Source of the DNA: Aerococcus urinae
GTDB taxonomy: Bacteria > Bacillota > Bacilli > Lactobacillales > Aerococcaceae
Direction: 5' to 3'
NCBI RefSeq assembly: GCF_001543175.1
Contig: NZ_CP014161.1
Coordinates: 1,054,001 to 1,118,000, forward strand
Length of the DNA: 64,000 bases
This document shows positions 1 to 64,000 of the stretch, piece after piece. A program made the translations under genes and the position numbers. The notes beneath the pieces were generated by a model. It was not told the origin of the DNA, did no database searches, and worked only from the letters and a program-made list of their open reading frames with translations. Within the stretch, counting starts at the first letter, position 1. Each line of letters begins with the position of its first letter.

Positions 1-300
1 ATCAGGAAGCTCTTGAAATTTAACCCGTTTACCAATGCTTACCGTATCCTTACCCAAGGCATCAGGGTCAACAATTTCAGCATAACGGATCATATTTTCG
101 ATTTTAGCAATTTGACTTTCCAAAATGGATTGTTCATTTTTAGCGGATTCATATTCTGAATTTTCTGATAAGTCCCCAAATGAACGCGCAACCTTGATTC
201 GGCTAATCACTTCAGGGCGCTTATTTAATTTTAAATCTTCTAATTCCGCTTCTAAACGTTCCTTACCTTCTACGGTCATTGGGAAAGTTTGTTCTGACAT
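1..300 (-). CDS. greA: Transcription elongation factor GreA (3' part beyond window)
   Basis: Reading the minus strand from the ATG at 300 gives [20 protein letters not shown] followed by a heptad-rich region and [18 protein letters not shown], the hallmark of the GreA N-terminal coiled coil. GreA binds in the RNA polymerase secondary channel and stimulates cleavage of backtracked transcripts. Only about 100 residues are inside the window; the C-terminal FKBP-like domain lies beyond position 1. A good SD (TAGGAGAA) precedes the ATG. It follows mltG on the same strand, the usual Firmicutes order, with its own promoter-like sequence between the two genes. Confidence 0.95.
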
Positions 301-338
301 CTAACATTCTCCTAACACATACGATTAAAATATACAAA

Positions 339-367
339 ATAATACCATATTACTAACTTTTTAGCAA
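339..367 (-). promoter_or_regulatory. Candidate greA promoter
   Basis: On the minus strand a -35 like TTGCTA (362-367) is 17 bp from an extended -10, TGG-TATTAT (-10 at 339-344), about 35 bp upstream of the greA start. Seen in sequence; activity is inferred. Confidence 0.5.
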
Positions 368-382
368 TGTAAATATGGCTTT

Positions 383-1525
383 TTATTGTTCTTGAAGCTT
401 GGCATCTTCTGGACTAACGTATTCTTGAACTAATTGATCATGTTCTTCGTAAGTTTTTGAGAAATAGACCTTCCCAGTGCTTAAATCAGCTACGAAATAC
501 ATATAGTCATTAGGGGTTGGATTTAAAGCTGCTTGAATAGCACTCTCACTTGGATTATTAAAGGGACCAGGTCCTAAACCAGTATTTTGGTAGAGATTAT
601 AGGGAGAATCAATCATAGTATCCTCGATAGTCACATAGGTAGAATGCTCATTATGGGCGTAGTTCAGGGTAATATCCGATTGTAGGGGCATATTCTCGGC
701 TAGACGGTTATAAAAGACTCCTGATACCATCTTACGATCTTCGTCAGTGGAAGCTTCTTTCTCAATAATTGAAGCTAGAGTTAAAATTTCATGCCAAGAA
801 AGACTCTGTTGTTTTAAGGCATCACTATACTTTTGTCGGATAGTCTCACTAGCTGCCAGCATTTTATCAACAAAGCTTTCTACGGTATCGGATTGAGTTA
901 ATTCATAGGTGGCCGGGAAAAGGTAACCTTCCAAGGGATAGCGTAATTGGTCATTATTCACCACAGCTTTGAGTAATTCGGGATATTTGGCCGCTTCTTC
1001 AGCCAATAAGTCCTCTGAGTTAATCCGCTTCAAGGCTTCTTCCTGCGTGATTCCAAAATAATCTGCCATCACTTGAGCAATTTCTTCAACATTCATGCCC
1101 TCTTTGACTAAGACCGCTTGGGTAGCCGGACCTTGGGCATGTGAGAGTTGATTCATGACTTCACCAAAGCCAGACGAGGTTTTCAATTGATAGGTTCCTG
1201 CCTGAATTGGATCATGATTGGATAGGCGGAGGTAGATCTTAAAGAGATTTTCATTAAAAATGACATCATTTTCGTTAAGAATATGGGCTATTTGACTAGT
1301 ACTTGCTCCCTGAGGAATGGTCACCTGAGTTTCTTTTTCCTCTCCAAAGCCACCAGTTGCTACTAGGGTTCCCATTAGTAGAGCAAAGACAATACAGATA
1401 AGGAGCAAAGTAATAATAATCCAGCGGATAATCCGATTAGCCTGAACATTTTCTTGTTTTTCTAAAGCATTGACCCTAGCCTGGTCTCGCTTTACTCTTT
1501 TTTTCTTTTCTTCATCATTAAACAT
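383..1525 (-). CDS. mltG: Endolytic murein transglycosylase MltG (YceG family)
   Basis: A 380-residue membrane-anchored protein. A charged cytoplasmic N-terminus (residues 1-30) is followed by one transmembrane helix (about 31-56) and an extracellular YceG domain. The segment LASIIEKEAS near residue 255 holds the glutamate that corresponds to the catalytic residue of the family. MltG cleaves nascent glycan strands and helps set glycan chain length at sites of peripheral peptidoglycan synthesis. The start ATG has GAGGAAG upstream. It lies between the alaS-ireB-ruvX-DUF1292 block and greA, the conserved Firmicutes order, but is separated from the block by two terminators and has its own promoter. 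Confidence 0.95.
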   Translation of the reverse strand: MFNDEEKKKRVKRDQARVNALEKQENVQANRIIRWIIITLLLICIVFALLMGTLVATGGFGEEKETQVTIPQGASTSQIAHILNENDVIFNENLFKIYLRLSNHDPIQAGTYQLKTSSGFGEVMNQLSHAQGPATQAVLVKEGMNVEEIAQVMADYFGITQEEALKRINSEDLLAEEAAKYPELLKAVVNNDQLRYPLEGYLFPATYELTQSDTVESFVDKMLAASETIRQKYSDALKQQSLSWHEILTLASIIEKEASTDEDRKMVSGVFYNRLAENMPLQSDITLNYAHNEHSTYVTIEDTMIDSPYNLYQNTGLGPGPFNNPSESAIQAALNPTPNDYMYFVADLSTGKVYFSKTYEEHDQLVQEYVSPEDAKLQEQ

Positions 1526-1583
1526 CGTGCTTCCTCATTTCATAATAAAAAGACTCTGCTTTGAACAAAATAAGCTATTATGC

Positions 1584-1612
1584 ATTTTACTGATAAAGAT
1601 GCTATTTGTAAA
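1584..1612 (-). promoter_or_regulatory. Promoter of mltG
   Basis: Minus strand: -35 TTTACA (1607-1612), 17-bp spacer, -10 TAAAAT (1584-1589). Each box has one mismatch to consensus. It lies downstream of the terminators that close the alaS block, so mltG-greA can be transcribed independently. Confidence 0.65.
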
Positions 1613-1663
1613 CTTAGAGCCAAAAATTTAACCAGAATGAAACATTTATCCTATCATCACATA

Positions 1664-1691
1664 AAAAGAGGCGGTGACCAAAGTCACAGCC
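1664..1691 (-). terminator. Second of two tandem terminators after the DUF1292 gene
   Basis: Stem GGC-x-GTGAC / GTCAC-x-GCC with loop CAAA (1670-1691), followed on the minus strand by a run of five T. It lies about 25 bp beyond the first hairpin. Confidence 0.65.
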
Positions 1692-1710
1692 CCGTATGTC
1701 AACTGCCATT

Positions 1711-1750
1711 AATAATAAAAGAGAATATGACCTCATATCATATTCTCTTT
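1711..1750 (-). terminator. Terminator after the alaS-ireB-ruvX-DUF1292 operon
   Basis: A perfect 13-bp stem (1718-1730 with 1738-1750) and a 7-nt loop, followed on the minus strand by TTTTATTATT. It starts 8 bp after the DUF1292 stop codon. Confidence 0.8.
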
Positions 1751-1757
1751 ACCTGGC

Positions 1758-2039
1758 TTATTGATTTAAGTTTGGGTCTTGAACGAAAGTGTTAAACACT
1801 TCCTCTACCATATCCCATTCTTCTTCACTTTCAATTGGCAATAAGCTACCTTCTCCGTCTTCGCCCTCTTCATAGGCATAGGCTTCGATGTTTAATTCTT
1901 CACCTTCCTCTTCAGCTGGGTATACTAAGACGTAAGATTTATTCAAATCTTTCGAGTCGAAACTAAAGAGAATTTTATACAAACGCTCATTACCTTCTTC
2001 ATCATATAAAGTAATTAAATTATCTAAATCTTCAGCCAT
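1758..2039 (-). CDS. DUF1292 domain protein (UPF0473 family)
   Basis: A 93-residue, strongly acidic protein of the DUF1292 family (known as YrzB in Bacillus). The function is unknown. It typically sits directly after ruvX, as here. The start MAEDLDNL at 2039 is chosen because AAGGAG lies six bases upstream of it; an ATG 15 bases earlier contains that SD and would leave it without one. The core [17 protein letters not shown] matches the family pattern. The gene begins 17 bp after the ruvX stop and is the last gene of the operon. Confidence 0.9.
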
Positions 2040-2055
2040 ACAATGCTCCTTCATA

Positions 2056-2478
2056 CTAATGTGAATGACTATCTAAATAGTTCTGTAAAATGAGAACAGC
2101 AGCTAACTTATCGATTACCTTTTTACGTTTCTTTCGGCTCACATCTGCCGCCTCAATCAGAAAGCGTTCCGATTGCTGGGTAGTTAAGCGTTCATCCTGA
2201 TAAAAAACTGGTAAGTCGAATAATTCAATAGCCATATCGCCATAGTGACGCGATGCTTCAGCTCGGGGGCCTTCTGTGTTATTCATATTTTTAGGCAATC
2301 CAATAACGATCTTTTCCACTTGATAATCTTCAATTAATTGCCTTAAGCGTGAAAACCCGAATTCCCCTGCCTCTTCGTCAATTTTAATGGTTTCGATTCC
2401 TTGGGCAGTCCAGCCAAAAGGGTCACTTATGGCTACGCCAACCGTTTTAGAACCCACATCCAAACCCATAATACGCAT
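2056..2478 (-). CDS. ruvX: RuvX/YqgF, Holliday junction resolvase-like RNase H fold protein
   Basis: A 140-residue YqgF-family protein. The N-terminal [20 protein letters not shown] carries the first RNase H-fold aspartate, the middle [17 protein letters not shown] is the second family signature, and FYQDERLTT the third. The family has been linked to Holliday junction cleavage and to pre-16S rRNA 5'-end processing; the latter is the better supported role in E. coli. It begins two bases after the ireB stop, which points to translational coupling. Confidence 0.95.
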
Positions 2479-2480
2479 GC

Positions 2481-2744
2481 TTATTCTCGACCACTTTGCT
2501 TCATATAGCTTTTAACAAGTTCTTCTAATAACTCATCGCGTTCATGGTAACGAATAAGATTTCTAGCTTGATTGTGACGTGGGATATACGCAGGATCGCC
2601 AGATAATAAATATCCTACAATTTGATTGATTGGATTATAGCCCTTGCTTACTAGGGCGTCGTAAACTATTTCAAGTGTCTCTTTTACATCTTTTTCTTTA
2701 CTTTCATCGAAGCGAAAGAGTACTGTTTCATCTTTTCCACTCAT
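2481..2744 (-). CDS. ireB: IreB family regulatory phosphoprotein (UPF0297)
   Basis: An 87-residue protein of the UPF0297/IreB family. In Enterococcus faecalis IreB is a target of the Ser/Thr kinase IreK and negatively affects intrinsic cephalosporin resistance through N-terminal threonines. Here the N-terminus [13 protein letters not shown] carries Thr7 in the corresponding region. The conserved core [19 protein letters not shown] is present. An excellent SD (GGAGGTG) precedes the ATG. It sits between alaS and ruvX, the standard position. Confidence 0.95.
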
Positions 2745-2806
2745 TTAGACACCTCCACATCATTTTGAATCTATTGTAACGAAAAATCTAGCGACTAACA
2801 AGCACT

Positions 2807-5458
2807 TTATTTATTCAGAACTTCCTCTAAAGCCTTAAGCGCATCAGGAATACCGGCTGGGTTCTTACCACCTGCTTGGGCAAGTTCAGGACGACCGCCC
2901 CCGCCACCATTAATATATGGAGCAAGTTCCTTAATGATGTCACCAGCTTTTAAGCCTTTTTTAACCTTGTCAGCTGAAACAGCAACTAACATGTTGGCTT
3001 TATCTCCGTTAGCTGTAGCGAGAACGAGGACATCTGAATAGTTATTTTGTTTCCATTCATCACTAATTGCCCGCAAATCATCCATGGTTTTATGGTCAAG
3101 TTCTTCAGCAATGTAGCGTATCCCGTTGCTTTCTTTAACGGCATCAAATATTTGACTAGCAGCCATTTGGTTAGCCTTAGCATGGAGAGATTCTACTTCA
3201 GATTCTAGGCTCTTACGCTCACCTTCCAATTGTTGGAGACGGTGTGGGACATCTTCCGCTTTTTTAACCTTCAAATCATCGCGAACTTGGTTTAAGAGAC
3301 CTAACTTAGCTTCATAGTATTCATAAGCAGCTTTTGAAGTCAATGCTTCAATCCGACGTACTCCAGACCCGATTCCTGATTCGGAAATAATCTTAAAGAG
3401 GCCAATTAATCCGGTATTCTTAACGTGGGTCCCACCACAAAGTTCCATGGACCAGTCATCAATATTAATTACACGAATTTCATCATGTAATTTAAGGTAT
3501 TTTTCGCCGAAGAGCGCAATAGCCCCATGTTCTTTAACAGCCTTAACCGTGGTAAAGATGGTTTCAACCGGGATTTGTTCCCAAATTTTTTCATTAACTC
3601 GTCTTTCAACTTCTTCAAGTTGGTCTGAACTCACTTGTCCAAAATAAGTGAAGTCAAAACGGAGATAATGTTCATCAAGTAAGGACCCCGCTTGGTTAAC
3701 TTGTTCACCTAAGACATCTTTTAAGACCCGGTGTAACAAGTGAGTAGCGGTGTGATTATTACGGATTAAGCGACGACGAGCGCTGTCCACTTCTAGGCGA
3801 ACTGCTTGGCCCACACTAATCGGTTGAACGGTGTCAATATAATGTAAGTTTTGGTCATTAGGAGCGTGTTTAGTATCACGAATATAACCTAATAATTCGC
3901 CATCTAAATTGTAAAGCTTACCTGAGTCACCAACTTGCCCACCACGTTCACCGTAGAATGGGGTTCTTTCAGCAATGAAATAGGCCTTACTATTAGCTGG
4001 TGCTTCCTGGCTAATTTCATCTTGGTAAACAATGGCATTGATCTTACTTTCAGTAACATCTTCTTCATAACCGGTAAAGTGAGAAGGCACATCAATTTCA
4101 CCAAGCACTGTTGATTGAACTGCTAGGCCACCTTGGTCTTTTCTAGCCGCCCGTGCCCGTTCCTTTTGTTCTTCCATGGCCTGATTAAAGCCATCAATAT
4201 CAACAGAAAAACCTGTTTCAGCCAGGTATTCCTCAGTTAGTTCTAATGGAAAACCATAAGTATCGTATAATTTGAAGGCTGATTGGCCGTCAAGTGAATT
4301 TTTACCAGACTCTTCTAGTTCAGCGATTTTATTTTTAATAATGTTTTCACCATCAGCGATGGTTTCTTGGAAACGTTTTTCCTCACGATCAACAACTTCT
4401 TGAATAATGGCTTCTTTTTCTTTTAGTTCTGGATAGTGCTTTTCCATCTTGTCAGCCACAATTGGAACTAATTTAGCCAAGAAGCTTCCTTGGATGCCTA
4501 GACGACGGCCGTACATGACACTACGACGGATTAAGCGACGTAAAATGTAACCCCGACCTTCATTGGATGGTAAGGCATTATCCCCCACAGCAAAGCTAAC
4601 GGCGCGAATATGGTCAGCAATAACCTTCATGGCTGTATCAGTTTCCTTACTTTCGCCATATTTTTTACCGTCAGACAGTTTTTCGACTTCTTTAATCAGT
4701 GGGAATAAGAGGTCGGTTTCAAAGTTTGTTGGAGTTTCTTGTAAAACTGAGGCAATCCGTTCCAATCCCATACCGGTATCCACGTTATGTTGTTTTAATT
4801 TTTCATAGCTGCCATCAGGCATGTGGTTAAATTCAGAGAAAACAATGTTCCAAATTTCTAAATAGCGTTCATTCTCTCCACCAGGAAACATTTCAGGATC
4901 ATCATCGTCAAGATCTTGATAAGCTTTCCCCCGGTCAAAGAAAATTTCCGTATCTGGGCCACACGGACCGGCACCTAGATCCCAAAAGTTATCTTCTAAA
5001 GAAACAAAGTGATCTTCTGATAAACCAGTCACCTTTTGCCATAATCCATGGGAGACATCGTCATCAGGGTAGTAGGTCATATAGAGTAGCTCAGGATCCA
5101 GTCCTAGCCATTTTTCATCAGTTAAGAATTCCCAAGCCCAAGGAATAACTTCTTCCTTAAAGTAATCCCCTACTGACCAGTTACCGAGCATTTCAAAGAA
5201 GGTTTGGTGGCGAGCGGTAACTCCAACATTTTCAATATCGTTAGTCCGAATACATTTTTGAGCATTAGCAATTCTTGGATTTTCCGGCACTTCTGACCCA
5301 TCTAAGTAATGTTTTAGGGCAGCAACCCCAGAGTTCATCCAAAGTAAAGTAGGATCGTTGTCTGGAACTAAGGAAGCACTAGGGTAGATATCATGTCCCT
5401 TGCCCTTCCAAAAATCCATCCACATTTGGCGTATCTCTTCACCCGTTAATTTCTTCAT
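2807..5458 (-). CDS. alaS: Alanyl-tRNA synthetase
   Basis: A full-length 883-residue class II aminoacyl-tRNA synthetase that charges tRNA-Ala. The N-terminal catalytic domain begins IRQMWMDFWKGKGHDIYPSA; the editing domain has the zinc motif HTATHLLH (about residue 571) and CGGTH (about 674); the C-Ala domain ends with the glycine-rich GGGGGRPELAQAGG near the C-terminus. AGGAGG lies upstream of the ATG. Transcription is controlled by the T-box leader immediately upstream. It is the first gene of the operon continuing to ireB and ruvX. Confidence 0.99.
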   Translation of the reverse strand: MKKLTGEEIRQMWMDFWKGKGHDIYPSASLVPDNDPTLLWMNSGVAALKHYLDGSEVPENPRIANAQKCIRTNDIENVGVTARHQTFFEMLGNWSVGDYFKEEVIPWAWEFLTDEKWLGLDPELLYMTYYPDDDVSHGLWQKVTGLSEDHFVSLEDNFWDLGAGPCGPDTEIFFDRGKAYQDLDDDDPEMFPGGENERYLEIWNIVFSEFNHMPDGSYEKLKQHNVDTGMGLERIASVLQETPTNFETDLLFPLIKEVEKLSDGKKYGESKETDTAMKVIADHIRAVSFAVGDNALPSNEGRGYILRRLIRRSVMYGRRLGIQGSFLAKLVPIVADKMEKHYPELKEKEAIIQEVVDREEKRFQETIADGENIIKNKIAELEESGKNSLDGQSAFKLYDTYGFPLELTEEYLAETGFSVDIDGFNQAMEEQKERARAARKDQGGLAVQSTVLGEIDVPSHFTGYEEDVTESKINAIVYQDEISQEAPANSKAYFIAERTPFYGERGGQVGDSGKLYNLDGELLGYIRDTKHAPNDQNLHYIDTVQPISVGQAVRLEVDSARRRLIRNNHTATHLLHRVLKDVLGEQVNQAGSLLDEHYLRFDFTYFGQVSSDQLEEVERRVNEKIWEQIPVETIFTTVKAVKEHGAIALFGEKYLKLHDEIRVINIDDWSMELCGGTHVKNTGLIGLFKIISESGIGSGVRRIEALTSKAAYEYYEAKLGLLNQVRDDLKVKKAEDVPHRLQQLEGERKSLESEVESLHAKANQMAASQIFDAVKESNGIRYIAEELDHKTMDDLRAISDEWKQNNYSDVLVLATANGDKANMLVAVSADKVKKGLKAGDIIKELAPYINGGGGGRPELAQAGGKNPAGIPDALKALEEVLNK

Positions 5459-5480
5459 AATGTGTTAAAACCTCCTATAA

Positions 5481-5705
5481 AATAAAAAAGCACCTTGATG
5501 TTATTAGATGAGGGCGCCGTAGCACGGTACCACCTCATTTATAACATCAACGTGCGATATTATGTCTTCATTAAATACTGGATAACGCGAGTAGCGGCAA
5601 ATTTTCATTTGCATTGTCAAAAGGGAGCATTCCTATTGATGAGTGCTTTCACCACAAATACACTCTCTCTATTAGCTGAATAGAAACATGGCCTTTTCAA
5701 AAATT
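5481..5705 (-). promoter_or_regulatory. T-box leader (tRNA-Ala sensing) upstream of alaS
   Basis: On the minus strand the T-box core GGTGGTACCGTGCTACGG lies near 5517-5534. The competing terminator pairs 5491-5504 with 5541-5554 and is followed by a six-T run at 5484-5489, just before the alaS SD. T-boxes bind uncharged cognate tRNA and switch to the antiterminator. A GCT (Ala) triplet followed by A at 5593-5595, in the 3' side of the upstream stem region, is the most likely specifier codon; that choice is inference from position and the downstream gene. Confidence 0.9.
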
Positions 5706-5716
5706 TAAGCGAATTT

Positions 5717-5746
5717 ATTATACGCTTTTTAAATTTCATTTGTCAA
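5717..5746 (-). promoter_or_regulatory. Promoter of the alaS operon
   Basis: Perfect consensus boxes on the minus strand: -35 TTGACA (5741-5746), 18-bp spacer, -10 TATAAT (5717-5722). It would start a transcript near 5710, just ahead of the T-box leader. Confidence 0.85.
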
Positions 5747-5775
5747 CTAATAATGATTCCTAGCGAATAAGAAAA

Positions 5776-6594
5776 CTAGTCTACATAAGAAGTTTCTTTA
5801 TCTCCTAACCAAGAATAAACATAACCAATGACAAAGCCACCACCAACAAGGTTACCTAGGAAGGTAAAGACAAAGTTCTTAAGCACATTAGCCAGGGTCA
5901 TCCCGTCAACAGGGCCTCCATTGGAGAAGAAAGCTAATGGGAAGGAAACAAAGTTAGCAATCACGTGTTCGTAACCTAAGAAGGCAAAAATAAAAATAAT
6001 AAAGATAATCGCATAAACCCGGCCATCAGCGTTGACCATCCGATTGCTAGCAACCACGGCACTATTAACGATAATATTAGCTAAAATCCCCTCAATAAAA
6101 ATTGTAAGCGCGGATTTAACAAATTTTCCTGAAACTGCTGTAAATAAATAATGATCAGCAGGTAAATCCTGGAAAATCGTGGTTCTTGAGAAAATATAGG
6201 CACAAACAAGACCACCGATAAAATTAAATAAAACACAAACCATTAAAATCGTAAAAGCCTTTTGCCAGCTGATATATTTTTTTCGTGCTCCAACTACCAA
6301 AAAGTTCATATTAGCAGTCGCTAATTCACCATTCATATAAATAATAAGTACCAATGACCAGGCAAAAAAGAAGGCAAAAGTAAATTTACCTAAGCCTGGC
6401 GCTACTAAGTTTGCTTGTTGGGCGGTCATCATAGCGATTGCTGTCCCAAAAGTTAAGAATAAAGTGGCGTATACACTCCTTAGCGCGTATCTCCAAAAAC
6501 TTTTATCAAAAAGTTCTGTCTTCTTCTCCACATTATCAAAAGTTAAAGGGCCTAGAATTCCTTTCTCAGGGCGCTTGCCATTAATATAAGCCAT
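5776..6594 (-). CDS. Formate/nitrite transporter family channel
   Basis: A 272-residue integral membrane protein with about six hydrophobic helices, of the FNT family. This family forms pentameric channels for small monovalent anions such as formate, nitrite, hydrosulfide, acetate or lactate. The substrate cannot be told from sequence alone; in a lactic fermenter formate or lactate are the plausible candidates. The start ATG has AGAAAGGAC upstream. It stands alone between the alaS operon and recD2. Confidence 0.85.
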   Translation of the reverse strand: MAYINGKRPEKGILGPLTFDNVEKKTELFDKSFWRYALRSVYATLFLTFGTAIAMMTAQQANLVAPGLGKFTFAFFFAWSLVLIIYMNGELATANMNFLVVGARKKYISWQKAFTILMVCVLFNFIGGLVCAYIFSRTTIFQDLPADHYLFTAVSGKFVKSALTIFIEGILANIIVNSAVVASNRMVNADGRVYAIIFIIFIFAFLGYEHVIANFVSFPLAFFSNGGPVDGMTLANVLKNFVFTFLGNLVGGGFVIGYVYSWLGDKETSYVD

Positions 6595-6656
6595 TGCCGT
6601 CAGTCCTTTCTAAATGAGCTAAATTTCTAGCCTAACTAAATAAATCCAATACTCAC

Positions 6657-6685
6657 ATTTTATCGATATTTTAAGAAATAAACAA
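6657..6685 (-). promoter_or_regulatory. Candidate promoter of the FNT gene
   Basis: Minus strand: -35 TTGTTT (6680-6685), 17-bp spacer, -10 TAAAAT (6657-6662), about 60 bp upstream of the start codon. The -35 is weak. Confidence 0.45.
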
Positions 6686-6830
6686 GATTTTTGCAATATT
6701 TGAATAAATTTATTAGTATTTATAAACTCAGGTCCAGCAAATTTAGCCTCTATCTGCTTTAACTAGGCTTTTTTGAGTACTTTTTGCACCTGGTCAGTAA
6801 TGAAGAAAAATAAACGGCTGATTTCATTGC

Positions 6831-9296
6831 TTAAAAATCATAAGGACTGATGCCATCCATACCAATTAAAGGATCAATCTGACCACTTTCAAGTAAGGCA
6901 GAGGTTAACCAATCGACTTTTACATCAATTTCTGAGTTACCCAGCTTATCTTGCTGGTCTTCTGACTCGTCTTCTTGGGTCAGAGTGCTTTGATCCTGAC
7001 TAAGGCTCTCTTCACTTGAAGGCGAGGATAGTTTAGGCAGTAATTCATCTTCTTCAAGTAAGGCGCGATAAAGATTAGTATGTCGTTGACTGGCCTGGGT
7101 TTGAATAGCAGATTGAAAGGCTTGGACTTCCCCACAGAGAATTAAGGATTGCTTAGCTCTGGTGATCGCTGTATAGAGCAAATTGCGTTGCAGCATGCGT
7201 TGGTATTGGCTGATTAAGGGGAGGATAACGATAGGAAATTCGCTTCCCTGTGATTTATGAATTGAGACGCAATACGCCAGGGTTAATTGGTTAAAATCTT
7301 GCCGACTATAGGTGACCTCATTGCCGTCGAAATCAACCACTATTTCATCACTTTGGCTGGTCGTTTCCTTGGCATAAAATATCGCTACGATTTCTCCCAT
7401 ATCCCCATTAAAGACATTCATTTCAGCATGATTTTGCAGCTGCAAAACCTTATCGCCTAAGCGGAAGAGACGGTTAAAGTGGCTAAGTTGGCGTTTATTC
7501 CCATCACTATTTGGATTTAAACTTTCCTGCAGTTTCTGGTTAATCTGATCGATTCCAGCCTGACCCTTATACATGGGGGCCAAAACTTGAATATCTTTAA
7601 CATCATAGTCTTTTTCGAGGGCACGTTTGGCAACCGCTGCGATAAAATCAGCTAAGTGGAAATAATCCACCCGAAAAAATGACCGGTCAGCCTTATTTTG
7701 GGTAAGATCGGCAGGCATTTCCCCATTTTTAATATCATGAGCCAATAAGGTGATAGTTGAATTAGCATTTTGACGAAATATTTCGTCGAGCTCACGCCAA
7801 GCGATTGTTTGACTTCTCAAGAGATCAGACAGTACTTGTCCCGGACCAACTGAGGGCAGTTGATCTTTATCCCCCACCAGTATAATTTGCATATCATCAG
7901 GAACCGCTTCTAATAACTGAAAGAATAACCAGGTATCTACCATGGACATTTCATCAATGATCAGTAAGTCCCCTTCAATAGTCTCTTTATCCGAAGTTAT
8001 GATGCTATTTTCATCTTCTTCACCGGTGAGCCCAATTAAACGGTGGATAGTGGTTGCTACTAGGCCAGTAGTCTCACTCATCCGCTTGGCAGCGCGTCCG
8101 GTTGGGGCTGCCAAACGAATAGGGAAGTCACCCGGGTCATAATCCCCTAGGCGGATATTATTTAACCGGCAATAAATATCAATGATTCCTTCTAAAACCG
8201 TGGTTTTTCCCGTACCCGGTCCCCCGGTAAGAATAAATAATTTCTCTTCTAGGGCTTCGGTAATTGCCTTCCTTTGAGCTGGTCCGTATTGAATACCTAA
8301 TTTTGCTTCGCTTTCCTCTATTTCATTAGCCAAATTATCATTCTCATATTTAGGCTGAGTTCGTTCATTCTTGATACGTTTTAAACGTTTAACAATCCCC
8401 TTCTCTGCATAATAGAGACTAGGAAGAAAATAACCCTCTTCAGTCGCAATCACTTCATTAGTATCTACCAAGTCGCTCAAGCTATCAGCCACTTGCTGGA
8501 TGTCAACCATTTGTAGATTCATTTGGCTTTTATTTAATAGATTGAGAACCTGGTGAAATAGTTCTTCCTTCTTAACATAAGTATCCCCATTGCTATAACA
8601 AATTGTTTCTAATGAAAAAGTAATCGCCCCTTGGATGCGTAAAGGCGAGTCATAGGCAAAGTCTAAACGTTGGGCCAGTAAATCAGCCTTTTGAAAACCA
8701 AAACCCTGAATATTTTTAACCAGTGAATAGGGATTTTCTTTAATCAATTCAACCGCTTCATCTTGGTATTTAGCATAGATCTTCCCTGCTAAATGGTTGG
8801 AAAAACCCATCTCCGATAATTGAATGAAGGTATCCTCATTGCCACGATTAGCCTTTACTTTCTCATGTAGCATTTGCTGTTTATTTTTCGTCAGGCCCTT
8901 AACTTCTTTCAAACGTTCGGGTTGATTGACGATTAAGTCAATAGTCTTCTCACCTAAGGTATTGACCACACGTTCAGCCAGTATTTTCCCAATTCCAGGA
9001 AAATCATCACTGGATAAATATTTGATTAATCCATCTTTACTGGTAATTTTTATTCCTTCATAATGGGAGACTTTGAATTGTACTCCGTACTTAGGGTGGT
9101 CAACCAAGTTACCAAAGAATTGATAAGTGGTTCCGTCCTGTATAGTCCCAAAATTTCCCGTCACCACAATATTTTTTTCGGAGTAAAGGGTGTTGGTATC
9201 ATCAACCGTAATCCGCATCACCCGATAATAATTATCTGGATTAGAAAAAAAGGTAGCCTCAACTTCGCCGATGAAATAATCTTCCGTTACTGTCAT
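6831..9296 (-). CDS. recD2: ATP-dependent DNA helicase RecD2
   Basis: A superfamily 1B 5'-3' helicase of the RecD2/YrrC type, about 821 residues, acting in DNA repair without RecBC. The N-terminal OB-like and helix-hairpin-helix region is followed by Walker A GGPGTGKTT (about residue 360), Walker B DEMSM (about 450) and the late motif HKSQGSEFP (about 682). The acidic, Q/E-rich tail after about 760 is variable. The start MTVTEDYF at 9296 is preferred because AGGAGG is nine bases upstream; the ATG at 9317 would be almost leaderless from the promoter seen at 9329. Confidence 0.95.
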   Translation of the reverse strand: MTVTEDYFIGEVEATFFSNPDNYYRVMRITVDDTNTLYSEKNIVVTGNFGTIQDGTTYQFFGNLVDHPKYGVQFKVSHYEGIKITSKDGLIKYLSSDDFPGIGKILAERVVNTLGEKTIDLIVNQPERLKEVKGLTKNKQQMLHEKVKANRGNEDTFIQLSEMGFSNHLAGKIYAKYQDEAVELIKENPYSLVKNIQGFGFQKADLLAQRLDFAYDSPLRIQGAITFSLETICYSNGDTYVKKEELFHQVLNLLNKSQMNLQMVDIQQVADSLSDLVDTNEVIATEEGYFLPSLYYAEKGIVKRLKRIKNERTQPKYENDNLANEIEESEAKLGIQYGPAQRKAITEALEEKLFILTGGPGTGKTTVLEGIIDIYCRLNNIRLGDYDPGDFPIRLAAPTGRAAKRMSETTGLVATTIHRLIGLTGEEDENSIITSDKETIEGDLLIIDEMSMVDTWLFFQLLEAVPDDMQIILVGDKDQLPSVGPGQVLSDLLRSQTIAWRELDEIFRQNANSTITLLAHDIKNGEMPADLTQNKADRSFFRVDYFHLADFIAAVAKRALEKDYDVKDIQVLAPMYKGQAGIDQINQKLQESLNPNSDGNKRQLSHFNRLFRLGDKVLQLQNHAEMNVFNGDMGEIVAIFYAKETTSQSDEIVVDFDGNEVTYSRQDFNQLTLAYCVSIHKSQGSEFPIVILPLISQYQRMLQRNLLYTAITRAKQSLILCGEVQAFQSAIQTQASQRHTNLYRALLEEDELLPKLSSPSSEESLSQDQSTLTQEDESEDQQDKLGNSEIDVKVDWLTSALLESGQIDPLIGMDGISPYDF

Positions 9297-9328
9297 CCCC
9301 TTATCCCTCCTAGTCATAATCTTTGGCT

Positions 9329-9337
9329 ATTATATCA
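9329..9337 (-). promoter_or_regulatory. Extended -10 promoter of recD2
   Basis: Minus strand TGATATAAT: a perfect -10 (9329-9334) with the TG extension. No good -35 is visible. Expected transcription start is near 9322. Confidence 0.6.
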
Positions 9338-9440
9338 CAGAATTTCAGTGGATTTATCCTCCCCCAGTCTGCCTTCTGCTCGCCTTTCTTCTATTAAAAA
9401 ACTAACTATACCATTTTCGTTCTTTCACACCCTTAATAAA

Positions 9441-9517
9441 GAAAAAAGCTGTATCTTAGCTTCTAGCCTCCAAGTTAGATAAGGTCTTCCTGGATAAGCC
9501 AAAAACTAGTTACAGCT
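9441..9517 (-). terminator. Possible terminator after mnmA
   Basis: AGCTGTA (9448-9454) pairs with TACAGCT (9511-9517), enclosing a long loop that can form smaller helices, and is followed on the minus strand by a run of six T. The loop is long for a classical terminator. Confidence 0.35.
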
Positions 9518-9574
9518 GTATCTTGAAATCATCCTAATTTATAGCCTGCTTTTAGAAATGATTCATCTATTTTA

Positions 9575-10726
<1,152 letters not shown>

Positions 10727-10814
10727 TTACGATTGAAGGTCGCACGTTTTGTTGTGTTGATAATCTTGGATAGGCCTCAAATGCCTTATCCAGGTAGTAA
10801 TCATACCAATTTAC

Positions 10815-10876
10815 ATAAAAAACTCAAGTCATTTGATTGAATTTTTATTAAATCTTCAAATGTCCTTGAGTTTTGA
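10815..10876 (-). terminator. Terminator after the desulfurase-DUF1831 pair
   Basis: A long AT-rich stem (10818-10838 with 10855-10874, one bulge) in which CTTGAGTTTTTT ends the minus-strand hairpin in a T run. It separates the DUF1831 gene from mnmA. Confidence 0.75.
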
Positions 10877-10896
10877 GAATGATTATATGTCCAATT

Positions 10897-11244
10897 TTAG
10901 TCTTCACTGATTGCTAAGACTTGCTTGTCAACTAAGTCAGCTAAAATTTCCTCTAAGCGTTTGGCTAAATCTGCCATATCGGAATTTTGGTAAACATTCA
11001 CCGCCTTCAGCCCCGTCTTATTAGTGACGTTCATTTGCAATTTATCCACTGATTTATCAATTTGAACTTTTAATAAGAGATAGTGACTGGCTTGAAATTC
11101 TGGACGAATAGGAATTTCAATTTGATAATTACCTGCCTTAGTGGAAGTAAATCCATAGTCCCGCAAAGTATATGCCTTGCAGTTAGGATGAACTTGATAG
11201 ATTTTTTGACTCCCTTTTAATTGTTCTTTTTCTTTAAAAGCCAT
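10897..11244 (-). CDS. DUF1831 domain protein
   Basis: A 115-residue soluble protein of the DUF1831 family, found in Lactobacillales next to cysteine desulfurase genes; function unknown. The start MAFKEKEQ at 11244 is chosen because AAGGAGG lies at 11251-11257. A start 39 bases earlier would overlap the end of the desulfurase gene and lacks an SD. Visible features: VHPNCKAYTLRDYGF near the N-terminus and an acidic C-terminus. The gene begins about 30 bp after the desulfurase stop, so the two are co-transcribed. A role with the desulfurase is inferred only from this pairing. Confidence 0.8.
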   Translation of the reverse strand: MAFKEKEQLKGSQKIYQVHPNCKAYTLRDYGFTSTKAGNYQIEIPIRPEFQASHYLLLKVQIDKSVDKLQMNVTNKTGLKAVNVYQNSDMADLAKRLEEILADLVDKQVLAISED

Positions 11245-11275
11245 TTCATTCCTCCTTAATTTGTTTACACTATAA

Positions 11276-12400
11276 CTAAGCAATGCTTAACAAAATATTT
11301 AAGAATTCATCGATTTCTTCAATTGTGGTCAACTGACCAAATGATATGCGAATACTTTGGCTGATTCGGGGGCTTTCTTCACCAAACATCGACACTAAAA
11401 TCCGACTCGGTTCTAGCGATCCAGCTGAGCAGGCTGACCCAGCCGATACGTAAACGTCTTTTAAATCTAATTTAATCAGGACCTGATCACTAGGATGATT
11501 AGGCCAGTAGACATTTAAAATATGGGCAAGTTCAGCTTCCTTAGGACCATTGATTTCGAAATCTAGGCCCCGTTCTTTGGCTTCTTTAAGAAAATATTTC
11601 CTTAACTCAAGCAATTTTTGATGATGGTCATCCCTAGCCTGGTAGGCTATTTCAATGGCCTTACCCATGGCCACAATCCCAGGAACATTTTCAGTACCGG
11701 CCCGATGACCATGTTCTTGGCCTCCCCCTCTTAAGTAAGGAGTAAAATCACTCACTGCATTACGGTAATAGAGGAAGCCAACCCCCTTGGGGCCATGGAA
11801 TTTATGGGCCGAAACACATAAGCCATCGATATGCATGGCTTCAACATCAATAGGGACGTTGAGATAGGCTTGTACCACATCCGTATAGAAGAATAAGTGG
11901 TGGTCTTGGCAAATATCTCCAATGGCTTGGATATCTTGGACGGAGCCAACTTCGTTATTCCCTGCGATAATTGAAACCATGATGGTATCATCTTTAATGG
12001 CATCCTTTAAGGCTTCAATTGAGATATGACCATATTCATCGAAGGGCAGAAAAGTCACTTCAAAGCCCTGTTTTTCCAGATATTTTGCCGTCTTATAACT
12101 TGAAGGGTGCTCAGCTTCGGTGGTAATAATATGACGGCCTTGCTTTGCTAAACGTTTTGCGGTTTGTATAAGGGCACTATTAGTCGATTCTGTTGCCCCG
12201 CTGGTAAAAATAATATCGTCGGCCTGAGCATTAATTGTCTCCGCTATATTCTCTCTTACTCGAGTCAATTGTTCATGTGATTGGCGACCAATCCGGTAGG
12301 TACTTGATGCATTGCCATAATTTTCACGCATGGCTTGGTCCATAGCCTCAATGACTGCTTGGGTCATCGGTGTCGTTGCTGCATAATCAAGATAGATCAT
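11276..12400 (-). CDS. Cysteine desulfurase (NifS/IscS class V aminotransferase)
   Basis: A 374-residue PLP enzyme that releases sulfur from cysteine as a persulfide. The PLP lysine is in SAHKFHGPKG (about residue 198). The persulfide cysteine is in SAGSACSAGSLEPSRIL (about 321), the long-loop form seen in IscS/YrvO-type enzymes. The nearby mnmA suggests it supplies sulfur for tRNA thiolation. No IscU or other Fe-S genes are adjacent. It is transcribed divergently from rarA. Confidence 0.93.
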   Translation of the reverse strand: MIYLDYAATTPMTQAVIEAMDQAMRENYGNASSTYRIGRQSHEQLTRVRENIAETINAQADDIIFTSGATESTNSALIQTAKRLAKQGRHIITTEAEHPSSYKTAKYLEKQGFEVTFLPFDEYGHISIEALKDAIKDDTIMVSIIAGNNEVGSVQDIQAIGDICQDHHLFFYTDVVQAYLNVPIDVEAMHIDGLCVSAHKFHGPKGVGFLYYRNAVSDFTPYLRGGGQEHGHRAGTENVPGIVAMGKAIEIAYQARDDHHQKLLELRKYFLKEAKERGLDFEINGPKEAELAHILNVYWPNHPSDQVLIKLDLKDVYVSAGSACSAGSLEPSRILVSMFGEESPRISQSIRISFGQLTTIEEIDEFLNILLSIA

Positions 12401-12428
12401 TTGTTCGCTTACCCCCTTATTTTTTACT

Positions 12429-12437
12429 ATTGTATCA
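12429..12437 (-). promoter_or_regulatory. Extended -10 promoter of the cysteine desulfurase gene
   Basis: Minus strand TGATACAAT (-10 TACAAT at 12429-12434, TG extension), about 30 bp upstream of the start codon. Confidence 0.5.
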
Positions 12438-12540
12438 CTATCTGGTCCTAGACAACAGGGGAAAAGCCAAAAGCGCTCTTTTTAGAAACGGATGTGTTAT
12501 ACTGATTGACGTTATCAAGCACTTAGAAAGGAGTTTCAGT

Positions 12541-13815
12541 GTGAATAAACAAGCCCCCCTAGCCTACAGAATGCGGCCTAAGGCCCTAGAAGAAGTTGTT
12601 GGTCAAGAACACCTAGTTGGACCCGGTAAAATCATCTGGCGGATGGTTAAAGCGAAACAGTTAAGGTCAATGATTTTATATGGGCCTCCTGGTATTGGTA
12701 AAACATCCATAGCTAGCGCTATTGCTGGTTCCACTAAGTTAAGTTTTCGGCAATTGAATGCGGCGACAGATAATAAAAAGGCCCTCCAAGAAGTCGTGGC
12801 TGAAGCAAAGTTTTCCGGCGGTCTTATTTTATTATTAGATGAAATTCACCGCCTGGATAAAACTAAACAAGACTTTCTCCTTCCTCATTTGGAAAGCGGC
12901 CTACTGATTCTAATCGGGGCGACCACTGAAAACCCCTATATCAATATCAACCCTGCCATCCGGTCACGGACACAAATTTTTGAGCTCTACCCCTTAGAAG
13001 CTGACCATATCAAAACAGCCATTGACCGTGCTCTCGAAGATGAGGAACGTGGACTGGGCAAATATCCTATTCGATTAAGTGATGAAGCTAAGGACTACTT
13101 AGCCAATTATTCCAACGGGGATTTGCGCTCTGCACTCAATGCATTAGAACTAGCGGCTTTATCAACTGAGGAGAATGCTGAAGGCCAAATCCTGATCGAC
13201 TTACGCGTAGCAGAGGAATGTTTACAAAAGAAAGCCTTTGACCATGATGAAGATGGAGACATGCACTATGATGTGGTGTCTGCCTTTCAGAAAAGTATTC
13301 GTGGCAGTGATGTTAACGCTGCTCTCCATTATGCTGCCCGTTTAATTGAAGCTGGAGATTTGAACAGCCTCTGCCGGCGGTTAATAGTATGCGCTTATGA
13401 GGATATTGGTTTGGCTAACCCCGAAGCCTGTCAACGGGCTGTCATTGCCTGCCAAGCTGCCCAGAAAATTGGACTGCCGGAAGCCAGGATTCCTTTGGCT
13501 CACGCCATTATAGATCTTTCTCTATCCCCTAAATCCAATTCAGCCATTCAAGCCATTGATCAAGCCTTAGCAGATATTCGTTCAGGAAAAGCTGGCGTCA
13601 TCCCCAAACACCTTCGTGATGCCCACTACAGCGGGGCAAAAGATTTGGGAAGAGGAACTGCCTACAAGTTCCCCCACGATTATCCCAACCATTGGGTCGC
13701 TCAAGATTACTTACCAGAAACCTTGTTGGATAGACAATACTACCAGGCCTGCCAAACAGGCAAATACGAGCAAGCCTTAGAGCAAATGCGGCAAATGCGA
13801 AAAAGGCAAAAATAA
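12541..13815 (+). CDS. rarA: Replication-associated recombination protein RarA (MgsA)
   Basis: A AAA+ ATPase of the RarA/MgsA/WRNIP1 family, 424 residues, acting at stalled replication forks. Walker A GPPGIGKTS (about residue 48), Walker B LLLDEIHR (about 97) and sensor 1 GATTEN are present; the C-terminal tetramerization domain follows. The start is GTG at 12541, preceded by AAAGGAG with seven bases of spacing; the frame is open further upstream but without an SD and overlapping the divergent promoter. The order desulfurase / rarA divergent, then 6S RNA, recurs in related Firmicutes. Confidence 0.93.
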   Translation: MNKQAPLAYRMRPKALEEVVGQEHLVGPGKIIWRMVKAKQLRSMILYGPPGIGKTSIASAIAGSTKLSFRQLNAATDNKKALQEVVAEAKFSGGLILLLDEIHRLDKTKQDFLLPHLESGLLILIGATTENPYININPAIRSRTQIFELYPLEADHIKTAIDRALEDEERGLGKYPIRLSDEAKDYLANYSNGDLRSALNALELAALSTEENAEGQILIDLRVAEECLQKKAFDHDEDGDMHYDVVSAFQKSIRGSDVNAALHYAARLIEAGDLNSLCRRLIVCAYEDIGLANPEACQRAVIACQAAQKIGLPEARIPLAHAIIDLSLSPKSNSAIQAIDQALADIRSGKAGVIPKHLRDAHYSGAKDLGRGTAYKFPHDYPNHWVAQDYLPETLLDRQYYQACQTGKYEQALEQMRQMRKRQK

Positions 13816-13869
13816 TTTTTATCAAGCAATAAATCCCGCTTAAGATGATGTCGCTTCAAGCTTTCCTGC

Positions 13870-13898
13870 TTGCCAAAAAGCCTTAGACATGCTAAATT
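13870..13898 (+). promoter_or_regulatory. Promoter of 6S RNA
   Basis: -35 TTGCCA (13870-13875), 17-bp spacer, extended -10 TGC-TAAATT (-10 at 13893-13898). The start point expected seven bases on coincides with the first base of the closing stem of the RNA. Confidence 0.7.
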
Positions 13899-13904
13899 AA
13901 TAGT

Positions 13905-14100
13905 AATGTAAGTTCTCTAAGATATGCGTGCATCTTTTAAATGTGCTGACCGAACAACTACTATCTAGGGATCTGCGAGCTCCAATGGATGTTACGCCTC
14001 TTTTACGTGGACAACTGAAGTTGGATACCGGAACCCACCTGCTATATCGCGGGTTCAGACAGATAGAATTTCCACGGTATCATTGGAGGCTTACATAAAA
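13905..14100 (+). ncRNA. ssrS: 6S RNA (SsrS; the Lacto-usp class)
   Basis: An approximately 195-nt non-coding RNA between rarA and a universal stress protein gene. Its ends pair: ATGTAAG (13906-13912) with CTTACAT (14090-14096). Inside, CTATCT pairs with AGATAG, and CTCCAATG with CATTGGAG, leaving the long, interrupted rod expected for 6S RNA. 6S RNA mimics an open promoter and sequesters the housekeeping RNA polymerase holoenzyme. The Lacto-usp motif described upstream of usp genes in Lactobacillales is regarded as 6S RNA, and both position and size fit. Family assignment is by context and hand folding, not by a covariance search. Confidence 0.75.
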
Positions 14101-14118
14101 ATAATCGAATTATTTTTT

Positions 14119-14146
14119 AGCCTAGGTGTGAAAGCCTAGGTTTTTT
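14119..14146 (+). terminator. Terminator after 6S RNA
   Basis: CCTAGG repeated as an inverted stem (14121-14126 with 14135-14140) followed by six T. A weaker AT-rich hairpin lies just before it (14097-14117). Confidence 0.7.
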
Positions 14147-14189
14147 CAATAGGAATATTATTTAAAGTTAATTTTTTTATCCGCTTTCA

Positions 14190-14198
14190 TGCTATAAT
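14190..14198 (+). promoter_or_regulatory. Extended -10 promoter of uspA
   Basis: TGCTATAAT (-10 at 14193-14198, perfect consensus with TG extension), 35 bp upstream of the start codon; no clear -35. Confidence 0.6.
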
Positions 14199-14232
14199 AG
14201 CTATAGAGAGAAAAAGAAAGTGAGGGATCCTT

Positions 14233-14709
14233 ATGTATAAGAATTACGAACATATATTGACACCTGTGGATGGTTCTGATGAAGCTGAATTAGCCTTCAA
14301 AAAAGCGGTAGAAGTTGCCTTACGTAATGACGCTGAATTAATCATTACGCATATCGTTGATACACGCTCGATTCAAACAACTACTGGTTACGAAGGCACC
14401 CTATCCGATGAATTAGTCAAACAAGCTAAAGAATTACTTAACGACTACAAGAAGTATGCATCGGAAAAAGGCGTAAAAGAAATCCAAACCGTCATTGATT
14501 ATGGTTCACCAAAAGTTCAAATTGCTAAAGAACTTTCCAAAGAATATCATGCTGATTTAATCATGATTGGTGCAACTGGGCTTAATGCCGTGGAACGTCT
14601 CTTCATTGGTTCGGTTTCAGAATACGTTATCCGTAACGCCAACTGTGATGTCTTAGTGGTTAGAACTGATTTGGACAATGTTAAACATGAAAAAGGCAGA
14701 AAAGCATAA
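14233..14709 (+). CDS. Universal stress protein, UspA family
   Basis: A 158-residue single-domain Usp protein. The ATP-binding signature GATGLNAVERLFIGSVSEYV lies near residues 116-135 and DGSDEAELAF near the N-terminus. Such proteins bind ATP and are induced under stress; the molecular target is unknown. GAGGGAT precedes the start. It is monocistronic, between the 6S RNA terminator and a bidirectional terminator. Confidence 0.93.
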   Translation: MYKNYEHILTPVDGSDEAELAFKKAVEVALRNDAELIITHIVDTRSIQTTTGYEGTLSDELVKQAKELLNDYKKYASEKGVKEIQTVIDYGSPKVQIAKELSKEYHADLIMIGATGLNAVERLFIGSVSEYVIRNANCDVLVVRTDLDNVKHEKGRKA

Positions 14710-14730
14710 AAACTAAGACTAGCAGTCATT

Positions 14731-14764
14731 AAAAGGCCTCACTTCAAGGAGTGAGGCCTTTTTA
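14731..14764. terminator. Bidirectional terminator between uspA and glpF
   Basis: A perfect 13-bp stem AAAAGGCCTCACT with its complement and a 6-nt loop, with T runs on both strands. It closes uspA on the plus strand and the glp operon on the minus strand. Confidence 0.9.
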
Positions 14765-14813
14765 ACGACTTATGAAATTTTTTCTTATAAATGTTATCAC
14801 TTATTAGTAATCT

Positions 14814-15521
14814 TTAGGGTATCCATTGAAAGACAATGGCAGCTATTACACTACCAATAATTGGTCCGACAACGGGTATCCAAGCATATGACCAATCCGA
14901 ATCTCCCTTATGGGGAATTGGTAACATTGCGTGAGCAATTCGAGGTCCTAAATCACGGGCTGGATTAATGGCATAACCCGTCGGTCCTCCTAAGGAAGCT
15001 CCGATGCTGACAATCAATCCCCCCACTAAGGCAGTAGACAAACCAGGAGCCAGGTCATTTTGAGCAAAGGACATAATTCCAAAAGTTAAAATAAAAGTTC
15101 CAATTGCTTCAGTGATTAAATTGTTAGCTGGTGAATAAATCTCTGGAGCAGTGGCAAAACTTCCTAATATCATGGCAGGATCTTCTGTTACATTAAAATG
15201 ATCCCGATAATGAAGCCATAAAATCACTGCCCCTAAGAAAGCACCTAGCATTTGCCCAATAATATAGGCGGGCACTGAGGGCCATGGTGTCGAACCTTCA
15301 ATCGCAAAGGCAATGGTCACTGCTGGATTCAGATGGGCCGGGCTTAAATAACCTGAAGCATAGGCAGCCACCATAACCGCTAAGCCCCAGCCAATCGTTA
15401 TAGTTAACCAGCCGGCATTATGTCCCTTGGTTCGTGCTAAATTAACATTAGCGCAAACCCCATCCCCTAAAAGGACCAGAATGAGTGTTCCTAAGAACTC
15501 ACCGATTACTTCTGTCGCCAT
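14814..15521 (-). CDS. glpF: Glycerol uptake facilitator (aquaglyceroporin)
   Basis: A 235-residue MIP-family channel with six membrane helices and two half-helices carrying NPA motifs: HLNPAVT (about residue 62) and INPARD (about 185). The aspartate after the second NPA (NPARD) is typical of glycerol-conducting members. It is the third gene of glpK-glpO-glpF, 32 bp after glpO, and passes glycerol to GlpK. Confidence 0.93.
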   Translation of the reverse strand: MATEVIGEFLGTLILVLLGDGVCANVNLARTKGHNAGWLTITIGWGLAVMVAAYASGYLSPAHLNPAVTIAFAIEGSTPWPSVPAYIIGQMLGAFLGAVILWLHYRDHFNVTEDPAMILGSFATAPEIYSPANNLITEAIGTFILTFGIMSFAQNDLAPGLSTALVGGLIVSIGASLGGPTGYAINPARDLGPRIAHAMLPIPHKGDSDWSYAWIPVVGPIIGSVIAAIVFQWIP

Positions 15522-15553
15522 CCTACTTCCTCCTCTATCAAATAGTTGTCTTA

Positions 15554-17392
15554 TTATCCATTAGCCTTCTTTTTTAAGTCAACGAGGTCATTCTTGGCTA
15601 GTACTTCTTCTAATTCCTTTTGATAAGCTTGACGACTTTGATCATCCCAGTCAAAGTAGTCACTCATGGTTTGAACAACTGGTTCAAGTAAGTGGTCTAA
15701 GCGATCACGCATGAAGAGCATGTAGTTGGTCCGACGTAAAAAGTAATCAACGGGGGTAAGAACCATTTCCTCTTCTAGGGCATAGTAGAGCATGATGGTT
15801 TCAGCTAAAGACAAGCCTTCAATCTCTGGTACTTGATCAATTAAGGCATATACCTTAGGCACATTAGATCCGTAAAAGGCTGCTAAATAATAAGCTTCTT
15901 CCTTAGATAAACCTCTTTTTACCCCCATTTGAGCATAAGAGGAGAACTCGCCTTCGATATTAGCCGGATTAATTTCCCCACCAGAAACAGGGTAGGTTTT
16001 TGAATTAATTAGACGGAAGGATTTATCGTATTCCTCTTTGAGGAGCTTAATAATTTTTTCCATAGCCCCAGCAGCCATCTTCCGGTAGTCGGTAATTTTT
16101 CCACCGGCCAAGGTAATTAGTCCGTTATCATCACGTTCTAGACTAGACCCCCGTGATACTTGAGAAGGGTCTAGGGTTTCTTCTGATAGGGAACCTTCCA
16201 AGTTAGCAACAGTACGTTCCACTTGGTCTCGTGTTTTTTCTTCATTTAAGTAACCCTTAACCACAGCAATTAAATCCTCAAAGCTTTGGTCATTAATTTT
16301 ACCTGAGTCTCCACCATTATAGTCAGAAGCACTGTTGCCAGCAATTAGGGGTCTTAAACCGGCCCAGGATGACTCAATATCATCGATACTTATCTTAGCC
16401 TCAGGGAAGCGGTTGTTGACAGCACCTATGAGATAGTTAACATCATCTTCTTCTACTTGAGGATGTTTGTAATCGCCTGTATAGTCGGTATCAGTCGTCC
16501 CAAAATAGGTCTTGTCTTCCCGCGGGATGACAAAGATCATCCGTCCGTCATCATAACCCGAATCAAAGTAAACGGGCTGACTGACTTTTAGGCGGCTGGC
16601 ATCGATAACCAGGTGAATCCCTTTAGTAGGGCGCATCATTTCGATGCGGTTGTCTTCTTCATCGAGATTACGGGTTTCATCACTCCATGGTCCGGTCGTA
16701 TTAATGACATAGCGAGCGTGGATTTCGAAGCTTTCATTAGTCAAGTGATCCAGTGCCTTTACGCCATTGATCTTGCCCTCTTGGTCGTAAAGATAGCCGA
16801 TCGCTTCTACTCGACTAGCAACTAGGGCACCATCTTGGTGGGCTCTTTTAATATTTTCAATTACTAAACGGATATCGCTATTGTTAAAGTCTAGATATTG
16901 GCCTCCACCTTGTAAGCCTTCTTCTTTTAAACCTGGCACATGTTGGAGAACTTCTTCTTTGGATAGAACGGTATTGGCATAGCTAGAATCGCTCACCCCA
17001 GCTAAGGAATCATAGAGGTCCATAGCTACTTTCAAGCGAAACATGGTAAAAGTAGCGCCCTCTTCATCGTAGATGGGAATAACCATGGGGTCAGGTTTAG
17101 GAATGTGAGGGGCAATTTGTTGAACGACTGCCCGTTCACTAACCGTATCGGCAACCACTTCCACATCAAAGTTTTTTAAATAGCGGATACCACCGTGGAC
17201 TAGCTTGGTGGACCGACTACTGGTGCCTTCCGCAAAATCTTGCATTTCAATTAAACCGGTTTCTAACCCACTCGCTGCTGCTTGCAAGGCAACCCCTGCT
17301 CCGGTAATTCCGCCGCCAATGACCAATAAGTCTAGGGTACGTTCTTGTAATTTGGTCAGAGCTTGTTGTCTATTTTTAACAGAAAATGTCAT
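15554..17392 (-). CDS. glpO: Alpha-glycerophosphate oxidase (FAD)
   Basis: A 612-residue FAD protein that oxidizes glycerol-3-phosphate to dihydroxyacetone phosphate. The dinucleotide-binding motif GGGITGAG lies near residue 26. It carries the extra segment (about 390-440, including SASDYNGGDSGKINDQSFED) that separates the oxygen-using GlpO of streptococci and enterococci from the GlpD dehydrogenase, so H2O2 is the expected by-product. GGAGGT lies before the ATG. It sits between glpK and glpF in one operon. Confidence 0.9.
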   Translation of the reverse strand: MTFSVKNRQQALTKLQERTLDLLVIGGGITGAGVALQAAASGLETGLIEMQDFAEGTSSRSTKLVHGGIRYLKNFDVEVVADTVSERAVVQQIAPHIPKPDPMVIPIYDEEGATFTMFRLKVAMDLYDSLAGVSDSSYANTVLSKEEVLQHVPGLKEEGLQGGGQYLDFNNSDIRLVIENIKRAHQDGALVASRVEAIGYLYDQEGKINGVKALDHLTNESFEIHARYVINTTGPWSDETRNLDEEDNRIEMMRPTKGIHLVIDASRLKVSQPVYFDSGYDDGRMIFVIPREDKTYFGTTDTDYTGDYKHPQVEEDDVNYLIGAVNNRFPEAKISIDDIESSWAGLRPLIAGNSASDYNGGDSGKINDQSFEDLIAVVKGYLNEEKTRDQVERTVANLEGSLSEETLDPSQVSRGSSLERDDNGLITLAGGKITDYRKMAAGAMEKIIKLLKEEYDKSFRLINSKTYPVSGGEINPANIEGEFSSYAQMGVKRGLSKEEAYYLAAFYGSNVPKVYALIDQVPEIEGLSLAETIMLYYALEEEMVLTPVDYFLRRTNYMLFMRDRLDHLLEPVVQTMSDYFDWDDQSRQAYQKELEEVLAKNDLVDLKKKANG

Positions 17393-17416
17393 CTGATAAT
17401 ACCTCCATCATAAGCT

Positions 17417-19036
<1,620 letters not shown>

Positions 19037-19135
19037 TTATAAAGTCAAGTTTTAAAAACAATAATGTTTTTTTGTTCAGGCAATAATAAAAAAGCAAGCA
19101 GCCTTAGCTATGAACTGCTCCCTGTCAAGTAGACA

Positions 19136-19449
19136 GATAAATAAATAAATTTTTTACCATGTGTGATCTTTGTCATGCATGGTTTTTATTTTAGATTTTA
19201 AAGTATTATTTATCAGTGAATAGGATGTTTCATAAAACTTAATCCGAAAGATAGTTTAGCGGTCAGGCTTGTTTGACAAGGAGGGAGCGTAAACAGCTTC
19301 AAGCCTTTATCAAGGTCCGCTCCGCTCTCCACCTTGACAAAGCCTATTAGCTGTTTTAAAAGATGGACAAGCCAAACAAGCCCAGACAGTCTAACTAAAA
19401 CTAGATTTAATTTTAAATTTTTTAGCCAAACGGCTAATCACCTTTGGAT
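19136..19449. other. Long non-coding tail of the IS, with hairpins
   Basis: No gene. It holds a hairpin at 19157-19182 (ACCATG with CATGGT, followed by five T on the plus strand, so it could stop inward antisense transcription), the large structured element at about 19240-19400, and a TTAGCC/GGCTAA hairpin at 19422-19437 just after the orfB stop. Confidence 0.6.
19240..19400 (-). repeat. Large structured hairpin element D (inside the IS)
   Basis: Outer arms GGCTTGTTTG and CAAACAAGCC, then AAACAGCT with AGCTGTTT, then AAGG... arms around CAAGGT/ACCTTG at the tip. Between outer and inner helices it has the loop strands CGCTCC and GTCCATC, as the elements near 29.6 and 33.3 kb do. Membership in that family is by architecture, not close sequence identity. 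Confidence 0.45.
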
Positions 19450-20304
19450 TTAAGCTGGAATTTTAAGGCCCATATCCAGTGTGACACGTTCGGTGTTATA
19501 AAATTCGATGTAGCGTTTAATATCTTCTTCAAGTTGTTCAAAGCTTTCATAAGTTTTCAACCGATACATCTCTTCTTTAATAATGCCCCAGAAATTTTCC
19601 ATTGGTCCGTTATCAATACATTTTCCTACGCGAGACATACTTTGAATTAACTGTTTTTCGTCAACAAAACGCTTAAAGAAATGCGAAGTATATTGGAAAC
19701 CACGGTCACTGTGCAAGAGGGTTTCTGTAGGGATAAGTTCTTCTTCTACTTGAACAATCGTATCTTTAACAAGTTGATTGTTATTCCTTTGTGATAATTT
19801 AAAAGCAATAATCTTATTGGCTCCGTAATCAAGAATCGCACTTAAATACGCTTTGTAACTATAGTTATAGCCATATTTAAACTCTGTAATATCCGTCAAC
19901 AACACCTGCATCGGTTCATAATCTTTATCAAATTCACGGTTCAACACATTTTCTGCAACGTGCTGAGGCTTACTTTTTTTGTAGTGATATCGCCTACGGC
20001 GAATAACAGATTTTAAACCCATTAATTTCATGAGACGATAGACACACTTATGATTGACCCGCGCATTCTTAAAGTGATTAAGATAAATGGTGATTCGACG
20101 ATAACCATAGATGCCCTCATATTTATCATAAGCTTCTTGAATTAAAGTCATTAGCCACTGTAAACGTTGTTCTGTCTTGGATGGCTCTCGGTCGAGCCAT
20201 TTATAATAAGCAGATCTACTGACACCTAGCGAATGGCATAAGAATGTTATTTTGTGTCCTTCCTGGCTTAATTTTTCGATTGTTTTGAACTCTGCTTGAT
20301 ATTT
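19450..20304 (-). CDS. IS3-family transposase OrfB (DDE integrase domain)
   Basis: The catalytic half of the transposase. An ATG at 20151 starts MTLIQEAYDKYEGIYGYRR, but the frame stays open upstream to at least 20304 and encodes an HTH (LCHSLGVSRSAYYKWL) typical of full OrfB, so the natural product is an OrfAB fusion. Catalytic residues are visible: LLTDITEFKYG, LHSDRGFQYTS and NGPMENFWGIIKEE. OrfB is in the -1 frame relative to OrfA; A-rich runs before the orfA stop could allow slippage. The C-terminus (RVTLDMGLKIPA) is short of the usual SPVEYR-type ending. Confidence 0.85.
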   Translation of the reverse strand, partial: KYQAEFKTIEKLSQEGHKITFLCHSLGVSRSAYYKWLDREPSKTEQRLQWLMTLIQEAYDKYEGIYGYRRITIYLNHFKNARVNHKCVYRLMKLMGLKSVIRRRRYHYKKSKPQHVAENVLNREFDKDYEPMQVLLTDITEFKYGYNYSYKAYLSAILDYGANKIIAFKLSQRNNNQLVKDTIVQVEEELIPTETLLHSDRGFQYTSHFFKRFVDEKQLIQSMSRVGKCIDNGPMENFWGIIKEEMYRLKTYESFEQLEEDIKRYIEFYNTERVTLDMGLKIPA

Positions 20305-20999
20305 TGTCCGTCGGACATCAACTCTCTTTCCACTTCTTTCAATTTTTTTAGAGCAGCATTTTCCGTTTCTAAGTATTCATTACGTGCTTTAAGCGCAGCT
20401 AATTCTGTACGTAACTTCTCTTCTTCATTTTGAATACTCATCGGTTTGCGGCGTCCTCTACTATCAATGAGCCCATCGGGACCATATTTCTTATACTTTT
20501 GGACCCATGAGTAAACATTATTGTAGGAAACTTTATGTTTTTCAGCAGTCTCTTTATAAGACATTCCTGTTTCAAGAAAATCTTTAACAATATCAACTTT
20601 TTCCTGATAGGTTTTCTTTTGGCTTTTCATTGTATACACCTCGGGTTTAGGGTGGTAGCCCTTTAATTCTTCCCTTTTAGTATACTTAGTAATCCAATTC
20701 CTTACAGTAGAAAAGCTAGGGATATTGTATTTTCTAGCAATTTTTGTAATTGAGATGTCTGTATTCAAGTATTCTTGAACGACGTTCTGCTTAAACTTTT
20801 CACTATAAGAATTATTCTTTGTCTGTGATTCCAGCCCTGCAAAGCCATGTTCTAGATATTTGAGATAATATTCTCTAAAGACAGATGAATGAATTGAGAG
20901 ACCATATTGATCACAAAGCTCGGCATAGGAAGTTCCTTCTTCATAAAGATGGATATATTTAGCCAACTCTGCTGGTGAATGCTTTCTATTTGAACGCAT
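20268..20999 (-). CDS. IS3-family transposase OrfA (HTH protein)
   Basis: A 243-residue DNA-binding subunit with three helix-turn-helix units (about residues 8-50, 65-110 and 130-175) and a C-terminal leucine-zipper-like coil (about 190-228, EEEKLRTELAALKARNEYLE). This layout is that of the long OrfA of the IS150 group. It should bind the terminal inverted repeats. The only SD-like sequence (AGGGGGAG) lies inside the hairpin formed by the IS end. Confidence 0.85.
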   Translation of the reverse strand: MRSNRKHSPAELAKYIHLYEEGTSYAELCDQYGLSIHSSVFREYYLKYLEHGFAGLESQTKNNSYSEKFKQNVVQEYLNTDISITKIARKYNIPSFSTVRNWITKYTKREELKGYHPKPEVYTMKSQKKTYQEKVDIVKDFLETGMSYKETAEKHKVSYNNVYSWVQKYKKYGPDGLIDSRGRRKPMSIQNEEEKLRTELAALKARNEYLETENAALKKLKEVERELMSDGQNIKQSSKQSKN

Positions 21000-21055
21000 A
21001 AAAAACTCCCCCTAAAGTAGTTTTACTTTTTCAAGTGTCTACTTTAAGGGGAGCA
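21000..21055 (-). terminator. IS-end hairpin: terminator and hidden ribosome-binding site
   Basis: On the minus strand CTCCCCTTAAAGTAG (in the inverted repeat) pairs with CTACTTTAGGGGGAG and is followed by six T directly before the orfA ATG at 20999. The 3' arm contains the orfA SD. Incoming transcripts from ackA should terminate here and any read-through would have the SD paired. Confidence 0.75.
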
Positions 21056-21083
21056 TACCACTACTTGCTTCAAGTCCTTTTGC

Positions 21084-22274
21084 TTATTTAATATTTCCTA
21101 AACGAACAGTATCACGAACGATCATTAATTCTTCATCTGTTGGAATGACAAAGACTTTCACTTTAGAATCATCGGTTGAAATTAAACCTTCTTCAACAGA
21201 TTGGTTACGTTCCTTGTCTAATTCAATACCAAGTTTATCAGTGTTTTCTAGTACTGCTTGACGGAATTCTGGAGAATTTTCTCCCACACCTGCTGTAAAG
21301 ACAATAGCATCTGCCCCATTTAATTCAAATAAGTAAGATCCGATATAACGTTTCACGGCATTGACATAAACTTCTAAGGCAATTTTTGCTCGTTCGTTAC
21401 CTTGGTCAGCAGCTGCTTCAACGTCACGCATGTCTGAAGATACGCCCGATACTCCTAATAAACCAGATTTGTTATTAAGAACAGAAAGCATTTCTTCCAT
21501 ATTGAGATTTTCTTTGCGCATAACAAATTCCAGTAAGGAAGGATCCACATCACCTGAACGAGTTCCCATAACAAACCCAGCTACTGGAGTGAAGCCCATA
21601 GAAGTGTCAATAGACTTTCCACCTTGAACAGCAGTAATTGAGGCCCCATTACCAATATGACAGGTAATGATATTAACATCTTCCACTGGTTTACCCATTA
21701 ATTCTGCGGCACGTTGAGAAACGTATTTATGTGAGGTGCCGTGAGCACCATAACGACGCGCACCATATTTTTCATAGTATTCATAAGGAGTTCCATAAAG
21801 ATATGCTTTTTCAGGCATAGTTGTATGGAATGAAGTATCAAATGCAGCGACTGCTGGTTTGTCAGGAAGTAATTCTTTGAAGGCACGAATGACTTGAGCT
21901 TCAGCGGGGTTATGAAGGGGTGCATATTCACTCACCTCTTCAATTATTTTGAGACCTTCTTCGTCAATCAGAGCTGATTCCTTGAATTTTTCACCACCGG
22001 ATACGACGCGGTGTCCGGTACCTGCAATTTCATCGTATTCTTCAATGATATTCAAGCTTTCTAACTTATCTAATAAAGTCTTAGTTGCTTGGTCATGATC
22101 CATCACATCTTTGACGTCTTGGTGTTTTTCACCATTATATTTAATGGTAATATTGGAATCACCTAGACCAATACGGTCAATTACGCCAGAAGCAACAACT
22201 TCCTCACTAGGTATTTCATAAATAGAAAATTTTAAACTGGATGATCCAGCATTTAAAGCAAATACTTTAGACAT
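21084..22274 (-). CDS. ackA: Acetate kinase
   Basis: A 396-residue ASKHA-fold kinase that converts acetyl phosphate and ADP to acetate and ATP, the ATP-yielding end of mixed fermentation. The N-terminal ALNAGSSSLKFSIYE, the middle HCIGNG-type segment (HIGNGASI) and GFTPVAGFVMGTRSGDVDP signatures are all present. AAGGAG lies ahead of the ATG. No pta is adjacent. Its stop lies only 28 bp from the IS end, and the original terminator is split (see findings). It is divergent from ldh. Confidence 0.98.
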   Translation of the reverse strand: MSKVFALNAGSSSLKFSIYEIPSEEVVASGVIDRIGLGDSNITIKYNGEKHQDVKDVMDHDQATKTLLDKLESLNIIEEYDEIAGTGHRVVSGGEKFKESALIDEEGLKIIEEVSEYAPLHNPAEAQVIRAFKELLPDKPAVAAFDTSFHTTMPEKAYLYGTPYEYYEKYGARRYGAHGTSHKYVSQRAAELMGKPVEDVNIITCHIGNGASITAVQGGKSIDTSMGFTPVAGFVMGTRSGDVDPSLLEFVMRKENLNMEEMLSVLNNKSGLLGVSGVSSDMRDVEAAADQGNERAKIALEVYVNAVKRYIGSYLFELNGADAIVFTAGVGENSPEFRQAVLENTDKLGIELDKERNQSVEEGLISTDDSKVKVFVIPTDEELMIVRDTVRLGNIK

Positions 22275-22723
22275 ATATGAACTCCTTTTTTAGATATTTT
22301 ACACAAGCTTATTTTATCATAAAATAGGCGCTTACATTGCTATAAATACAAGAATTGCCCTAGTAAATATCTCCTAGAACAATAGCTAATCACTTATAGC
22401 AAATTAGCCTAAATTTTAGGAAAAAAGCTTTTCTACACGTTTACTATAACGATTAGGCCTTAAAATGGCAAATAAGGCAGCCTAAAAAATAAAGGAAATT
22501 TTGCCTAAACAGTAATCGCTCAATCATTAGCAAGTAGGCAGCCATTATAGCTTAAGCGATCAGAATTTTGCTGGAATATTTTTTCTTTTTCTTAGAAGGA
22601 ATAATAAAAAAGTTAAATAAACTTGTAAAAATTCCTGCAAACGGTTACATTATAAGTGTAGGTTAACCCTTTTTAGATAATATATAGCTATATTATTCAC
22701 AAATTCATGCTAGGAGGAATTGT
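22275..22723. other. ackA-ldh divergent regulatory region
   Basis: 449 bp without a gene. It holds a minus-strand extended -10 (TGATAAAAT, -10 at 22311-22316) for ackA, a partial cre-like sequence TGTAAGCGCCTATT (complement of 22323-22336), and a good cre (22636-22649) near ldh. Nothing else recognized. Confidence 0.5.
22636..22649 (+). promoter_or_regulatory. cre (CcpA) site upstream of ldh
   Basis: TGCAAACGGTTACA matches the catabolite-responsive element pattern TGNAARCGNWWWCA. It lies 75-88 bp upstream of the ldh start. In lactic acid bacteria CcpA often activates ldh; whether this site activates or represses depends on which nearby -10 is used and cannot be read from sequence. Confidence 0.6.
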
Positions 22724-23692
22724 ATGTCAGAAATTCATGATGCTAAAATTATTCTAATTGGTGATGGTTCTGTCGGCTCAGCTTTTGCTTACCACAATGT
22801 CATTACTGGTGTTGGTCGTGAACTAGGTATCATTGATATCAATAAGGACAAGGTCCATGGTGATGTTCTGGACCTAGAAGACGCTACGCCTTTCTCTCCA
22901 CGTAAGCACATTTTTCAAGCGACTTATGAAGATTGTAAGGATGCCGATATTGTTGTCTTTACTGCTGGTATTCCTCAAAAACCAGGTGGAGAAACCCGTC
23001 TCGACTTAGTCGACAAAAACTTACCTATCTTCAAAGACATGGTCGGTCAAGTGGTCGACTCCGGTTTTGATGGGATTTTTGTAGTTGCTTCCAATCCAGT
23101 TGATATCTTAACTTACGCCACTTGGAAATTCTCTGGTTTCCCGAGTGAAAAAGTAATCGGTACCGGTACCTCACTCGATAGTGCCCGCTTTAGAGTTGAA
23201 ATTGCCAAGGCCCTAGATGTTGATCCCCGTGATGTGACTGCTTATATCCTCGGTGAGCATGGGGACACTGAATTTGGTGCATGGTCTCATGTTCTTGTCG
23301 GTGGCCAACCCATTGAGAAATTTGCTACCAGCGATAACCGCCTTGACCAACAAGCTCGTCAAGATGAAATTACCGACTATGTCAGAAATAAAGCCTATGA
23401 CATTATTAACGGTAAAGGGGCTACTTATTATGGGATCGGTAGTTGTATCAACCGTATCTGTCAGGCAATTTTGAATAATGAGCGAGCTACCCTACCCGTT
23501 TCAGCCCTGCTTCAAGATAACTACCGCCAAGACGACATCTATATTGGTACACCTGCAATTATCGGTAGTCAAGGGATTGAACAAGTTATTGAATTAGAAT
23601 TAACCGAACGTGAACAAGGTTTCATGGATAATTCAGCCAATGCTATGCGTAAGATTATCGAAGATTCCTTTGCAAAATTAGAAGATAAGTAG
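22724..23692 (+). CDS. ldh: L-lactate dehydrogenase
   Basis: A 322-residue NAD-dependent enzyme that reduces pyruvate to L-lactate. The nucleotide-binding loop GDGSVGS lies at residues 13-19; the catalytic histidine is in EHGDTE (about residue 179); the substrate arginine region is SLDSARFRVEIAKAL. LSLDR-like and NPVDI segments fit LDH rather than malate dehydrogenase. A strong SD (AGGAGG) precedes the ATG, and a terminator follows the stop at once, so it is monocistronic. Confidence 0.96.
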   Translation: MSEIHDAKIILIGDGSVGSAFAYHNVITGVGRELGIIDINKDKVHGDVLDLEDATPFSPRKHIFQATYEDCKDADIVVFTAGIPQKPGGETRLDLVDKNLPIFKDMVGQVVDSGFDGIFVVASNPVDILTYATWKFSGFPSEKVIGTGTSLDSARFRVEIAKALDVDPRDVTAYILGEHGDTEFGAWSHVLVGGQPIEKFATSDNRLDQQARQDEITDYVRNKAYDIINGKGATYYGIGSCINRICQAILNNERATLPVSALLQDNYRQDDIYIGTPAIIGSQGIEQVIELELTEREQGFMDNSANAMRKIIEDSFAKLEDK

Positions 23693-23710
23693 TTACTCAA
23701 TAAGCGGTTA

Positions 23711-23746
23711 AAAGAGCGCTGGGTTTTCCCAACGCTCTTTTTTAGC
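23711..23746. terminator. Bidirectional terminator between ldh and the SprT-like gene
   Basis: AAAGAGCG-x-TGGG paired with CCCA-x-CGCTCTTT (23711-23740) followed by T on the plus strand and preceded by A on the same strand. It abuts the stop codon of the minus-strand gene. Confidence 0.85.
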
Positions 23747-24185
23747 GATCGATGAGACTTATGGGGCCTTGACATGTTCCACAAGCGTATTTATTTATAT
23801 TCATCCTTCGCTGGCGATAATATTTTTGACCGCAGCGCTTACAGCGATAAATATATCTGGGAGCACTATCTCCTAAAGCTGGGGTAAAGCGTAGGCCACC
23901 AACTGATTTAAGTAAGTCTTTAAAGACCTTGTCCTTATGCTGGTAGGGCTGACCCCAATGAAATAAACAGTAATGGCAAAGCTCATGCTTAATAATTCCT
24001 ATTAAGGTATCTTTTCCTAAAACTTTTAAGACTTTGGGATTGAATTCTAAACGATCTTGGCGGGGAATGAAACGCCCTCCTGTCGTACGCAAACGCTGAT
24101 TCCAAGTCACCTGCCCCTGAAAGGAAAAAGCAAAATTTTGAGCCGCAATTTCTCTAACTAAGTTTTCTAAATCTTGCTCTTTCAC
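23742..24185 (-). CDS. SprT-like zinc-binding protein
   Basis: A 147-residue SprT-family protein. It has the zinc metallopeptidase-like HExxH variant IKHELCHYCLFHWG and a C-terminal zinc ribbon YRCKRCGQKYYRQRR...CGTCQ. Family members relate to the SPRTN protease domain; the bacterial function is not established. The start is GTG at 24185, preceded by AAAGGAAAG with proper spacing; a TTG start 36 bases upstream lacks an SD. It is probably co-transcribed with tex, from which it is separated by about 95 bp. Confidence 0.85.
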   Translation of the reverse strand: MKEQDLENLVREIAAQNFAFSFQGQVTWNQRLRTTGGRFIPRQDRLEFNPKVLKVLGKDTLIGIIKHELCHYCLFHWGQPYQHKDKVFKDLLKSVGGLRFTPALGDSAPRYIYRCKRCGQKYYRQRRMNINKYACGTCQGPISLIDR

Positions 24186-24278
24186 TGTTCTTTCCTTTCT
24201 AAGAAAATTTTTGATGCACAAGGCTTCTTGATTAGTAAGGAATCATTCTTTAAAGAAATATTTTAACCTATCAACATG

Positions 24279-26429
24279 TTATTGAGGCTTTAACATCGTT
24301 AGACCAATGCGCCCTTTTTGAACGTCAACGGAATCCACCCATACATCAACGATATCCCCTACTGAGACGACAGCTTGGGGATCTTTGACAAAACGGTGAC
24401 TCATTTTTGAAATATGGACCAAACCATCTTGCTTGACCCCGATATCAACAAAGGCACCAAAATCGACCACATTGCGAACCGTTCCTTGTAAGGCCATGCC
24501 TGGCTTGAGGTCTTCCAGTTGGACGACATCCTGGCGCAGCACTGGACCCGCTACTTGACTACGGGGGTCTCGTCCTGGAACTAAGAGCGCTTTTTGGATG
24601 TCTTTTAGGGTTTCACGACCAATGTCATACTTTTTGCAGAGGCGGTTAATATTCCAATTTTTAATTTTTAAATGGATGTCATCCTCTCTAATAGCATTCG
24701 GATCAATGTCATCGGCTGCTAGGATGGCTTCCGTTACAGAATAGGATTCGGGATGGATACCGGTGTTATCTAGGATGTTCTTTCCGTCAGTAATGCGTAA
24801 GAAACCGGCTGCTTGTTCAAAGGCTTTTGGTCCCAAACGGGGAACATCATGTAGGTCCTTACGGGATTCAAATTTTCCGTTTTCGTTTCGATAGGTTACG
24901 ATATTCTTAGCAACCGTCTTGGTAAGACCAGCCACGTGACTTAAGAGTGAGGCTGAAGCGGTATTTAGCTCCACACCTACCCGGTTTACCACTAATTCAA
25001 CGGTAAAATCTAATTGGTCATTTAATTTAGTCTGGTTCACGTCATGTTGATACTGACCCACACCGATTGCTTTAGGGTCAATTTTTACCAATTCTGCCAG
25101 AGGATCCTGCAAGCGACGACCAATACTTACTGCTGAGCGTTCTTCTACTTGATAATCAGGAAATTCTTTACGAGCAATTTCACTAGCTGAGTAAACTGAG
25201 GCACCACTTTCGCTAACTATGGTATAGCGACAACTTAACTGATTGTCTTGGATCATTTGGGCGACAAATTCTTCCGATTCCCGGCTGGCTGTCCCATTAC
25301 CAATCGCAATAATGCCAATTTGATATTTTTCAATCAAGTCTGTGACCGCCTTTGCTGCAGCTTCCTTTTTATTGTGTGGCGGGGTGGGATAAACCACCGT
25401 TTTATCCAAAACTTGACCAGTTTCATCTAAGACGGCCAGCTTGCAGCCCGTACGATAGGCTGGGTCCCATCCCAGGACTACTTGCCCCTTTAATGGTTGT
25501 TGCATCAGTAAATTTTTCAAGTTTTCACTGAAATTATCAATGGCATGGTCCTCCGCTGTTTCTGTGACTTGAGTCCGAATTGCCCGAAAAGCTTGAGGCA
25601 AAAGAAAACGAGCCAGACTATCTTCGATAGCCTTTTCTAACAGCGGGGAAGCGATCGAATCTTTAACAATTAGATCAGCACTGAATGCTTGTATCAAAGG
25701 CTCGGCCTCAATATCTAAAGAAACGCTGACCACTTTTTCTTTTTCCGCCCGGTTAATGGCTAGGACCTGGTAAGATTTGAGCTCACTGAGCGGGGCAGCA
25801 AAGTCATAATAAATCGCATAGGTTTCTTTTTCATCTTCGGCTTGGGCCCGCTTTTTACTAGCTAAATAGCCTTTTTCCCAGACATATTGCCGGCTATGGG
25901 ACCGATACTTAGCCACTTCACTAATCCATTCACACAAGATCTCGTGGGCTCCTGCTAAAGCTTCTTCTCCAGAATTTACCTGGTCATTGATGTATTTATC
26001 AGCTTCTTCTTCAATCGACCCGGAGAGTGGGTTTGTCTTCAACCAGTCCGCTAAGGGCTCTAAACCCTGCTCTTTAGCCTTAGTGGCCTTAGTCCGACGT
26101 TTCTTCTTATAAGGGGAATATAAATCTTCCAAGGCCTGCAATTGGTCGGCTTCAAGAATCTCTTTCCTTAAAGAATCAGTTAATTTGCCCTGGTCATCGA
26201 TGGCTTTAAGAATAGTCTCTTTACGTTCTTCTAAATGCTCTTGGTATTCATAGGCCTCCTGAATCGATTGAATGGCTACTTCATCTAAGGAACCAGTTCT
26301 TTCTTTACGGTAACGGGCAATGAAGGGTACCGTATTTCCCTCATTAAGCATCGTAATTACATTTTCAATTTGATAGCTTTTATAATCAGGTAGTTCTTGC
26401 TGCAACTTTTCGATTAATTGATTAGTCAT
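24279..26429 (-). CDS. tex: Tex family RNA-binding transcription accessory protein
   Basis: A 716-residue Tex/YhgF protein: N-terminal helical domain, YqgF/RNase H-like domain (including GWDPAYRTGCKLAVLDE), tandem helix-hairpin-helix segments (NTASASLLSHVAGLTKTVA, LHDVPRLGPKAFEQAAGFLR) and a C-terminal S1 RNA-binding domain (about residues 640-710, VRNVVDFGAFVDIGVKQDGL). It binds nucleic acid and affects transcription and stress tolerance. The start at 26429 has GGGGGAG upstream; an in-frame TTG 18 bases earlier has none. Confidence 0.95.
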   Translation of the reverse strand: MTNQLIEKLQQELPDYKSYQIENVITMLNEGNTVPFIARYRKERTGSLDEVAIQSIQEAYEYQEHLEERKETILKAIDDQGKLTDSLRKEILEADQLQALEDLYSPYKKKRRTKATKAKEQGLEPLADWLKTNPLSGSIEEEADKYINDQVNSGEEALAGAHEILCEWISEVAKYRSHSRQYVWEKGYLASKKRAQAEDEKETYAIYYDFAAPLSELKSYQVLAINRAEKEKVVSVSLDIEAEPLIQAFSADLIVKDSIASPLLEKAIEDSLARFLLPQAFRAIRTQVTETAEDHAIDNFSENLKNLLMQQPLKGQVVLGWDPAYRTGCKLAVLDETGQVLDKTVVYPTPPHNKKEAAAKAVTDLIEKYQIGIIAIGNGTASRESEEFVAQMIQDNQLSCRYTIVSESGASVYSASEIARKEFPDYQVEERSAVSIGRRLQDPLAELVKIDPKAIGVGQYQHDVNQTKLNDQLDFTVELVVNRVGVELNTASASLLSHVAGLTKTVAKNIVTYRNENGKFESRKDLHDVPRLGPKAFEQAAGFLRITDGKNILDNTGIHPESYSVTEAILAADDIDPNAIREDDIHLKIKNWNINRLCKKYDIGRETLKDIQKALLVPGRDPRSQVAGPVLRQDVVQLEDLKPGMALQGTVRNVVDFGAFVDIGVKQDGLVHISKMSHRFVKDPQAVVSVGDIVDVWVDSVDVQKGRIGLTMLKPQ

Positions 26430-26555
26430 AAAGCTCCCCCTTTTCAACCTATTTACTATAACTTGACTTGCCCTTCTTGTCCATGGCTTTTATCAGCTCT
26501 AACGATCACTGAGAGATTAGACCCAATTATTCAAAACTTTCCCTAAAGCTGGCAA

Positions 26556-26584
26556 TTGAAATAAGGACGCCTTTAGCTTATAAT
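26556..26584 (+). promoter_or_regulatory. Promoter of the riboswitch-ATPase transcript
   Basis: -35 TTGAAA (26556-26561), 17-bp spacer, -10 TATAAT (26579-26584). The predicted start is just upstream of the riboswitch. Confidence 0.8.
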
Positions 26585-26591
26585 AATTGCA

Positions 26592-26731
26592 TAGCTTAGT
26601 GTAAAAGCACATAAGGGAGTAACCAGCAGTTCGCTGCGATAGTATCAACAACAGTAATCAAGCAGAGGTCCTGCTGGTGCTATCTTAAATGGTGAGACTT
26701 ATGCTACAGAAATGTAGTATAAGTCTTTTTT
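26592..26731 (+). promoter_or_regulatory. yybP-ykoY (Mn2+) riboswitch with terminator
   Basis: The leader contains AAGGGAGTAA near its 5' end and AAATGGTGAGACTTATGC near its 3' end, the conserved blocks of the yybP-ykoY class, with paired arms between. A terminator follows: AGACTTATGCTACA pairs across a GAAA loop with its complement and ends in seven T (26695-26731). Members of this class bind Mn2+ and turn expression on. The downstream gene is a cation ATPase, a common partner. Confidence 0.85.
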
Positions 26732-26770
26732 ACTACTATGATAAATATTTATATTGGAGGAGTGAATTTA

Positions 26771-29494
26771 ATGGTAGAAACTCGTGATAAGAGTAATTTC
26801 TTTGTTCAAGAAGTTGACCAAGTAGAAAATACTCTGCAAACCTCACGGCAAAGTGGGCTAAGCTCATCAGAAGCTAAAGCCCGCTTAGAAAAAAATGGTC
26901 CTAATGAGATTCAAGAAGGTGAAAATCGGACCACCCTACAAAAATTCTTTGATCAATTCAAAGATGCCATGATTATTATCCTTTTAATTGCAGCAGCTCT
27001 ATCTGTTGTGCTTGAAGGTGTTGAGGGCATGGTGGACGCTGTTATTATTTTAGCAGTGGTATTAATTAATGCCGTCTTGGGAGTTATCCAAGAAAACAAG
27101 GCGGAAGACGCAATTGCTTCCTTAAAGGATATGTCATCCCCCCAAGCCCATGTGATTCGTGATGGCGACTCGATCAAGATTGACTCACGCGAAATCGTTG
27201 TCGGTGATATTGTCGTCTTAGAAGCTGGCGATGTCGTTCCTGCAGACCTGCGCTTAACTGAAGTCAATTCCTTACAAATTGAAGAAGCTGCCCTAACCGG
27301 TGAATCGGTACCGGTAACTAAATCCCTAGAAACCGTTCCGGAAGACGCCGCTTTAGGTGACCGATTGAACATGGCCTTCTCATCAACGAATGTGACTTAT
27401 GGCCGTGGTCAAGGGATCGTGGTTGCGACTGCTATGGATACCGAAGTGGGCCATATTGCAACCATGATTGAAGAATCCGACGAAAAATTAACCCCACTTA
27501 AAGAAGATATGAATGACCTAACCAAGTTCTTAACTTGGGCCATTGTCATTATCGCTGTCTTAATTTTCGTAATTGGCCTCTTCATGGAAACTTATGACTG
27601 GGTTGAAATGCTACTGGTCTCAATCTCCATTGCTGTTGCTGCCCTACCTGAAGGCTTACCAGCGATTTCAACCATTATTTTAGCCTTAGGTACCCAAAAA
27701 ATGGCTGACCGCAATGCCCTAGTGAGAAAGCTTCCAGCAGTGGAAACCTTAGGGGGAACCGAAGTTATCTGTTCCGATAAAACCGGTACCCTAACCCAAA
27801 ACAAGATGACCATCGAAAAGGTATTCTATAATGGTGAGCTCCATGATGCTTCTGACCAAATTGATTTCAAGGAACCGGTCTTTAAGGTTATGGTCATGGA
27901 TAATGACTCTACCCTAACCAACAATGGCGATCTTTCTGGTGACCCAACCGAAACCGCTATGATTCAATTTGCCCTTGACAAGGATTTTGACGTCAAAGCC
28001 TTATTAAATGAACAACCCCGGGTGGGTGAAATTCCATTCGACTCAGAACGGAAAATGTCAACCACCGTCCATCCAACTGCCCCTGACCACCAAGATAGAG
28101 GTCAATTTACAGTGATGACTAAAGGGGCTCCTGATGTCTTGATTGCTAACTGTGATTATTACTATGACAATGGTGAAATTAAAGAAATGACGGAAGACTA
28201 CCGTCAAAAACTCTTAGACGCCAACGACAGTATGGCTCGTCAAGCACTTCGGGTTTTAGCGATGGCCTTTAAGTTCTTAGACCAAGAAGCTGATGAATAT
28301 ACCAGTGAAGAGCATGAACGTGGCTTGGTTTATGCTGGTATGGTGGGAGAAATTGACCCTGAACGTCCAGAAGCCAAAGCTTCTATAGCTACTGCTAAAG
28401 ACGCAGGTATCCGGACCGTGATGATTACTGGTGACCACCAAATTACTGCAGCAGCCATTGCTGAACGTTTAGGAATTATTGACGACAGCAATGATGAAAG
28501 TGCTGTAACTACCGGAGCTTACTTAGATACGATCTCAGATGAAGAGTTAGCCGATATGGTCGAACAATTCTCTGTTTACGCCCGGGTAGCTCCTGAACAT
28601 AAGGTACGAATTGTTAAAGCCTGGCAATCAAAAACCCATAATAAAGTCGTTGCCATGACCGGTGATGGGGTTAACGATGCGCCTTCCTTAAAACAAGCCG
28701 ATATCGGTATTGGTATGGGGATCACAGGAACTGAAGTGTCTAAAGGGGCTTCGGACATGGTCCTTGCTGACGACAACTTTGCGACCATTGTTACCGCTGT
28801 TGAGGAAGGACGTAAGGTCTTTGCTAATATTCAAAAAGCGGTTCAATTCCTCCTATCAGCGAACTTAGGAGAAGTGATGACACTCTTCATCGCTACTATC
28901 CTAGGCTGGCAAATTCTAGAACCTATCCACATCTTATGGATTAACTTAGTGACCGATACTTTCCCAGCCATTGCTCTAGGTCTTGAAGGCCCAGAAGCTG
29001 ACGTGATGGAACATAAACCAAGAGGACGTAAGACTAATCTCTTGTCCGGTGGGGTTTTACCAGCCATTATCTACCAAGGGATTTACGAAGGTGGAATTAC
29101 CCTCTTTGTCTTCTGGCTAGCTAAATATCGTCTGGGCTTTGACTTACCCGATGCAGAAGCCATGGCATTCTTAACCCTTTCATTCATCCAATTAGCCCAT
29201 GCCTACAACAGTCGTTCCGTTCACAAATCACTATTCCAAAGCAACCCATTTGCTAATAAGTGGTTAAACATTGCGACAGTTGCATCTGCTGCCCTTCTAC
29301 TCATTACCGTCTTTGTTCCAGGTTTAAATGACGCCTTTGGAACCGTGCATTTGGTCGGTGACCCTAATGCACCAATGATGTGGACCGTAGTTATTCTCGC
29401 TTCCCTCTCCATTATTGTTTACGTAGAAATTGTGAAATTCATTCTACGTTCCACTGGACTAGCAGAGAACTGGGAAGAAAATAAAAAACAATAA
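26771..29494 (+). CDS. P-type cation-transporting ATPase (Ca2+/Mn2+ type)
   Basis: A 907-residue P2-type ATPase. TGES (about residue 175), the phosphorylation site DKTGTLT (about 335) and TGDGVNDAP (about 630) are intact; about ten membrane helices are visible, with PEGLPA in M4, the Ca2+ pump signature. By sequence it would be called a calcium exporter, but control by a Mn2+-sensing leader argues for manganese efflux or a dual role, as reported for streptococcal and lactococcal homologs. The start at 26771 has GGAGGAGTG upstream; the ATG at 26738 lies too close to the riboswitch terminator and lacks an SD. Confidence 0.92.
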   Translation: MVETRDKSNFFVQEVDQVENTLQTSRQSGLSSSEAKARLEKNGPNEIQEGENRTTLQKFFDQFKDAMIIILLIAAALSVVLEGVEGMVDAVIILAVVLINAVLGVIQENKAEDAIASLKDMSSPQAHVIRDGDSIKIDSREIVVGDIVVLEAGDVVPADLRLTEVNSLQIEEAALTGESVPVTKSLETVPEDAALGDRLNMAFSSTNVTYGRGQGIVVATAMDTEVGHIATMIEESDEKLTPLKEDMNDLTKFLTWAIVIIAVLIFVIGLFMETYDWVEMLLVSISIAVAALPEGLPAISTIILALGTQKMADRNALVRKLPAVETLGGTEVICSDKTGTLTQNKMTIEKVFYNGELHDASDQIDFKEPVFKVMVMDNDSTLTNNGDLSGDPTETAMIQFALDKDFDVKALLNEQPRVGEIPFDSERKMSTTVHPTAPDHQDRGQFTVMTKGAPDVLIANCDYYYDNGEIKEMTEDYRQKLLDANDSMARQALRVLAMAFKFLDQEADEYTSEEHERGLVYAGMVGEIDPERPEAKASIATAKDAGIRTVMITGDHQITAAAIAERLGIIDDSNDESAVTTGAYLDTISDEELADMVEQFSVYARVAPEHKVRIVKAWQSKTHNKVVAMTGDGVNDAPSLKQADIGIGMGITGTEVSKGASDMVLADDNFATIVTAVEEGRKVFANIQKAVQFLLSANLGEVMTLFIATILGWQILEPIHILWINLVTDTFPAIALGLEGPEADVMEHKPRGRKTNLLSGGVLPAIIYQGIYEGGITLFVFWLAKYRLGFDLPDAEAMAFLTLSFIQLAHAYNSRSVHKSLFQSNPFANKWLNIATVASAALLLITVFVPGLNDAFGTVHLVGDPNAPMMWTVVILASLSIIVYVEIVKFILRSTGLAENWEENKKQ

Positions 29495-29520
29495 TCTGAC
29501 TTTTACAAGTGACTAATAAA

Positions 29521-29561
29521 AACGAGGCTATGATTTTAAACAATCACAAGCCTCGTTTTTT
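29521..29561 (+). terminator. Terminator after the P-type ATPase gene
   Basis: AACGAGGCT (29521-29529) pairs with AGCCTCGTT (29549-29557) and is followed by T. Partial pairing continues inside (TGATT/AATCA). Confidence 0.85.
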
Positions 29562-29578
29562 CTTTGACTTTTGAACAA

Positions 29579-29716
29579 ACACGAACTATCTATTCAAAAC
29601 GTGCTCCAAAAGTCAGCCCAGACGTCCACTTCACGAACTATGTGCGATAGTTTTGCAACTATCTACCATAGTTCGCTCCAGTGGTTCAGGGCTCTTTTGA
29701 CTTTTGTCACACTCTC
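29579..29716 (+). repeat. Structured intergenic hairpin element A
   Basis: A 138-bp element just after the ATPase terminator. Arms: CAAAAGTCAGCCC with GGGC..TGACTTTTG, then CGAACTATG with CATAGTTCG, then GATAGT with ACTATC around TTTGCA. Loop strands GTCCACTT and CGCTCCAG sit between outer and inner helices. It is nearly identical to the element at 33.25-33.44 kb on the other strand, apart from a 50-nt insertion there. Confidence 0.8.
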
Positions 29717-29927
29717 ATAATTTATCAATTAAATACATTTTTTGTATCATTTTAGCCCCAATGATGGCAGACTTTGGGTTTTTAACTGAATCATGAGCAT
29801 TTCATTTAGTCCATGGACTAATTAGGTATAGACTGAACTTGTAGGTAAAATTTTACGTCAGAGTGAGTTTATTTTACTTAAAAAGTTAATCAGCTATTAA
29901 TTGCTGATAAAAAATGGAGGTATATCA
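29717..29927 (+). promoter_or_regulatory. nox upstream region with perfect palindromes
   Basis: It holds a 16-bp perfect palindrome TTAGTCCATGGACTAA (29806-29821), a 12-bp palindrome GTAAAATTTTAC, and a hairpin ATCAGC/GCTGAT just before the nox SD. A -10-like TATAGA begins at 29828. The first palindrome would overlap the -35 area, as an operator would. Confidence 0.45.
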
Positions 29928-31298
29928 ATGAAATACGCTATTGTTGGTACATCGCATGCTGGTTATGAAGCCGCTCAAACGATTCTTGAAGCGCAACCAG
30001 ATGCAGAAATTAATTTATATGAAGCAGGTTCAACCGCTTCCTTCTTATCCTGTGGGATTCAATCCTACTTAGAAGGCGAATCTGAATCATTAGATGACTT
30101 ACATTACGCTAATGAGGCTTCATATAAGGAACAAGGCATAAATATTATGGTCAATACCGAAGTCGTTTCCTTTGATGGCGACGCTAAGACGGTTACCGTT
30201 AAAACCCCAGAAGGTGAACGGACAGATGACTATGACAAGTTAATCCTCTCCCCTGGTGCCATCCCAACCCCTCTACCTGTTGACGGCGTTGATGCTGAAA
30301 ATGTCTTTTATCTCCGTGGTCGTGACTGGGCACAAAAAGTTCATGACCGTATGAAAGACGCTAAGAAAGTCGTTGTTGTCGGTGGTGGTTACATTGGGAT
30401 TGAAGCGGCTGAAGCTTACGCCCTAGCAGGAATTGACACCACAGTCATTGACTTCCAAGACCGCATCTTACCCACCTACTTAGATGAAGAATTTACTGAT
30501 ATCTTAACCAAGAATGCTGAATCTCACGGTTTAACTTTCCATGGTGGTGAAGGGGTTCAATCCTTCGAAACTAAGGATGGTAAAGTCAGTGCAGTCGTTA
30601 CTGACAAGAATACATATGAAGCTGACACCGTGATTGTTTCTATCGGTATCAAACCTAATACCAAATGGTTAGAAGGTTTAGTTGATATGGACCAAAAAGG
30701 CTTTATTGAAGTCAATGAAAAACATGAAACTTCAGTAAAAGATGTTTACGCTGCTGGGGATGCTACCCTAGTACCATTTAGCCCAACAGGTAAGAAAGTT
30801 TCCTATGCTTTAGCTTCTACCGCTCGTCGCCAAGGTATTGTCGCAGCTAAAAATGCTTTAGGTGAAGAAGCAACCATCCGTCCAGTATCAGGGACTTCTG
30901 GTCTACACTTATTCGACTATGAATTCTCTACTTCAGGGATCAAAGATTCCAATGCTGACTGGTATGATGGTGAAGTGGACAGTAAATATGTCACCGCCCG
31001 CTTACGCCCAACCTTCTTTACTGAATTAAATGAGGACAATAACACCGTCTACATGCAAATCAACTTTGACAAAGAATCTCATGTTGTGCTTGGTGCCCAA
31101 TTCATGTCAAAAGGCAGTGTTGGCGAATTAGGTAACATTATGTCAGTTGTCATTGATCATAAGATGACTTTAGAAGAACTTGAAGCCCAAGACTTCTTCT
31201 TCCAACCAGAATTTGATGGCCCATGGCATCCAATTAACGTCTTAGCAATGCAAGCTTTAGGACGTACCTACGGATCCGATAAAATGTTATTTATGTAA
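29928..31298 (+). CDS. nox: NADH oxidase (H2O-forming type)
   Basis: A 456-residue FAD/NADH disulfide-reductase-family enzyme. The FAD motif is VGTSHAG with His10; the single redox cysteine is Cys42 in ASFLSCGIQSYLEG, the position of the cysteine sulfenic acid in enterococcal NADH oxidase and NADH peroxidase; the NADH motif is VVGGGYIGIEAAEAYA (about residues 152-167). It most likely reduces O2 to water with NADH and regenerates NAD+; NADH peroxidase is the close alternative. GGAGG lies upstream of the ATG. Monocistronic. Confidence 0.85.
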   Translation: MKYAIVGTSHAGYEAAQTILEAQPDAEINLYEAGSTASFLSCGIQSYLEGESESLDDLHYANEASYKEQGINIMVNTEVVSFDGDAKTVTVKTPEGERTDDYDKLILSPGAIPTPLPVDGVDAENVFYLRGRDWAQKVHDRMKDAKKVVVVGGGYIGIEAAEAYALAGIDTTVIDFQDRILPTYLDEEFTDILTKNAESHGLTFHGGEGVQSFETKDGKVSAVVTDKNTYEADTVIVSIGIKPNTKWLEGLVDMDQKGFIEVNEKHETSVKDVYAAGDATLVPFSPTGKKVSYALASTARRQGIVAAKNALGEEATIRPVSGTSGLHLFDYEFSTSGIKDSNADWYDGEVDSKYVTARLRPTFFTELNEDNNTVYMQINFDKESHVVLGAQFMSKGSVGELGNIMSVVIDHKMTLEELEAQDFFFQPEFDGPWHPINVLAMQALGRTYGSDKMLFM

Positions 31299-31321
31299 TT
31301 TAAGTAGTTTTAAGTCAATTG

Positions 31322-31351
31322 AAAGGCAGGGTTTTGAGCCCTGCCTTTTTT
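31322..31351 (+). terminator. Terminator after nox
   Basis: AAAGGCAGGG pairs with CCCTGCCTTT across a 7-nt loop, ending in T. Confidence 0.9.
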
Positions 31352-31354
31352 ATA

Positions 31355-31470
31355 CTTATTCCAAGCGCAAGACAAGCAACCACACCACGACCTGTCGAAG
31401 TATTCTCTGCGTGAATTCTTTCGACTTTTCGCTCCAGCGGTCTTGCCTTCTGACGCGCTTGTCACTCTCT
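31355..31470 (+). repeat. Structured intergenic hairpin element B (divergent member)
   Basis: It follows the nox terminator directly. It ends TTCGCTCCAG...TTGTCACTCTC, the same right half as element A (TTCGCTCCAG...TTGTCACACTCTC), and has outer arms CAAGCGC and GCGCTTG and inner arms GTCGAA and TTCGAC. The left half is diverged. Confidence 0.55.
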
Positions 31471-31471
31471 A

Positions 31472-32395
31472 TTATTTTTCGATATCTAATCGTGTATTAA
31501 ATGTATCTCCATGTTCTAAGTCTCCGTATTGATAACCTCTTTGGAACCAGGCTTGCCTTTGGGCCGCTGACCCGTGGGTGAAACTATCGGGAACTACCCG
31601 ACCGTAAGCTTCTTTTTGTAGGGTATCATCCCCCACCGCATTGGCCGCTTGCATAGCCTCATCGATATCTCCCGCTTCGAGTAGGCCTTGGTCTTCAGCA
31701 TAATGGGCCCAAACACCAGCGTAATAATCTGCTTGAAGTTCTAAACGAACAGATAAAGCATTCTTCTCCTCTTCACTGGCCTGACGTATGGTAGATTGAT
31801 ACTTTGCCATGGTTCCTAACTCGGTTTGAATGTGATGGCCAACTTCATGGGCCAAAACGTAAGCCATAGCAAAATCGCCTGGAGCATGGTAACGATTCTT
31901 TAATTCCCGATAGAAAGACAAATCGATATAAACGGTTTTATCTCCTGAACAATAAAACGGTCCAGCCTGAGCGCTACCAAAACCACAGCCCCCAGTTTGG
32001 ACATGGTCAGTATAGAGTACCAAACGCGCTGGTTCATAGTCTTTACCATAATCAGCAAATTTTTGCTGCCAAAAATCTTCAGTACTACCTAAAACCGCAG
32101 ACATGAATTCTTTTTCTTGATCACTTGCCTGCTGACTTCCATCCTGACTAACTTCTTCTGTTTGAGGCTCTGAACCGGTGGAGCTGCCACTATTACCCAA
32201 CCCGCCCCCTAGGAGGGAGCCACCGCCAAAAATAGTAAAGGCCAAAATCAAGATAATCAGCCAACGCGGGGCGCCTCGGGTTAAGAATAAGAGACTCAGT
32301 AAGTTTCCTAAGCCACCACTCGACCGTCTGGGACCAGTCGACTGTCCCCTGCGATCTTCGACGTTCCGACTGCGACGTAAATCCTCCCATTTCAT
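31472..32395 (-). CDS. Neutral zinc metallopeptidase, YpfJ family
   Basis: A 307-residue membrane-anchored protein. The N-terminus MKWEDLRRSRNVEDRRG is the family signature, followed by one transmembrane helix (about residues 40-62) and an extracytoplasmic zinc-binding domain with HEVGHH (about residue 184) and AYVLAHE before it. The substrate is unknown. The start at 32395 is chosen for the conserved MKWED sequence; a GTG three codons earlier is possible. It stands alone, convergent with nox. Confidence 0.9.
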   Translation of the reverse strand: MKWEDLRRSRNVEDRRGQSTGPRRSSGGLGNLLSLLFLTRGAPRWLIILILAFTIFGGGSLLGGGLGNSGSSTGSEPQTEEVSQDGSQQASDQEKEFMSAVLGSTEDFWQQKFADYGKDYEPARLVLYTDHVQTGGCGFGSAQAGPFYCSGDKTVYIDLSFYRELKNRYHAPGDFAMAYVLAHEVGHHIQTELGTMAKYQSTIRQASEEEKNALSVRLELQADYYAGVWAHYAEDQGLLEAGDIDEAMQAANAVGDDTLQKEAYGRVVPDSFTHGSAAQRQAWFQRGYQYGDLEHGDTFNTRLDIEK

Positions 32396-32458
32396 ACTAT
32401 ACACCTGCTTTTTCTTTTATTTGCCGTTTGAAGTATCTTATAACTTATTGCTAATTCC

Positions 32459-32467
32459 ATTATACCA
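32459..32467 (-). promoter_or_regulatory. Extended -10 promoter of the YpfJ-type gene
   Basis: Minus strand TGGTATAAT (-10 at 32459-32464), about 65 bp upstream of the start codon. Confidence 0.5.
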
Positions 32468-32469
32468 TG

Positions 32470-32830
32470 TAAGCCCTTCCTTTAACGAATGATAAATACA
32501 ATAATTTCTTTCTATAATAAGATACGGCTAAAAAAGTAGAGGGTTATCTTCTATATTCATTAAGCTGTAAAAATCTGTGTAAAGTCAACAAATGGTCCAA
32601 ACTAAATAATAAAAAAGCACCTGACGTGGTGCTTTAATTTCCCCATCATACAAAATAATCTAGCTGTTTTATTTATAAAAATGTTAAACTTAAATTTGCA
32701 CTCTCACTTTTGGACCCCTTTAGAGTGCAAAATTATTTCAGATTCTATTGTTTTCTTAATATTTCCAAAATTAAAAACGCTGATATATCAGCGTTTTGAC
32801 TTTCTTTAATATTCTCTGATTTTCTTAAAA
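32470..32830. other. Gene-free region with several hairpins
   Basis: No gene found. It holds a plus-strand TATAAT (32513-32518), a hairpin AAAGCACC/GGTGCTTT (32614-32635) with a T run on the minus strand, a 10-bp hairpin TTTGCACTCT/AGAGTGCAAA (32695-32731, 17-nt loop), and the tRNA terminator (32776-32799). Confidence 0.5.
32776..32799 (-). terminator. Terminator of tRNA-Thr
   Basis: AAAACGCTGA and its complement TCAGCGTTTT around TATA; the minus-strand T run follows. It lies about 30 bp past the tRNA 3' end. Confidence 0.8.
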
Positions 32831-32903
32831 TGCCGAAAATAGGAATCGAACCTACGACCTTTGCATTACGAATGCACTGCTCTACCGACTGAGCTATTTC
32901 GGC
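32831..32903 (-). tRNA. tRNA-Thr, anticodon CGU
   Basis: 73 nt on the minus strand. Acceptor GCCGAAA/TTTCGGC is perfect with discriminator A; D-arm GCTC...GAGC; anticodon loop TTCGTAA gives anticodon CGU (codon ACG, Thr); T-arm with TTCGATT loop. The top pair of the anticodon stem (G27-A43) is not Watson-Crick. CCA is not encoded. Confidence 0.95.
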
Positions 32904-32928
32904 TTGTGACTAAGGAGTCAACTCCATT

Positions 32929-32958
32929 AGTATAGCATTAGCCTAGTCTAAAAAGCAA
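32929..32958 (-). promoter_or_regulatory. Promoter of tRNA-Thr
   Basis: Minus strand -35 TTGCTT (32953-32958), 18-bp spacer, extended -10 TGC-TATACT (32929-32934). Confidence 0.6.
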
Positions 32959-33061
32959 GTCTGTTTTAAAAAACAGAGTAAGTAGGAGAGAATAAATTTA
33001 TTTTATTTATATTCTGTTTTCTACTTGTCTGCTTTAAATTTGATAGAAAGAAGAGTTGATA

Positions 33062-33247
33062 ATGATTATAGACATTAACAAAATAGAAAAACTGCTAAAA
33101 AGCGATATTACTAGCTATCAAATATGTAAGGCCACTGGTATTGCCACACAATCGCTGGATAATTATCGTAAGTATGACAGTAAATTAGAAAACATGCGCT
33201 TAGGTATAGCCCTTAAATTATATGACTATGCAAAGCAAATATTGTAA
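33062..33247 (+). CDS. Small HTH-like protein of unknown function
   Basis: A 61-residue protein, MIIDINKIEKLLKSDITSYQ followed by ICKATGIATQSLDNYRKYD. The spacing resembles a short helix-turn-helix of the phage-repressor kind (SYQICKATGIATQSLDNYR), with a third helix LGIALKLYDYAKQIL. AAAGAAGAG precedes the ATG. No partner gene is adjacent: it sits between the tRNA-Thr gene and a structured repeat. It could be a remnant of an element integrated near the tRNA, or a small regulator; the function is not known. Confidence 0.6.
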   Translation: MIIDINKIEKLLKSDITSYQICKATGIATQSLDNYRKYDSKLENMRLGIALKLYDYAKQIL

Positions 33248-33252
33248 TAAAG

Positions 33253-33438
33253 CGAGTGTGACAAAAGTCAAAAAAGCCCTGAACCGCTTCGCATACTATA
33301 TCTGTAACTCGCTTGCGCTTCGAACAGCTATAGCAACTGGAACAAACTATGGAAGATAGGCGAGAGCCTATCGCACATAGTTCGTGAAGTGGACGTCAGG
33401 GCTGACTTTTGGAATACATTTTGAATAGATAGTTCGCG
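33253..33438 (-). repeat. Structured intergenic hairpin element C
   Basis: The reverse-strand counterpart of element A and very similar to it along its whole length, except for 50 nt inserted next to the CCAG loop strand that fold into an extra arm (CTATA.CTGT with ACAG.TATAG). The tip helix reads GATAGGC/GCCTATC in place of GATAGT/ACTATC in A. On the minus strand the outer arm AGCCCTGA/TCAGGGCT ends in TTTTTT, so it could act as a terminator for purB. Confidence 0.8.
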
Positions 33439-33521
33439 TTTTTAAAAGTAACTAAGTCTTTTGTACCAGACTCTTCTTATGTATATATTTTCTTATTTTA
33501 ATCGATTTAACGAGTCCGCCT

Positions 33522-34826
33522 CTACTCAGCAGAAATCAAACCCAGTCTCTTATAGATTTCATCGACTCGGCGTAAATGGTAATGATAGTCAAAAGCATCA
33601 TCGATAGCTTCTGAATTCAGGCGGTCAGTAATTTCTGGACAATCCTCTACTAAACTCCTAAAATCTTGACCTTGGTCCCAGGACTTAGCGGTTAAGGGTT
33701 GGACGAGATCATAAGCTGCTTCCCGTGACAGACCAGCATCGACTAGCTTTAATAATAAGCGTTGGCTATAAATTAAGCCATGAGTTGCTTGCATATTAGC
33801 CAGCATTTTCTCTGGAAAGACTTTCAGATTTTTCAAAACCTTGCTGAAGCGATTTAAAATATAGTCTATTAGAATGGTCGTATCAGCTAGGATAATACGC
33901 TCGGCACTAGAATGAGAAATATCACGTTCATGCCAGAGGGAGACATTTTCATAAGCAGTCACCACATGGCCACGACAAACTCGAGCTAAACCAGTAACAT
34001 TTTCACTAGAAATGGGATTACGCTTATGGGGCATAGCACTCGATCCCTTTTGCCCTTTGGCAAAGGACTCTTCTACTTCATGGACTTCTGATCTTTGTAG
34101 GTGACGAATTTCAGTGGCCATATTTTCAACACTGGTTGCAATCAAAGCCAAGCTAGCGATGTATTCTGCGTGAAGGTCACGTGGTAAAACTTGGGTAGAA
34201 ATATCTTGCTGACGAATGCCTAAATGGTCACAGACATAAGCTTCAATGTCAGTAGGGACATTGGCATAGGTGCCCACAGCACCAGAAATTTTACCCGCTT
34301 CAACACCTCTAGCTGCGTGGTTAAAGCGTTCGATATTTCGCTTAATTTCAGCATAATAACGCGCCATTTTTAGACCAAATGTCGTTGGTTCGGCATGGAC
34401 CCCATGGGTTCTCCCCATACATACAGTGTCCTTATAAGTTAAAGCTTTTTCTTTTAGAATTTCTAAAAGCTGGTCTAAGTCTTTTTTAATTAAACGATTA
34501 GCTTGTTTTAATTGATAGGCTTGGGCAGTGTCGACAACATCAGTCGAGGTAAGCCCATAATGCACCCATTTCTTTTCGGGACCTAGGGATTCAGACAGGC
34601 AGCGGGTAAAAGCAACCACATCATGGCGGGTTTGAGATTCAATTTCGCTGATGCGTTCCACATCGAAGCGAGCATTTTGGCGAATGGCTTGGGCATCTAC
34701 TTGAGGAATCACACCTAATTCACTCCAAGCTTCAACGGCTAAAATTTCAACTTCCAACCAAGCCTGATAATGGTTCTCTAAGGACCAAATAGCCCCCATT
34801 TCCGGTAATGTATAACGTCCTAGCAT
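33522..34826 (-). CDS. purB: Adenylosuccinate lyase
   Basis: A 434-residue fumarase/aspartase-superfamily enzyme. It removes fumarate from SAICAR (purine step 8) and from adenylosuccinate in AMP synthesis. The signature [16 protein letters not shown] carries the flexible catalytic serine loop; TSTDVVDTA and TRTHG-like [14 protein letters not shown] are present. It is the last gene of the purine operon, three bases after purD. Confidence 0.97.
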
Positions 34827-34829
34827 GTA

Positions 34830-36110
34830 TTATCCGACTCCCTCTCTCTTATCTAATACCCAATGGCCAATATCTTTGCGGTAAAAAGTCCCTGCTATCG
34901 GGTGTTGGCCTAAAAATTGATAAACTTGATCACGGCAAATTTCATAGGATGACCCTTTAGCAACCAACATTAAAATTCTTCCACCCATAGCTTCATAGTG
35001 CCCTTCTCGAAGTTCAACCCCAGCCCCATAGATTTGTAATCCATCAGGAAGCTTAGTAATCAATTTATCTAGCACCATATCCTTTTGATAAGTCCCTGGG
35101 TAACCTTCAGCGGCAAGAACAACGCCCAGACTCACCTGGTCTGCTTCCACAGTGAGCTGACTTGGTCTTCCATGTAACAAATCATCAATGACCCCAGCAA
35201 AATTATCCCCTAAAAGTGGCAAGACCACTTGAGTTTCTGGGTCCCCAAAGCGGGTGTTAAACTCAATCACCTTGGGCCCCTCTTGGGTTAAAATTAAGCC
35301 CGTATACAAGACCCCATAATAAGGACAATCTCTGGCAGCCATCTCTTTTAAGACCGGTTCAACAATTCGGTTAACCACTTCATTAAAAACTGATTGACTG
35401 ACAAAAGGAACTGGACTATAAGCCCCCATCCCTCCCGTGTTAGGACCTAGGTCATGGTCATAGGCCCGTTTATGGTCTTGGGCCAAAGGTAAGTGGAGGA
35501 CTTGCCCTTTTCCAATTAAGGAGAAACAGGAAAATTCCACTCCCTCAAGATACTCTTCAATAACTACCTCATTTTGACTGCCATAACAATGGTCACTAAA
35601 GATTTCTTCTAAGAAGTCTAGAGCGCTAGCCAAGTCTTGAACAATTTTAACCCCTTTGCCTGCCGCAGGGCCATCTGCTTTAATCACCAGGGGAAAGTCC
35701 GCTGATTTTACTGCTGCTTGGGCTTGGACCAAATTATTATAGGCTACATAAGCAGCGGTTGGTACATCTTGAGCCTGCATCACTTCTTTGGCAAAGTGCT
35801 TGGATGACTCTAAGCGACTAGCCAATTGACTAGGCCCAAAGATTTGTAATCCAGCCGCTTGGAAGGCATCCACAATGCCATTAAATAAAGGAATTTCAGG
35901 GCCTACAAAGGTCCAGGAGATATTATTTTTTTGAGCAAAGTCAATTAAAGTTGGAAAATCATCCATGCTAATGTCTAGGCAGTGAATGCCATCCTTAGCC
36001 ATCAGAGGATTCCCAGGAGCGCAGTAGACTTCAGAAACCTTTGCATCTTGCTTAAATTTAAGGGCTAAGGAATGTTCCCGTCCACCAGAACCAATGACCA
36101 ATATTTTCAT
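34830..36110 (-). CDS. purD: Phosphoribosylamine-glycine ligase
   Basis: A 426-residue ATP-grasp enzyme that joins glycine to phosphoribosylamine (purine step 2). The N-terminal ILVIGSGGREHSLALKF, LVIKADGPAAGKGVKI in the ATP-grasp domain and EFNTRFGDPETQVVLP near the active site are present. It follows purH by 16 bp and precedes purB. Confidence 0.97.
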   Translation of the reverse strand: MKILVIGSGGREHSLALKFKQDAKVSEVYCAPGNPLMAKDGIHCLDISMDDFPTLIDFAQKNNISWTFVGPEIPLFNGIVDAFQAAGLQIFGPSQLASRLESSKHFAKEVMQAQDVPTAAYVAYNNLVQAQAAVKSADFPLVIKADGPAAGKGVKIVQDLASALDFLEEIFSDHCYGSQNEVVIEEYLEGVEFSCFSLIGKGQVLHLPLAQDHKRAYDHDLGPNTGGMGAYSPVPFVSQSVFNEVVNRIVEPVLKEMAARDCPYYGVLYTGLILTQEGPKVIEFNTRFGDPETQVVLPLLGDNFAGVIDDLLHGRPSQLTVEADQVSLGVVLAAEGYPGTYQKDMVLDKLITKLPDGLQIYGAGVELREGHYEAMGGRILMLVAKGSSYEICRDQVYQFLGQHPIAGTFYRKDIGHWVLDKREGVG

Positions 36111-36126
36111 AATTTTCCTCCTGAAA

Positions 36127-37680
36127 TTAGTGTCTAAAATGCCGCATGCCAGTTTTTAACATAGGAATTTTGGCTTGGTCAACCACAGCAATGGAATCAT
36201 CGTCATGGATAGAGCCACCAGGTTGAACAATGGCTTTAATGCCATGTTGGGCCGCTAATTCTGCGGTATCAGCCATTGGTAGGTAGGCATCGCTAGCTAA
36301 AACTAAACGATCACGGTCGACATCAAAGGTATTAGCCAAGGCTTCATCGATGGCTAATTGGGCTGAGCCAACCCGGTTCATTTGCCCTGCCCCAATACCT
36401 AGCGTTTGATGGCCATTGGCGACCACAATAGCATTGGATTTAACGTGTTTAACCACTTTCCAAGCTAATTCTAAAGCAGGCAAATCTTTGGGATCGACAT
36501 CATATTGGCCCATTTTTTGCCAGTGTTCGTGATTTTCATAAGCAGGGATATCTTGGTCTTGGACTAAGAGACCACCCATTACGGAAACATATTCCTTAGC
36601 AGGAGAGAGCTTATGATCAAAGCCCTTCACTTCTAATAGGCGTAAGTTCTTCTTGGTCTTGAGCACTGCTAAAGCCTCTTCACTAAAGGCTGGTGCAATC
36701 ACGATTTCTAGGAAAATTTTATGCAGTTTTTCTGCCAACTCTTTAGAAACTTCTTGATTAACCGCTACAATCCCCCCATAAATGGACATGGAATCAGCTT
36801 GGTAGCAGCGTTCAAAGGCTTCTTCAATCGATTCACCAATACCCACCCCACAAGGATTCATATGTTTGAGGGCTACCGCACAGGGTTGGTCAAATTCAGC
36901 AATCAGCGCTAGGGCCGCATTGGCGTCTTTGATATTGTTATAGGATAAAGCTTTACCATTTAATTGTTTAGCTTGGCTAATGCTATAGTCATCAGCTAAA
37001 GGCGCTTGATAAAATTCAGCTTCTTGTTGGCTATTTTCCCCGTAACGTAAGGCTTCTTTTAATTCATAGGTTAAGGTTAATCGTTCAGGTTTTTCCTCTT
37101 CAAAACGGTCGGTGAGATACTTGGCAATTAATGCATCATAGGCTGCTGTCAAACGGAAAGCTTTAGCTGCTAGACGTTGGCGGTCTTCAAGAGTCGTCGC
37201 CTGTTTTTCTTTAAGGGAATCGATGACAGTGGCATAGTCCTTAGGATCAGTAAGGACGGTGACGTCCTGGTAGTTTTTGGCTCCGGCACGCACCATGGAA
37301 GGACCACCAATATCAATATTTTCCACCGCTTCAGCTAATGAAACCTGGCTCTGACTAATGGTTTCTTTAAAGGGATAGAAGTTCACCACCACATAATCAA
37401 TGGCTTGTAAGTGGTTATCGGCCATGGTTTTTACATGGTCAGCATCGTCTCTTTGGAAGAGGATGCCAGCATGGATATTAGGATGTAAGGTTTTTACTCG
37501 CCCATCTAACATTTCCTTAAAGCCAGTGACTTCTTCAACAGGAATGACTTCAATACCAGCTGCTTCTAGGTGCTTTTTACTCCCCCCGGTTGAAATGATT
37601 TCTATCCCAGCCTCCTTAAAGGCTTGGGCGAGTTCTACTAAACCTTCCTTATTAGATACACTAATTAATGCTCTTGCCAT
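36127..37680 (-). CDS. purH: Bifunctional AICAR formyltransferase / IMP cyclohydrolase
   Basis: A 517-residue two-domain enzyme for the last two steps to IMP. The N-terminal IMP cyclohydrolase (MGS-like) domain spans about residues 1-190 ([28 protein letters not shown]); the formyltransferase domain follows, with LRYGENSQQEAEFY and the CAVALKHMNPCGVG region. Normal length. It overlaps the purN 3' end by 20 bp. Confidence 0.97.
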   Translation of the reverse strand: MARALISVSNKEGLVELAQAFKEAGIEIISTGGSKKHLEAAGIEVIPVEEVTGFKEMLDGRVKTLHPNIHAGILFQRDDADHVKTMADNHLQAIDYVVVNFYPFKETISQSQVSLAEAVENIDIGGPSMVRAGAKNYQDVTVLTDPKDYATVIDSLKEKQATTLEDRQRLAAKAFRLTAAYDALIAKYLTDRFEEEKPERLTLTYELKEALRYGENSQQEAEFYQAPLADDYSISQAKQLNGKALSYNNIKDANAALALIAEFDQPCAVALKHMNPCGVGIGESIEEAFERCYQADSMSIYGGIVAVNQEVSKELAEKLHKIFLEIVIAPAFSEEALAVLKTKKNLRLLEVKGFDHKLSPAKEYVSVMGGLLVQDQDIPAYENHEHWQKMGQYDVDPKDLPALELAWKVVKHVKSNAIVVANGHQTLGIGAGQMNRVGSAQLAIDEALANTFDVDRDRLVLASDAYLPMADTAELAAQHGIKAIVQPGGSIHDDDSIAVVDQAKIPMLKTGMRHFRH

Positions 37681-38254
37681 GATTCATTTCCTTTCTGACT
37701 AATTCTAAAATTACTTGAGGATATAATTGATGTTCAATTGTATGAATGGCTGTCTCCAAGTCCTCCAACTGCCATGCTGGATCAATTCTTACAGCTTCTT
37801 GGGCGAGAATTTTTCCTTGGTCGATATTTTCATCGATAATGTGGACCGTTACCCCAGTTTTAGCCACCCCGGAATCATAAGCATCCCTAATCCCATGACG
37901 GCCGGGAAAATTAGGCAAGAGGGAGGGATGAATATTAATAATCCGGTTAGGATAAGCCTGGAGTAATGGCTGGTGGATCAGCCGCATATAACCTGCCAAT
38001 AAAATGTAATCCAAGTGATGCCTCTGACAGAGATCGACTAGGGCTTCTTCATAGTCTTGGCGACTGGAAAAATCAGTTGGACTAAATTGAAAGGCGGAAA
38101 TGTGTAAATTTTGAGCTCGTTTTAAAACATAAGCTCCAGCTTGGTCACAAAAGAGAAAGGCAATCTCAATTTCAGATTTTAGGCCCTGAAAGGCTTCCAC
38201 TAAAGCTTGAAAATTACTGCCCTGTCCTGAAGCAAATATTGCACATCGCATCAT
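37661..38254 (-). CDS. purN: Phosphoribosylglycinamide formyltransferase
   Basis: A 197-residue formyl-THF-dependent transferase (purine step 3). [11 protein letters not shown] near the N-terminus, [20 protein letters not shown] with the catalytic region, and [14 protein letters not shown] are typical. It overlaps purM by 4 bp and purH by 20 bp, which points to coupled translation. Confidence 0.97.
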
Positions 38255-39303
38255 AATGTCCCCTCAAATATAATTTTTTCTTTTACATCACTAGCTTTTT
38301 TAACCTGACCAATCCGGTAAGTTGACTCCCCTTGGTCATGTAAGATAGCCTCAACTTCATCTATATAAGCCGAATCGATGGCTAGGACCATGCCAATCCC
38401 CATATTAAAAATATTCAGCATTTCCATCGAATCGAGCTGACCATACTTTTCTAAAGCCTTAAAAATTGGCAAGACTGGCCAAGTTCCTAATTGAATTTGC
38501 GCTTTATAGCCTTCTGGTAGAATGCGAGGAATGTTTTCAATAAATCCTCCACCAGTGATATGGGCCATGCCATGGATCAGCGAACGATCAATTAAGCCTT
38601 GCAAAGTCTTCACATAGATCCTAGTAGGAATAAGTAATTCATCAATTAGACTACGGTCGGGACCCAGTTCTTCTAAATGGCTATCTAAGGAAAAATCATT
38701 ATCCTTAAAAAAGACTTTTCGCACTAAAGAATAGCCATTAGAATGTAAGCCAGATGAGGCTAGGCCCAGGAGAATATCCCCTTCTTTAACCTTTTGAGGA
38801 GTGATGAGTTTTTTCTTCTCAGCAATACCGACCGCAAAGCCAGCCAGGTCAAAATCCTTGCTATCATACATGCCGGGCATTTCTGCAGTTTCCCCACCGA
38901 TCAAGGCAGCGCCGGCTTGCTGGCAGCCTTCAGCTACTCCTTTGACGATCTGCTCAATAACGGCGGGATGGTTCTTGCCCACCGCGATATAGTCTAAGAA
39001 AAACAAGGGCTGAGCTCCTTGAGCGAGAATATCATTCACACACATAGCCACACAATCAATTCCAATAGTGTCATAGCGTTGAGATTGGATGGCTAACATT
39101 AATTTTGTCCCGACACCATCCGTGCCAGCTAATAAACAAGGCTCTTCATAGTCAAAGTTGGCTAAAGAAAAGGCTCCAGCAAAACTGCCAATCGCTCCCA
39201 TTACTTCGGGTCGCCAAGTTTTAGCGACTTGTTTTTTTATTCGTTCCACCGCTTGGTAACCGGCTTTCACATCCACTCCGGCATTTTGATAGGCATTAGT
39301 CAT
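38251..39303 (-). CDS. purM: Phosphoribosylformylglycinamidine cyclo-ligase
   Basis: A 350-residue AIR synthetase (purine step 5) of the PurM/SelD fold. [12 protein letters not shown] and [19 protein letters not shown] carry the ATP-binding residues; [13 protein letters not shown] lies in the C-terminal half. The SD AGGAGG overlaps the end of purF and the start overlaps the purF stop by eight bases. Confidence 0.97.
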
Positions 39304-40804
39304 GGTTAACCTCCTCTTCCTGTAAAGACTCTAAGTATTCTTTTTCATAGTCATATAATTCAGTCGGGTAATCGCCATTGAAATAAGCCATACATAAACC
39401 TTGATACTTGCCAGGGGCTTGTAAATCGATGCCTTTAATCAGACCTTCTTGACTGAGAAAGGCCAGAGAATCAGCCCCAATCAATTGGCAAATTTCTTCA
39501 ACTGAATTTTGTGCAGCAATTAATTCTCTAGTATTAGAAATATCAATGCCGTAAAAACAAGGATATTTCAAAGGTGGACAGGCAATACGAACATGAACCT
39601 CACGGGCTCCCGCTTCACGTAAGAGGGCCACAATCCGTTTAGAAGTCGTTCCCCGGACAATGGAATCGTCAATCATAACTACACTCTTACCAGACACAAC
39701 CTTACGGACAGCTGACAACTTCATCCGGACGCCCTGCTCTCTTTCCGCCTGACTGGGTTGGATAAAGGTTCGACCAACATACTGGTTTTTTACCAGACCC
39801 ATTTCATTGGCTAAGCCAGCAGCCTCGGCATAGCCCATTGCTGCTGATAAGGAGGAATTAGGGACTCCCACCACCATATCAGCCCCCTCAGCGGGACTTT
39901 CCTGGGCTAAGATTTCGCCACAGCGTTTACGGGCGGTATGGACATTGACATGTTGGATATTAGAATCGGGGCGAGCGAAGTAAATATATTCCATGGAACA
40001 AATCGCTTGCTGGCGGTTTTCGGTGTAGAATTCTCGCTCAATGCCTTCATCCGTGATATAAACCACTTGTCCGGCTTCAACGTCAAATAGAGTTTTGGCT
40101 CCAATTTGGTCTAAAGCGCAAGATTCTGAAGCCATCACATAGGCTCCATTGTCTAACTGACCCACTACTAACGGTCGAAAGCCATTGGGATCGCAAGCTC
40201 CTACCAGTCCCTTATTGGTTAACAAAATATAAGTAAAGCCACCCTTTATCTGACCTAGGGCCTCTTTAAGTTGGTCTTTAAAATTAGTCGCCTTGCTCCG
40301 TCGAATTAAGTGCATAAGCACTTCACTATCTGAAGTCGAGCGAAAAATAGCTCCTTGTTTTTCTAATTCTTCCTTTAAAGATTGACCATTGACGAGATTA
40401 CCGTTATGGGCTAGGGCCAGGTCACGATCCGAAAAGTGGAAAAGGAAGGGTTGAATATTATTCAAGGAATGGTCGCCTGCCGTCGCATAGCGCACATGAC
40501 CTAAGGCAGCCCGCCCATCTAGGTCATGAAATTGGTTTGGATTTGAAAAGACCTCGCTAACTAAACCTAATCCACGAAATTCATGCATCCGGCCTGTGTC
40601 TTTGAGACTAGTGATTCCGGCACCTTCTTGGCCCCGGTGTTGGAGAGCCATCAAGCCATAAAAGCTAAGCCGAGCAGCATCAGGATGGTTCCAAATCCCA
40701 ATTAGTCCACACTCTTCATGGGGAAGGTCATAGCTTTCCTGGTCAATATAGGTCGTCACATAATCGGGGTCTTTTATGAATGGGCTTGTTCTTCTAACTG
40801 ACAC
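39296..40804 (-). CDS. purF: Amidophosphoribosyltransferase
   Basis: The first committed enzyme of purine synthesis (PRPP plus glutamine to phosphoribosylamine), about 502 residues. The N-terminal nucleophile cysteine is in [11 protein letters not shown], so the about 30 residues before it are a propeptide to be removed. The PRPP loop is [17 protein letters not shown]. The start is taken as GTG at 40804, which has AAGGAG at ideal spacing; an ATG 18 bases upstream (40822) is the alternative. It overlaps the end of purL by about 30 bp. Confidence 0.93.
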
Positions 40805-43008
40805 GCTAAGGCTCCTTCCCATAATTCCTTCAATTCACTCACACTTAGGTCAAGGCTTTGGTCCTGGGTTTCAAAATAAAATTGATCTTCATCCGTTACC
40901 TGCCCCAATAAGGTCAACTTAGTCTGGCAGGAAGCTTCAAAGTCAGCTTGCTTTTCAGGCTTGACTGATAGAACAAAGCAAGAAGGACTTTCAGCAAATA
41001 AATCAATGGCCGCTCTATTCCATTTAGCCTTGATCCCCAGATTTTGCCCGAAACAGGATTCAGCGAGAGCCACACCTAAACCACCTTCACTAATATCATG
41101 AGCTGATGTGATATAGCCTGCTTGAATGGCTTCGAGAACCGCTTCTTGGTTAGCCTTTTCTTGGGCCAAGTCAAAGTCTAGTAGGGCACCAGAAACTTGC
41201 CCGGTTTCCATCACTTGCAATTCAGACCCATTAAAATCAGGGCGAATCTCTCCCAGCAGGTAAATAAGGTCGCCAGCATGCTTGAAGTCCTGGCTGGTAA
41301 CATGACTTAAATCCTTGATCAGACCAACCATGCCAATAACAGGAGTCGGATAAATGGACTGACCGTTACTTTCATTATTTAAGGAGACGTTACCTGAGAT
41401 GACTGGTGTATTCAGTTGGCGACAGGCCTCAGAAATCCCATCAGCCGCGGTGGCAATTTCATAGAAAATATTAGGGTCATCAGGATTTCCGAAATTTAAG
41501 CAATCGGTAATAGCTAAGGGTTGTCCTCCACTGGCAACAATATTACGAGCTGCTTCTGCCACAGCCAGTTGACCACCTCGTTCAGGGTTTAAACGCAAAT
41601 AACGGGCATTACAGTCAGTAGTCATGGCCAAAGCTTTTTGAGTACCACGAATGCGGACAACCGCTGCATCAGAACCCGGACCAATTACGGTCGAGGTTCT
41701 TACCATAGAATCATAGGTTTGGTAGACTTTTGCCTTTGAAGCAATAGTCGCTTGTTGGAGTAGCCCTTGTAAGATCCGACCGGCATCCTGTTCTTGGGCT
41801 TGGTATTGATCTTGAGCTTGTTCTTGATAATAGGCAGGTTCAACCACGGCATGTTCATATTCAGGAGCATCCTCAGCCAAGGCGTTAACGGGGACATCTG
41901 CCACGAGTTCGCCCTTATGGAAGAGCCGATAACGTTCGTCATCAGTCACCCGACCAATCACCACAGCTTCGAGTTGATATTTGTCAAAAATGGCTTTAAT
42001 TTTTCCTTCTTGTCCGGCTTTAACACAGAGAAGCATGCGTTCTTGCGATTCTGATAGCATCATTTCATAAGGCGTCATGCCAGTTTCTCTTTGAGGCACT
42101 TGGTCGAGATCTAGCACTAATCCGGTCCCGGCTTTGGAGGCCATTTCCGAGGATGAAGAGACTAAACCAGCAGCTCCCATGTCTTGGATCCCTACCAATT
42201 CGTCTGGGCAGTTTTGGATAAGCTCTAGGCAGGCTTCCAATAAGAGTTTCTCCATAAAGGGGTCACCTACTTGGACTGCAGAACGTTGACTTTCTTCTTC
42301 ATCATTAAATTCTGCTGAGGCAAAGGTCGCCCCATGAATACCATCCCGTCCGGTTTTTGCGCCAACATAGATAATAGTATTACCAACTCCGGCTGCTTGA
42401 CCTTTTTGGATATCCTTTTGGTCCATTAGGCCCACACACATGACGTTAACTAGAGGGTTCCCTTGGTAGCAATCATCAAAAGCAATTTCCCCACCAACCG
42501 TTGGAATCCCAATACAGTTTCCATAACCAGCGATACCCTTGATAATTTCACGGAAGAGATATTTGGTCCGCTGATGGCTAAGTGGACCAAAGCGCAAGGA
42601 ATCCAGTAAGGCAATGGGACGGGCTCCCATGGAGAAGATGTCACGGATAATCCCTCCTACACCAGTCGCAGCCCCTTCATAGGGTTCCACAGCTGAGGGG
42701 TGGTTATGGCTTTCTGCTTTAAAAACTACCGCCTGACCATCACCAATATCGATAATCCCGGCGCCCTCTCCTGGTCCCTGTAAGACTTGTGGGCCTTGGG
42801 AAGGGAACTTCCTTAGAACAGGTTTGGTATTTTTATAGGAACAGTGCTCACTCCACATGACAGCAAATAGTCCAGTTTCAGTGTAATTGGGTAAGCGTCC
42901 CAGGATATCGACAACCATGTCATATTCCTTATCCGTCATGCTCCATTCCCGGTAAATTTTTGTTTCTTTAATTGTTTGAGGACTTAGTTCTTGGCTCACT
43001 CTCTTCAC
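40774..43008 (-). CDS. purL: Phosphoribosylformylglycinamidine synthase subunit PurL (small type)
   Basis: A 744-residue synthase subunit of the Bacillus type, which works with separate PurS and PurQ (purine step 4). Repeated PurM-like folds are visible, with [19 protein letters not shown] and [27 protein letters not shown]-type ATP-binding segments. The GTG start overlaps the purQ TGA by four bases (GTGA). The glutamine- and alanine-rich linker near residues 400-425 ([15 protein letters not shown]) is unusual for the family. Confidence 0.96.
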
Positions 43009-43688
43009 GCTCTCTTTCCCGCTGTTTCAAAATACTTAACCATGGACTGGAAGACCTTAAGCCCATCTTGACCGGCAATGATTTCTTCAACCGCCCGCTC
43101 AGGATGAGGCATTAAGCCAATCACATTTCCTGCCTTATTGGTGATTCCAGCGATATTTCCTGTTGAACCATTGGGATTTTTTCCGGCATAGGTGAAGATA
43201 ATTTGCCCGTTAGCCTTTAAGTCAGCTAGGGTTGCCTCATCACAGTAATAATTGCCTTCCCCATGGGCAATGGGTAAAGTAATTTCCTCTCCTTCTTGGT
43301 AGAGACTGGAAAAGGGACTTTGGTTGTTTTCCACCACGAGACCTTGTTTTTTACAGATGAAGGCTAGATCCCGATTAGGGAGAAAAGACCCTGGTAAAAG
43401 ACCACTTTCGCAGAGAATTTGAAAGCCGTTGCAGGTTCCCAAGACTAATTTACCGCTTTGAGCCAAGCGTTTCACTTCATCCATAATTGGAGTAAAACGC
43501 GCAATAGCACCCGTCCGTAAGTAGTCCCCGAAGGAAAAGCCGCCCGGTAACATAATGGCATCATAGCCAGCTAAGGAAGTCGCACTCGCAGGAACATAGT
43601 CAGCTTCTTGGCCCAAGACATCACGGATAGCAGTCAACATATCCATATCGCAATTGGATCCAGGAAATTGAATCACAGCAAATTTCAT
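43005..43688 (-). CDS. purQ: Phosphoribosylformylglycinamidine synthase subunit PurQ
   Basis: A 227-residue class I glutamine amidotransferase that supplies ammonia to PurL. The nucleophile is in [20 protein letters not shown] (about residue 86), and the His/Glu pair is in [11 protein letters not shown] near the C-terminus. It sits five bases after purS and overlaps purL by four. Confidence 0.97.
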
Positions 43689-43693
43689 GATGG

Positions 43694-43939
43694 CTAGACC
43701 TCCTTAATGGTATAGCGGTAAGTTTCCATATTGACATTAGCTAGGAGACGGTCACAAATATCAGCAACCGCTTGGTCGACATCGCCAACCTCTTTGACAA
43801 TTTCCATTTGAAAATACTTTCCTTGACGAATATTTTTAACTGCCTCATAACCCATTTGGTGGACGCCTTGCATGATGGCTTGGCCTTGAGGGTCGAGAAT
43901 GGATTCCTTATAGGTGACAAATACTTCAACTGTATACAT
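43694..43939 (-). CDS. purS: Phosphoribosylformylglycinamidine synthase subunit PurS
   Basis: An 81-residue protein that bridges PurL and PurQ in the FGAM synthase complex. [17 protein letters not shown] near the N-terminus is the PurS signature. The gene lies between purC and purQ with short spacing. Confidence 0.95.
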
Positions 43940-43972
43940 AGTGACCTCCCTGTTTTCTCTAAATCATAGTCC

Positions 43973-44692
43973 TTAATCTTTAATAACTTCTTGTAAACGT
44001 TGATAGACAGCTTGGTAGTATGGAATCATATCGCCTTGATCATTGCGGAAGATGTCCTTATCAAAGGATTCCCCGCTGTCCTTATCCCAAAGTCTGGCGT
44101 TATCCGGTGAAAATTCGTCAGCCAGAATAATGTCTCCCGCTGCATTCTTCCCAAACTCTAATTTGAAATCGACCAGAATCAGCCCTGCTTGGTCAAACAG
44201 CTTCACTAATAAATTATTAATTTCCTTAGTCAGTGCTTTAATCTTTGCAATTTCTTCAAGATTAGCCGCCTTTAGAAAGAGGACGTGGTCATCATTCAAC
44301 AGCGGGTCATTCAAGTCGTCATCCTTATAAAAGAATTCCAAGATACCGCCTTCTATAGCTAGACCCCGCTCCACGCCCAAGCGTTTGACAAAGGAGCCCG
44401 CAGCATAATTGCGGTAAACCACTTCTAAGGGAAACATTTGCGCCTTTTCAACAATTTCCTCCCGATCATTTAGTACCTTGACCAGGTGGGTAGCGATACC
44501 ATGGTCAGCCAAATAGGTAAAGATTAGCTGGGTAATGGCTTGGTTAATTCGCCCTTTTCCAGGTAAATTTTCCTTTTTAGCCCCATTGCCAGCAGTGGCT
44601 TGGTCCTTATAAAAAACTCTTAAATACTTATCATCATCGGTTCGGTATAAATCTTTAGCCTTACCGCTATAAATTAACTTTTCTTCTGTCAT
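43973..44692 (-). CDS. purC: SAICAR synthetase
   Basis: A 239-residue enzyme that ligates aspartate to CAIR (purine step 7). LIYSGKAKDLYRTDDD, VVYRNYAAGSFVKRLG and LADEFSPDNARLWD are the family segments. The ATG overlaps the purK TAA by one base (TAATG). Confidence 0.97.
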   Translation of the reverse strand: MTEEKLIYSGKAKDLYRTDDDKYLRVFYKDQATAGNGAKKENLPGKGRINQAITQLIFTYLADHGIATHLVKVLNDREEIVEKAQMFPLEVVYRNYAAGSFVKRLGVERGLAIEGGILEFFYKDDDLNDPLLNDDHVLFLKAANLEEIAKIKALTKEINNLLVKLFDQAGLILVDFKLEFGKNAAGDIILADEFSPDNARLWDKDSGESFDKDIFRNDQGDMIPYYQAVYQRLQEVIKD

Positions 44693-45831
44693 TATTTACT
44701 CCTTTTCCAAATTCCACTATCACCAATCTTTTCAAGACTAGTTTTCATATCTTCTGGCAACAAGGTAATATGCCCCATTTTACGGTTGACTTTGGCTTGG
44801 TCTTTGCCGTAAATATGCAAGTGCCAGTCGCTATGCTTGGGAGCAACTTCTAAGACCTTATCTAAATGTTGTCCTAAGACGTTCACCATGAGGGATGGAC
44901 TTAATAATTGGGGTTCAGCCAAGGGCAAGCCACAGATAGCACGGATGTGCAGGTCAAATTGTGAGAAGTCACAGGCTTCAATGGTGTAGTGCCCACTATT
45001 ATGGGGGCGAGGTGCCAGTTCATTAATTAATATTCTTCCATCTGCCATTAAGAACATTTCAATTCCTAGGGCACCGACCAAGTTACCGGCTTTAGCGATC
45101 TTATGGCCCAATTCTTGGGCAGCTTGACTGACCTCAGCGGAAATTCGTGCCGGAACAATGGATTCATGGAGGATGTTATGGACATGGATATTTTCCGATA
45201 CAGGGAAAGTCACCACATGACCATTTTGTTCGCCGATAGCCATGACTGACATTTCTTTAGCAAAGGGCAGCCATTGCTCCAGCACACAAACTTGTTCATT
45301 GAGTAAGTCAACACATTCAGGCAGATCTTTTTGACTGTGGAGGACACGTTGGCCCTTGCCGTCATAACCAAACCGCCGCGTTTTTAATACAGCGGGATAG
45401 CCTAATTCTCTGACTGCTTGTTCTAAATCTTCCATAGTCTTGACCGGTCGATAAGGAGCGACTTGAGCGCCCGCAGCTTCTAGAAACTGTTTTTCATAGA
45501 GGCGGTCTTGGCTAGTATGAAGGAGGTCTACCCCCTGAGGGAGATAGGCACCTTCACCTAGAACTTGTAAGGCTTCAGTATCGATATTTTCAAATTCAAA
45601 AGTTAATACATCGCATTGAGAAGCAAAGTCTGCTAAGGCTTGGCGGTCATCATAGGCGTTTTCATAATGAAAATCGGCGACTTGAGAGGCTGAACAATTA
45701 GGACCCGGGTCTAATATACCTACCCGATAGCCCATTTCCTTAGCAGATTGTGCTAACATTTGTCCTAATTGGCCCCCACCGATAATGCCGATAGTTGCTC
45801 CAGGTAAAATCGTCTTATCCAAGTTGGTCAC
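44692..45831 (-). CDS. purK: 5-(carboxyamino)imidazole ribonucleotide synthase
   Basis: A 379-residue ATP-grasp carboxylase that makes N5-CAIR, the substrate of Pur[16 protein letters not shown] near the N-terminus, [13 protein letters not shown] and [18 protein letters not shown] are typical. The GTG start lies within the last codons of purE (17-bp overlap). Confidence 0.97.
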
Positions 45832-46300
45832 TACTTTCTTTGGCTGCTTGACGCATTTCTTGACGGTAATCAGACAGAGCTAAAGCTAAGTTTTCGTTTT
45901 GAATACTTAAAATCTGAATAGCCAGTAAGGCAGCATTTTTAGCTCCTGATTGTCCGATCGCTGTGGTGGCGACGGGAACACCGGCTGGCATCTGAACGAT
46001 GGATAAGAGTGAATCTAATCCATTCAGAGCGTGCGATTGAACCGGAACTCCAATGACTGGCAATGTCGTTTGAGCTGCCAACATCCCTGGCAAGTGGGCT
46101 GCTCCTCCTGCTCCTGCAATAATTACTGCTAGGCCTCGCTCACGCGCACTTTTGGCATAAGCAAACATGTCATCTGGCATGCGATGGGCAGAAATCACAC
46201 GTTTTTCATATGGCACTTCAAATTGGTCTAATATCTGACAGGCTTGACTCATGGTTTGCCAATCCGATTGAGATCCCATCACTACCCCTACTTTTATCAC
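45815..46300 (-). CDS. purE: N5-CAIR mutase, PurE class I
   Basis: A 161-residue mutase that rearranges N5-CAIR to [34 protein letters not shown] and [17 protein letters not shown] are diagnostic of class I PurE. The start is GTG at 46300 with AAGGAGG seven bases upstream. It is the first gene of purEKCSQLFMNHDB, which spans about 12.8 kb without any internal terminator seen. Confidence 0.97.
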
Positions 46301-46346
46301 TTGACAGCCTCCTTAAATAACAAACATTTGTAGAAAATAAATATTT

Positions 46347-46405
46347 AATATTCGTGATTTACTTGTTTACATGTAAAAATATACCATATAATTTTAAAAT
46401 TACAA
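46347..46405 (-). promoter_or_regulatory. Candidate pur operon promoter and PurBox-like site
   Basis: Minus strand: -35 TTGTAA (46400-46405), 16-bp spacer, extended -10 TGG-TATATT (46378-46383). Downstream of it AATCACGAATATT (complement of 46347-46359) resembles the PurR box AWWWCCGAACWWT at about ten of 13 positions. No purine riboswitch is visible. Confidence 0.4.
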
Positions 46406-46440
46406 TTTATTTACGTATATTATTTAATAAAATCGTTTTC

Positions 46441-46454
46441 ATAATACGTATTAT
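46441..46454. promoter_or_regulatory. Perfect 14-bp palindrome ATAATACGTATTAT
   Basis: A perfect inverted repeat in the AT-rich space between divergent purE and marR genes. It is a candidate protein-binding site, with the factor unknown. Confidence 0.35.
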
Positions 46455-46515
46455 TGCTTTGATATTATTTTTAAGGCCAATTTTCCACTAAATTAGTCCC
46501 TATGGCCGAACGATA

Positions 46516-46553
46516 AGTAAAAAAAGACCGTCTTTGAATGAAGAAGGTCTAAA
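46516..46553. terminator. Terminator-like hairpin in the purE-marR gap
   Basis: AGACC-x-TCTT pairs with AAGA-x-GGTCT; A and T runs flank it on both sides. No gene ends here, so it may insulate the two divergent units or attenuate one of them. Confidence 0.5.
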
Positions 46554-46612
46554 AAATATATTTACAGTCTAAGCAGATGATTTGTCGTCTAGCAGAAGTC
46601 CTGTTAGTATAT

Positions 46613-46641
46613 GTTTAGTAGTAAACAGTTTATAACTAAAC
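46613..46641 (+). promoter_or_regulatory. Two tandem operator-like palindromes upstream of marR
   Basis: GTTTA-GTAG-TAAAC (46613-46626) and GTTTA-TAAC-TAAAC (46628-46641), the same half-sites with one base between the copies, 27-55 bp upstream of the MarR start. A TATAAA follows at 46642. Autoregulation by the MarR protein is the natural reading. Confidence 0.65.
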
Positions 46642-46667
46642 TATAAAATGATAATGAGGTGAGAACA

Positions 46668-47120
46668 ATGACATCAAGTGAATCGGGCTGTGAGAATTAC
46701 AACCACGCCCTCAATATTTACCAATCCTTAGTACGACTTTACCGTCGGAACCTACAAGATACCAGTCAAGCCCTAGCTGATTTCTCTTGTCAGATTAATG
46801 TCCCCCAATTCGACTTGCTTTCTTATATCTGTGAGCACCCGGCAACTAATCAACAAGAAATCGCTATTCAACTCTGCGTAACTAAAGGTAATGTTAGCCA
46901 ATTACTCCATAAATTAGAGGAAAATGGCTATATCAAAAAAGAAATTCAAGGCAGAAGCCACCGGCTCTTTCCCACCAGTAAGGGCGAAGAGCTATACGGA
47001 GAAATTGCTTATGACTTGAGTAACTTCCAGCGAAGCTTTTTTAATGCTCTTGACAATGAGGAATTAGCCACCCTCGACCAACTTTTAGCCAAAGTTTGTC
47101 AGGACCACCTGAATAAGTAA
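46668..47120 (+). CDS. MarR-family transcriptional regulator
   Basis: A 150-residue winged-helix protein. The recognition helix region is NQQEIAIQLCVTKGNVSQLLHKLEENGYI (quoted positions about 60-88), followed by a wing with IQGRSHRLFPTSKG. MarR proteins are usually repressors released by small phenolic or oxidizing ligands. The start ATG at 46668 has GAGGTGA upstream. It is followed by two flavin monooxygenases and an FMN reductase in the same direction, which it probably controls through the tandem palindromes upstream. Confidence 0.9.
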   Translation: MTSSESGCENYNHALNIYQSLVRLYRRNLQDTSQALADFSCQINVPQFDLLSYICEHPATNQQEIAIQLCVTKGNVSQLLHKLEENGYIKKEIQGRSHRLFPTSKGEELYGEIAYDLSNFQRSFFNALDNEELATLDQLLAKVCQDHLNK

Positions 47121-47158
47121 TCGATAGGAAATACATACAAAAAGAAAGGAAGAAACAA

Positions 47159-48226
47159 ATGACCAAAGCAAATCCAGCACAAAAGAAGCCTAAGGGGCTA
47201 GAGTTTGGTTTGTACAGTTTAGGTGATAACCTCCCTAACCCCCATACTGGCAAACAATTAGCCGCTTCAGAGCGGATTGAAGAAATCATCCAACTGGGAA
47301 AACTAGCCGAAGATGCCGGCTTTGATGCCTTTCAAGTGGGAGAGTCCCACCAGGACTATTTTGTCTCCCAGTCGAATTTGATCATTCTTTCAGCCATTGC
47401 CCGGGAAACCAAGACCATTAAACTCGGTTCAGCGGTCACTACTCTGTCTGTTTTAGATCCTGTCCGGGTTTATGAAGATGCGGTCACCATTGATCTCTTA
47501 TCCCAAGGGCGGATGGAAATTGTTGCGGGTCGGGCTTCTCGCTTAGGAGCCTTTGAATTATTTGGCTATGACTACAAGGACTATGAAGAACTCTTCGAAG
47601 AAAAAATTGCCCTCCTAAAAGAAATCAATGACAATGAAACTGTTAATTGGCAAGGGCAGTTTCGCCCTGACCTAAACGGGGTCAAAGTCCAACCGCGTAG
47701 TGAGCGCCCTTCCGGAAAACTCCCTATTTGGCGAGGGATTGGTAATTCTAATGATTCGGCTCGTCGCGCTGGTTTACTGGGCATGCCCATTTATCAAGCT
47801 CACCTTTCAGGAGCCAATCAAACCTTTGCCCACCGCATCAAGGTCTTTCGCCAGGCTGCCCAAGAAGCTGGCTATGATCCTAGTGAAATTCCTGTTCAAA
47901 CCGGGAGTTTCCTCTATGTCCGGGAAAATACCCAGCAGGCCTATCAAGAATTCTGGCCCTATGTGGAAGCCGGTTTCCCCTTAGTCAATGGCCAGCCCTT
48001 CCCTAAGCGCGCCTTCGCCCAAGGACAAAATGTTAAATCAGCCACCATGGTCGGTGACCCCCAATTAATCATTGATAAGTTACTGATGCAGTATGACTTA
48101 TTCGGTCACCAACGTTTCAACGGCGAAATTGATTTCGGTGGTCAACCTTTTGACGAAATCAGACGAACTCTCGACCTCTTCGCAGAAAAGGTCATTCCCA
48201 CAGTGAAGAAATATACCAAGAATTAA
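47159..48226 (+). CDS. LLM-class flavin-dependent oxidoreductase 1
   Basis: A 355-residue luciferase-like monooxygenase with the bacterial luciferase TIM-barrel signatures GESHQDYFVSQSNLIILSAI, IKLGSAVTTLSVLDPVRVYE and GRMEIVAGRASRLGAFELFG. It would use FMNH2 and O2 on an unknown substrate. The usual GEHH motif is GESH here. AAAGGAAG precedes the ATG. It is 39 bp after marR and 34 bp before a paralog. Closest described group by motif is the Atu2307/SP_0267-type LLM family; this is recall, not a search. Confidence 0.88.
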   Translation: MTKANPAQKKPKGLEFGLYSLGDNLPNPHTGKQLAASERIEEIIQLGKLAEDAGFDAFQVGESHQDYFVSQSNLIILSAIARETKTIKLGSAVTTLSVLDPVRVYEDAVTIDLLSQGRMEIVAGRASRLGAFELFGYDYKDYEELFEEKIALLKEINDNETVNWQGQFRPDLNGVKVQPRSERPSGKLPIWRGIGNSNDSARRAGLLGMPIYQAHLSGANQTFAHRIKVFRQAAQEAGYDPSEIPVQTGSFLYVRENTQQAYQEFWPYVEAGFPLVNGQPFPKRAFAQGQNVKSATMVGDPQLIIDKLLMQYDLFGHQRFNGEIDFGGQPFDEIRRTLDLFAEKVIPTVKKYTKN

Positions 48227-48259
48227 GCAAGAACTAATCTTTTAAAAAGGAGCATACTT

Positions 48260-49336
48260 ATGACGATAGGAAACCCACATGTTATTCCTCAAATTGATAC
48301 CAGCCAAGGGATTGAGTTTGGTCTCTATAGTTTAGGGGACCATATGCCTAATCCCCATACCGGTGAAGAAATTTCAGCCCAAGAACGAATCCAACAATTT
48401 ATAAAGATGGCCCAACTCGCTGAACAAGCTGGCGTGGATATCTTCCATTTGGGTGAATCCCACCAAAAATACTTTGTTTCCCAAGCCCATATGGTGATTC
48501 TATCCGCCATTGCCCAAGCCACCTCAACAATTGGAATTGGAAGTTCTGCCACCATTATTTCAACTTCTGACCCGGTCAGAGTCTATGAAAATGCTGCCAC
48601 TATTGACTTAATTTCTGATGGCCGTATGGAAGTTGTTGCTGGGCGGGCTTCGCGTTTAGGAATTTTTGAACTCTTGGGCTACGATGTTAAGGACTATGAA
48701 GCCCTCTATGAAGAAAAATTCGACCTCCTCCTTCAAATCAATGAAAATGAAGTGGTCAATTGGGAAGGAGAATTTCGCGCGCCCCTCCATGATGCTGAAG
48801 TGATCCCCCGGGCTAAAAATGGCCTCCCCATTTGGCGTGCAGTCGGTGGACCACCAGACTCCGCCATCAAAGCTGCTCTTAAGGGGGTGCCCATGTATAT
48901 CACTACCCTAGGCGGTTCGGCAGAATACTTTAAACAATCGATTGACATCTACCGGTCCATCCTCAGTGAAAAGGGCTACGATGTGGAGTCTATGCCAGTC
49001 ACCACTTCGGGCTTCCTCTATGTCAATGAAGACCGGGATACCGCCTTCAAAGAATTCTATCCCCACCTTGACACTGGGATGAAGCGGGTTAATGGGACTG
49101 GCTTTAATAAGCGACTCTTCGCCCAAGGAAAAGACTACCGGGATGCCCTAACGGTTGGCGATCCCCAACTGATCATTGATAAGATCCTATATCAACACGA
49201 ACTCTACAACAACCAACGTTACACCGCCCAGATTGACTTTGGGGGTATCCCCTTTAAGGATATCCTTCATATGATTGATATCCTTGGCGAAACCATCATT
49301 CCTGCAGTCAAGAAATATACCAAGTCCGACCAATAA
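48260..49336 (+). CDS. LLM-class flavin-dependent oxidoreductase 2
   Basis: A 358-residue paralog of the preceding gene, with the same landmarks: FGLYSLGDHMPNPHTGEE, GESHQKYFVSQAHMVILSAI, GRMEVVAGRASRLGIFELLG and a shared end VGDPQLIIDKILYQHELYNN. It also has GESH instead of GEHH. The pair probably arose by duplication and may form a heterodimer as in luciferase LuxAB. AAAAAGGAG lies upstream. Confidence 0.88.
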   Translation: MTIGNPHVIPQIDTSQGIEFGLYSLGDHMPNPHTGEEISAQERIQQFIKMAQLAEQAGVDIFHLGESHQKYFVSQAHMVILSAIAQATSTIGIGSSATIISTSDPVRVYENAATIDLISDGRMEVVAGRASRLGIFELLGYDVKDYEALYEEKFDLLLQINENEVVNWEGEFRAPLHDAEVIPRAKNGLPIWRAVGGPPDSAIKAALKGVPMYITTLGGSAEYFKQSIDIYRSILSEKGYDVESMPVTTSGFLYVNEDRDTAFKEFYPHLDTGMKRVNGTGFNKRLFAQGKDYRDALTVGDPQLIIDKILYQHELYNNQRYTAQIDFGGIPFKDILHMIDILGETIIPAVKKYTKSDQ

Positions 49337-49379
49337 AATCAGCCAACCAGTAATAAATCATAAAGAAAGGAAAATCATT

Positions 49380-49949
49380 ATGAAAATACTCGTCTTATCC
49401 GGCTCCAATGTGGGCCATAAAACCGAAGTAGCCGCTAAAGCTATCCTGGATATCCTAGCCAAGGACCAGTATAGTGACCATGACGTCCAATTTATTAACC
49501 TATTAGATAAGGAAATGGATTTCGCCGATGGAAGAAATTTCCTGGATTATAAGGGAGACACCTTGGAAGTCGCCCAAGCCGTTATGGAAGCTGATGTCCT
49601 CTTTATCGGGACTCCCATCTTCCAAGCTTCCATTCCCGCCTCTTTGAAGAATGTCTTTGACCTCTTACCAGAGAAAGCTTTGGAATATAAAACCGTGGGT
49701 ATCTTTGCCTCATCAGGGTCTAACCGCCACTATTTGATTCCAGAGTTGCAATTGAAACCCATCCTTAACTATATGAAGGCCAATGTCACCCCTCGCTATG
49801 TCTACCTTAGCGCCAGAGACTTTACTCTTAACGAAATTACTTCCGATGATGTGCTCTTACGTTTAGAACAATTAGTCGATGAAACCCTCACCCTAGCGAA
49901 AACCTATCAAGAAATTCAACGCATTGAAGATGAAAAGTTAGGGTTTTAA
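49380..49949 (+). CDS. NAD(P)H-dependent FMN reductase family protein
   Basis: A 189-residue flavodoxin-like protein. ILVLSGSNVGHKTEVAAKA holds the phosphate-binding loop, and LFIGTPIFQASIPASLKNVF is the FMN-binding segment of the family. It most likely supplies reduced FMN to the two upstream LLM monooxygenases. The start at 49380 has AAAGGAAAA upstream, 43 bp after the second LLM gene. It ends the operon at a large hairpin. Confidence 0.87.
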   Translation: MKILVLSGSNVGHKTEVAAKAILDILAKDQYSDHDVQFINLLDKEMDFADGRNFLDYKGDTLEVAQAVMEADVLFIGTPIFQASIPASLKNVFDLLPEKALEYKTVGIFASSGSNRHYLIPELQLKPILNYMKANVTPRYVYLSARDFTLNEITSDDVLLRLEQLVDETLTLAKTYQEIQRIEDEKLGF

Positions 49950-49952
49950 CCG

Positions 49953-50040
49953 CAAAAAAAGGCTATCCTTGTTGACAGTAACTAGAAACCTTATTAAGAA
50001 CTATGTTTTCTATATCTGTCTAAGGCATAGCCCTTTTTTA
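49953..50040. terminator. Long bidirectional hairpin between convergent genes
   Basis: GGCTAT pairs with ATAGCC, CCTT with AAGG, GACAG with CTGTC and TAGAAA with TTTCTA in nested order, with A and T runs outside. It is an about 90-nt rod, longer than a plain terminator, and serves both the LLM operon and the next minus-strand gene. Confidence 0.7.
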
Positions 50041-50044
50041 TTGT

Positions 50045-50911
50045 TTATTTTTCACCCCACCATAACTTCATCAGAGCTTGAATCCCATCATCCCCACTAA
50101 ATTCATGGGCTAGTTTTTGATAGAGGTCATAGGCCAATTGGGTTCCGGGAAGCTTAAGATCCTCTTTTTCAGCAACTTCAAGGGCAATTCTTAAGTCCTT
50201 GATAAAATGTTTAACAAAGAAGCCAGGACTATAGTCATCTTTGAGAATACGGGGACCGTATTGAGCCAGAGAAAAATTGGCAGCTGCCCCACTATTTAAA
50301 GTTTCAATGACTTGGTCTAAATTCAGGTCATTATTTTTGGCATAAGCTAACGCTTCGCACATGCCGGTCATGGTCCCAGCGATCATAATTTGGTTGGCCA
50401 TCTTAGCGTCTTGACCCTTACCAGCTGAGCCGAAATATTCGATTCGTTGGCAAAAAGTTGCCAAGACTGGTTGTAGCTGATCTAAAACGCCTTTATCACC
50501 ACCGACTAAAGTTGTTAAGCGCCCTTCTCTAGCCCCAATATCCCCTCCCGTTACCGGGGCATCGAGAACACTGACTTGACGTTTTTGTCCCTCTTGGTAA
50601 AGTTTTTTAGCTAAAGACGGACTAGAAGTAGTCATTTCAACAAAGATTTGCCCTGACTGGCAAGCTGAAAAGAGGCCTGTTTTTCCTAAATAAACCTCCT
50701 CGACATCATGAGGATAGCCTAAAATCGTGAAAACTAAATCAGATTGGTCAGCGATCTGACTTGGAGAATCAAGCCACTGAGCCCCTAGGTCAATTAAAGG
50801 CTGGGCCTTTTTCTTGGTTCGGTTATAAACATTAAGATCGTACCCTGCTTGGATTAAATGACTAGCCATGGATTTCCCCATTACTCCTAAGCCGATAAAA
50901 CCAATTTTCAT
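50045..50911 (-). CDS. NAD(P)-dependent oxidoreductase, 3-hydroxyisobutyrate dehydrogenase family
   Basis: A 288-residue beta-hydroxyacid dehydrogenase. The Rossmann motif GFIGLGVMGKSMASHL is at the N-terminus, FVEMTTSSPSLAKKL and LDAPVTGGDIGAREGRLT form the substrate region, and the catalytic lysine is in GQDAKMANQIMIAG (about residue 170). Candidates are 3-hydroxyisobutyrate, tartronate semialdehyde or glyoxylate/succinic semialdehyde as substrate; sequence does not decide. Monocistronic. Confidence 0.88.
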   Translation of the reverse strand: MKIGFIGLGVMGKSMASHLIQAGYDLNVYNRTKKKAQPLIDLGAQWLDSPSQIADQSDLVFTILGYPHDVEEVYLGKTGLFSACQSGQIFVEMTTSSPSLAKKLYQEGQKRQVSVLDAPVTGGDIGAREGRLTTLVGGDKGVLDQLQPVLATFCQRIEYFGSAGKGQDAKMANQIMIAGTMTGMCEALAYAKNNDLNLDQVIETLNSGAAANFSLAQYGPRILKDDYSPGFFVKHFIKDLRIALEVAEKEDLKLPGTQLAYDLYQKLAHEFSGDDGIQALMKLWWGEK

Positions 50912-51095
50912 CTAAAGACACCCTTTCTCCTAACAATGATTTTTATTCTAATAATAGTTTACCATTGGCTTTTATGTTTTGCTCTCTTCTCTCTAATATG
51001 AATGAGCCAATTTTTTGATCTTATTGTATATTTTTGATAAGGTTAATATATTCAAAAATAAATTGACAAAATATTTTGACAAAGGAGACGATGAA

Positions 51096-51617
51096 ATGAC
51101 TGAAAATCAACAAGGCGTAAAATGGGGCGACCTCATTGTTGGGATTATTTTTATTATCTTAGCCATTATTAGTTTTAGAAACCCGGGAGTGAGTTTAGTA
51201 AGTTTAATTTACTTTTATGCGGCCGGAGCAATTGTCTCTGGGATCATGAATCTCTACACTCGCCACCAATTACGTCAAGTCAGTGACCAAAATTATACGG
51301 TCATGTTAATTGTGGGAATTTTAAATTTAATTATCGGGGTTATTTTATTTTTCAATGTGGAAATCGGTTTCCTAACCATTCCTTTTCTAGTAGCCATTTG
51401 GTTTATTTCTGAAGGAATCGGTCTCTTAACTTCCAGTTCCCTGGTTGGTTTTGTAAGTCCTGTGGGGAAAGGATTATCCATTTTCCTCGGTATTGTTGGG
51501 ATTATCGTTGCTATTTCGATCTTCTTTAATCCTCTATCCGCATACTTTACAGTAGTCTTCTTGATTGGTGCTTACTTCTTATTTGCGGGTATTGCACACA
51601 TTATCCGTGCCCTATAA
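51096..51617 (+). CDS. DUF308 (HdeD-like) membrane protein
   Basis: A 173-residue protein with six hydrophobic helices arranged as three similar pairs, the layout of DUF308/HdeD proteins, which are linked to acid resistance in enterobacteria but of unknown role in Gram-positives. The start MTENQQGVKWGDL at 51096 has AAAGGAGA upstream; the frame is open 81 bases further but without an SD. Monocistronic, ending at a bidirectional terminator. Confidence 0.8.
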   Translation: MTENQQGVKWGDLIVGIIFIILAIISFRNPGVSLVSLIYFYAAGAIVSGIMNLYTRHQLRQVSDQNYTVMLIVGILNLIIGVILFFNVEIGFLTIPFLVAIWFISEGIGLLTSSSLVGFVSPVGKGLSIFLGIVGIIVAISIFFNPLSAYFTVVFLIGAYFLFAGIAHIIRAL

Positions 51618-51647
51618 TATTTGATAAGTAAATTTGAACAATTTAAA

Positions 51648-51690
51648 AGCGAACTTTGCTCTTTCATAGAGCAGGGTTCGCCTTTTTTAT
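51648..51690. terminator. Bidirectional terminator between the DUF308 and TetR genes
   Basis: GCGAAC pairs with GTTCGC and TGCTC with GAGCA in one stem, followed by six T on the plus strand and preceded by A. Confidence 0.85.
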
Positions 51691-52260
51691 TTAATCATAA
51701 AGATAACGATCGATAAAGTCAGTAAGGAGCAAGATATCAAGATCTCCCTGCATAATTTGATTAATAAAGATGCCAAACAAGAAGTCAACCACTTGTTCTG
51801 CTGAGTGCTTAGCAAAAGCTTGATCGCGGATATTAGGGTCATCCTTTAAACACTGAAGGAGGTAATTTTTTAAATGTTTAATATAATGGTCCATTTTGGC
51901 ATTAGCTTGGCCTTTTTGTGCTTGCGAAAATACCAGGGTATGCTGGGAGAAGAAATGAGGATACTTCTTGGCACCAGCAGCCAATAGCTGGTAAAGGTTT
52001 AAAAAGGCTTGGGATAAGGGCTGGCTCGCCCGATTCACGTGTTCAGACTGGTCAGGAATTAAAATATCCCGCCACACCGCTGCCACAGTTTGCAACAATA
52101 AGTCATTCTTATCTTCAAAATAGTTATATAAGACCCCTAAGGAAATCTGACAACGCTTGGCTAAACGGCGCATATTGACTGCTTGGATTCCCTCTTCTTG
52201 GACCAATTCTAAGGCAACTTTTAAAATTTCTTGACTTGAACTGACTTTACGATTAACCAC
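51691..52260 (-). CDS. TetR/AcrR-family transcriptional regulator
   Basis: A 189-residue regulator. The N-terminal HTH spans about residues 27-47 (NMRRLAKRCQISLGVLYNYF) and the C-terminal ligand domain is unassigned. It follows gor by about 120 bp on the same strand, but a terminator lies between, so control of gor or of the convergent DUF308 gene is only possible, not shown. Confidence 0.9.
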   Translation of the reverse strand: MVNRKVSSSQEILKVALELVQEEGIQAVNMRRLAKRCQISLGVLYNYFEDKNDLLLQTVAAVWRDILIPDQSEHVNRASQPLSQAFLNLYQLLAAGAKKYPHFFSQHTLVFSQAQKGQANAKMDHYIKHLKNYLLQCLKDDPNIRDQAFAKHSAEQVVDFLFGIFINQIMQGDLDILLLTDFIDRYLYD

Positions 52261-52336
52261 GATATACCACTTCTCCTAGAACATATGTCATGTTTTCATT
52301 ATTTTACCATCTAAGCCCACTTGACTCAAAAACAAA

Positions 52337-52358
52337 AAAGCTGGGATTTTCTCCCAGC
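52337..52358 (-). terminator. Terminator after gor
   Basis: GCTGGGA (52340-52346) pairs with TCCCAGC (52352-52358), followed by a six-T run on the minus strand. Confidence 0.85.
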
Positions 52359-52381
52359 CAGATTCAAAACATTAAGCAGGC

Positions 52382-53734
52382 TTAACGCATGGTAACAAAT
52401 TCTTCCGCTCCAGTTGGATGGAGGGCAATGGTTTGATCAAATTGCTTCTTAGTTGCCCCCATCGTGATAGCAACCGCAAAGCCTTGTAACATTTCATCAG
52501 CACCAAAGCCAATCCCATGGAGACCGATGATCTTTTCTTCATCACCGAGGCAAACCAGTTTCATATAGATATTTTCCCGGTTAGAGGTCATTCCTGAGAT
52601 CATTGAGGTAAAGTTGGTATCGTAAGTGGTAATTTTTTGGCCTTCAAAAGCTTCTTTAGCCGCTTCCTCGGTGTAGCCCATGGTAATGATTGGTGGGTGA
52701 GCAAAAACAATGGAAGGGACCATATTATAGTCTAAATAGAAGGGATCTTGACCATTAAATAGATGATCTGATAGAGTCCGCCCCACCTTAATAGCTACTG
52801 GAGTTAATTCCACCTTACCAATCACATCACCAAAGGCATAGACCTTATCAGCGGTGGTGTTGTGGTAGTCATCGACCTTAATATAGCCCTTGTCTGTTAA
52901 TTCAATAGAGGTGTTCTCCAGGCCGATATTCTCTGTATTGGGTTGGCGACCAATAGCATAAAGGACCCGGTCACTAACGACTTCATCATCTTCTTTAAAG
53001 ATGGTTCTAAGAGTTCCATCTTCCGTTTTCTCAATTTTTGTCACGTTATGGTTGCTGAGCACGGTAATGCCCTGTTTCTTCATATTTTCCATTAGCGATT
53101 CGGTGATCTTAGGTTCATATTGGCGGAGAGGCGTTTCATGGCGAACGGCTAGAGTCACATCCACCCCAAATTCTCGTAGCATACCAGCCATTTCCACAGC
53201 GATATAGCCAGCACCCACAATCAGTAAGGATTCTGGAAGCTCATCCCAGTTAAAGACGTCATCACTCACATCCACTAAGTCAATGCCAGGAATGCCTTCA
53301 GGTAAGGCAGGACGGCCACCAGTGAGGACACTAATATGTTCGCCGTAAAATTGTTCGCCATCGACTTCCACAATATGGTCTTCAACAAACTTAGCATAAC
53401 CCTTTTTATAATGGGTTCCCCGGCTTTCAAAGCCCTTGAAGTAAGAATTATGAACCCGGTCAATATATTCATTCCGGTGTTTTTTCAAAGTTTGAAAATC
53501 AAAGTTCTTCAAGGGCGCATCAATTCCGTAATCAGGGGCATAGTCTCTTAGTAATTCCAGAATATGGGCGCCATACCACATCCCTTTTTTAGGGACGCAG
53601 CCCCGGTTGACACAGGTCCCGCCGACTTCATCTTTTTCAATGATGAGGGTTTTGGCTCCATATTCAGCGGCCCGGTTAGCAGAAGCAATCCCAGCGCTAC
53701 CGCCACCGATAACTATATAATCAAATCTTTCCAT
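52382..53734 (-). CDS. gor: Glutathione-disulfide reductase
   Basis: A 450-residue FAD disulfide oxidoreductase. IGGGSAGIASANRAAEYG binds FAD; the redox pair is Cys41/Cys46 in GGTCVNRGCVPKK; the NADPH motif is LLIVGAGYIAVEMAG with a downstream arginine region; HPTGAEE near the C-terminus holds the catalytic His-Glu. The CVNRGCVPKK form fits glutathione rather than lipoamide reductase. Its start lies inside the end of the upstream gene (22-bp overlap), so the two are translated together. Confidence 0.92.
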   Translation of the reverse strand: MERFDYIVIGGGSAGIASANRAAEYGAKTLIIEKDEVGGTCVNRGCVPKKGMWYGAHILELLRDYAPDYGIDAPLKNFDFQTLKKHRNEYIDRVHNSYFKGFESRGTHYKKGYAKFVEDHIVEVDGEQFYGEHISVLTGGRPALPEGIPGIDLVDVSDDVFNWDELPESLLIVGAGYIAVEMAGMLREFGVDVTLAVRHETPLRQYEPKITESLMENMKKQGITVLSNHNVTKIEKTEDGTLRTIFKEDDEVVSDRVLYAIGRQPNTENIGLENTSIELTDKGYIKVDDYHNTTADKVYAFGDVIGKVELTPVAIKVGRTLSDHLFNGQDPFYLDYNMVPSIVFAHPPIITMGYTEEAAKEAFEGQKITTYDTNFTSMISGMTSNRENIYMKLVCLGDEEKIIGLHGIGFGADEMLQGFAVAITMGATKKQFDQTIALHPTGAEEFVTMR

Positions 53735-54405
53735 TCATTAAAATCCTTTCCTAGAAAACGACGTTTCTCTTGAGCTTCTTTAACGGCTTGATGCGCTTGG
53801 TAAGCCCGACTTGGAATAAAGTCAATGCCTTGTTTTCTTTGCAGTTGATTTATTTTGTATGCATCACTAATATAAACATCCGCCGCCACTTGCTCCTCTT
53901 CTGCTAAATAACAGTAGGTCAAGCTTTGACTAGCAGGAACTTCAACCTGACTACGTCCTTGGTTATCATAGGCTAAATAGAAGAGTTGGCCAGCTGAATT
54001 ATATCTATAGGCATAGACCACAATCCAATGGTTGCCATAGCTACTTTTAAGCGGTTTTTGTAGGCCTACAATAAATGGACCATACCCTTGGTCTATCAAA
54101 TCAGGCAAATTAATCTCAGTCAGTAATCCAGCCTTGACTTGATAAGGCATCTTGTCACAGAACATGGATAAAGCTAAGGCGATATCCCAAATAAAACTTC
54201 CACGATAAGGTCGCTTATCATCAACAATTTCTTTAAAACCTGCTACTAAAGTGTCCTTATCTAAGTCGACCCCAGTGTCTTTGAGGGTATGATAATGTAC
54301 CAGCACACTACAGCAGTAGGATCCACAAATTCCTGGACTGCTAGAGTTCTTCCAGGATCGATAGCGATTAAACGCCTTGGGATCCAAGCCTTTCCAATCT
54401 GTCAT
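53713..54405 (-). CDS. Candidate C39-like cysteine peptidase of unknown role
   Basis: A 230-residue cytoplasmic protein (no signal peptide or membrane helix). SSPGICGSYCCSVLVHYHTL (Cys27) resembles the catalytic CGP.C block of C39-like and papain-like peptidases, YGNHWIVVYAY (about residue 126) the histidine strand, and LAYDNQG the third acidic/amide position. Assignment is by motif order only. A family hit could show a different transglutaminase-like use. It precedes and overlaps gor, suggesting work on thiol- or glutathione-linked substrates; that link is inference. Confidence 0.6.
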   Translation of the reverse strand: MTDWKGLDPKAFNRYRSWKNSSSPGICGSYCCSVLVHYHTLKDTGVDLDKDTLVAGFKEIVDDKRPYRGSFIWDIALALSMFCDKMPYQVKAGLLTEINLPDLIDQGYGPFIVGLQKPLKSSYGNHWIVVYAYRYNSAGQLFYLAYDNQGRSQVEVPASQSLTYCYLAEEEQVAADVYISDAYKINQLQRKQGIDFIPSRAYQAHQAVKEAQEKRRFLGKDFNEWKDLII

Positions 54406-54432
54406 TCTACTCGCCTCTTTCTATATAAGTTT

Positions 54433-54441
54433 ATTCTAGCA
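54433..54441 (-). promoter_or_regulatory. Extended -10 promoter of the peptidase-gor pair
   Basis: Minus strand TGCTAGAAT (-10 at 54433-54438), about 30 bp upstream of the start codon. A weak cre-like ACGAAAGCGCTCAA lies 20 bp further upstream. Confidence 0.4.
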
Positions 54442-54521
54442 TGTTTATTGTCGATCTAAAACGAAAGCGCTCAATCACTTATAAATAATTTTAAAAAATT
54501 AGCTAAAGATGCTTAAAATGA

Positions 54522-54550
54522 TTGTAATTTAAGCTGATTTAGGCTAAAGT
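54522..54550 (+). promoter_or_regulatory. Candidate promoter of the O-antigen-ligase-like gene
   Basis: -35 TTGTAA (54522-54527), 17-bp spacer, -10 TAAAGT (54545-54550); each box has two mismatches. Confidence 0.4.
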
Positions 54551-54580
54551 TTAAAGGATTGATACTCTTTCTGAAAGTAG

Positions 54581-55786
54581 GTGACTTACTTGCTAGAAGA
54601 TGGCAAAGCCTTCTTACCAGGAGCAATTCAATCCATACTGATGACCATCTTATTGGTCAGCCTGTTCTTTCCATTTTATATAACCATTGTTGTTTTTGGG
54701 GTTGTTTTTATCTTGTTGTTGGCAACAGGAATGCTATCGGCCAAACACTGGCCAAATGACTCTTTAATCACAAGTTTATTTTCCTTCCCTTTTTATGCCT
54801 TTTTAATCTCTATTGTGCATGAAAATTGGGTAGGTGGACTGATCTCAGTTGGTTTATTAATTGCCCTTATTTATTCGATTTACTACACTAAACAGGTGCG
54901 ACCGGAATATCTTTCTGAAATCGTAAATATTACTTTAATTGCAAGTATTATCATTTTTATCTTTACCCTCTTAGAGCACTTTAATATCATCTCAGAATGG
55001 GATTATACCTTTATTTCTCCCGCCATGAATAAGGTGCACCCTGACCGGGTAGAGGCTACATTTTTTAACCCCAATTATTTCGCCATGATGCTGGAATTCT
55101 TCATTGTTATCGCCATGTATCGAATGAAGACTACTAAGCACTTAGCTAAAAAATTAACCTGTCTCTTTTTAATTGCTTGTAATTTACTGGCCATCGTTTA
55201 CACCGGTTGCCGCACCAGTGCCATCGTGATTATTGGTGCTTCCTATGTTTTCTTTTATGTAATTGGCTATAAGAAAACCGCCATTTATTCCCTACTAGGT
55301 CTGAGTATCTTAGGACTCATTGCTTGGGGGATGGGTCTTATGCCCCGCTTCGATGACTTGGCTTATGCCTTTTCCGACCGTTTTGACATCTGGCAAACCG
55401 GCTGGCAGGCCTTTAAGGATAATGTTTGGTTTGGCCAAGGTCCCTTAACCTATATGCATGTATACAGTGAATACACCACCAAGTATACCCAGCATGCCCA
55501 TAATATTTTTCTGGATACGCTCTTATCTTACGGTATCATCGGGTCTAGCCTTCTGGTCTATCCCCTTTACCGTCTAGGAAAGATGCTCAATGAAATGCGG
55601 CGATATTCAAGTATTCGTCCCGAACTGGCCTTAATTTGTAGTTTACTCAGTGTGGTTTTAATCCACGGTCTAACAGATGTTACTATCTTTTGGATCCAAA
55701 CTGCTGGCCTACTCATGGCCATTGTATTGGTAGGGCCTAATCTCCTTAAAAGCGCAAAGGAAAAAGCCAACCACTTAGAACAATAG
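54581..55786 (+). CDS. O-antigen ligase/polymerase-like membrane protein
   Basis: A 401-residue protein with about ten hydrophobic helices and a Wzy_C-type segment with HAHNIFLDTLLSYGIIG near residues 305-321, after GQGPLTYMHVYSEYTTKYT. This superfamily joins or polymerizes glycans on the outer face of the membrane. In Gram-positives such lone genes may act on teichoic acids, polysaccharide or glycoprotein glycans; the substrate is unknown. The start is GTG at 54581, or TTG at 54590, which has the better SD (AGGTGA). No glycan gene cluster is around it. Confidence 0.75.
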   Translation: MTYLLEDGKAFLPGAIQSILMTILLVSLFFPFYITIVVFGVVFILLLATGMLSAKHWPNDSLITSLFSFPFYAFLISIVHENWVGGLISVGLLIALIYSIYYTKQVRPEYLSEIVNITLIASIIIFIFTLLEHFNIISEWDYTFISPAMNKVHPDRVEATFFNPNYFAMMLEFFIVIAMYRMKTTKHLAKKLTCLFLIACNLLAIVYTGCRTSAIVIIGASYVFFYVIGYKKTAIYSLLGLSILGLIAWGMGLMPRFDDLAYAFSDRFDIWQTGWQAFKDNVWFGQGPLTYMHVYSEYTTKYTQHAHNIFLDTLLSYGIIGSSLLVYPLYRLGKMLNEMRRYSSIRPELALICSLLSVVLIHGLTDVTIFWIQTAGLLMAIVLVGPNLLKSAKEKANHLEQ

Positions 55787-55803
55787 AAAATCATTTCAAC
55801 ACG

Positions 55804-55846
55804 AAAAGGAGCTCAATTTACTGACAGTAGATTGAGCTCCTTTTTT
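55804..55846 (+). terminator. Terminator after the O-antigen-ligase-like gene
   Basis: AAAAGGAGCTCAAT pairs with ATTGAGCTCCTTTT across a 13-nt loop, ending in T. Confidence 0.9.
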
Positions 55847-55865
55847 ATTACCCTTAATACAATAT

Positions 55866-55893
55866 AAAAAAGCACCCCGCTATGCGAGGTGCT
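55866..55893 (-). terminator. Terminator of the large adhesin gene
   Basis: AGCACC-x-CGC pairs with GCG-x-GGTGCT (55871-55893), followed by a six-T run on the minus strand. Confidence 0.85.
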
Positions 55894-55917
55894 AGAAGAG
55901 GAGCTAATCAGTGACGA

Positions 55918-58900
55918 TTAGTCTTCTTTTTTCTTTTTACCTAAAGCCAGGATGGAACCTGCTCCGATTAAAGCAAGAGCTAATGAGCTTGCGTAGCCTG
56001 CTACTGCACCAGTTTGTGGCAGTTGGGAATGAGCCTTAGCAGGAGCCGATTGAGTCTTACTATTATCGTCAGCGGTATGATCTTGAGTCTTCACAGAAAC
56101 TGTCTTGTCGTCTGCTTTAACAGGGTCAACATCGGCTTCTGGTTCTTGATCAGGTGTTGCTTCATCTTCAACTTCAGGTTTTTCTTCTGGCTGGGGTTCA
56201 GGTTGAGGTGTTGGAACTGGTGTCACACCAGAGCCAGCTTTTTCTTCAACCGTAACGGAAACTGTTACCGTTTCACTTGAACCATCAGGATAGGTAACGA
56301 TGACAGATTTGTCAATCTTATCGCCTGGTTTAGCATCTGCTGGAACTTCGACAACGACTGCGCCAGTTTCGGGATCAACCGTGATGCCGTTTTCGCCAGC
56401 GCCGGGTTGGAAGCTGGTGCCAGCTGGTGGGTTGACCTCTTTACCGTCTTCATCCTTGAAAATCGGTTCGCCGACTTTCACCTTGGTGCCTGGTTGACCG
56501 GTACCTGGTTTGTATTCAGGCTCGTAGATGTCCTTGTCTTGCTTGCTTGCTGGTGTATGGCCAGTAACGGTAGTTTCGACAGGGGTGCCGGTCCGGGTTT
56601 CCACACTACCATCTGGATTGGTGTAGTCCTTGGATGGGAAGATGGTAATGCTGTCGCCCGTTCCTTGACGAGGAACTTCGATGGTAAAGTCACCATTATC
56701 GTCAGAAGTGCCGGTGCCTATGGTATTACCGTCCTTGTCTTTGACTTCAATGGTCGTATTTGGAACGGTCGTTTTCCCGGTCACAGTGGTCTTGTCTGAA
56801 CCGGGTTCGTTCTTAGCCCCTGGGTTGGTAATTTGTGGGGTTTCCTTAACGACAGTTTCAGCGCCACCTTGAGGATTGCCTTGGTCGTCTGTGACAGGCT
56901 TGAAGTTGCCTTGGTCATTCTTCTTACCAGGAACAATACTAATCTTGTCACCAGGATTTTGTTTTGGTACATCGATCTTAATATTACCGTCTTCATCTGA
57001 CTTACCAGTGCCGATGGTATTGCCATCCTTGTCCTTGACTTCCACATCGGTATTTGGCGTGGTCTTGCCAGTCACGGTCGTGGTGTCCTTGCCAGGTTGG
57101 TTTTCAGCGCCTGGTTCGGTGACACGTGGGAAGCTGTCTTCATCCTTGGAATCCGTTCCGCGGTCTTTTTCTTCCTGGTCGGTCCAGCCGTCGTTATCAT
57201 CATCCTTGTCACCTTGGTCGATGCCTGGAACATTTGGATTGTTTGGATCCTCTGGCATGCCGGAATCCTTGTCAGGCAGACCGTCCTTGTCCGTGTCGCG
57301 GTAAACGGTGATAGTTGATTCAGCCGTTACAGGATTGCCGTCTGCATCGGCAATTGGCTTGCCATCCTTATCTAAGACAGAAACTTCAACCGTAATGGTC
57401 CGAGTTTCTTCTTCAGGAGCCCAGTCCGTAATCTCAGGACTACCGGTTACTTGACCAGTTTCTGGGTCCACGGTCAGACCTGGATAGTTGTTTTGGCCAT
57501 CGATAGTCACCTTAACGCTGCCACCTTCTGGCACATTATCGGCTTGAGGCGTTACAGGTGTAATGTCCTTGCCTTCGAGAGCATTTTGTGACTTCGGTGT
57601 CACTTCCACGCTGACTACAGCAGGAGCATCTTCAGTGACAGTCGTTTCGACAGGGTCACCGGTCCGGGTTTCTGTCGAGCCGTCTGGGTTGGTGTAATCC
57701 TTAGATGGGATCACAGAAACCTTGTCGCCGCCTTCTTGACGAGGAACTTCGATGGTAAAGTCGCCGTTTTCGTCAGAGTTACCGGTGCCGATAGTCTTGC
57801 CGTCCTTGTCCTTCACTTCAACCTTAGAGTTTGGAACGCTGGTCTTGCCGGTGACGGTGGTCTTGTCTGAACCAGGTTCATTCTTGGCCCCTGGGTTGGT
57901 GATTTGTGGGGTTTCCTTGACTACAGTTTCAGCCCCACCTTGAGGATTGCCTTGGTCATCCTTGACTGGTGTAAAGTTACCTTGGTCATCCTTCTTGCCA
58001 GGGATGATGGTGACTTTATCGCCAGGATTTTGCTTAGGCACGTCGATCTTGACATTGCCTTGGTCGTCGGAAGTGCCGGTGCCGATGGTGTTTCCATCCT
58101 TGTCCTTAACTTCCACATCCGTATTTGGCGTGGTCTTGCCAGTTACCGTCGTGGTGTCCTTACCTGGCTCATTTTCAGCGCCGGGTTCGGTGACACGTGG
58201 GAAGCTGTCTTCATCCTTGGAATCGGTGCCGCGATCTTTTTCTTCCTGGTCGGTCCAGCCGTCGTTGTCGTCGTCCTTGTCGCCTTGGTCGATACCTGGA
58301 ACAGTTGGATTGTTTGGATCTTCTGGCATACCTGTATCCTTGTCAGGTTGGCCGTCCTTGTCGGTGTCGCGGTAAACGGTGATAGTTGATTCAGCCGTTA
58401 CAGGATTGCCGTCTGCATCACGGACTGGTTGGCCGTCTTTATCTAGGACAGAAACTTCAACCGTAATGGTCCGAGTTTCTTCTTCAGGTGTCCAGTCGGT
58501 GATTTCCGGTTGTCCGGTTACTTGGCCCGTTTCTGGATCCACAGTCAGACCTGGATAGTTGTCTTGGCCATCGATAGTCACTTTAACGCTGCCGCCTTCT
58601 GGTACATTGTCCGCTTGTGGTGTCACTGGGGTAATGTCCTTACCTTCCAGGGCGTTTTGTGACTTCGGAGTCACTTCCACGCTAGTTTCAGCAGGGGCCT
58701 CTTCCGCATTTGGATTGGTCACGGTCACTTTGACGGTCCGTTGGATGGCTTCGTCAGTTGGTTGACCTTGAGCATCCTTTTGACCGGTACCAGTTGAGGT
58801 AATTTCAACAGGGATTTCCACGACTTTTTCTTTTTCGCCGGCTTGGAAGTCCACGGTCGGGGTGCCGACTAAGTTGCCGTCTTCATCCACTGATAGACCG

Positions 58901-61900
58901 TCAACTGGAACAGGTGTCGTCACCTTAGCGCCAGCTTTATTTGGTGTCACAACCTGGGTGTTGGCTGGGACTTCTTGGCCGTTGGTTGCTGTGACGTCAG
59001 TCGTTTGGGCATCGAGGCCGTCCCATACCTTAGACGCGTCATCGTCTTTATCTGGAATGCCGTCGTTGTCATCGTCTTCGTCGGTCTTATCGGCTTGACC
59101 GTCGCCGTCCGTATCGCGAAGCACGGTCACCTTGATCGGCTCGGTCGCTTCATTGCCGGATGGATCCACTGCCTTGACAGTTGCTGGGAAGTCGCGGGAC
59201 TCATCTTGGTCGTCCGCCCAGTCTACAGTACCCGCTGGAACGGTCCCTTCGATCTGCTTGGTCTCAGGATTGTAGCTTAAGCCGTCTGGAAGGCCGTCAA
59301 CCGTCACGGTCGCTTCCGGATCATCGGTCTCTACAGAAACAGGGTCAATTGGCTGCCCTTCTGTGGCTTGGATATCCTTGGCGGAAACAGTGATGGTCGG
59401 TGCGGTAGTGTCGGCTGGAGTGACAGGAGTCGCCGTCGCCACAAAATCCTTAGGCCCCGTAATCACTTGGCTTGGGTCTTCATTCCATTGAGGGTTTTCA
59501 TAGTTTTCCTTTGCCGTCAAGCTTGGAATATTTTCATTAGATAATTGGGCTTGGTCTTTGACATCATAAGCTTTCTTGCCAAAATCATTAACCCCTTCAC
59601 CAGCTGTTAAAGTCACACGGTGGTAACCTTCCGGAGTCGCTTCATCTTCCTTGCCAGTCCGGTCGATCACATCTGGTGCTGACACCTTAACTGGAGCCGT
59701 TACTTGGTCCTGTGACCCATCCTCATAAGTCACGGTGACAGGCACTTCAATGGTCTCACCAGGTGTCTTAGAGGTTTCCGAAGCTGGAATAGTGATAGCC
59801 CCGGTATTTGGATCGATGGATGCACCACGGGTTGGTGTAGTGATGGTGAAGGCTGGTTTGGCGGGGTCTTTGGACAAAGGCACCTCATTTGTTTCCACTG
59901 GGGCTTCCGTTCCATCATCAGCTAATTTTACAAAGCTTGGGGCGTCAACCTTAGCTTCTTGGCCAAAGTCAACGGCTGTTTCTTTATAGCTTGGTTGGTG
60001 CAAGTTGGCATCCTTGTATTTCACAATAAAGGAATCCGCAGCTAATTGGTTGCCACCGGACTCGAAGACCGCCCGAATAATCTCCCCATCTCGCAATTTC
60101 AGTTGTTGAGCTTCTTCGATGGTCTTAGGCAAGTCGTAGGTATCGTCAGTTCCAGCCACTAATTGATTGACAGGTGTTTCTTTGAGGACGTCGCCTTCTT
60201 CGTTATACCAAACAATCTTATTATTGAAGCCTGCTGGTGGTAATTGTGCCCCACGTAAGTCAGCCTTAGCTGTGTCATTCAAGCCAGCTGGTTTATCGGT
60301 ATCATTGAAATTAGTGATTTCTAGGTCAATCACGACATTCGGTACCACGGCATGGTTGACATTGTACCAACCATATGGGCCACGAACATAACCTGCTGTC
60401 TCAGACCCAGGAACAGCTTGAGGCACAAAGCTTTGATTCTCAGCCGGGCTTCTGAAGACTGGCGTTGTGAACCCATTATAGGCATTGACCAAGTTGCCAT
60501 CCCGGTCAAAGATCTGCATATACATGTATTCGGTATTATTTTCATCCATGTTTTTGTTGTCAAAACGAATGGAGTAACGGCCATCTTCATTGGTATAAGC
60601 ATACTTGGTTTCTTGAATGGCATCCGGATTGTTTAACAAGAAGTCTTCGGCTGCTTTAGCTCGTTGGTTTTGAGGTAAAGAGTTAACAGCTGATTCATAA
60701 GCGGCTGAACCTTCCTTAGACAAGTAGGAAGCAACCACCTTATAACCAGCTGCTTCAACATCCCGGCTATTATTATTTGGACCGGTTGCACTATTGGCAT
60801 AGTCGCCCGCACCGGTCTCTAGCCAAACTCGACCAGAAACACTATTATCGCTGCGACGGAGAACGGCTGGGTTATTGATTGGGCCTTCTGGATCTTCAAC
60901 CCATTCACTCTCAGGTCGGTGCATGTAAGCCCCACCTTGTTCGATCATAAAGATCCCAGTCCGCTGCATGTTGGTTCCGAGTAGTGGGAACTGACCTAAG
61001 TTTTTATTAGTCGCTGAACCCACAAATGATCCTGGGAAGAAGCCCCCTGCTTGACGGAACATGGTCACCCGGTTGCCGGTATCCGGATCGAAGTAGTCGG
61101 GAATCCATAAGCGATAATATTGGTCGCCCTTAGCGGAATACTTATGTTCCACTCCATTGGCGTCAATCCAAGCATCTCTTAAGTCAAAAGCAAAAGAACC
61201 TGGGCCTGCTTGACTCCCATCAACTTGTGATAATTGATTGGTCGTTTGCGCCCGATAAAGCGGGGAAACCGCACCGTCAGTATCAATCCACTGCATGTAG
61301 ACATCTGTACCTTCAGCGACTTCGGTCAAGCCATTGGCCATGGTAGATGGCACCCCTTTGTCGGCAATCCAAGCACGACCTGATAGGGTATTGGCAGCGT
61401 TAGACATATCGGTCGCGGATTTGATGTAACCGTTAGCGATAGCGTCCGCATCAATGGCATCGACTTTCTTTTGATTGTTGGCACGGTCTTCGCCAGACTT
61501 ATCTTCAGCTGGGGTCTCCGTATCGCTTGCTTCAGCAGCATAAGTTACTGGAGAAGCTTTTCCTTCTTCCTTATCAGTTGGTTGAGCGGCAGCTTCTTCT
61601 TCAGACGTATTTTCTTCAGCTGCTGCTTCAGAAACTGCTGGTACTTCTTCTGATTCTGCTGGTGTTTCAGCCGGAGCTTCCTCTCCAACAGCTGGCGCTT
61701 CTGTGGAAGCTGGCTCTTCAACGACAGGTGCTTCTTCTCTTACAGGGGCTGCTTCCTCTTTAGAAGGTTCAATTTCTCCTACTGGTGTTGATACTTCTTC
61801 ACTTGTGTTTGCTTCTTCAGCTGCTGCTTGAACAACGACGGCATCCCCCGCAAAGAGGAGCCCCGCAGCCACAGCTACAGAAGCCACGCCGACACTTAGG

Positions 61901-61974
61901 CGCTTGATGGAGTAGCGGTAGAACTTATTGCTCTGCTTCTCCTTTTTCACTTGGTAGTTATTTTTTCCAACCAT
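55918..61974 (-). CDS. YSIRK/LPXTG cell-wall-anchored surface protein (2018 aa)
   Basis: Signal peptide of the YSIRK type (YSIKR at residues 21-25, cleavage near 51), then an E/A/P-rich stretch (about 53-150), an N-terminal region with a prealbumin-like B-type segment (SVSGRVWLETGAG, NEDGRYSIRF), Rib-like and putative-Ig modules, a thrombospondin-type-3 calcium loop (DTDGDGQADKTDEDDDNDG), two tandem 357-residue copies each with an Ig-like, a DTDKDG calcium loop and two PGA-N-PG modules, a final Rib-like domain (about 1820-1900), a proline-rich wall segment and LPQTG with a hydrophobic helix and KKKKED tail. A sortase A substrate, probably an adhesin. It may correspond to an aerococcal surface protein (Asp); that is inference. 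Confidence 0.93.
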   Translation of the reverse strand: MVGKNNYQVKKEKQSNKFYRYSIKRLSVGVASVAVAAGLLFAGDAVVVQAAAEEANTSEEVSTPVGEIEPSKEEAAPVREEAPVVEEPASTEAPAVGEEAPAETPAESEEVPAVSEAAAEENTSEEEAAAQPTDKEEGKASPVTYAAEASDTETPAEDKSGEDRANNQKKVDAIDADAIANGYIKSATDMSNAANTLSGRAWIADKGVPSTMANGLTEVAEGTDVYMQWIDTDGAVSPLYRAQTTNQLSQVDGSQAGPGSFAFDLRDAWIDANGVEHKYSAKGDQYYRLWIPDYFDPDTGNRVTMFRQAGGFFPGSFVGSATNKNLGQFPLLGTNMQRTGIFMIEQGGAYMHRPESEWVEDPEGPINNPAVLRRSDNSVSGRVWLETGAGDYANSATGPNNNSRDVEAAGYKVVASYLSKEGSAAYESAVNSLPQNQRAKAAEDFLLNNPDAIQETKYAYTNEDGRYSIRFDNKNMDENNTEYMYMQIFDRDGNLVNAYNGFTTPVFRSPAENQSFVPQAVPGSETAGYVRGPYGWYNVNHAVVPNVVIDLEITNFNDTDKPAGLNDTAKADLRGAQLPPAGFNNKIVWYNEEGDVLKETPVNQLVAGTDDTYDLPKTIEEAQQLKLRDGEIIRAVFESGGNQLAADSFIVKYKDANLHQPSYKETAVDFGQEAKVDAPSFVKLADDGTEAPVETNEVPLSKDPAKPAFTITTPTRGASIDPNTGAITIPASETSKTPGETIEVPVTVTYEDGSQDQVTAPVKVSAPDVIDRTGKEDEATPEGYHRVTLTAGEGVNDFGKKAYDVKDQAQLSNENIPSLTAKENYENPQWNEDPSQVITGPKDFVATATPVTPADTTAPTITVSAKDIQATEGQPIDPVSVETDDPEATVTVDGLPDGLSYNPETKQIEGTVPAGTVDWADDQDESRDFPATVKAVDPSGNEATEPIKVTVLRDTDGDGQADKTDEDDDNDGIPDKDDDASKVWDGLDAQTTDVTATNGQEVPANTQVVTPNKAGAKVTTPVPVDGLSVDEDGNLVGTPTVDFQAGEKEKVVEIPVEITSTGTGQKDAQGQPTDEAIQRTVKVTVTNPNAEEAPAETSVEVTPKSQNALEGKDITPVTPQADNVPEGGSVKVTIDGQDNYPGLTVDPETGQVTGQPEITDWTPEEETRTITVEVSVLDKDGQPVRDADGNPVTAESTITVYRDTDKDGQPDKDTGMPEDPNNPTVPGIDQGDKDDDNDGWTDQEEKDRGTDSKDEDSFPRVTEPGAENEPGKDTTTVTGKTTPNTDVEVKDKDGNTIGTGTSDDQGNVKIDVPKQNPGDKVTIIPGKKDDQGNFTPVKDDQGNPQGGAETVVKETPQITNPGAKNEPGSDKTTVTGKTSVPNSKVEVKDKDGKTIGTGNSDENGDFTIEVPRQEGGDKVSVIPSKDYTNPDGSTETRTGDPVETTVTEDAPAVVSVEVTPKSQNALEGKDITPVTPQADNVPEGGSVKVTIDGQNNYPGLTVDPETGQVTGSPEITDWAPEEETRTITVEVSVLDKDGKPIADADGNPVTAESTITVYRDTDKDGLPDKDSGMPEDPNNPNVPGIDQGDKDDDNDGWTDQEEKDRGTDSKDEDSFPRVTEPGAENQPGKDTTTVTGKTTPNTDVEVKDKDGNTIGTGKSDEDGNIKIDVPKQNPGDKISIVPGKKNDQGNFKPVTDDQGNPQGGAETVVKETPQITNPGAKNEPGSDKTTVTGKTTVPNTTIEVKDKDGNTIGTGTSDDNGDFTIEVPRQGTGDSITIFPSKDYTNPDGSVETRTGTPVETTVTGHTPASKQDKDIYEPEYKPGTGQPGTKVKVGEPIFKDEDGKEVNPPAGTSFQPGAGENGITVDPETGAVVVEVPADAKPGDKIDKSVIVTYPDGSSETVTVSVTVEEKAGSGVTPVPTPQPEPQPEEKPEVEDEATPDQEPEADVDPVKADDKTVSVKTQDHTADDNSKTQSAPAKAHSQLPQTGAVAGYASSLALALIGAGSILALGKKKKED
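56542..58683 (-). repeat. 1071-bp tandem duplication in the adhesin gene
   Basis: Copy 1 is 57613-58683 and copy 2 is 56542-57612; landmark sites such as GACACGTGGG (57121 and 58192) and the SVEVTPKSQNALEGKD codons are exactly 1071 bp apart (357 codons). The copies differ at scattered codons, for example GQDNYPG versus GQNNYPG. Confidence 0.95.
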
Positions 61975-62465
61975 ATGTGTCCTCCTTATACTCGTACATA
62001 TTTGTTTTTTATAAATAAGAACTTTGTAAAGATATAGTACCTAAAAAAAAAAAAAATACAATGTATATAAATTTTTAAAAGAGATAATTTATTATTTTAT
62101 CTATTTATATATCCATAACCTCCCTTTATAGATGTCTATAAATAGGCCTTATTTATAAATAATATACATATTTGTTTTTAAATTACATTTAAAATACCAT
62201 TTGACTTATCCCCTTTAATTTACAGTATAATAATTAACTTTAAAAAAACAAATCTTAATTTGTCTTTTATTTGGAAATATAATCTATAATTTAGCTTCTA
62301 AGCCGTGTCACGAAGGCCTTCTTGTCCATTTAAATTTATAAAAGTTTACATATAAAAGAACATTATTTTGTTCTGAATAAGAACAATATTGTTTATTTTA
62401 TAGTTCTTATTTTTCGTTTTAAAAAGCTATACATTATTCAATTCAATCAGCTTATAAGCGAAATA
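61975..62465. other. AT-rich gap between the two surface protein genes
   Basis: No gene. It holds the SD and candidate promoter of the large adhesin gene and a near-palindrome ATAAATAGGCCTTATTTAT at about 62138-62156. Otherwise very AT-rich sequence with nothing recognized. Confidence 0.5.
62034..62061 (-). promoter_or_regulatory. Candidate adhesin promoter with a 14-bp A/T homopolymer spacer
   Basis: Minus strand -35 TTGTAT (62056-62061) and -10 TACTAT (62034-62039) with a 16-bp spacer that is mostly a run of 14 T (plus strand A at 62043-62056; its last base is shared with the -35). About 65 bp upstream of the start codon, which has AAGGAGG before it. Confidence 0.5.
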
Positions 62466-62499
62466 AAAAAAGCTCCCATACATCTTTGTATGAGAGCTT
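62466..62499 (-). terminator. Terminator of the second LPXTG gene
   Basis: AAGCTC-x-CATACA pairs with TGTATG-x-GAGCTT, followed by a T run on the minus strand. Confidence 0.8.
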
Positions 62500-62531
62500 A
62501 AAATCTATAGGGTTAAATTAACCATTTAGTC

Positions 62532-64000
62532 CTACTTTTTGCGTTTACCTACAACAAGAATGCTACCTGCCCCGATAAGAGCTAGAGCTAATGAGCTTGC
62601 TAAACCAGCAACTGCCCCCGTTTGAGGGAGTTTGGAGTGAACTCTAGCAGTGCTTACTTTAGCCTCTGAAGATTGAACGGCTTCATTATCCTTAACATCA
62701 TGAGATGTTTTTGAAGGATCAGTTTTAGAAGCCTTTGTATTTTCAACAGTTTCTTCTACTTTGGAAGGTTCGTCCTCTTCATTATGATTTACTGGAACAA
62801 CTGGATTGGAAGCTGGTTCAGTTTCATGATCTTCCTCAGCATTGTCATCCTTAATGCCAGTATCTTGGTTATCACTGCTTGTTTCATCTGGAACATGAGA
62901 AGTATCCTCATCGTCTGTTGGTTCATCCGCTAGTTTGTCTTCAGATTTATTATCATCACGACCTGCTTCGTGTCCAACTACTTGAACTGGGATAGTAGCC
63001 TTGCCTCTTGGTAGGTCTTCATCTTCGATAACTACTTTGATTGGGCCATCAACGTCAGTACCAGGGGTAACTTCGATTTCACCTGTTCCTGGGTTAATTT
63101 GAGCAGGTACTTCTTTTCCATCTTCGTCAGTCGCTGTTACCGTGGTGTTTTCATCTGGATTAGTAATAATAATACCAGTGCCTTGTTTTTCATCGCTTGG
63201 GTAAACAGGTTTAACTGCACCACCAACTTCTGTCTTAGTTATATCTTGCTCAGGCTTATTATCGTCTTGCCCGGTTTCATGACCATTAACAGGAAGAGTC
63301 ACTTCTTGTTTTCCACCTGGTAATTCAGGATCTTCGATGATAACGGTAATTGGGCCATCAACATCTGTACCTGGTGTTACCTTGATATCACCAAAGCGGC
63401 CGTCTGTGACCACTTCAACTGGAAGTTCTTTGCCATCTTCATCTTTAGCAGTAACTTTAGTATCTACATCTGGATTTACGATCATAATACCGGTTGATTG
63501 TTGGTTATCAGTCGGATCCACGGGATTCAGCTTGCTGTCGTCAACTTGGGTTTGTTCAGTAGCTGGTTTGTCCTCAGAACCGTTATCATCTCGGCCTTCT
63601 TCATGACCAACAACTTGAACTGGAATAGTGGCTCTGCCTCTTGGTAGGTCTTCGTCTTCGATAACTACCTTGATTGGACCATCCACATCTGTTCCTGGGG
63701 TGACTTCAATTTCACCCGTTTCTGGATTGATTTCGGCAGGAACTTGCTTACCGTCTTCATCAGTTGCGGTCACTGTGGTTGTTTCATCTGGATTAGTAAT
63801 AACAATACCAGTTCCTTGTTTTTCATCACTTGGATGTACTGGTTTAACCGCGCCTCCAACTTCGGTCTTAGTTGCATCTTCCTCAGATGTATTATCATCA
63901 CGACCTGCTTCGTGGCCATTAACTTGAACTGGGATAGTAGCTTTACCGTTTGGCAAGTCTTCATCTTCAATCACAACATCGATTGGACCATCCACATCAG
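62532..64000 (-). CDS. LPXTG surface protein, repeat region and anchor (5' part beyond window)
   Basis: At least 489 residues in the window, open through the right edge, so the N-terminus is missing. About four units of roughly 100 residues follow one another, each with TGIxITNPDExTTVTATDEDGK, an EVTPGTDVDGPIxVVIEDEDL segment and a VxGHExGxDDN linker; the third unit in gene order is diverged at DNA level. Then a D/E-rich linker and LPQTGAVAGLASSLALALIG with a KRKK tail. The anchor segment is nearly the same as that of the neighboring adhesin. A sortase substrate, probably an adhesin. Confidence 0.9.
   Translation of the reverse strand, partial: DVDGPIDVVIEDEDLPNGKATIPVQVNGHEAGRDDNTSEEDATKTEVGGAVKPVHPSDEKQGTGIVITNPDETTTVTATDEDGKQVPAEINPETGEIEVTPGTDVDGPIKVVIEDEDLPRGRATIPVQVVGHEEGRDDNGSEDKPATEQTQVDDSKLNPVDPTDNQQSTGIMIVNPDVDTKVTAKDEDGKELPVEVVTDGRFGDIKVTPGTDVDGPITVIIEDPELPGGKQEVTLPVNGHETGQDDNKPEQDITKTEVGGAVKPVYPSDEKQGTGIIITNPDENTTVTATDEDGKEVPAQINPGTGEIEVTPGTDVDGPIKVVIEDEDLPRGKATIPVQVVGHEAGRDDNKSEDKLADEPTDDEDTSHVPDETSSDNQDTGIKDDNAEEDHETEPASNPVVPVNHNEEDEPSKVEETVENTKASKTDPSKTSHDVKDNEAVQSSEAKVSTARVHSKLPQTGAVAGLASSLALALIGAGSILVVGKRKK
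62950..64000 (-). repeat. Tandem approximately 100-codon repeats in the second LPXTG gene
   Basis: The block encoding IEVTPGTDVDGPIKVVIEDE occurs near 63010-63070 and again near 63650-63710, with a more diverged unit between and another starting at the right edge. Units of roughly 310 bp. Confidence 0.85.

Follow-up and report, generated by a model that had tools for sequence, protein, structure and literature searches.

The window, a 64-kb stretch of the Aerococcus urinae genome (64,000 nt), contains three members of a family of structured intergenic repeats, as judged by covariance model R1 (Table 1). These are elements A and C and a weaker copy lying between them, the last of which had escaped the sequence-only reading. 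The neighbouring genes had been named there as those of a P-type ATPase and purB, and Pfam supports a cation ATPase and an adenylosuccinate lyase. The accompanying proposal that both elements lie 3' of these genes and in the same orientation rests on the wrong strand, since both the counts of G-U versus A-C pairs and the strand of the adjoining stop codons and terminators point to the opposite one. Read along the folding strand, C starts 6 nt past the stop codon of a 63-aa ORF and the third copy 2 nt past that of the zinc peptidase gene. Element A has no close stop codon, its nearest upstream ORF being on the opposite strand at a distance of 186 nt. The boundaries of A and C were also redrawn, to units of 29597–29714 and 33254–33421, each followed by a tail.

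Table 1. Repeat elements and neighbouring genes in the window (positions are those of the window; bit scores and E-values are for model R1)
Feature	Position	Strand	Evidence
P-type cation-transporting ATPase	26738..29494	+	PF00122, PF00689; convergent to A in folding direction
Start of the 3' tail of A, TGAATAGATAGTTCGTG	29579..29596	-	By eye
Element A, complete structured unit, GAGTGTGAC...GGAGCACGTTT on minus strand	29597..29714	-	R1, 117.2 bits, E 6.9e-29
Terminator-like hairpin AGGCAGGG..CCCTGCCT with short T run, behind third copy	31324..31346	-	By eye
Third copy, subtype arms AAGCGC/GCGCTT	31352..31469	-	R1, 54.8 bits, E 3.6e-12
Putative neutral zinc metallopeptidase, directly upstream of third copy	31472..32404	-	PF04228
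63-aa ORF just upstream of C, same strand	33056..33247	+	ORF end; no Pfam match, not a proven gene
Element C, structured unit with extra side hairpin	33254..33421	+	R1, 59.2 bits, E 2.4e-13
Optional side hairpin TCGCATACTATATCTG..CAGCTATAGC of C, missing in A	33289..33334	+	A/C alignment
Tail of C, with apparent decayed terminal hairpin AACTAAGTCTTTTGTACCAGACTC at 33450-33473	33422..33473	+	By eye, beside intact copies
Adenylosuccinate lyase (purB-like)	33522..34826	-	PF00206, PF10397; convergent to C in folding direction

The 28 seed units of R1 include element A (L001), which therefore matches the model by construction, but not C. The inverted match between them lies where it had been reported, with its ends on both copies, though "near-identical" was generous wording: A (29577–29714) and C (33254–33441) share a 106-nt block of 87% identity and a 32-nt block of 97%, and C carries 50 additional nt between the two (the repeat finder returned 106 nt at 87% and 43 nt at 88%). 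A 12-nt core of the side hairpin (at most one mismatch) occurs 26 times in the fetched regions of the same genome, 25 of them on the element strand and within or adjoining a match. Element A has a 99% match at another place in its own genome. By eye, the start of its tail is common to C and other full copies, and the hairpin that sister copies have in the tail is not retained.

The unit is about 118 nt long and consists of a 5' strand GAGTGYGA, three stacked helices, two internal loops and a 3' strand GARCASGTTT. There is also a second type of end, with the sequence GGATGTGA...GAACTCAACT. The three helices and fixed loop strands described from the letters of A and C were recovered in both, with fold z values of -8.6 and -8.1 (-8.57 and -8.10 before rounding; 0 of 200 shuffles as good in either case). 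Among subtypes the helix sequences differ and pairing is retained. Both internal loops hold fixed GA/GA strands, present basally in 91 of 99 and in the upper loop in 83 of 100 distinct rows from the own genome.

Covariation, which spans 40 pairs, supports this fold. In the unfitted alignment A1, 27 of 34 pairs show two-sided change. Paired cells amount to 92.5%, against 35.1–42.5% when partners are slid, and the covariation score is 0.729 versus 0.088–0.127. All five measures exceed their slid versions and three exceed every shuffle, the other two falling within the shuffle range (35 pairs with two-sided change, mean 33.4; 119 further pair types, mean 114.3). The fold also appears to prefer one strand: A1 has 49 G-U against 13 A-C, plus 45 other mismatches. 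The corresponding counts from alignments A2 and A3 are 80 to 25 and 156 to 73; both alignments had been fitted to the model and have a G-U bias, so we rely upon A1 only.

Model R1 gave 94 matches at E≤0.01 in the 1.97-Mb genome, a lower bound as 150 of 854 candidates were scored; the 53 regions fetched around these contain 101 matches at E≤1e-7. The search of the whole genome and of relatives with a covariance model, as the sequence-only reading had suggested, thus disposes of the notion that only two copies exist anywhere. Matches occur in 51 of 295 Lactobacillales genomes (own included) and are patchy by genus (22 of 75); in a phylum-wide control the own genome was the only one of 199 to match. 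A pattern scan of named genomes supplied 25 stretches, of which 24 were scanned with R1 (L173 was left out): a match at E≤1e-5 was obtained for 19 and not for the other five (L170, L176, L184, L188 and L191, two of these being from Lacticigenium and Aerococcus). A known Rfam family, which would have counted against a new repeat, is rejected: Rfam release 15 found only 6S and a tRNA in the whole window at curated score, nothing over A or C at E≤1, and no match at five loci holding other copies or subtypes. Carriage by phages was rejected within the reach of a nucleotide search with A, which matched none of 50,697 phage records. In the open-access full-text literature no account of a comparable repeat from Aerococcus or Carnobacteriaceae was recognised. 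Apparently the A/C family is a large, undescribed family of hairpin-shaped repeats of the Lactobacillales.

Within the own genome, 32 of 68 arrays begin, in the folding direction, from -1 to 28 nt past a same-strand stop codon. On the opposite strand no upstream ORF comes closer than 55 nt to an array, and downstream the nearest ORF is 41 nt away. The upstream gene is on the opposite strand in 19 arrays, including A. Rows from other genomes behave similarly, 22 of 62 lying within 22 nt of a stop codon. A terminator rule was satisfied within 200 nt downstream of 25 of the 68 arrays and upstream, on the same strand, of four; it was not satisfied in 43, but the rule is crude and overlooks some hairpins visible by eye, that behind the third copy (31324–31346) going uncounted. 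Units are found behind unrelated genes and a tRNA-Leu, between rpoB and rpoC in two species, and in Aerococcus tenax at the 3' ends of rpoB, rplL, lysS and trpB among others.

The units run mostly head to tail, with some in the opposite direction within composite arrays; a unit-start motif lies at most 24 nt behind 59 of the 94 units, compared with one of 94 for a stretch further downstream. The nesting rule returned ten candidates, mostly array neighbours. Three are clear loop insertions (1539041, 1708186 and 1724260), and further nested cases are visible by eye. Eleven sites were compared base by base between sister species: the unit is present in one and absent in the other at five, only a 5' fragment remains at one, and the number or type of unit differs at five. 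Of nine A. tenax sites, four (22134, 49798, 36264 and 40505) lacked a usable flank within the regions fetched from the own genome, and at L144 the A. tenax side was too divergent for fixing the junction. No constant target-site duplication was seen among the 11 compared sites, which yielded one 4-nt candidate (ATAA), one 10–11-nt repeat (GAAGGATGTGA) and otherwise nothing clear. The differences may run in either direction, and absence may represent loss.

The sequence-only reading had offered a choice between a palindromic repeat that moves and a structured RNA serving at the ends of transcripts. This interpretation is partly supported, and the evidence favours both options together: units that are present in one sister species and absent from another, that form arrays and that nest speak for mobility, whilst covariation with strand preference and the location behind stop codons speak for a structure at the 3' ends of transcripts. 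We therefore think it reasonably probable that the A/C family comprises non-autonomous, hairpin-shaped, BOX-like mobile repeats which lodge between stop codon and terminator and become 3'-UTR structure. Units that arrive or multiply would settle immediately past a stop codon and before the terminator, for the most part oriented like the gene; they would build up head-to-tail arrays, insert into one another's apical loops and disappear again. Because they sit between stop codon and terminator they are expected to be transcribed into mRNA 3' ends, and many mRNAs probably share this type of folded RNA at their 3' ends. There the rod-like fold would most likely shield the message from 3' exonucleases or tune read-through. 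Transposition, beyond loss or recombination alone, presumably made the differences between sister species, and a transposase supplied in trans may act on the folded or palindromic form. A bolder version, which we regard as unlikely, sees here a mobile element of a new class, for which its own fold is the substrate: a covarying RNA or single-strand rod with two GA/GA loops and every helix free to change, inserted at transcript 3' ends right behind stop codons and in the hairpin loops of its relatives; selection for mobility alone would then keep an RNA-like structure in dozens of lineages.

As to the mobilising enzyme, the full A/C type (about 170–220 bp of unit, tail and terminal hairpin) might be a classical MITE spread by an IS1182-family transposase. 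A match to a known IS end had been named as a result that would speak against a new family, and some copies do have ends resembling those of IS1182-family elements. Full A/C-type copies begin GAGTGTGACAAAAGTC and finish GACTTTTGTCCCAGGCTC, two 99.9% identical A. tenax copies annotated as IS1182 end in GAGGCTGGGACAAAAG / CTTTTGTCCCAGACTC, and the ending GAGGCTGGGACAAAA is seen on IS copies from three further genomes of the genus. In the window these terminal repeats are lost in A and decayed in C. The core of the terminal hairpin matches the genome at 12 places, nine of them no more than 100 nt from an element or a piece of one, and the related IS1272 is described as favouring inverted repeats, leaving no duplication and replacing stem-loops (PMC5678879). 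However, the IS1182 transposase domain PF13751 had no match in the own genome or in the copy-rich relatives G001 and G002. It occurs in four of 15 genomes of the genus, three with R1 matches (G009, G011 and G014) and one, G012, without, whereas G000, G001 and G002 have R1 matches and lack the transposase, and no clear link between IS1182 and the repeats emerged across the genus; other subtypes are devoid of such ends, and GGGAC-TTTT-GTCCC is an ordinary terminator shape too. We consider this origin doubtful, and the ends serve as a lead only.

Alternatively, the repeats could be 3'-UTR RNAs selected by the host, kept behind certain genes where the fold stabilises mRNA, sets expression ratios within operons or binds a protein through the GA/GA loops. 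Loop strands that stay fixed while the helices change freely, adjacency to same-strand stop codons, and the rpoB/rpoC intergenic unit in two species would all suit such a role. It is nonetheless a rather unlikely explanation given that the type, number and presence of the unit vary at one gene between sister species, that the units follow unrelated genes and even a tRNA, that 5' fragments and nested copies resemble insertion debris and that distribution over genera is patchy. The constant ends flanking variable helices, the head-to-tail rows and the different units which sister species hold between the same flanks also recall integron attC arrays, rows of sites at which a recombinase exchanges folded single strands; yet no cargo genes were seen between units and unequal loss from arrays is a simpler account of the swapped units, which makes this idea highly improbable. 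Ordinary terminators or chance palindromes are scarcely credible and were rejected: the tail hairpin does have a terminator shape, but covariation over 40 pairs, fold z values below -8 and the phylum-wide control are against them.

The bcr repeats of the Bacillus cereus group are structured chromosomal repeats as well. REP/BIME repeats affect mRNA 3' ends, and a REP is several times shorter than the units of about 118 nt found here. Like our units, REP/BIME and REPIN sequences are abundant hairpin repeats that lie outside genes and form composite rows (PMC2817692, PMC3116915). Unlike these short hairpins of alternating orientation, our rows run mostly in one direction, and mobilisation as REP/REPIN by a RAYT was rejected, as the Y1 transposase (PF01797) had no match in the own genome (controls were positive in 5 of 14). 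IS1182-family MITEs resemble the full A/C type in terminal sequence; they differ in that their transposase was not found in the own genome and most subtypes are without such ends. A close parallel is BOX of Streptococcus pneumoniae, described with RUP and SPRITE as short interspersed modular repeats of extensive predicted RNA structure; BOX elements can grow by repetition of modules, can lie inside one another and are overrepresented between convergent genes, and some were shown to be transcribed as operon 3' ends (PMC3049150). Short interspersed structure, expansion by modules and mutual insertion are common to both. BOX itself has boxA, boxB and boxC modules, terminal repeats and target duplications, whereas the module here is a complete, covarying 118-nt rod with GA/GA loops which often starts right behind a same-strand stop codon. 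The earlier view that this is not BOX, RUP or a REP-like repeat stands as far as tested, through the Rfam and Y1 results.

A strongly covarying interspersed repeat of the Lactobacillales, absent from Rfam, would be added. The findings suggest that many mRNA 3' ends carry a shared, rapidly changing structure, as behind rpoB, rplL, lysS and trpB of A. tenax. Fixed loops together with freely changing helices point to something reading the fold, and this makes it possible to test directly what mobilises such repeats and what reads them. Sister species in which one gene has a varying number or type of unit behind its stop codon would provide a natural series for measuring the effect of 3' structure on mRNA.

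Two intergenic elements, A and C, had been described in the sequence-only reading as a near-identical inverted pair; both are present where it placed them and do match in inverted orientation. Repeat finding matched them in blocks of 106 nt at 87% and 43 nt at 88% identity, and direct alignment in blocks of 106 nt at 87% and 32 nt at 97%. The predicted RNA fold of A has an energy of -58.3 kcal/mol (shuffle mean -27.5; z -8.57), and that of C -69.4 kcal/mol (shuffle mean -38.1; z -8.10). These are far from the only copies. A search of the A. urinae genome with A gave 41 pieces at E<=1 in many places, one with 99% identity across 137 nt, while a covariance model of the repeat unit (about 118 nt; 28 seed units, A among them) gave at least 94 matches at E<=0.01 in 53 position clusters. 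The half of the genome from 1083000 to 1950000 holds 70 of the 94, 53 of the 70 on the minus strand; the dnaA gene of the sister species A. tenax maps near 1932373 of this genome.

Features located in the window and in the compared genomes (L numbers are loci or stretches of this or other genomes; bare six- and seven-digit numbers are genome positions)
Feature	Location	Strand	Remark
Element A, unit	window 29597-29714	-	
Element C, unit	window 33254-33421	+	
Third copy of the repeat	window 31352-31469		added by model search
6S RNA gene	window 13911-14093	+	score above Rfam gathering score
Third end type, matches	L126, L141, L154, L159, L160	+	
Third end type, matches	L116, L127, L144	-	
Unit absent in A. 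tenax	L139 first site, L144		
Unit absent in A. urinae genome	mutY, 28280, 41040		
Nested GGATG-type units	1539041, 1708186, 1724260		nesting rule
Nested GGATG-type unit	A. tenax, L142 site		by eye
IS1182-annotated copies, A. tenax	L198 31657-33186; L199 10742-12271		

Elsewhere in the window, 55918-64000 contains several repeat families, among them GTCGTCGTCC-type runs and, close to the end of the window, copies of 121 nt at spacings of 309 and 324 nt; our guess is that they perhaps belong to a repetitive minus-strand surface protein.

The strand quoted in the sequence-only reading has to be reversed. Twenty-eight units, 16 of them from this genome, were aligned with MAFFT without fitting to the structure. 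In this unfitted alignment we counted 49 G-U pairs as against 13 A-C mismatches (other mismatches, 45), which points to the strand reading GAGTG...GTTT, here called F, as the one that folds. Counts from the fitted alignments agree, at 156 to 73 and, for other genomes, 80 to 25, but these alignments favour G-U by construction. Along F a unit reads GAGTGYGA and helix 1; a short bulge leads to helix 2 and CRCTGGA, after which come helix 3, TGAAGYGGA(CGT), the partner strands and GARCASGTTT. GA lies opposite GA in two internal loops. Among distinct rows from this genome the basal loop shows this in 91 of 99 and the upper loop in 83 of 100, and these would form tandem sheared G-A pairs. The 50 nt extra in C between its blocks of match to A is an optional side hairpin, whose core occurs 26 times in the fetched regions of this genome, 25 times on F and in or beside a model match.

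The arms differ widely among subtypes (AAAAGTC/GACTTTT, AGTCAC/GTGACT, AAGCGC/GCGCTT, GGGTGC/GCACCC and GCTGAC/GTCAGC are examples), and mosaic units with non-matching arms exist, as at 415527. RNAalifold predicted 34 pairs on the unfitted alignment, and for 27 of them one sequence or more carries changes at both partners. A second alignment, of 101 matches from this genome (100 distinct rows), was fitted to the model structure. Here 92.5% of cells were paired, as against 62.1% in shuffles and 35.1-42.5% in slid versions; two-sided cells numbered 1242 (slid 153-230) and the covariation score was 0.729 (slid 0.088-0.127). Two measures showed no clear excess over the shuffles in this fitted alignment: there were 35 pairs with two-sided change (shuffle mean 33.4), and the further pair types numbered 119 (shuffle mean 114.3). 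Both lay above the slid versions.

Another unit start commonly follows a unit. The unit-start motif occurred within 24 nt behind 59 of the 94 matches, as against a single one of the 94 for the control stretch; 19 of these followers were full model matches and 40 fragments or other subtypes. A second end type, GGATGTGA...GAACTCAACT, is found within the same arrays. Units of the GGATG type also occur within another unit's apical loop, the host stem resuming on the far side. A third end type, GGGTGTGAG...CGAACCCAACT, its ends read by eye, occurs within composite arrays with opposite orientation.

Grouping the 94 matches gave 68 arrays, which we placed relative to ORFs called with a simple rule and a minimum length of 70 codons. 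In 49 arrays the nearest ORF upstream of the F start shares the strand of the element, and in the other 19 it has the opposite strand; 32 of the 49 arrays began -1 to 28 nt past the stop codon. At the distance of -1, seen in four arrays including that between rpoB and rpoC, the first G of the element completes the stop codon. Opposite-strand ORFs upstream come no nearer than 55 nt, and downstream ORFs no nearer than 41 nt. C likewise begins 6 nt behind an ORF of 63 aa, below the cut-off, and one unit 5 nt behind a tRNA-Leu gene. By a terminator rule, 25 of the 68 arrays have a candidate terminator within 200 nt downstream (mirror control, 7), including 16 of the 32 near-stop arrays, and 4 of the 68 have a same-strand one upstream. 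Among 63 rows from other genomes, in which at least one locus is counted twice (L035/L101), 62 had an upstream ORF, on the same strand in 42 (22 of them within 22 nt) and on the opposite strand in 20. Both opposite-strand rows of the doubled locus overlap the ORF by 18 nt; in the remaining 18 the distance is 69 nt or more. Annotated A. tenax DNA held 25 matches in 350 kb, with units starting 6 nt past trpB, 8 past rplL, 9 past lysS and directly past mutY; at several others (such as 178280 and the pair at 154.6-155.1 kb) both annotated neighbours are on the other strand.

Flanking sequence in A. tenax mostly shows 91-97% identity to this genome (84-98% by piece). Eleven sites were compared base by base. 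Five differ by presence or absence of a unit, and five (L140, L146, L167, L142 and 22501) are occupied in both species with differing number or type; trpB is followed by a 30-nt 5' fragment in A. urinae and two units in A. tenax. By BLAST coordinates alone, the second L139 site, L143, L145 and L147 differ in length, and L141 hardly. The mutY insert lies between stop codon and terminator hairpin, with ATAA as a candidate duplication; at 41040 the candidate is a 10-11-nt repeat, and no clear duplication was seen at the other compared sites.

At least 43 of 149 relatives (E<=0.001) and at least 51 of 295 genomes of the order (E<=1e-4), A. urinae included in both, gave a model match. The latter represent 22 of 75 genera in several families, some genomes with a single match. 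In a phylum-wide sample of 199 genomes only A. urinae itself matched; these wide searches scored no more than 24 candidates in each genome, so weak or few copies may escape detection. Scanning named genomes with a pattern yielded 25 stretches: 21 bear genus names (Lacticigenium 10, Aerococcus 8, Carnobacterium, Desemzia and Fundicoccus 1 each) and four are MAG contigs. The model was run on 24 of them, all except L173 (Fundicoccus), whose contig is as long as that of the matching L034. There was a model match in 19; L170, L176, L191, L184 and L188 had none, L184 and L188 being the Lacticigenium and Aerococcus stretches among them. A Sporosarcina-labelled MAG contig of 6.6 kb (L192, DYWT01000038.1) has a clear unit (97.8 bits) and is possibly misbinned or misplaced. 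Phage records searched with A gave no match, and 72,556 plasmid records gave one, CP127381 (L193-L199), a 592-kb A. tenax "plasmid". It carries dnaA, dnaN, gyrA/B, rpoB/C, rho and ribosomal protein operons and thus resembles a piece of chromosome.

Neither a Y1 nor an IS1182 transposase (PF13751) was found in the A. urinae genome. A. tenax has two IS1182-annotated copies, 99.9% identical, with ends GAGGCTGGGACAAAAG and CTTTTGTCCCAGACTC; these ends are shaped like a GGGAC-TTTT-GTCCC terminator hairpin. In three further Aerococcus genomes, IS copies end in GAGGCTGGGACAAAA. Full A/C-type elements start with GAGTGTGACAAAAGTC and have the terminal hairpin GAGCCTGGGACTTTTGTCCCAGGCTC, whose core matched this genome 12 times at up to 2 mismatches (backward control, 0). 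For nine of the 12, a model match or A-search piece is no more than 100 nt away; 1717083 overlaps a 17-nt A-search piece, and 466368 and 1889377 have neither within that distance. IS1272, which PMC5678879 (following Siguier et al.) places in the IS1182 family, is described there as inserting at inverted repeats and replacing stem-loops; this might explain why a related process would aim at terminators and hairpin loops. Across the genus, however, the presence of the PF13751 transposase does not follow that of the repeats, so an IS1182-family process behind their spread is offered as no more than a lead.

We found this family nowhere described in the open-access papers searched. Among the systems compared by description, its nearest counterpart is BOX of S. 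pneumoniae, which PMC3049150 presents as modular, structured, expandable and inserted into other repeats, some copies being transcribed as operon 3' ends. Unlike BOX as described there, the present family has a fully covarying unit, GA/GA loops, whole-unit arrays and stop-codon adjacency. It is a small interspersed structured repeat, probably mobile, and its RNA-like signature is unusually strong.
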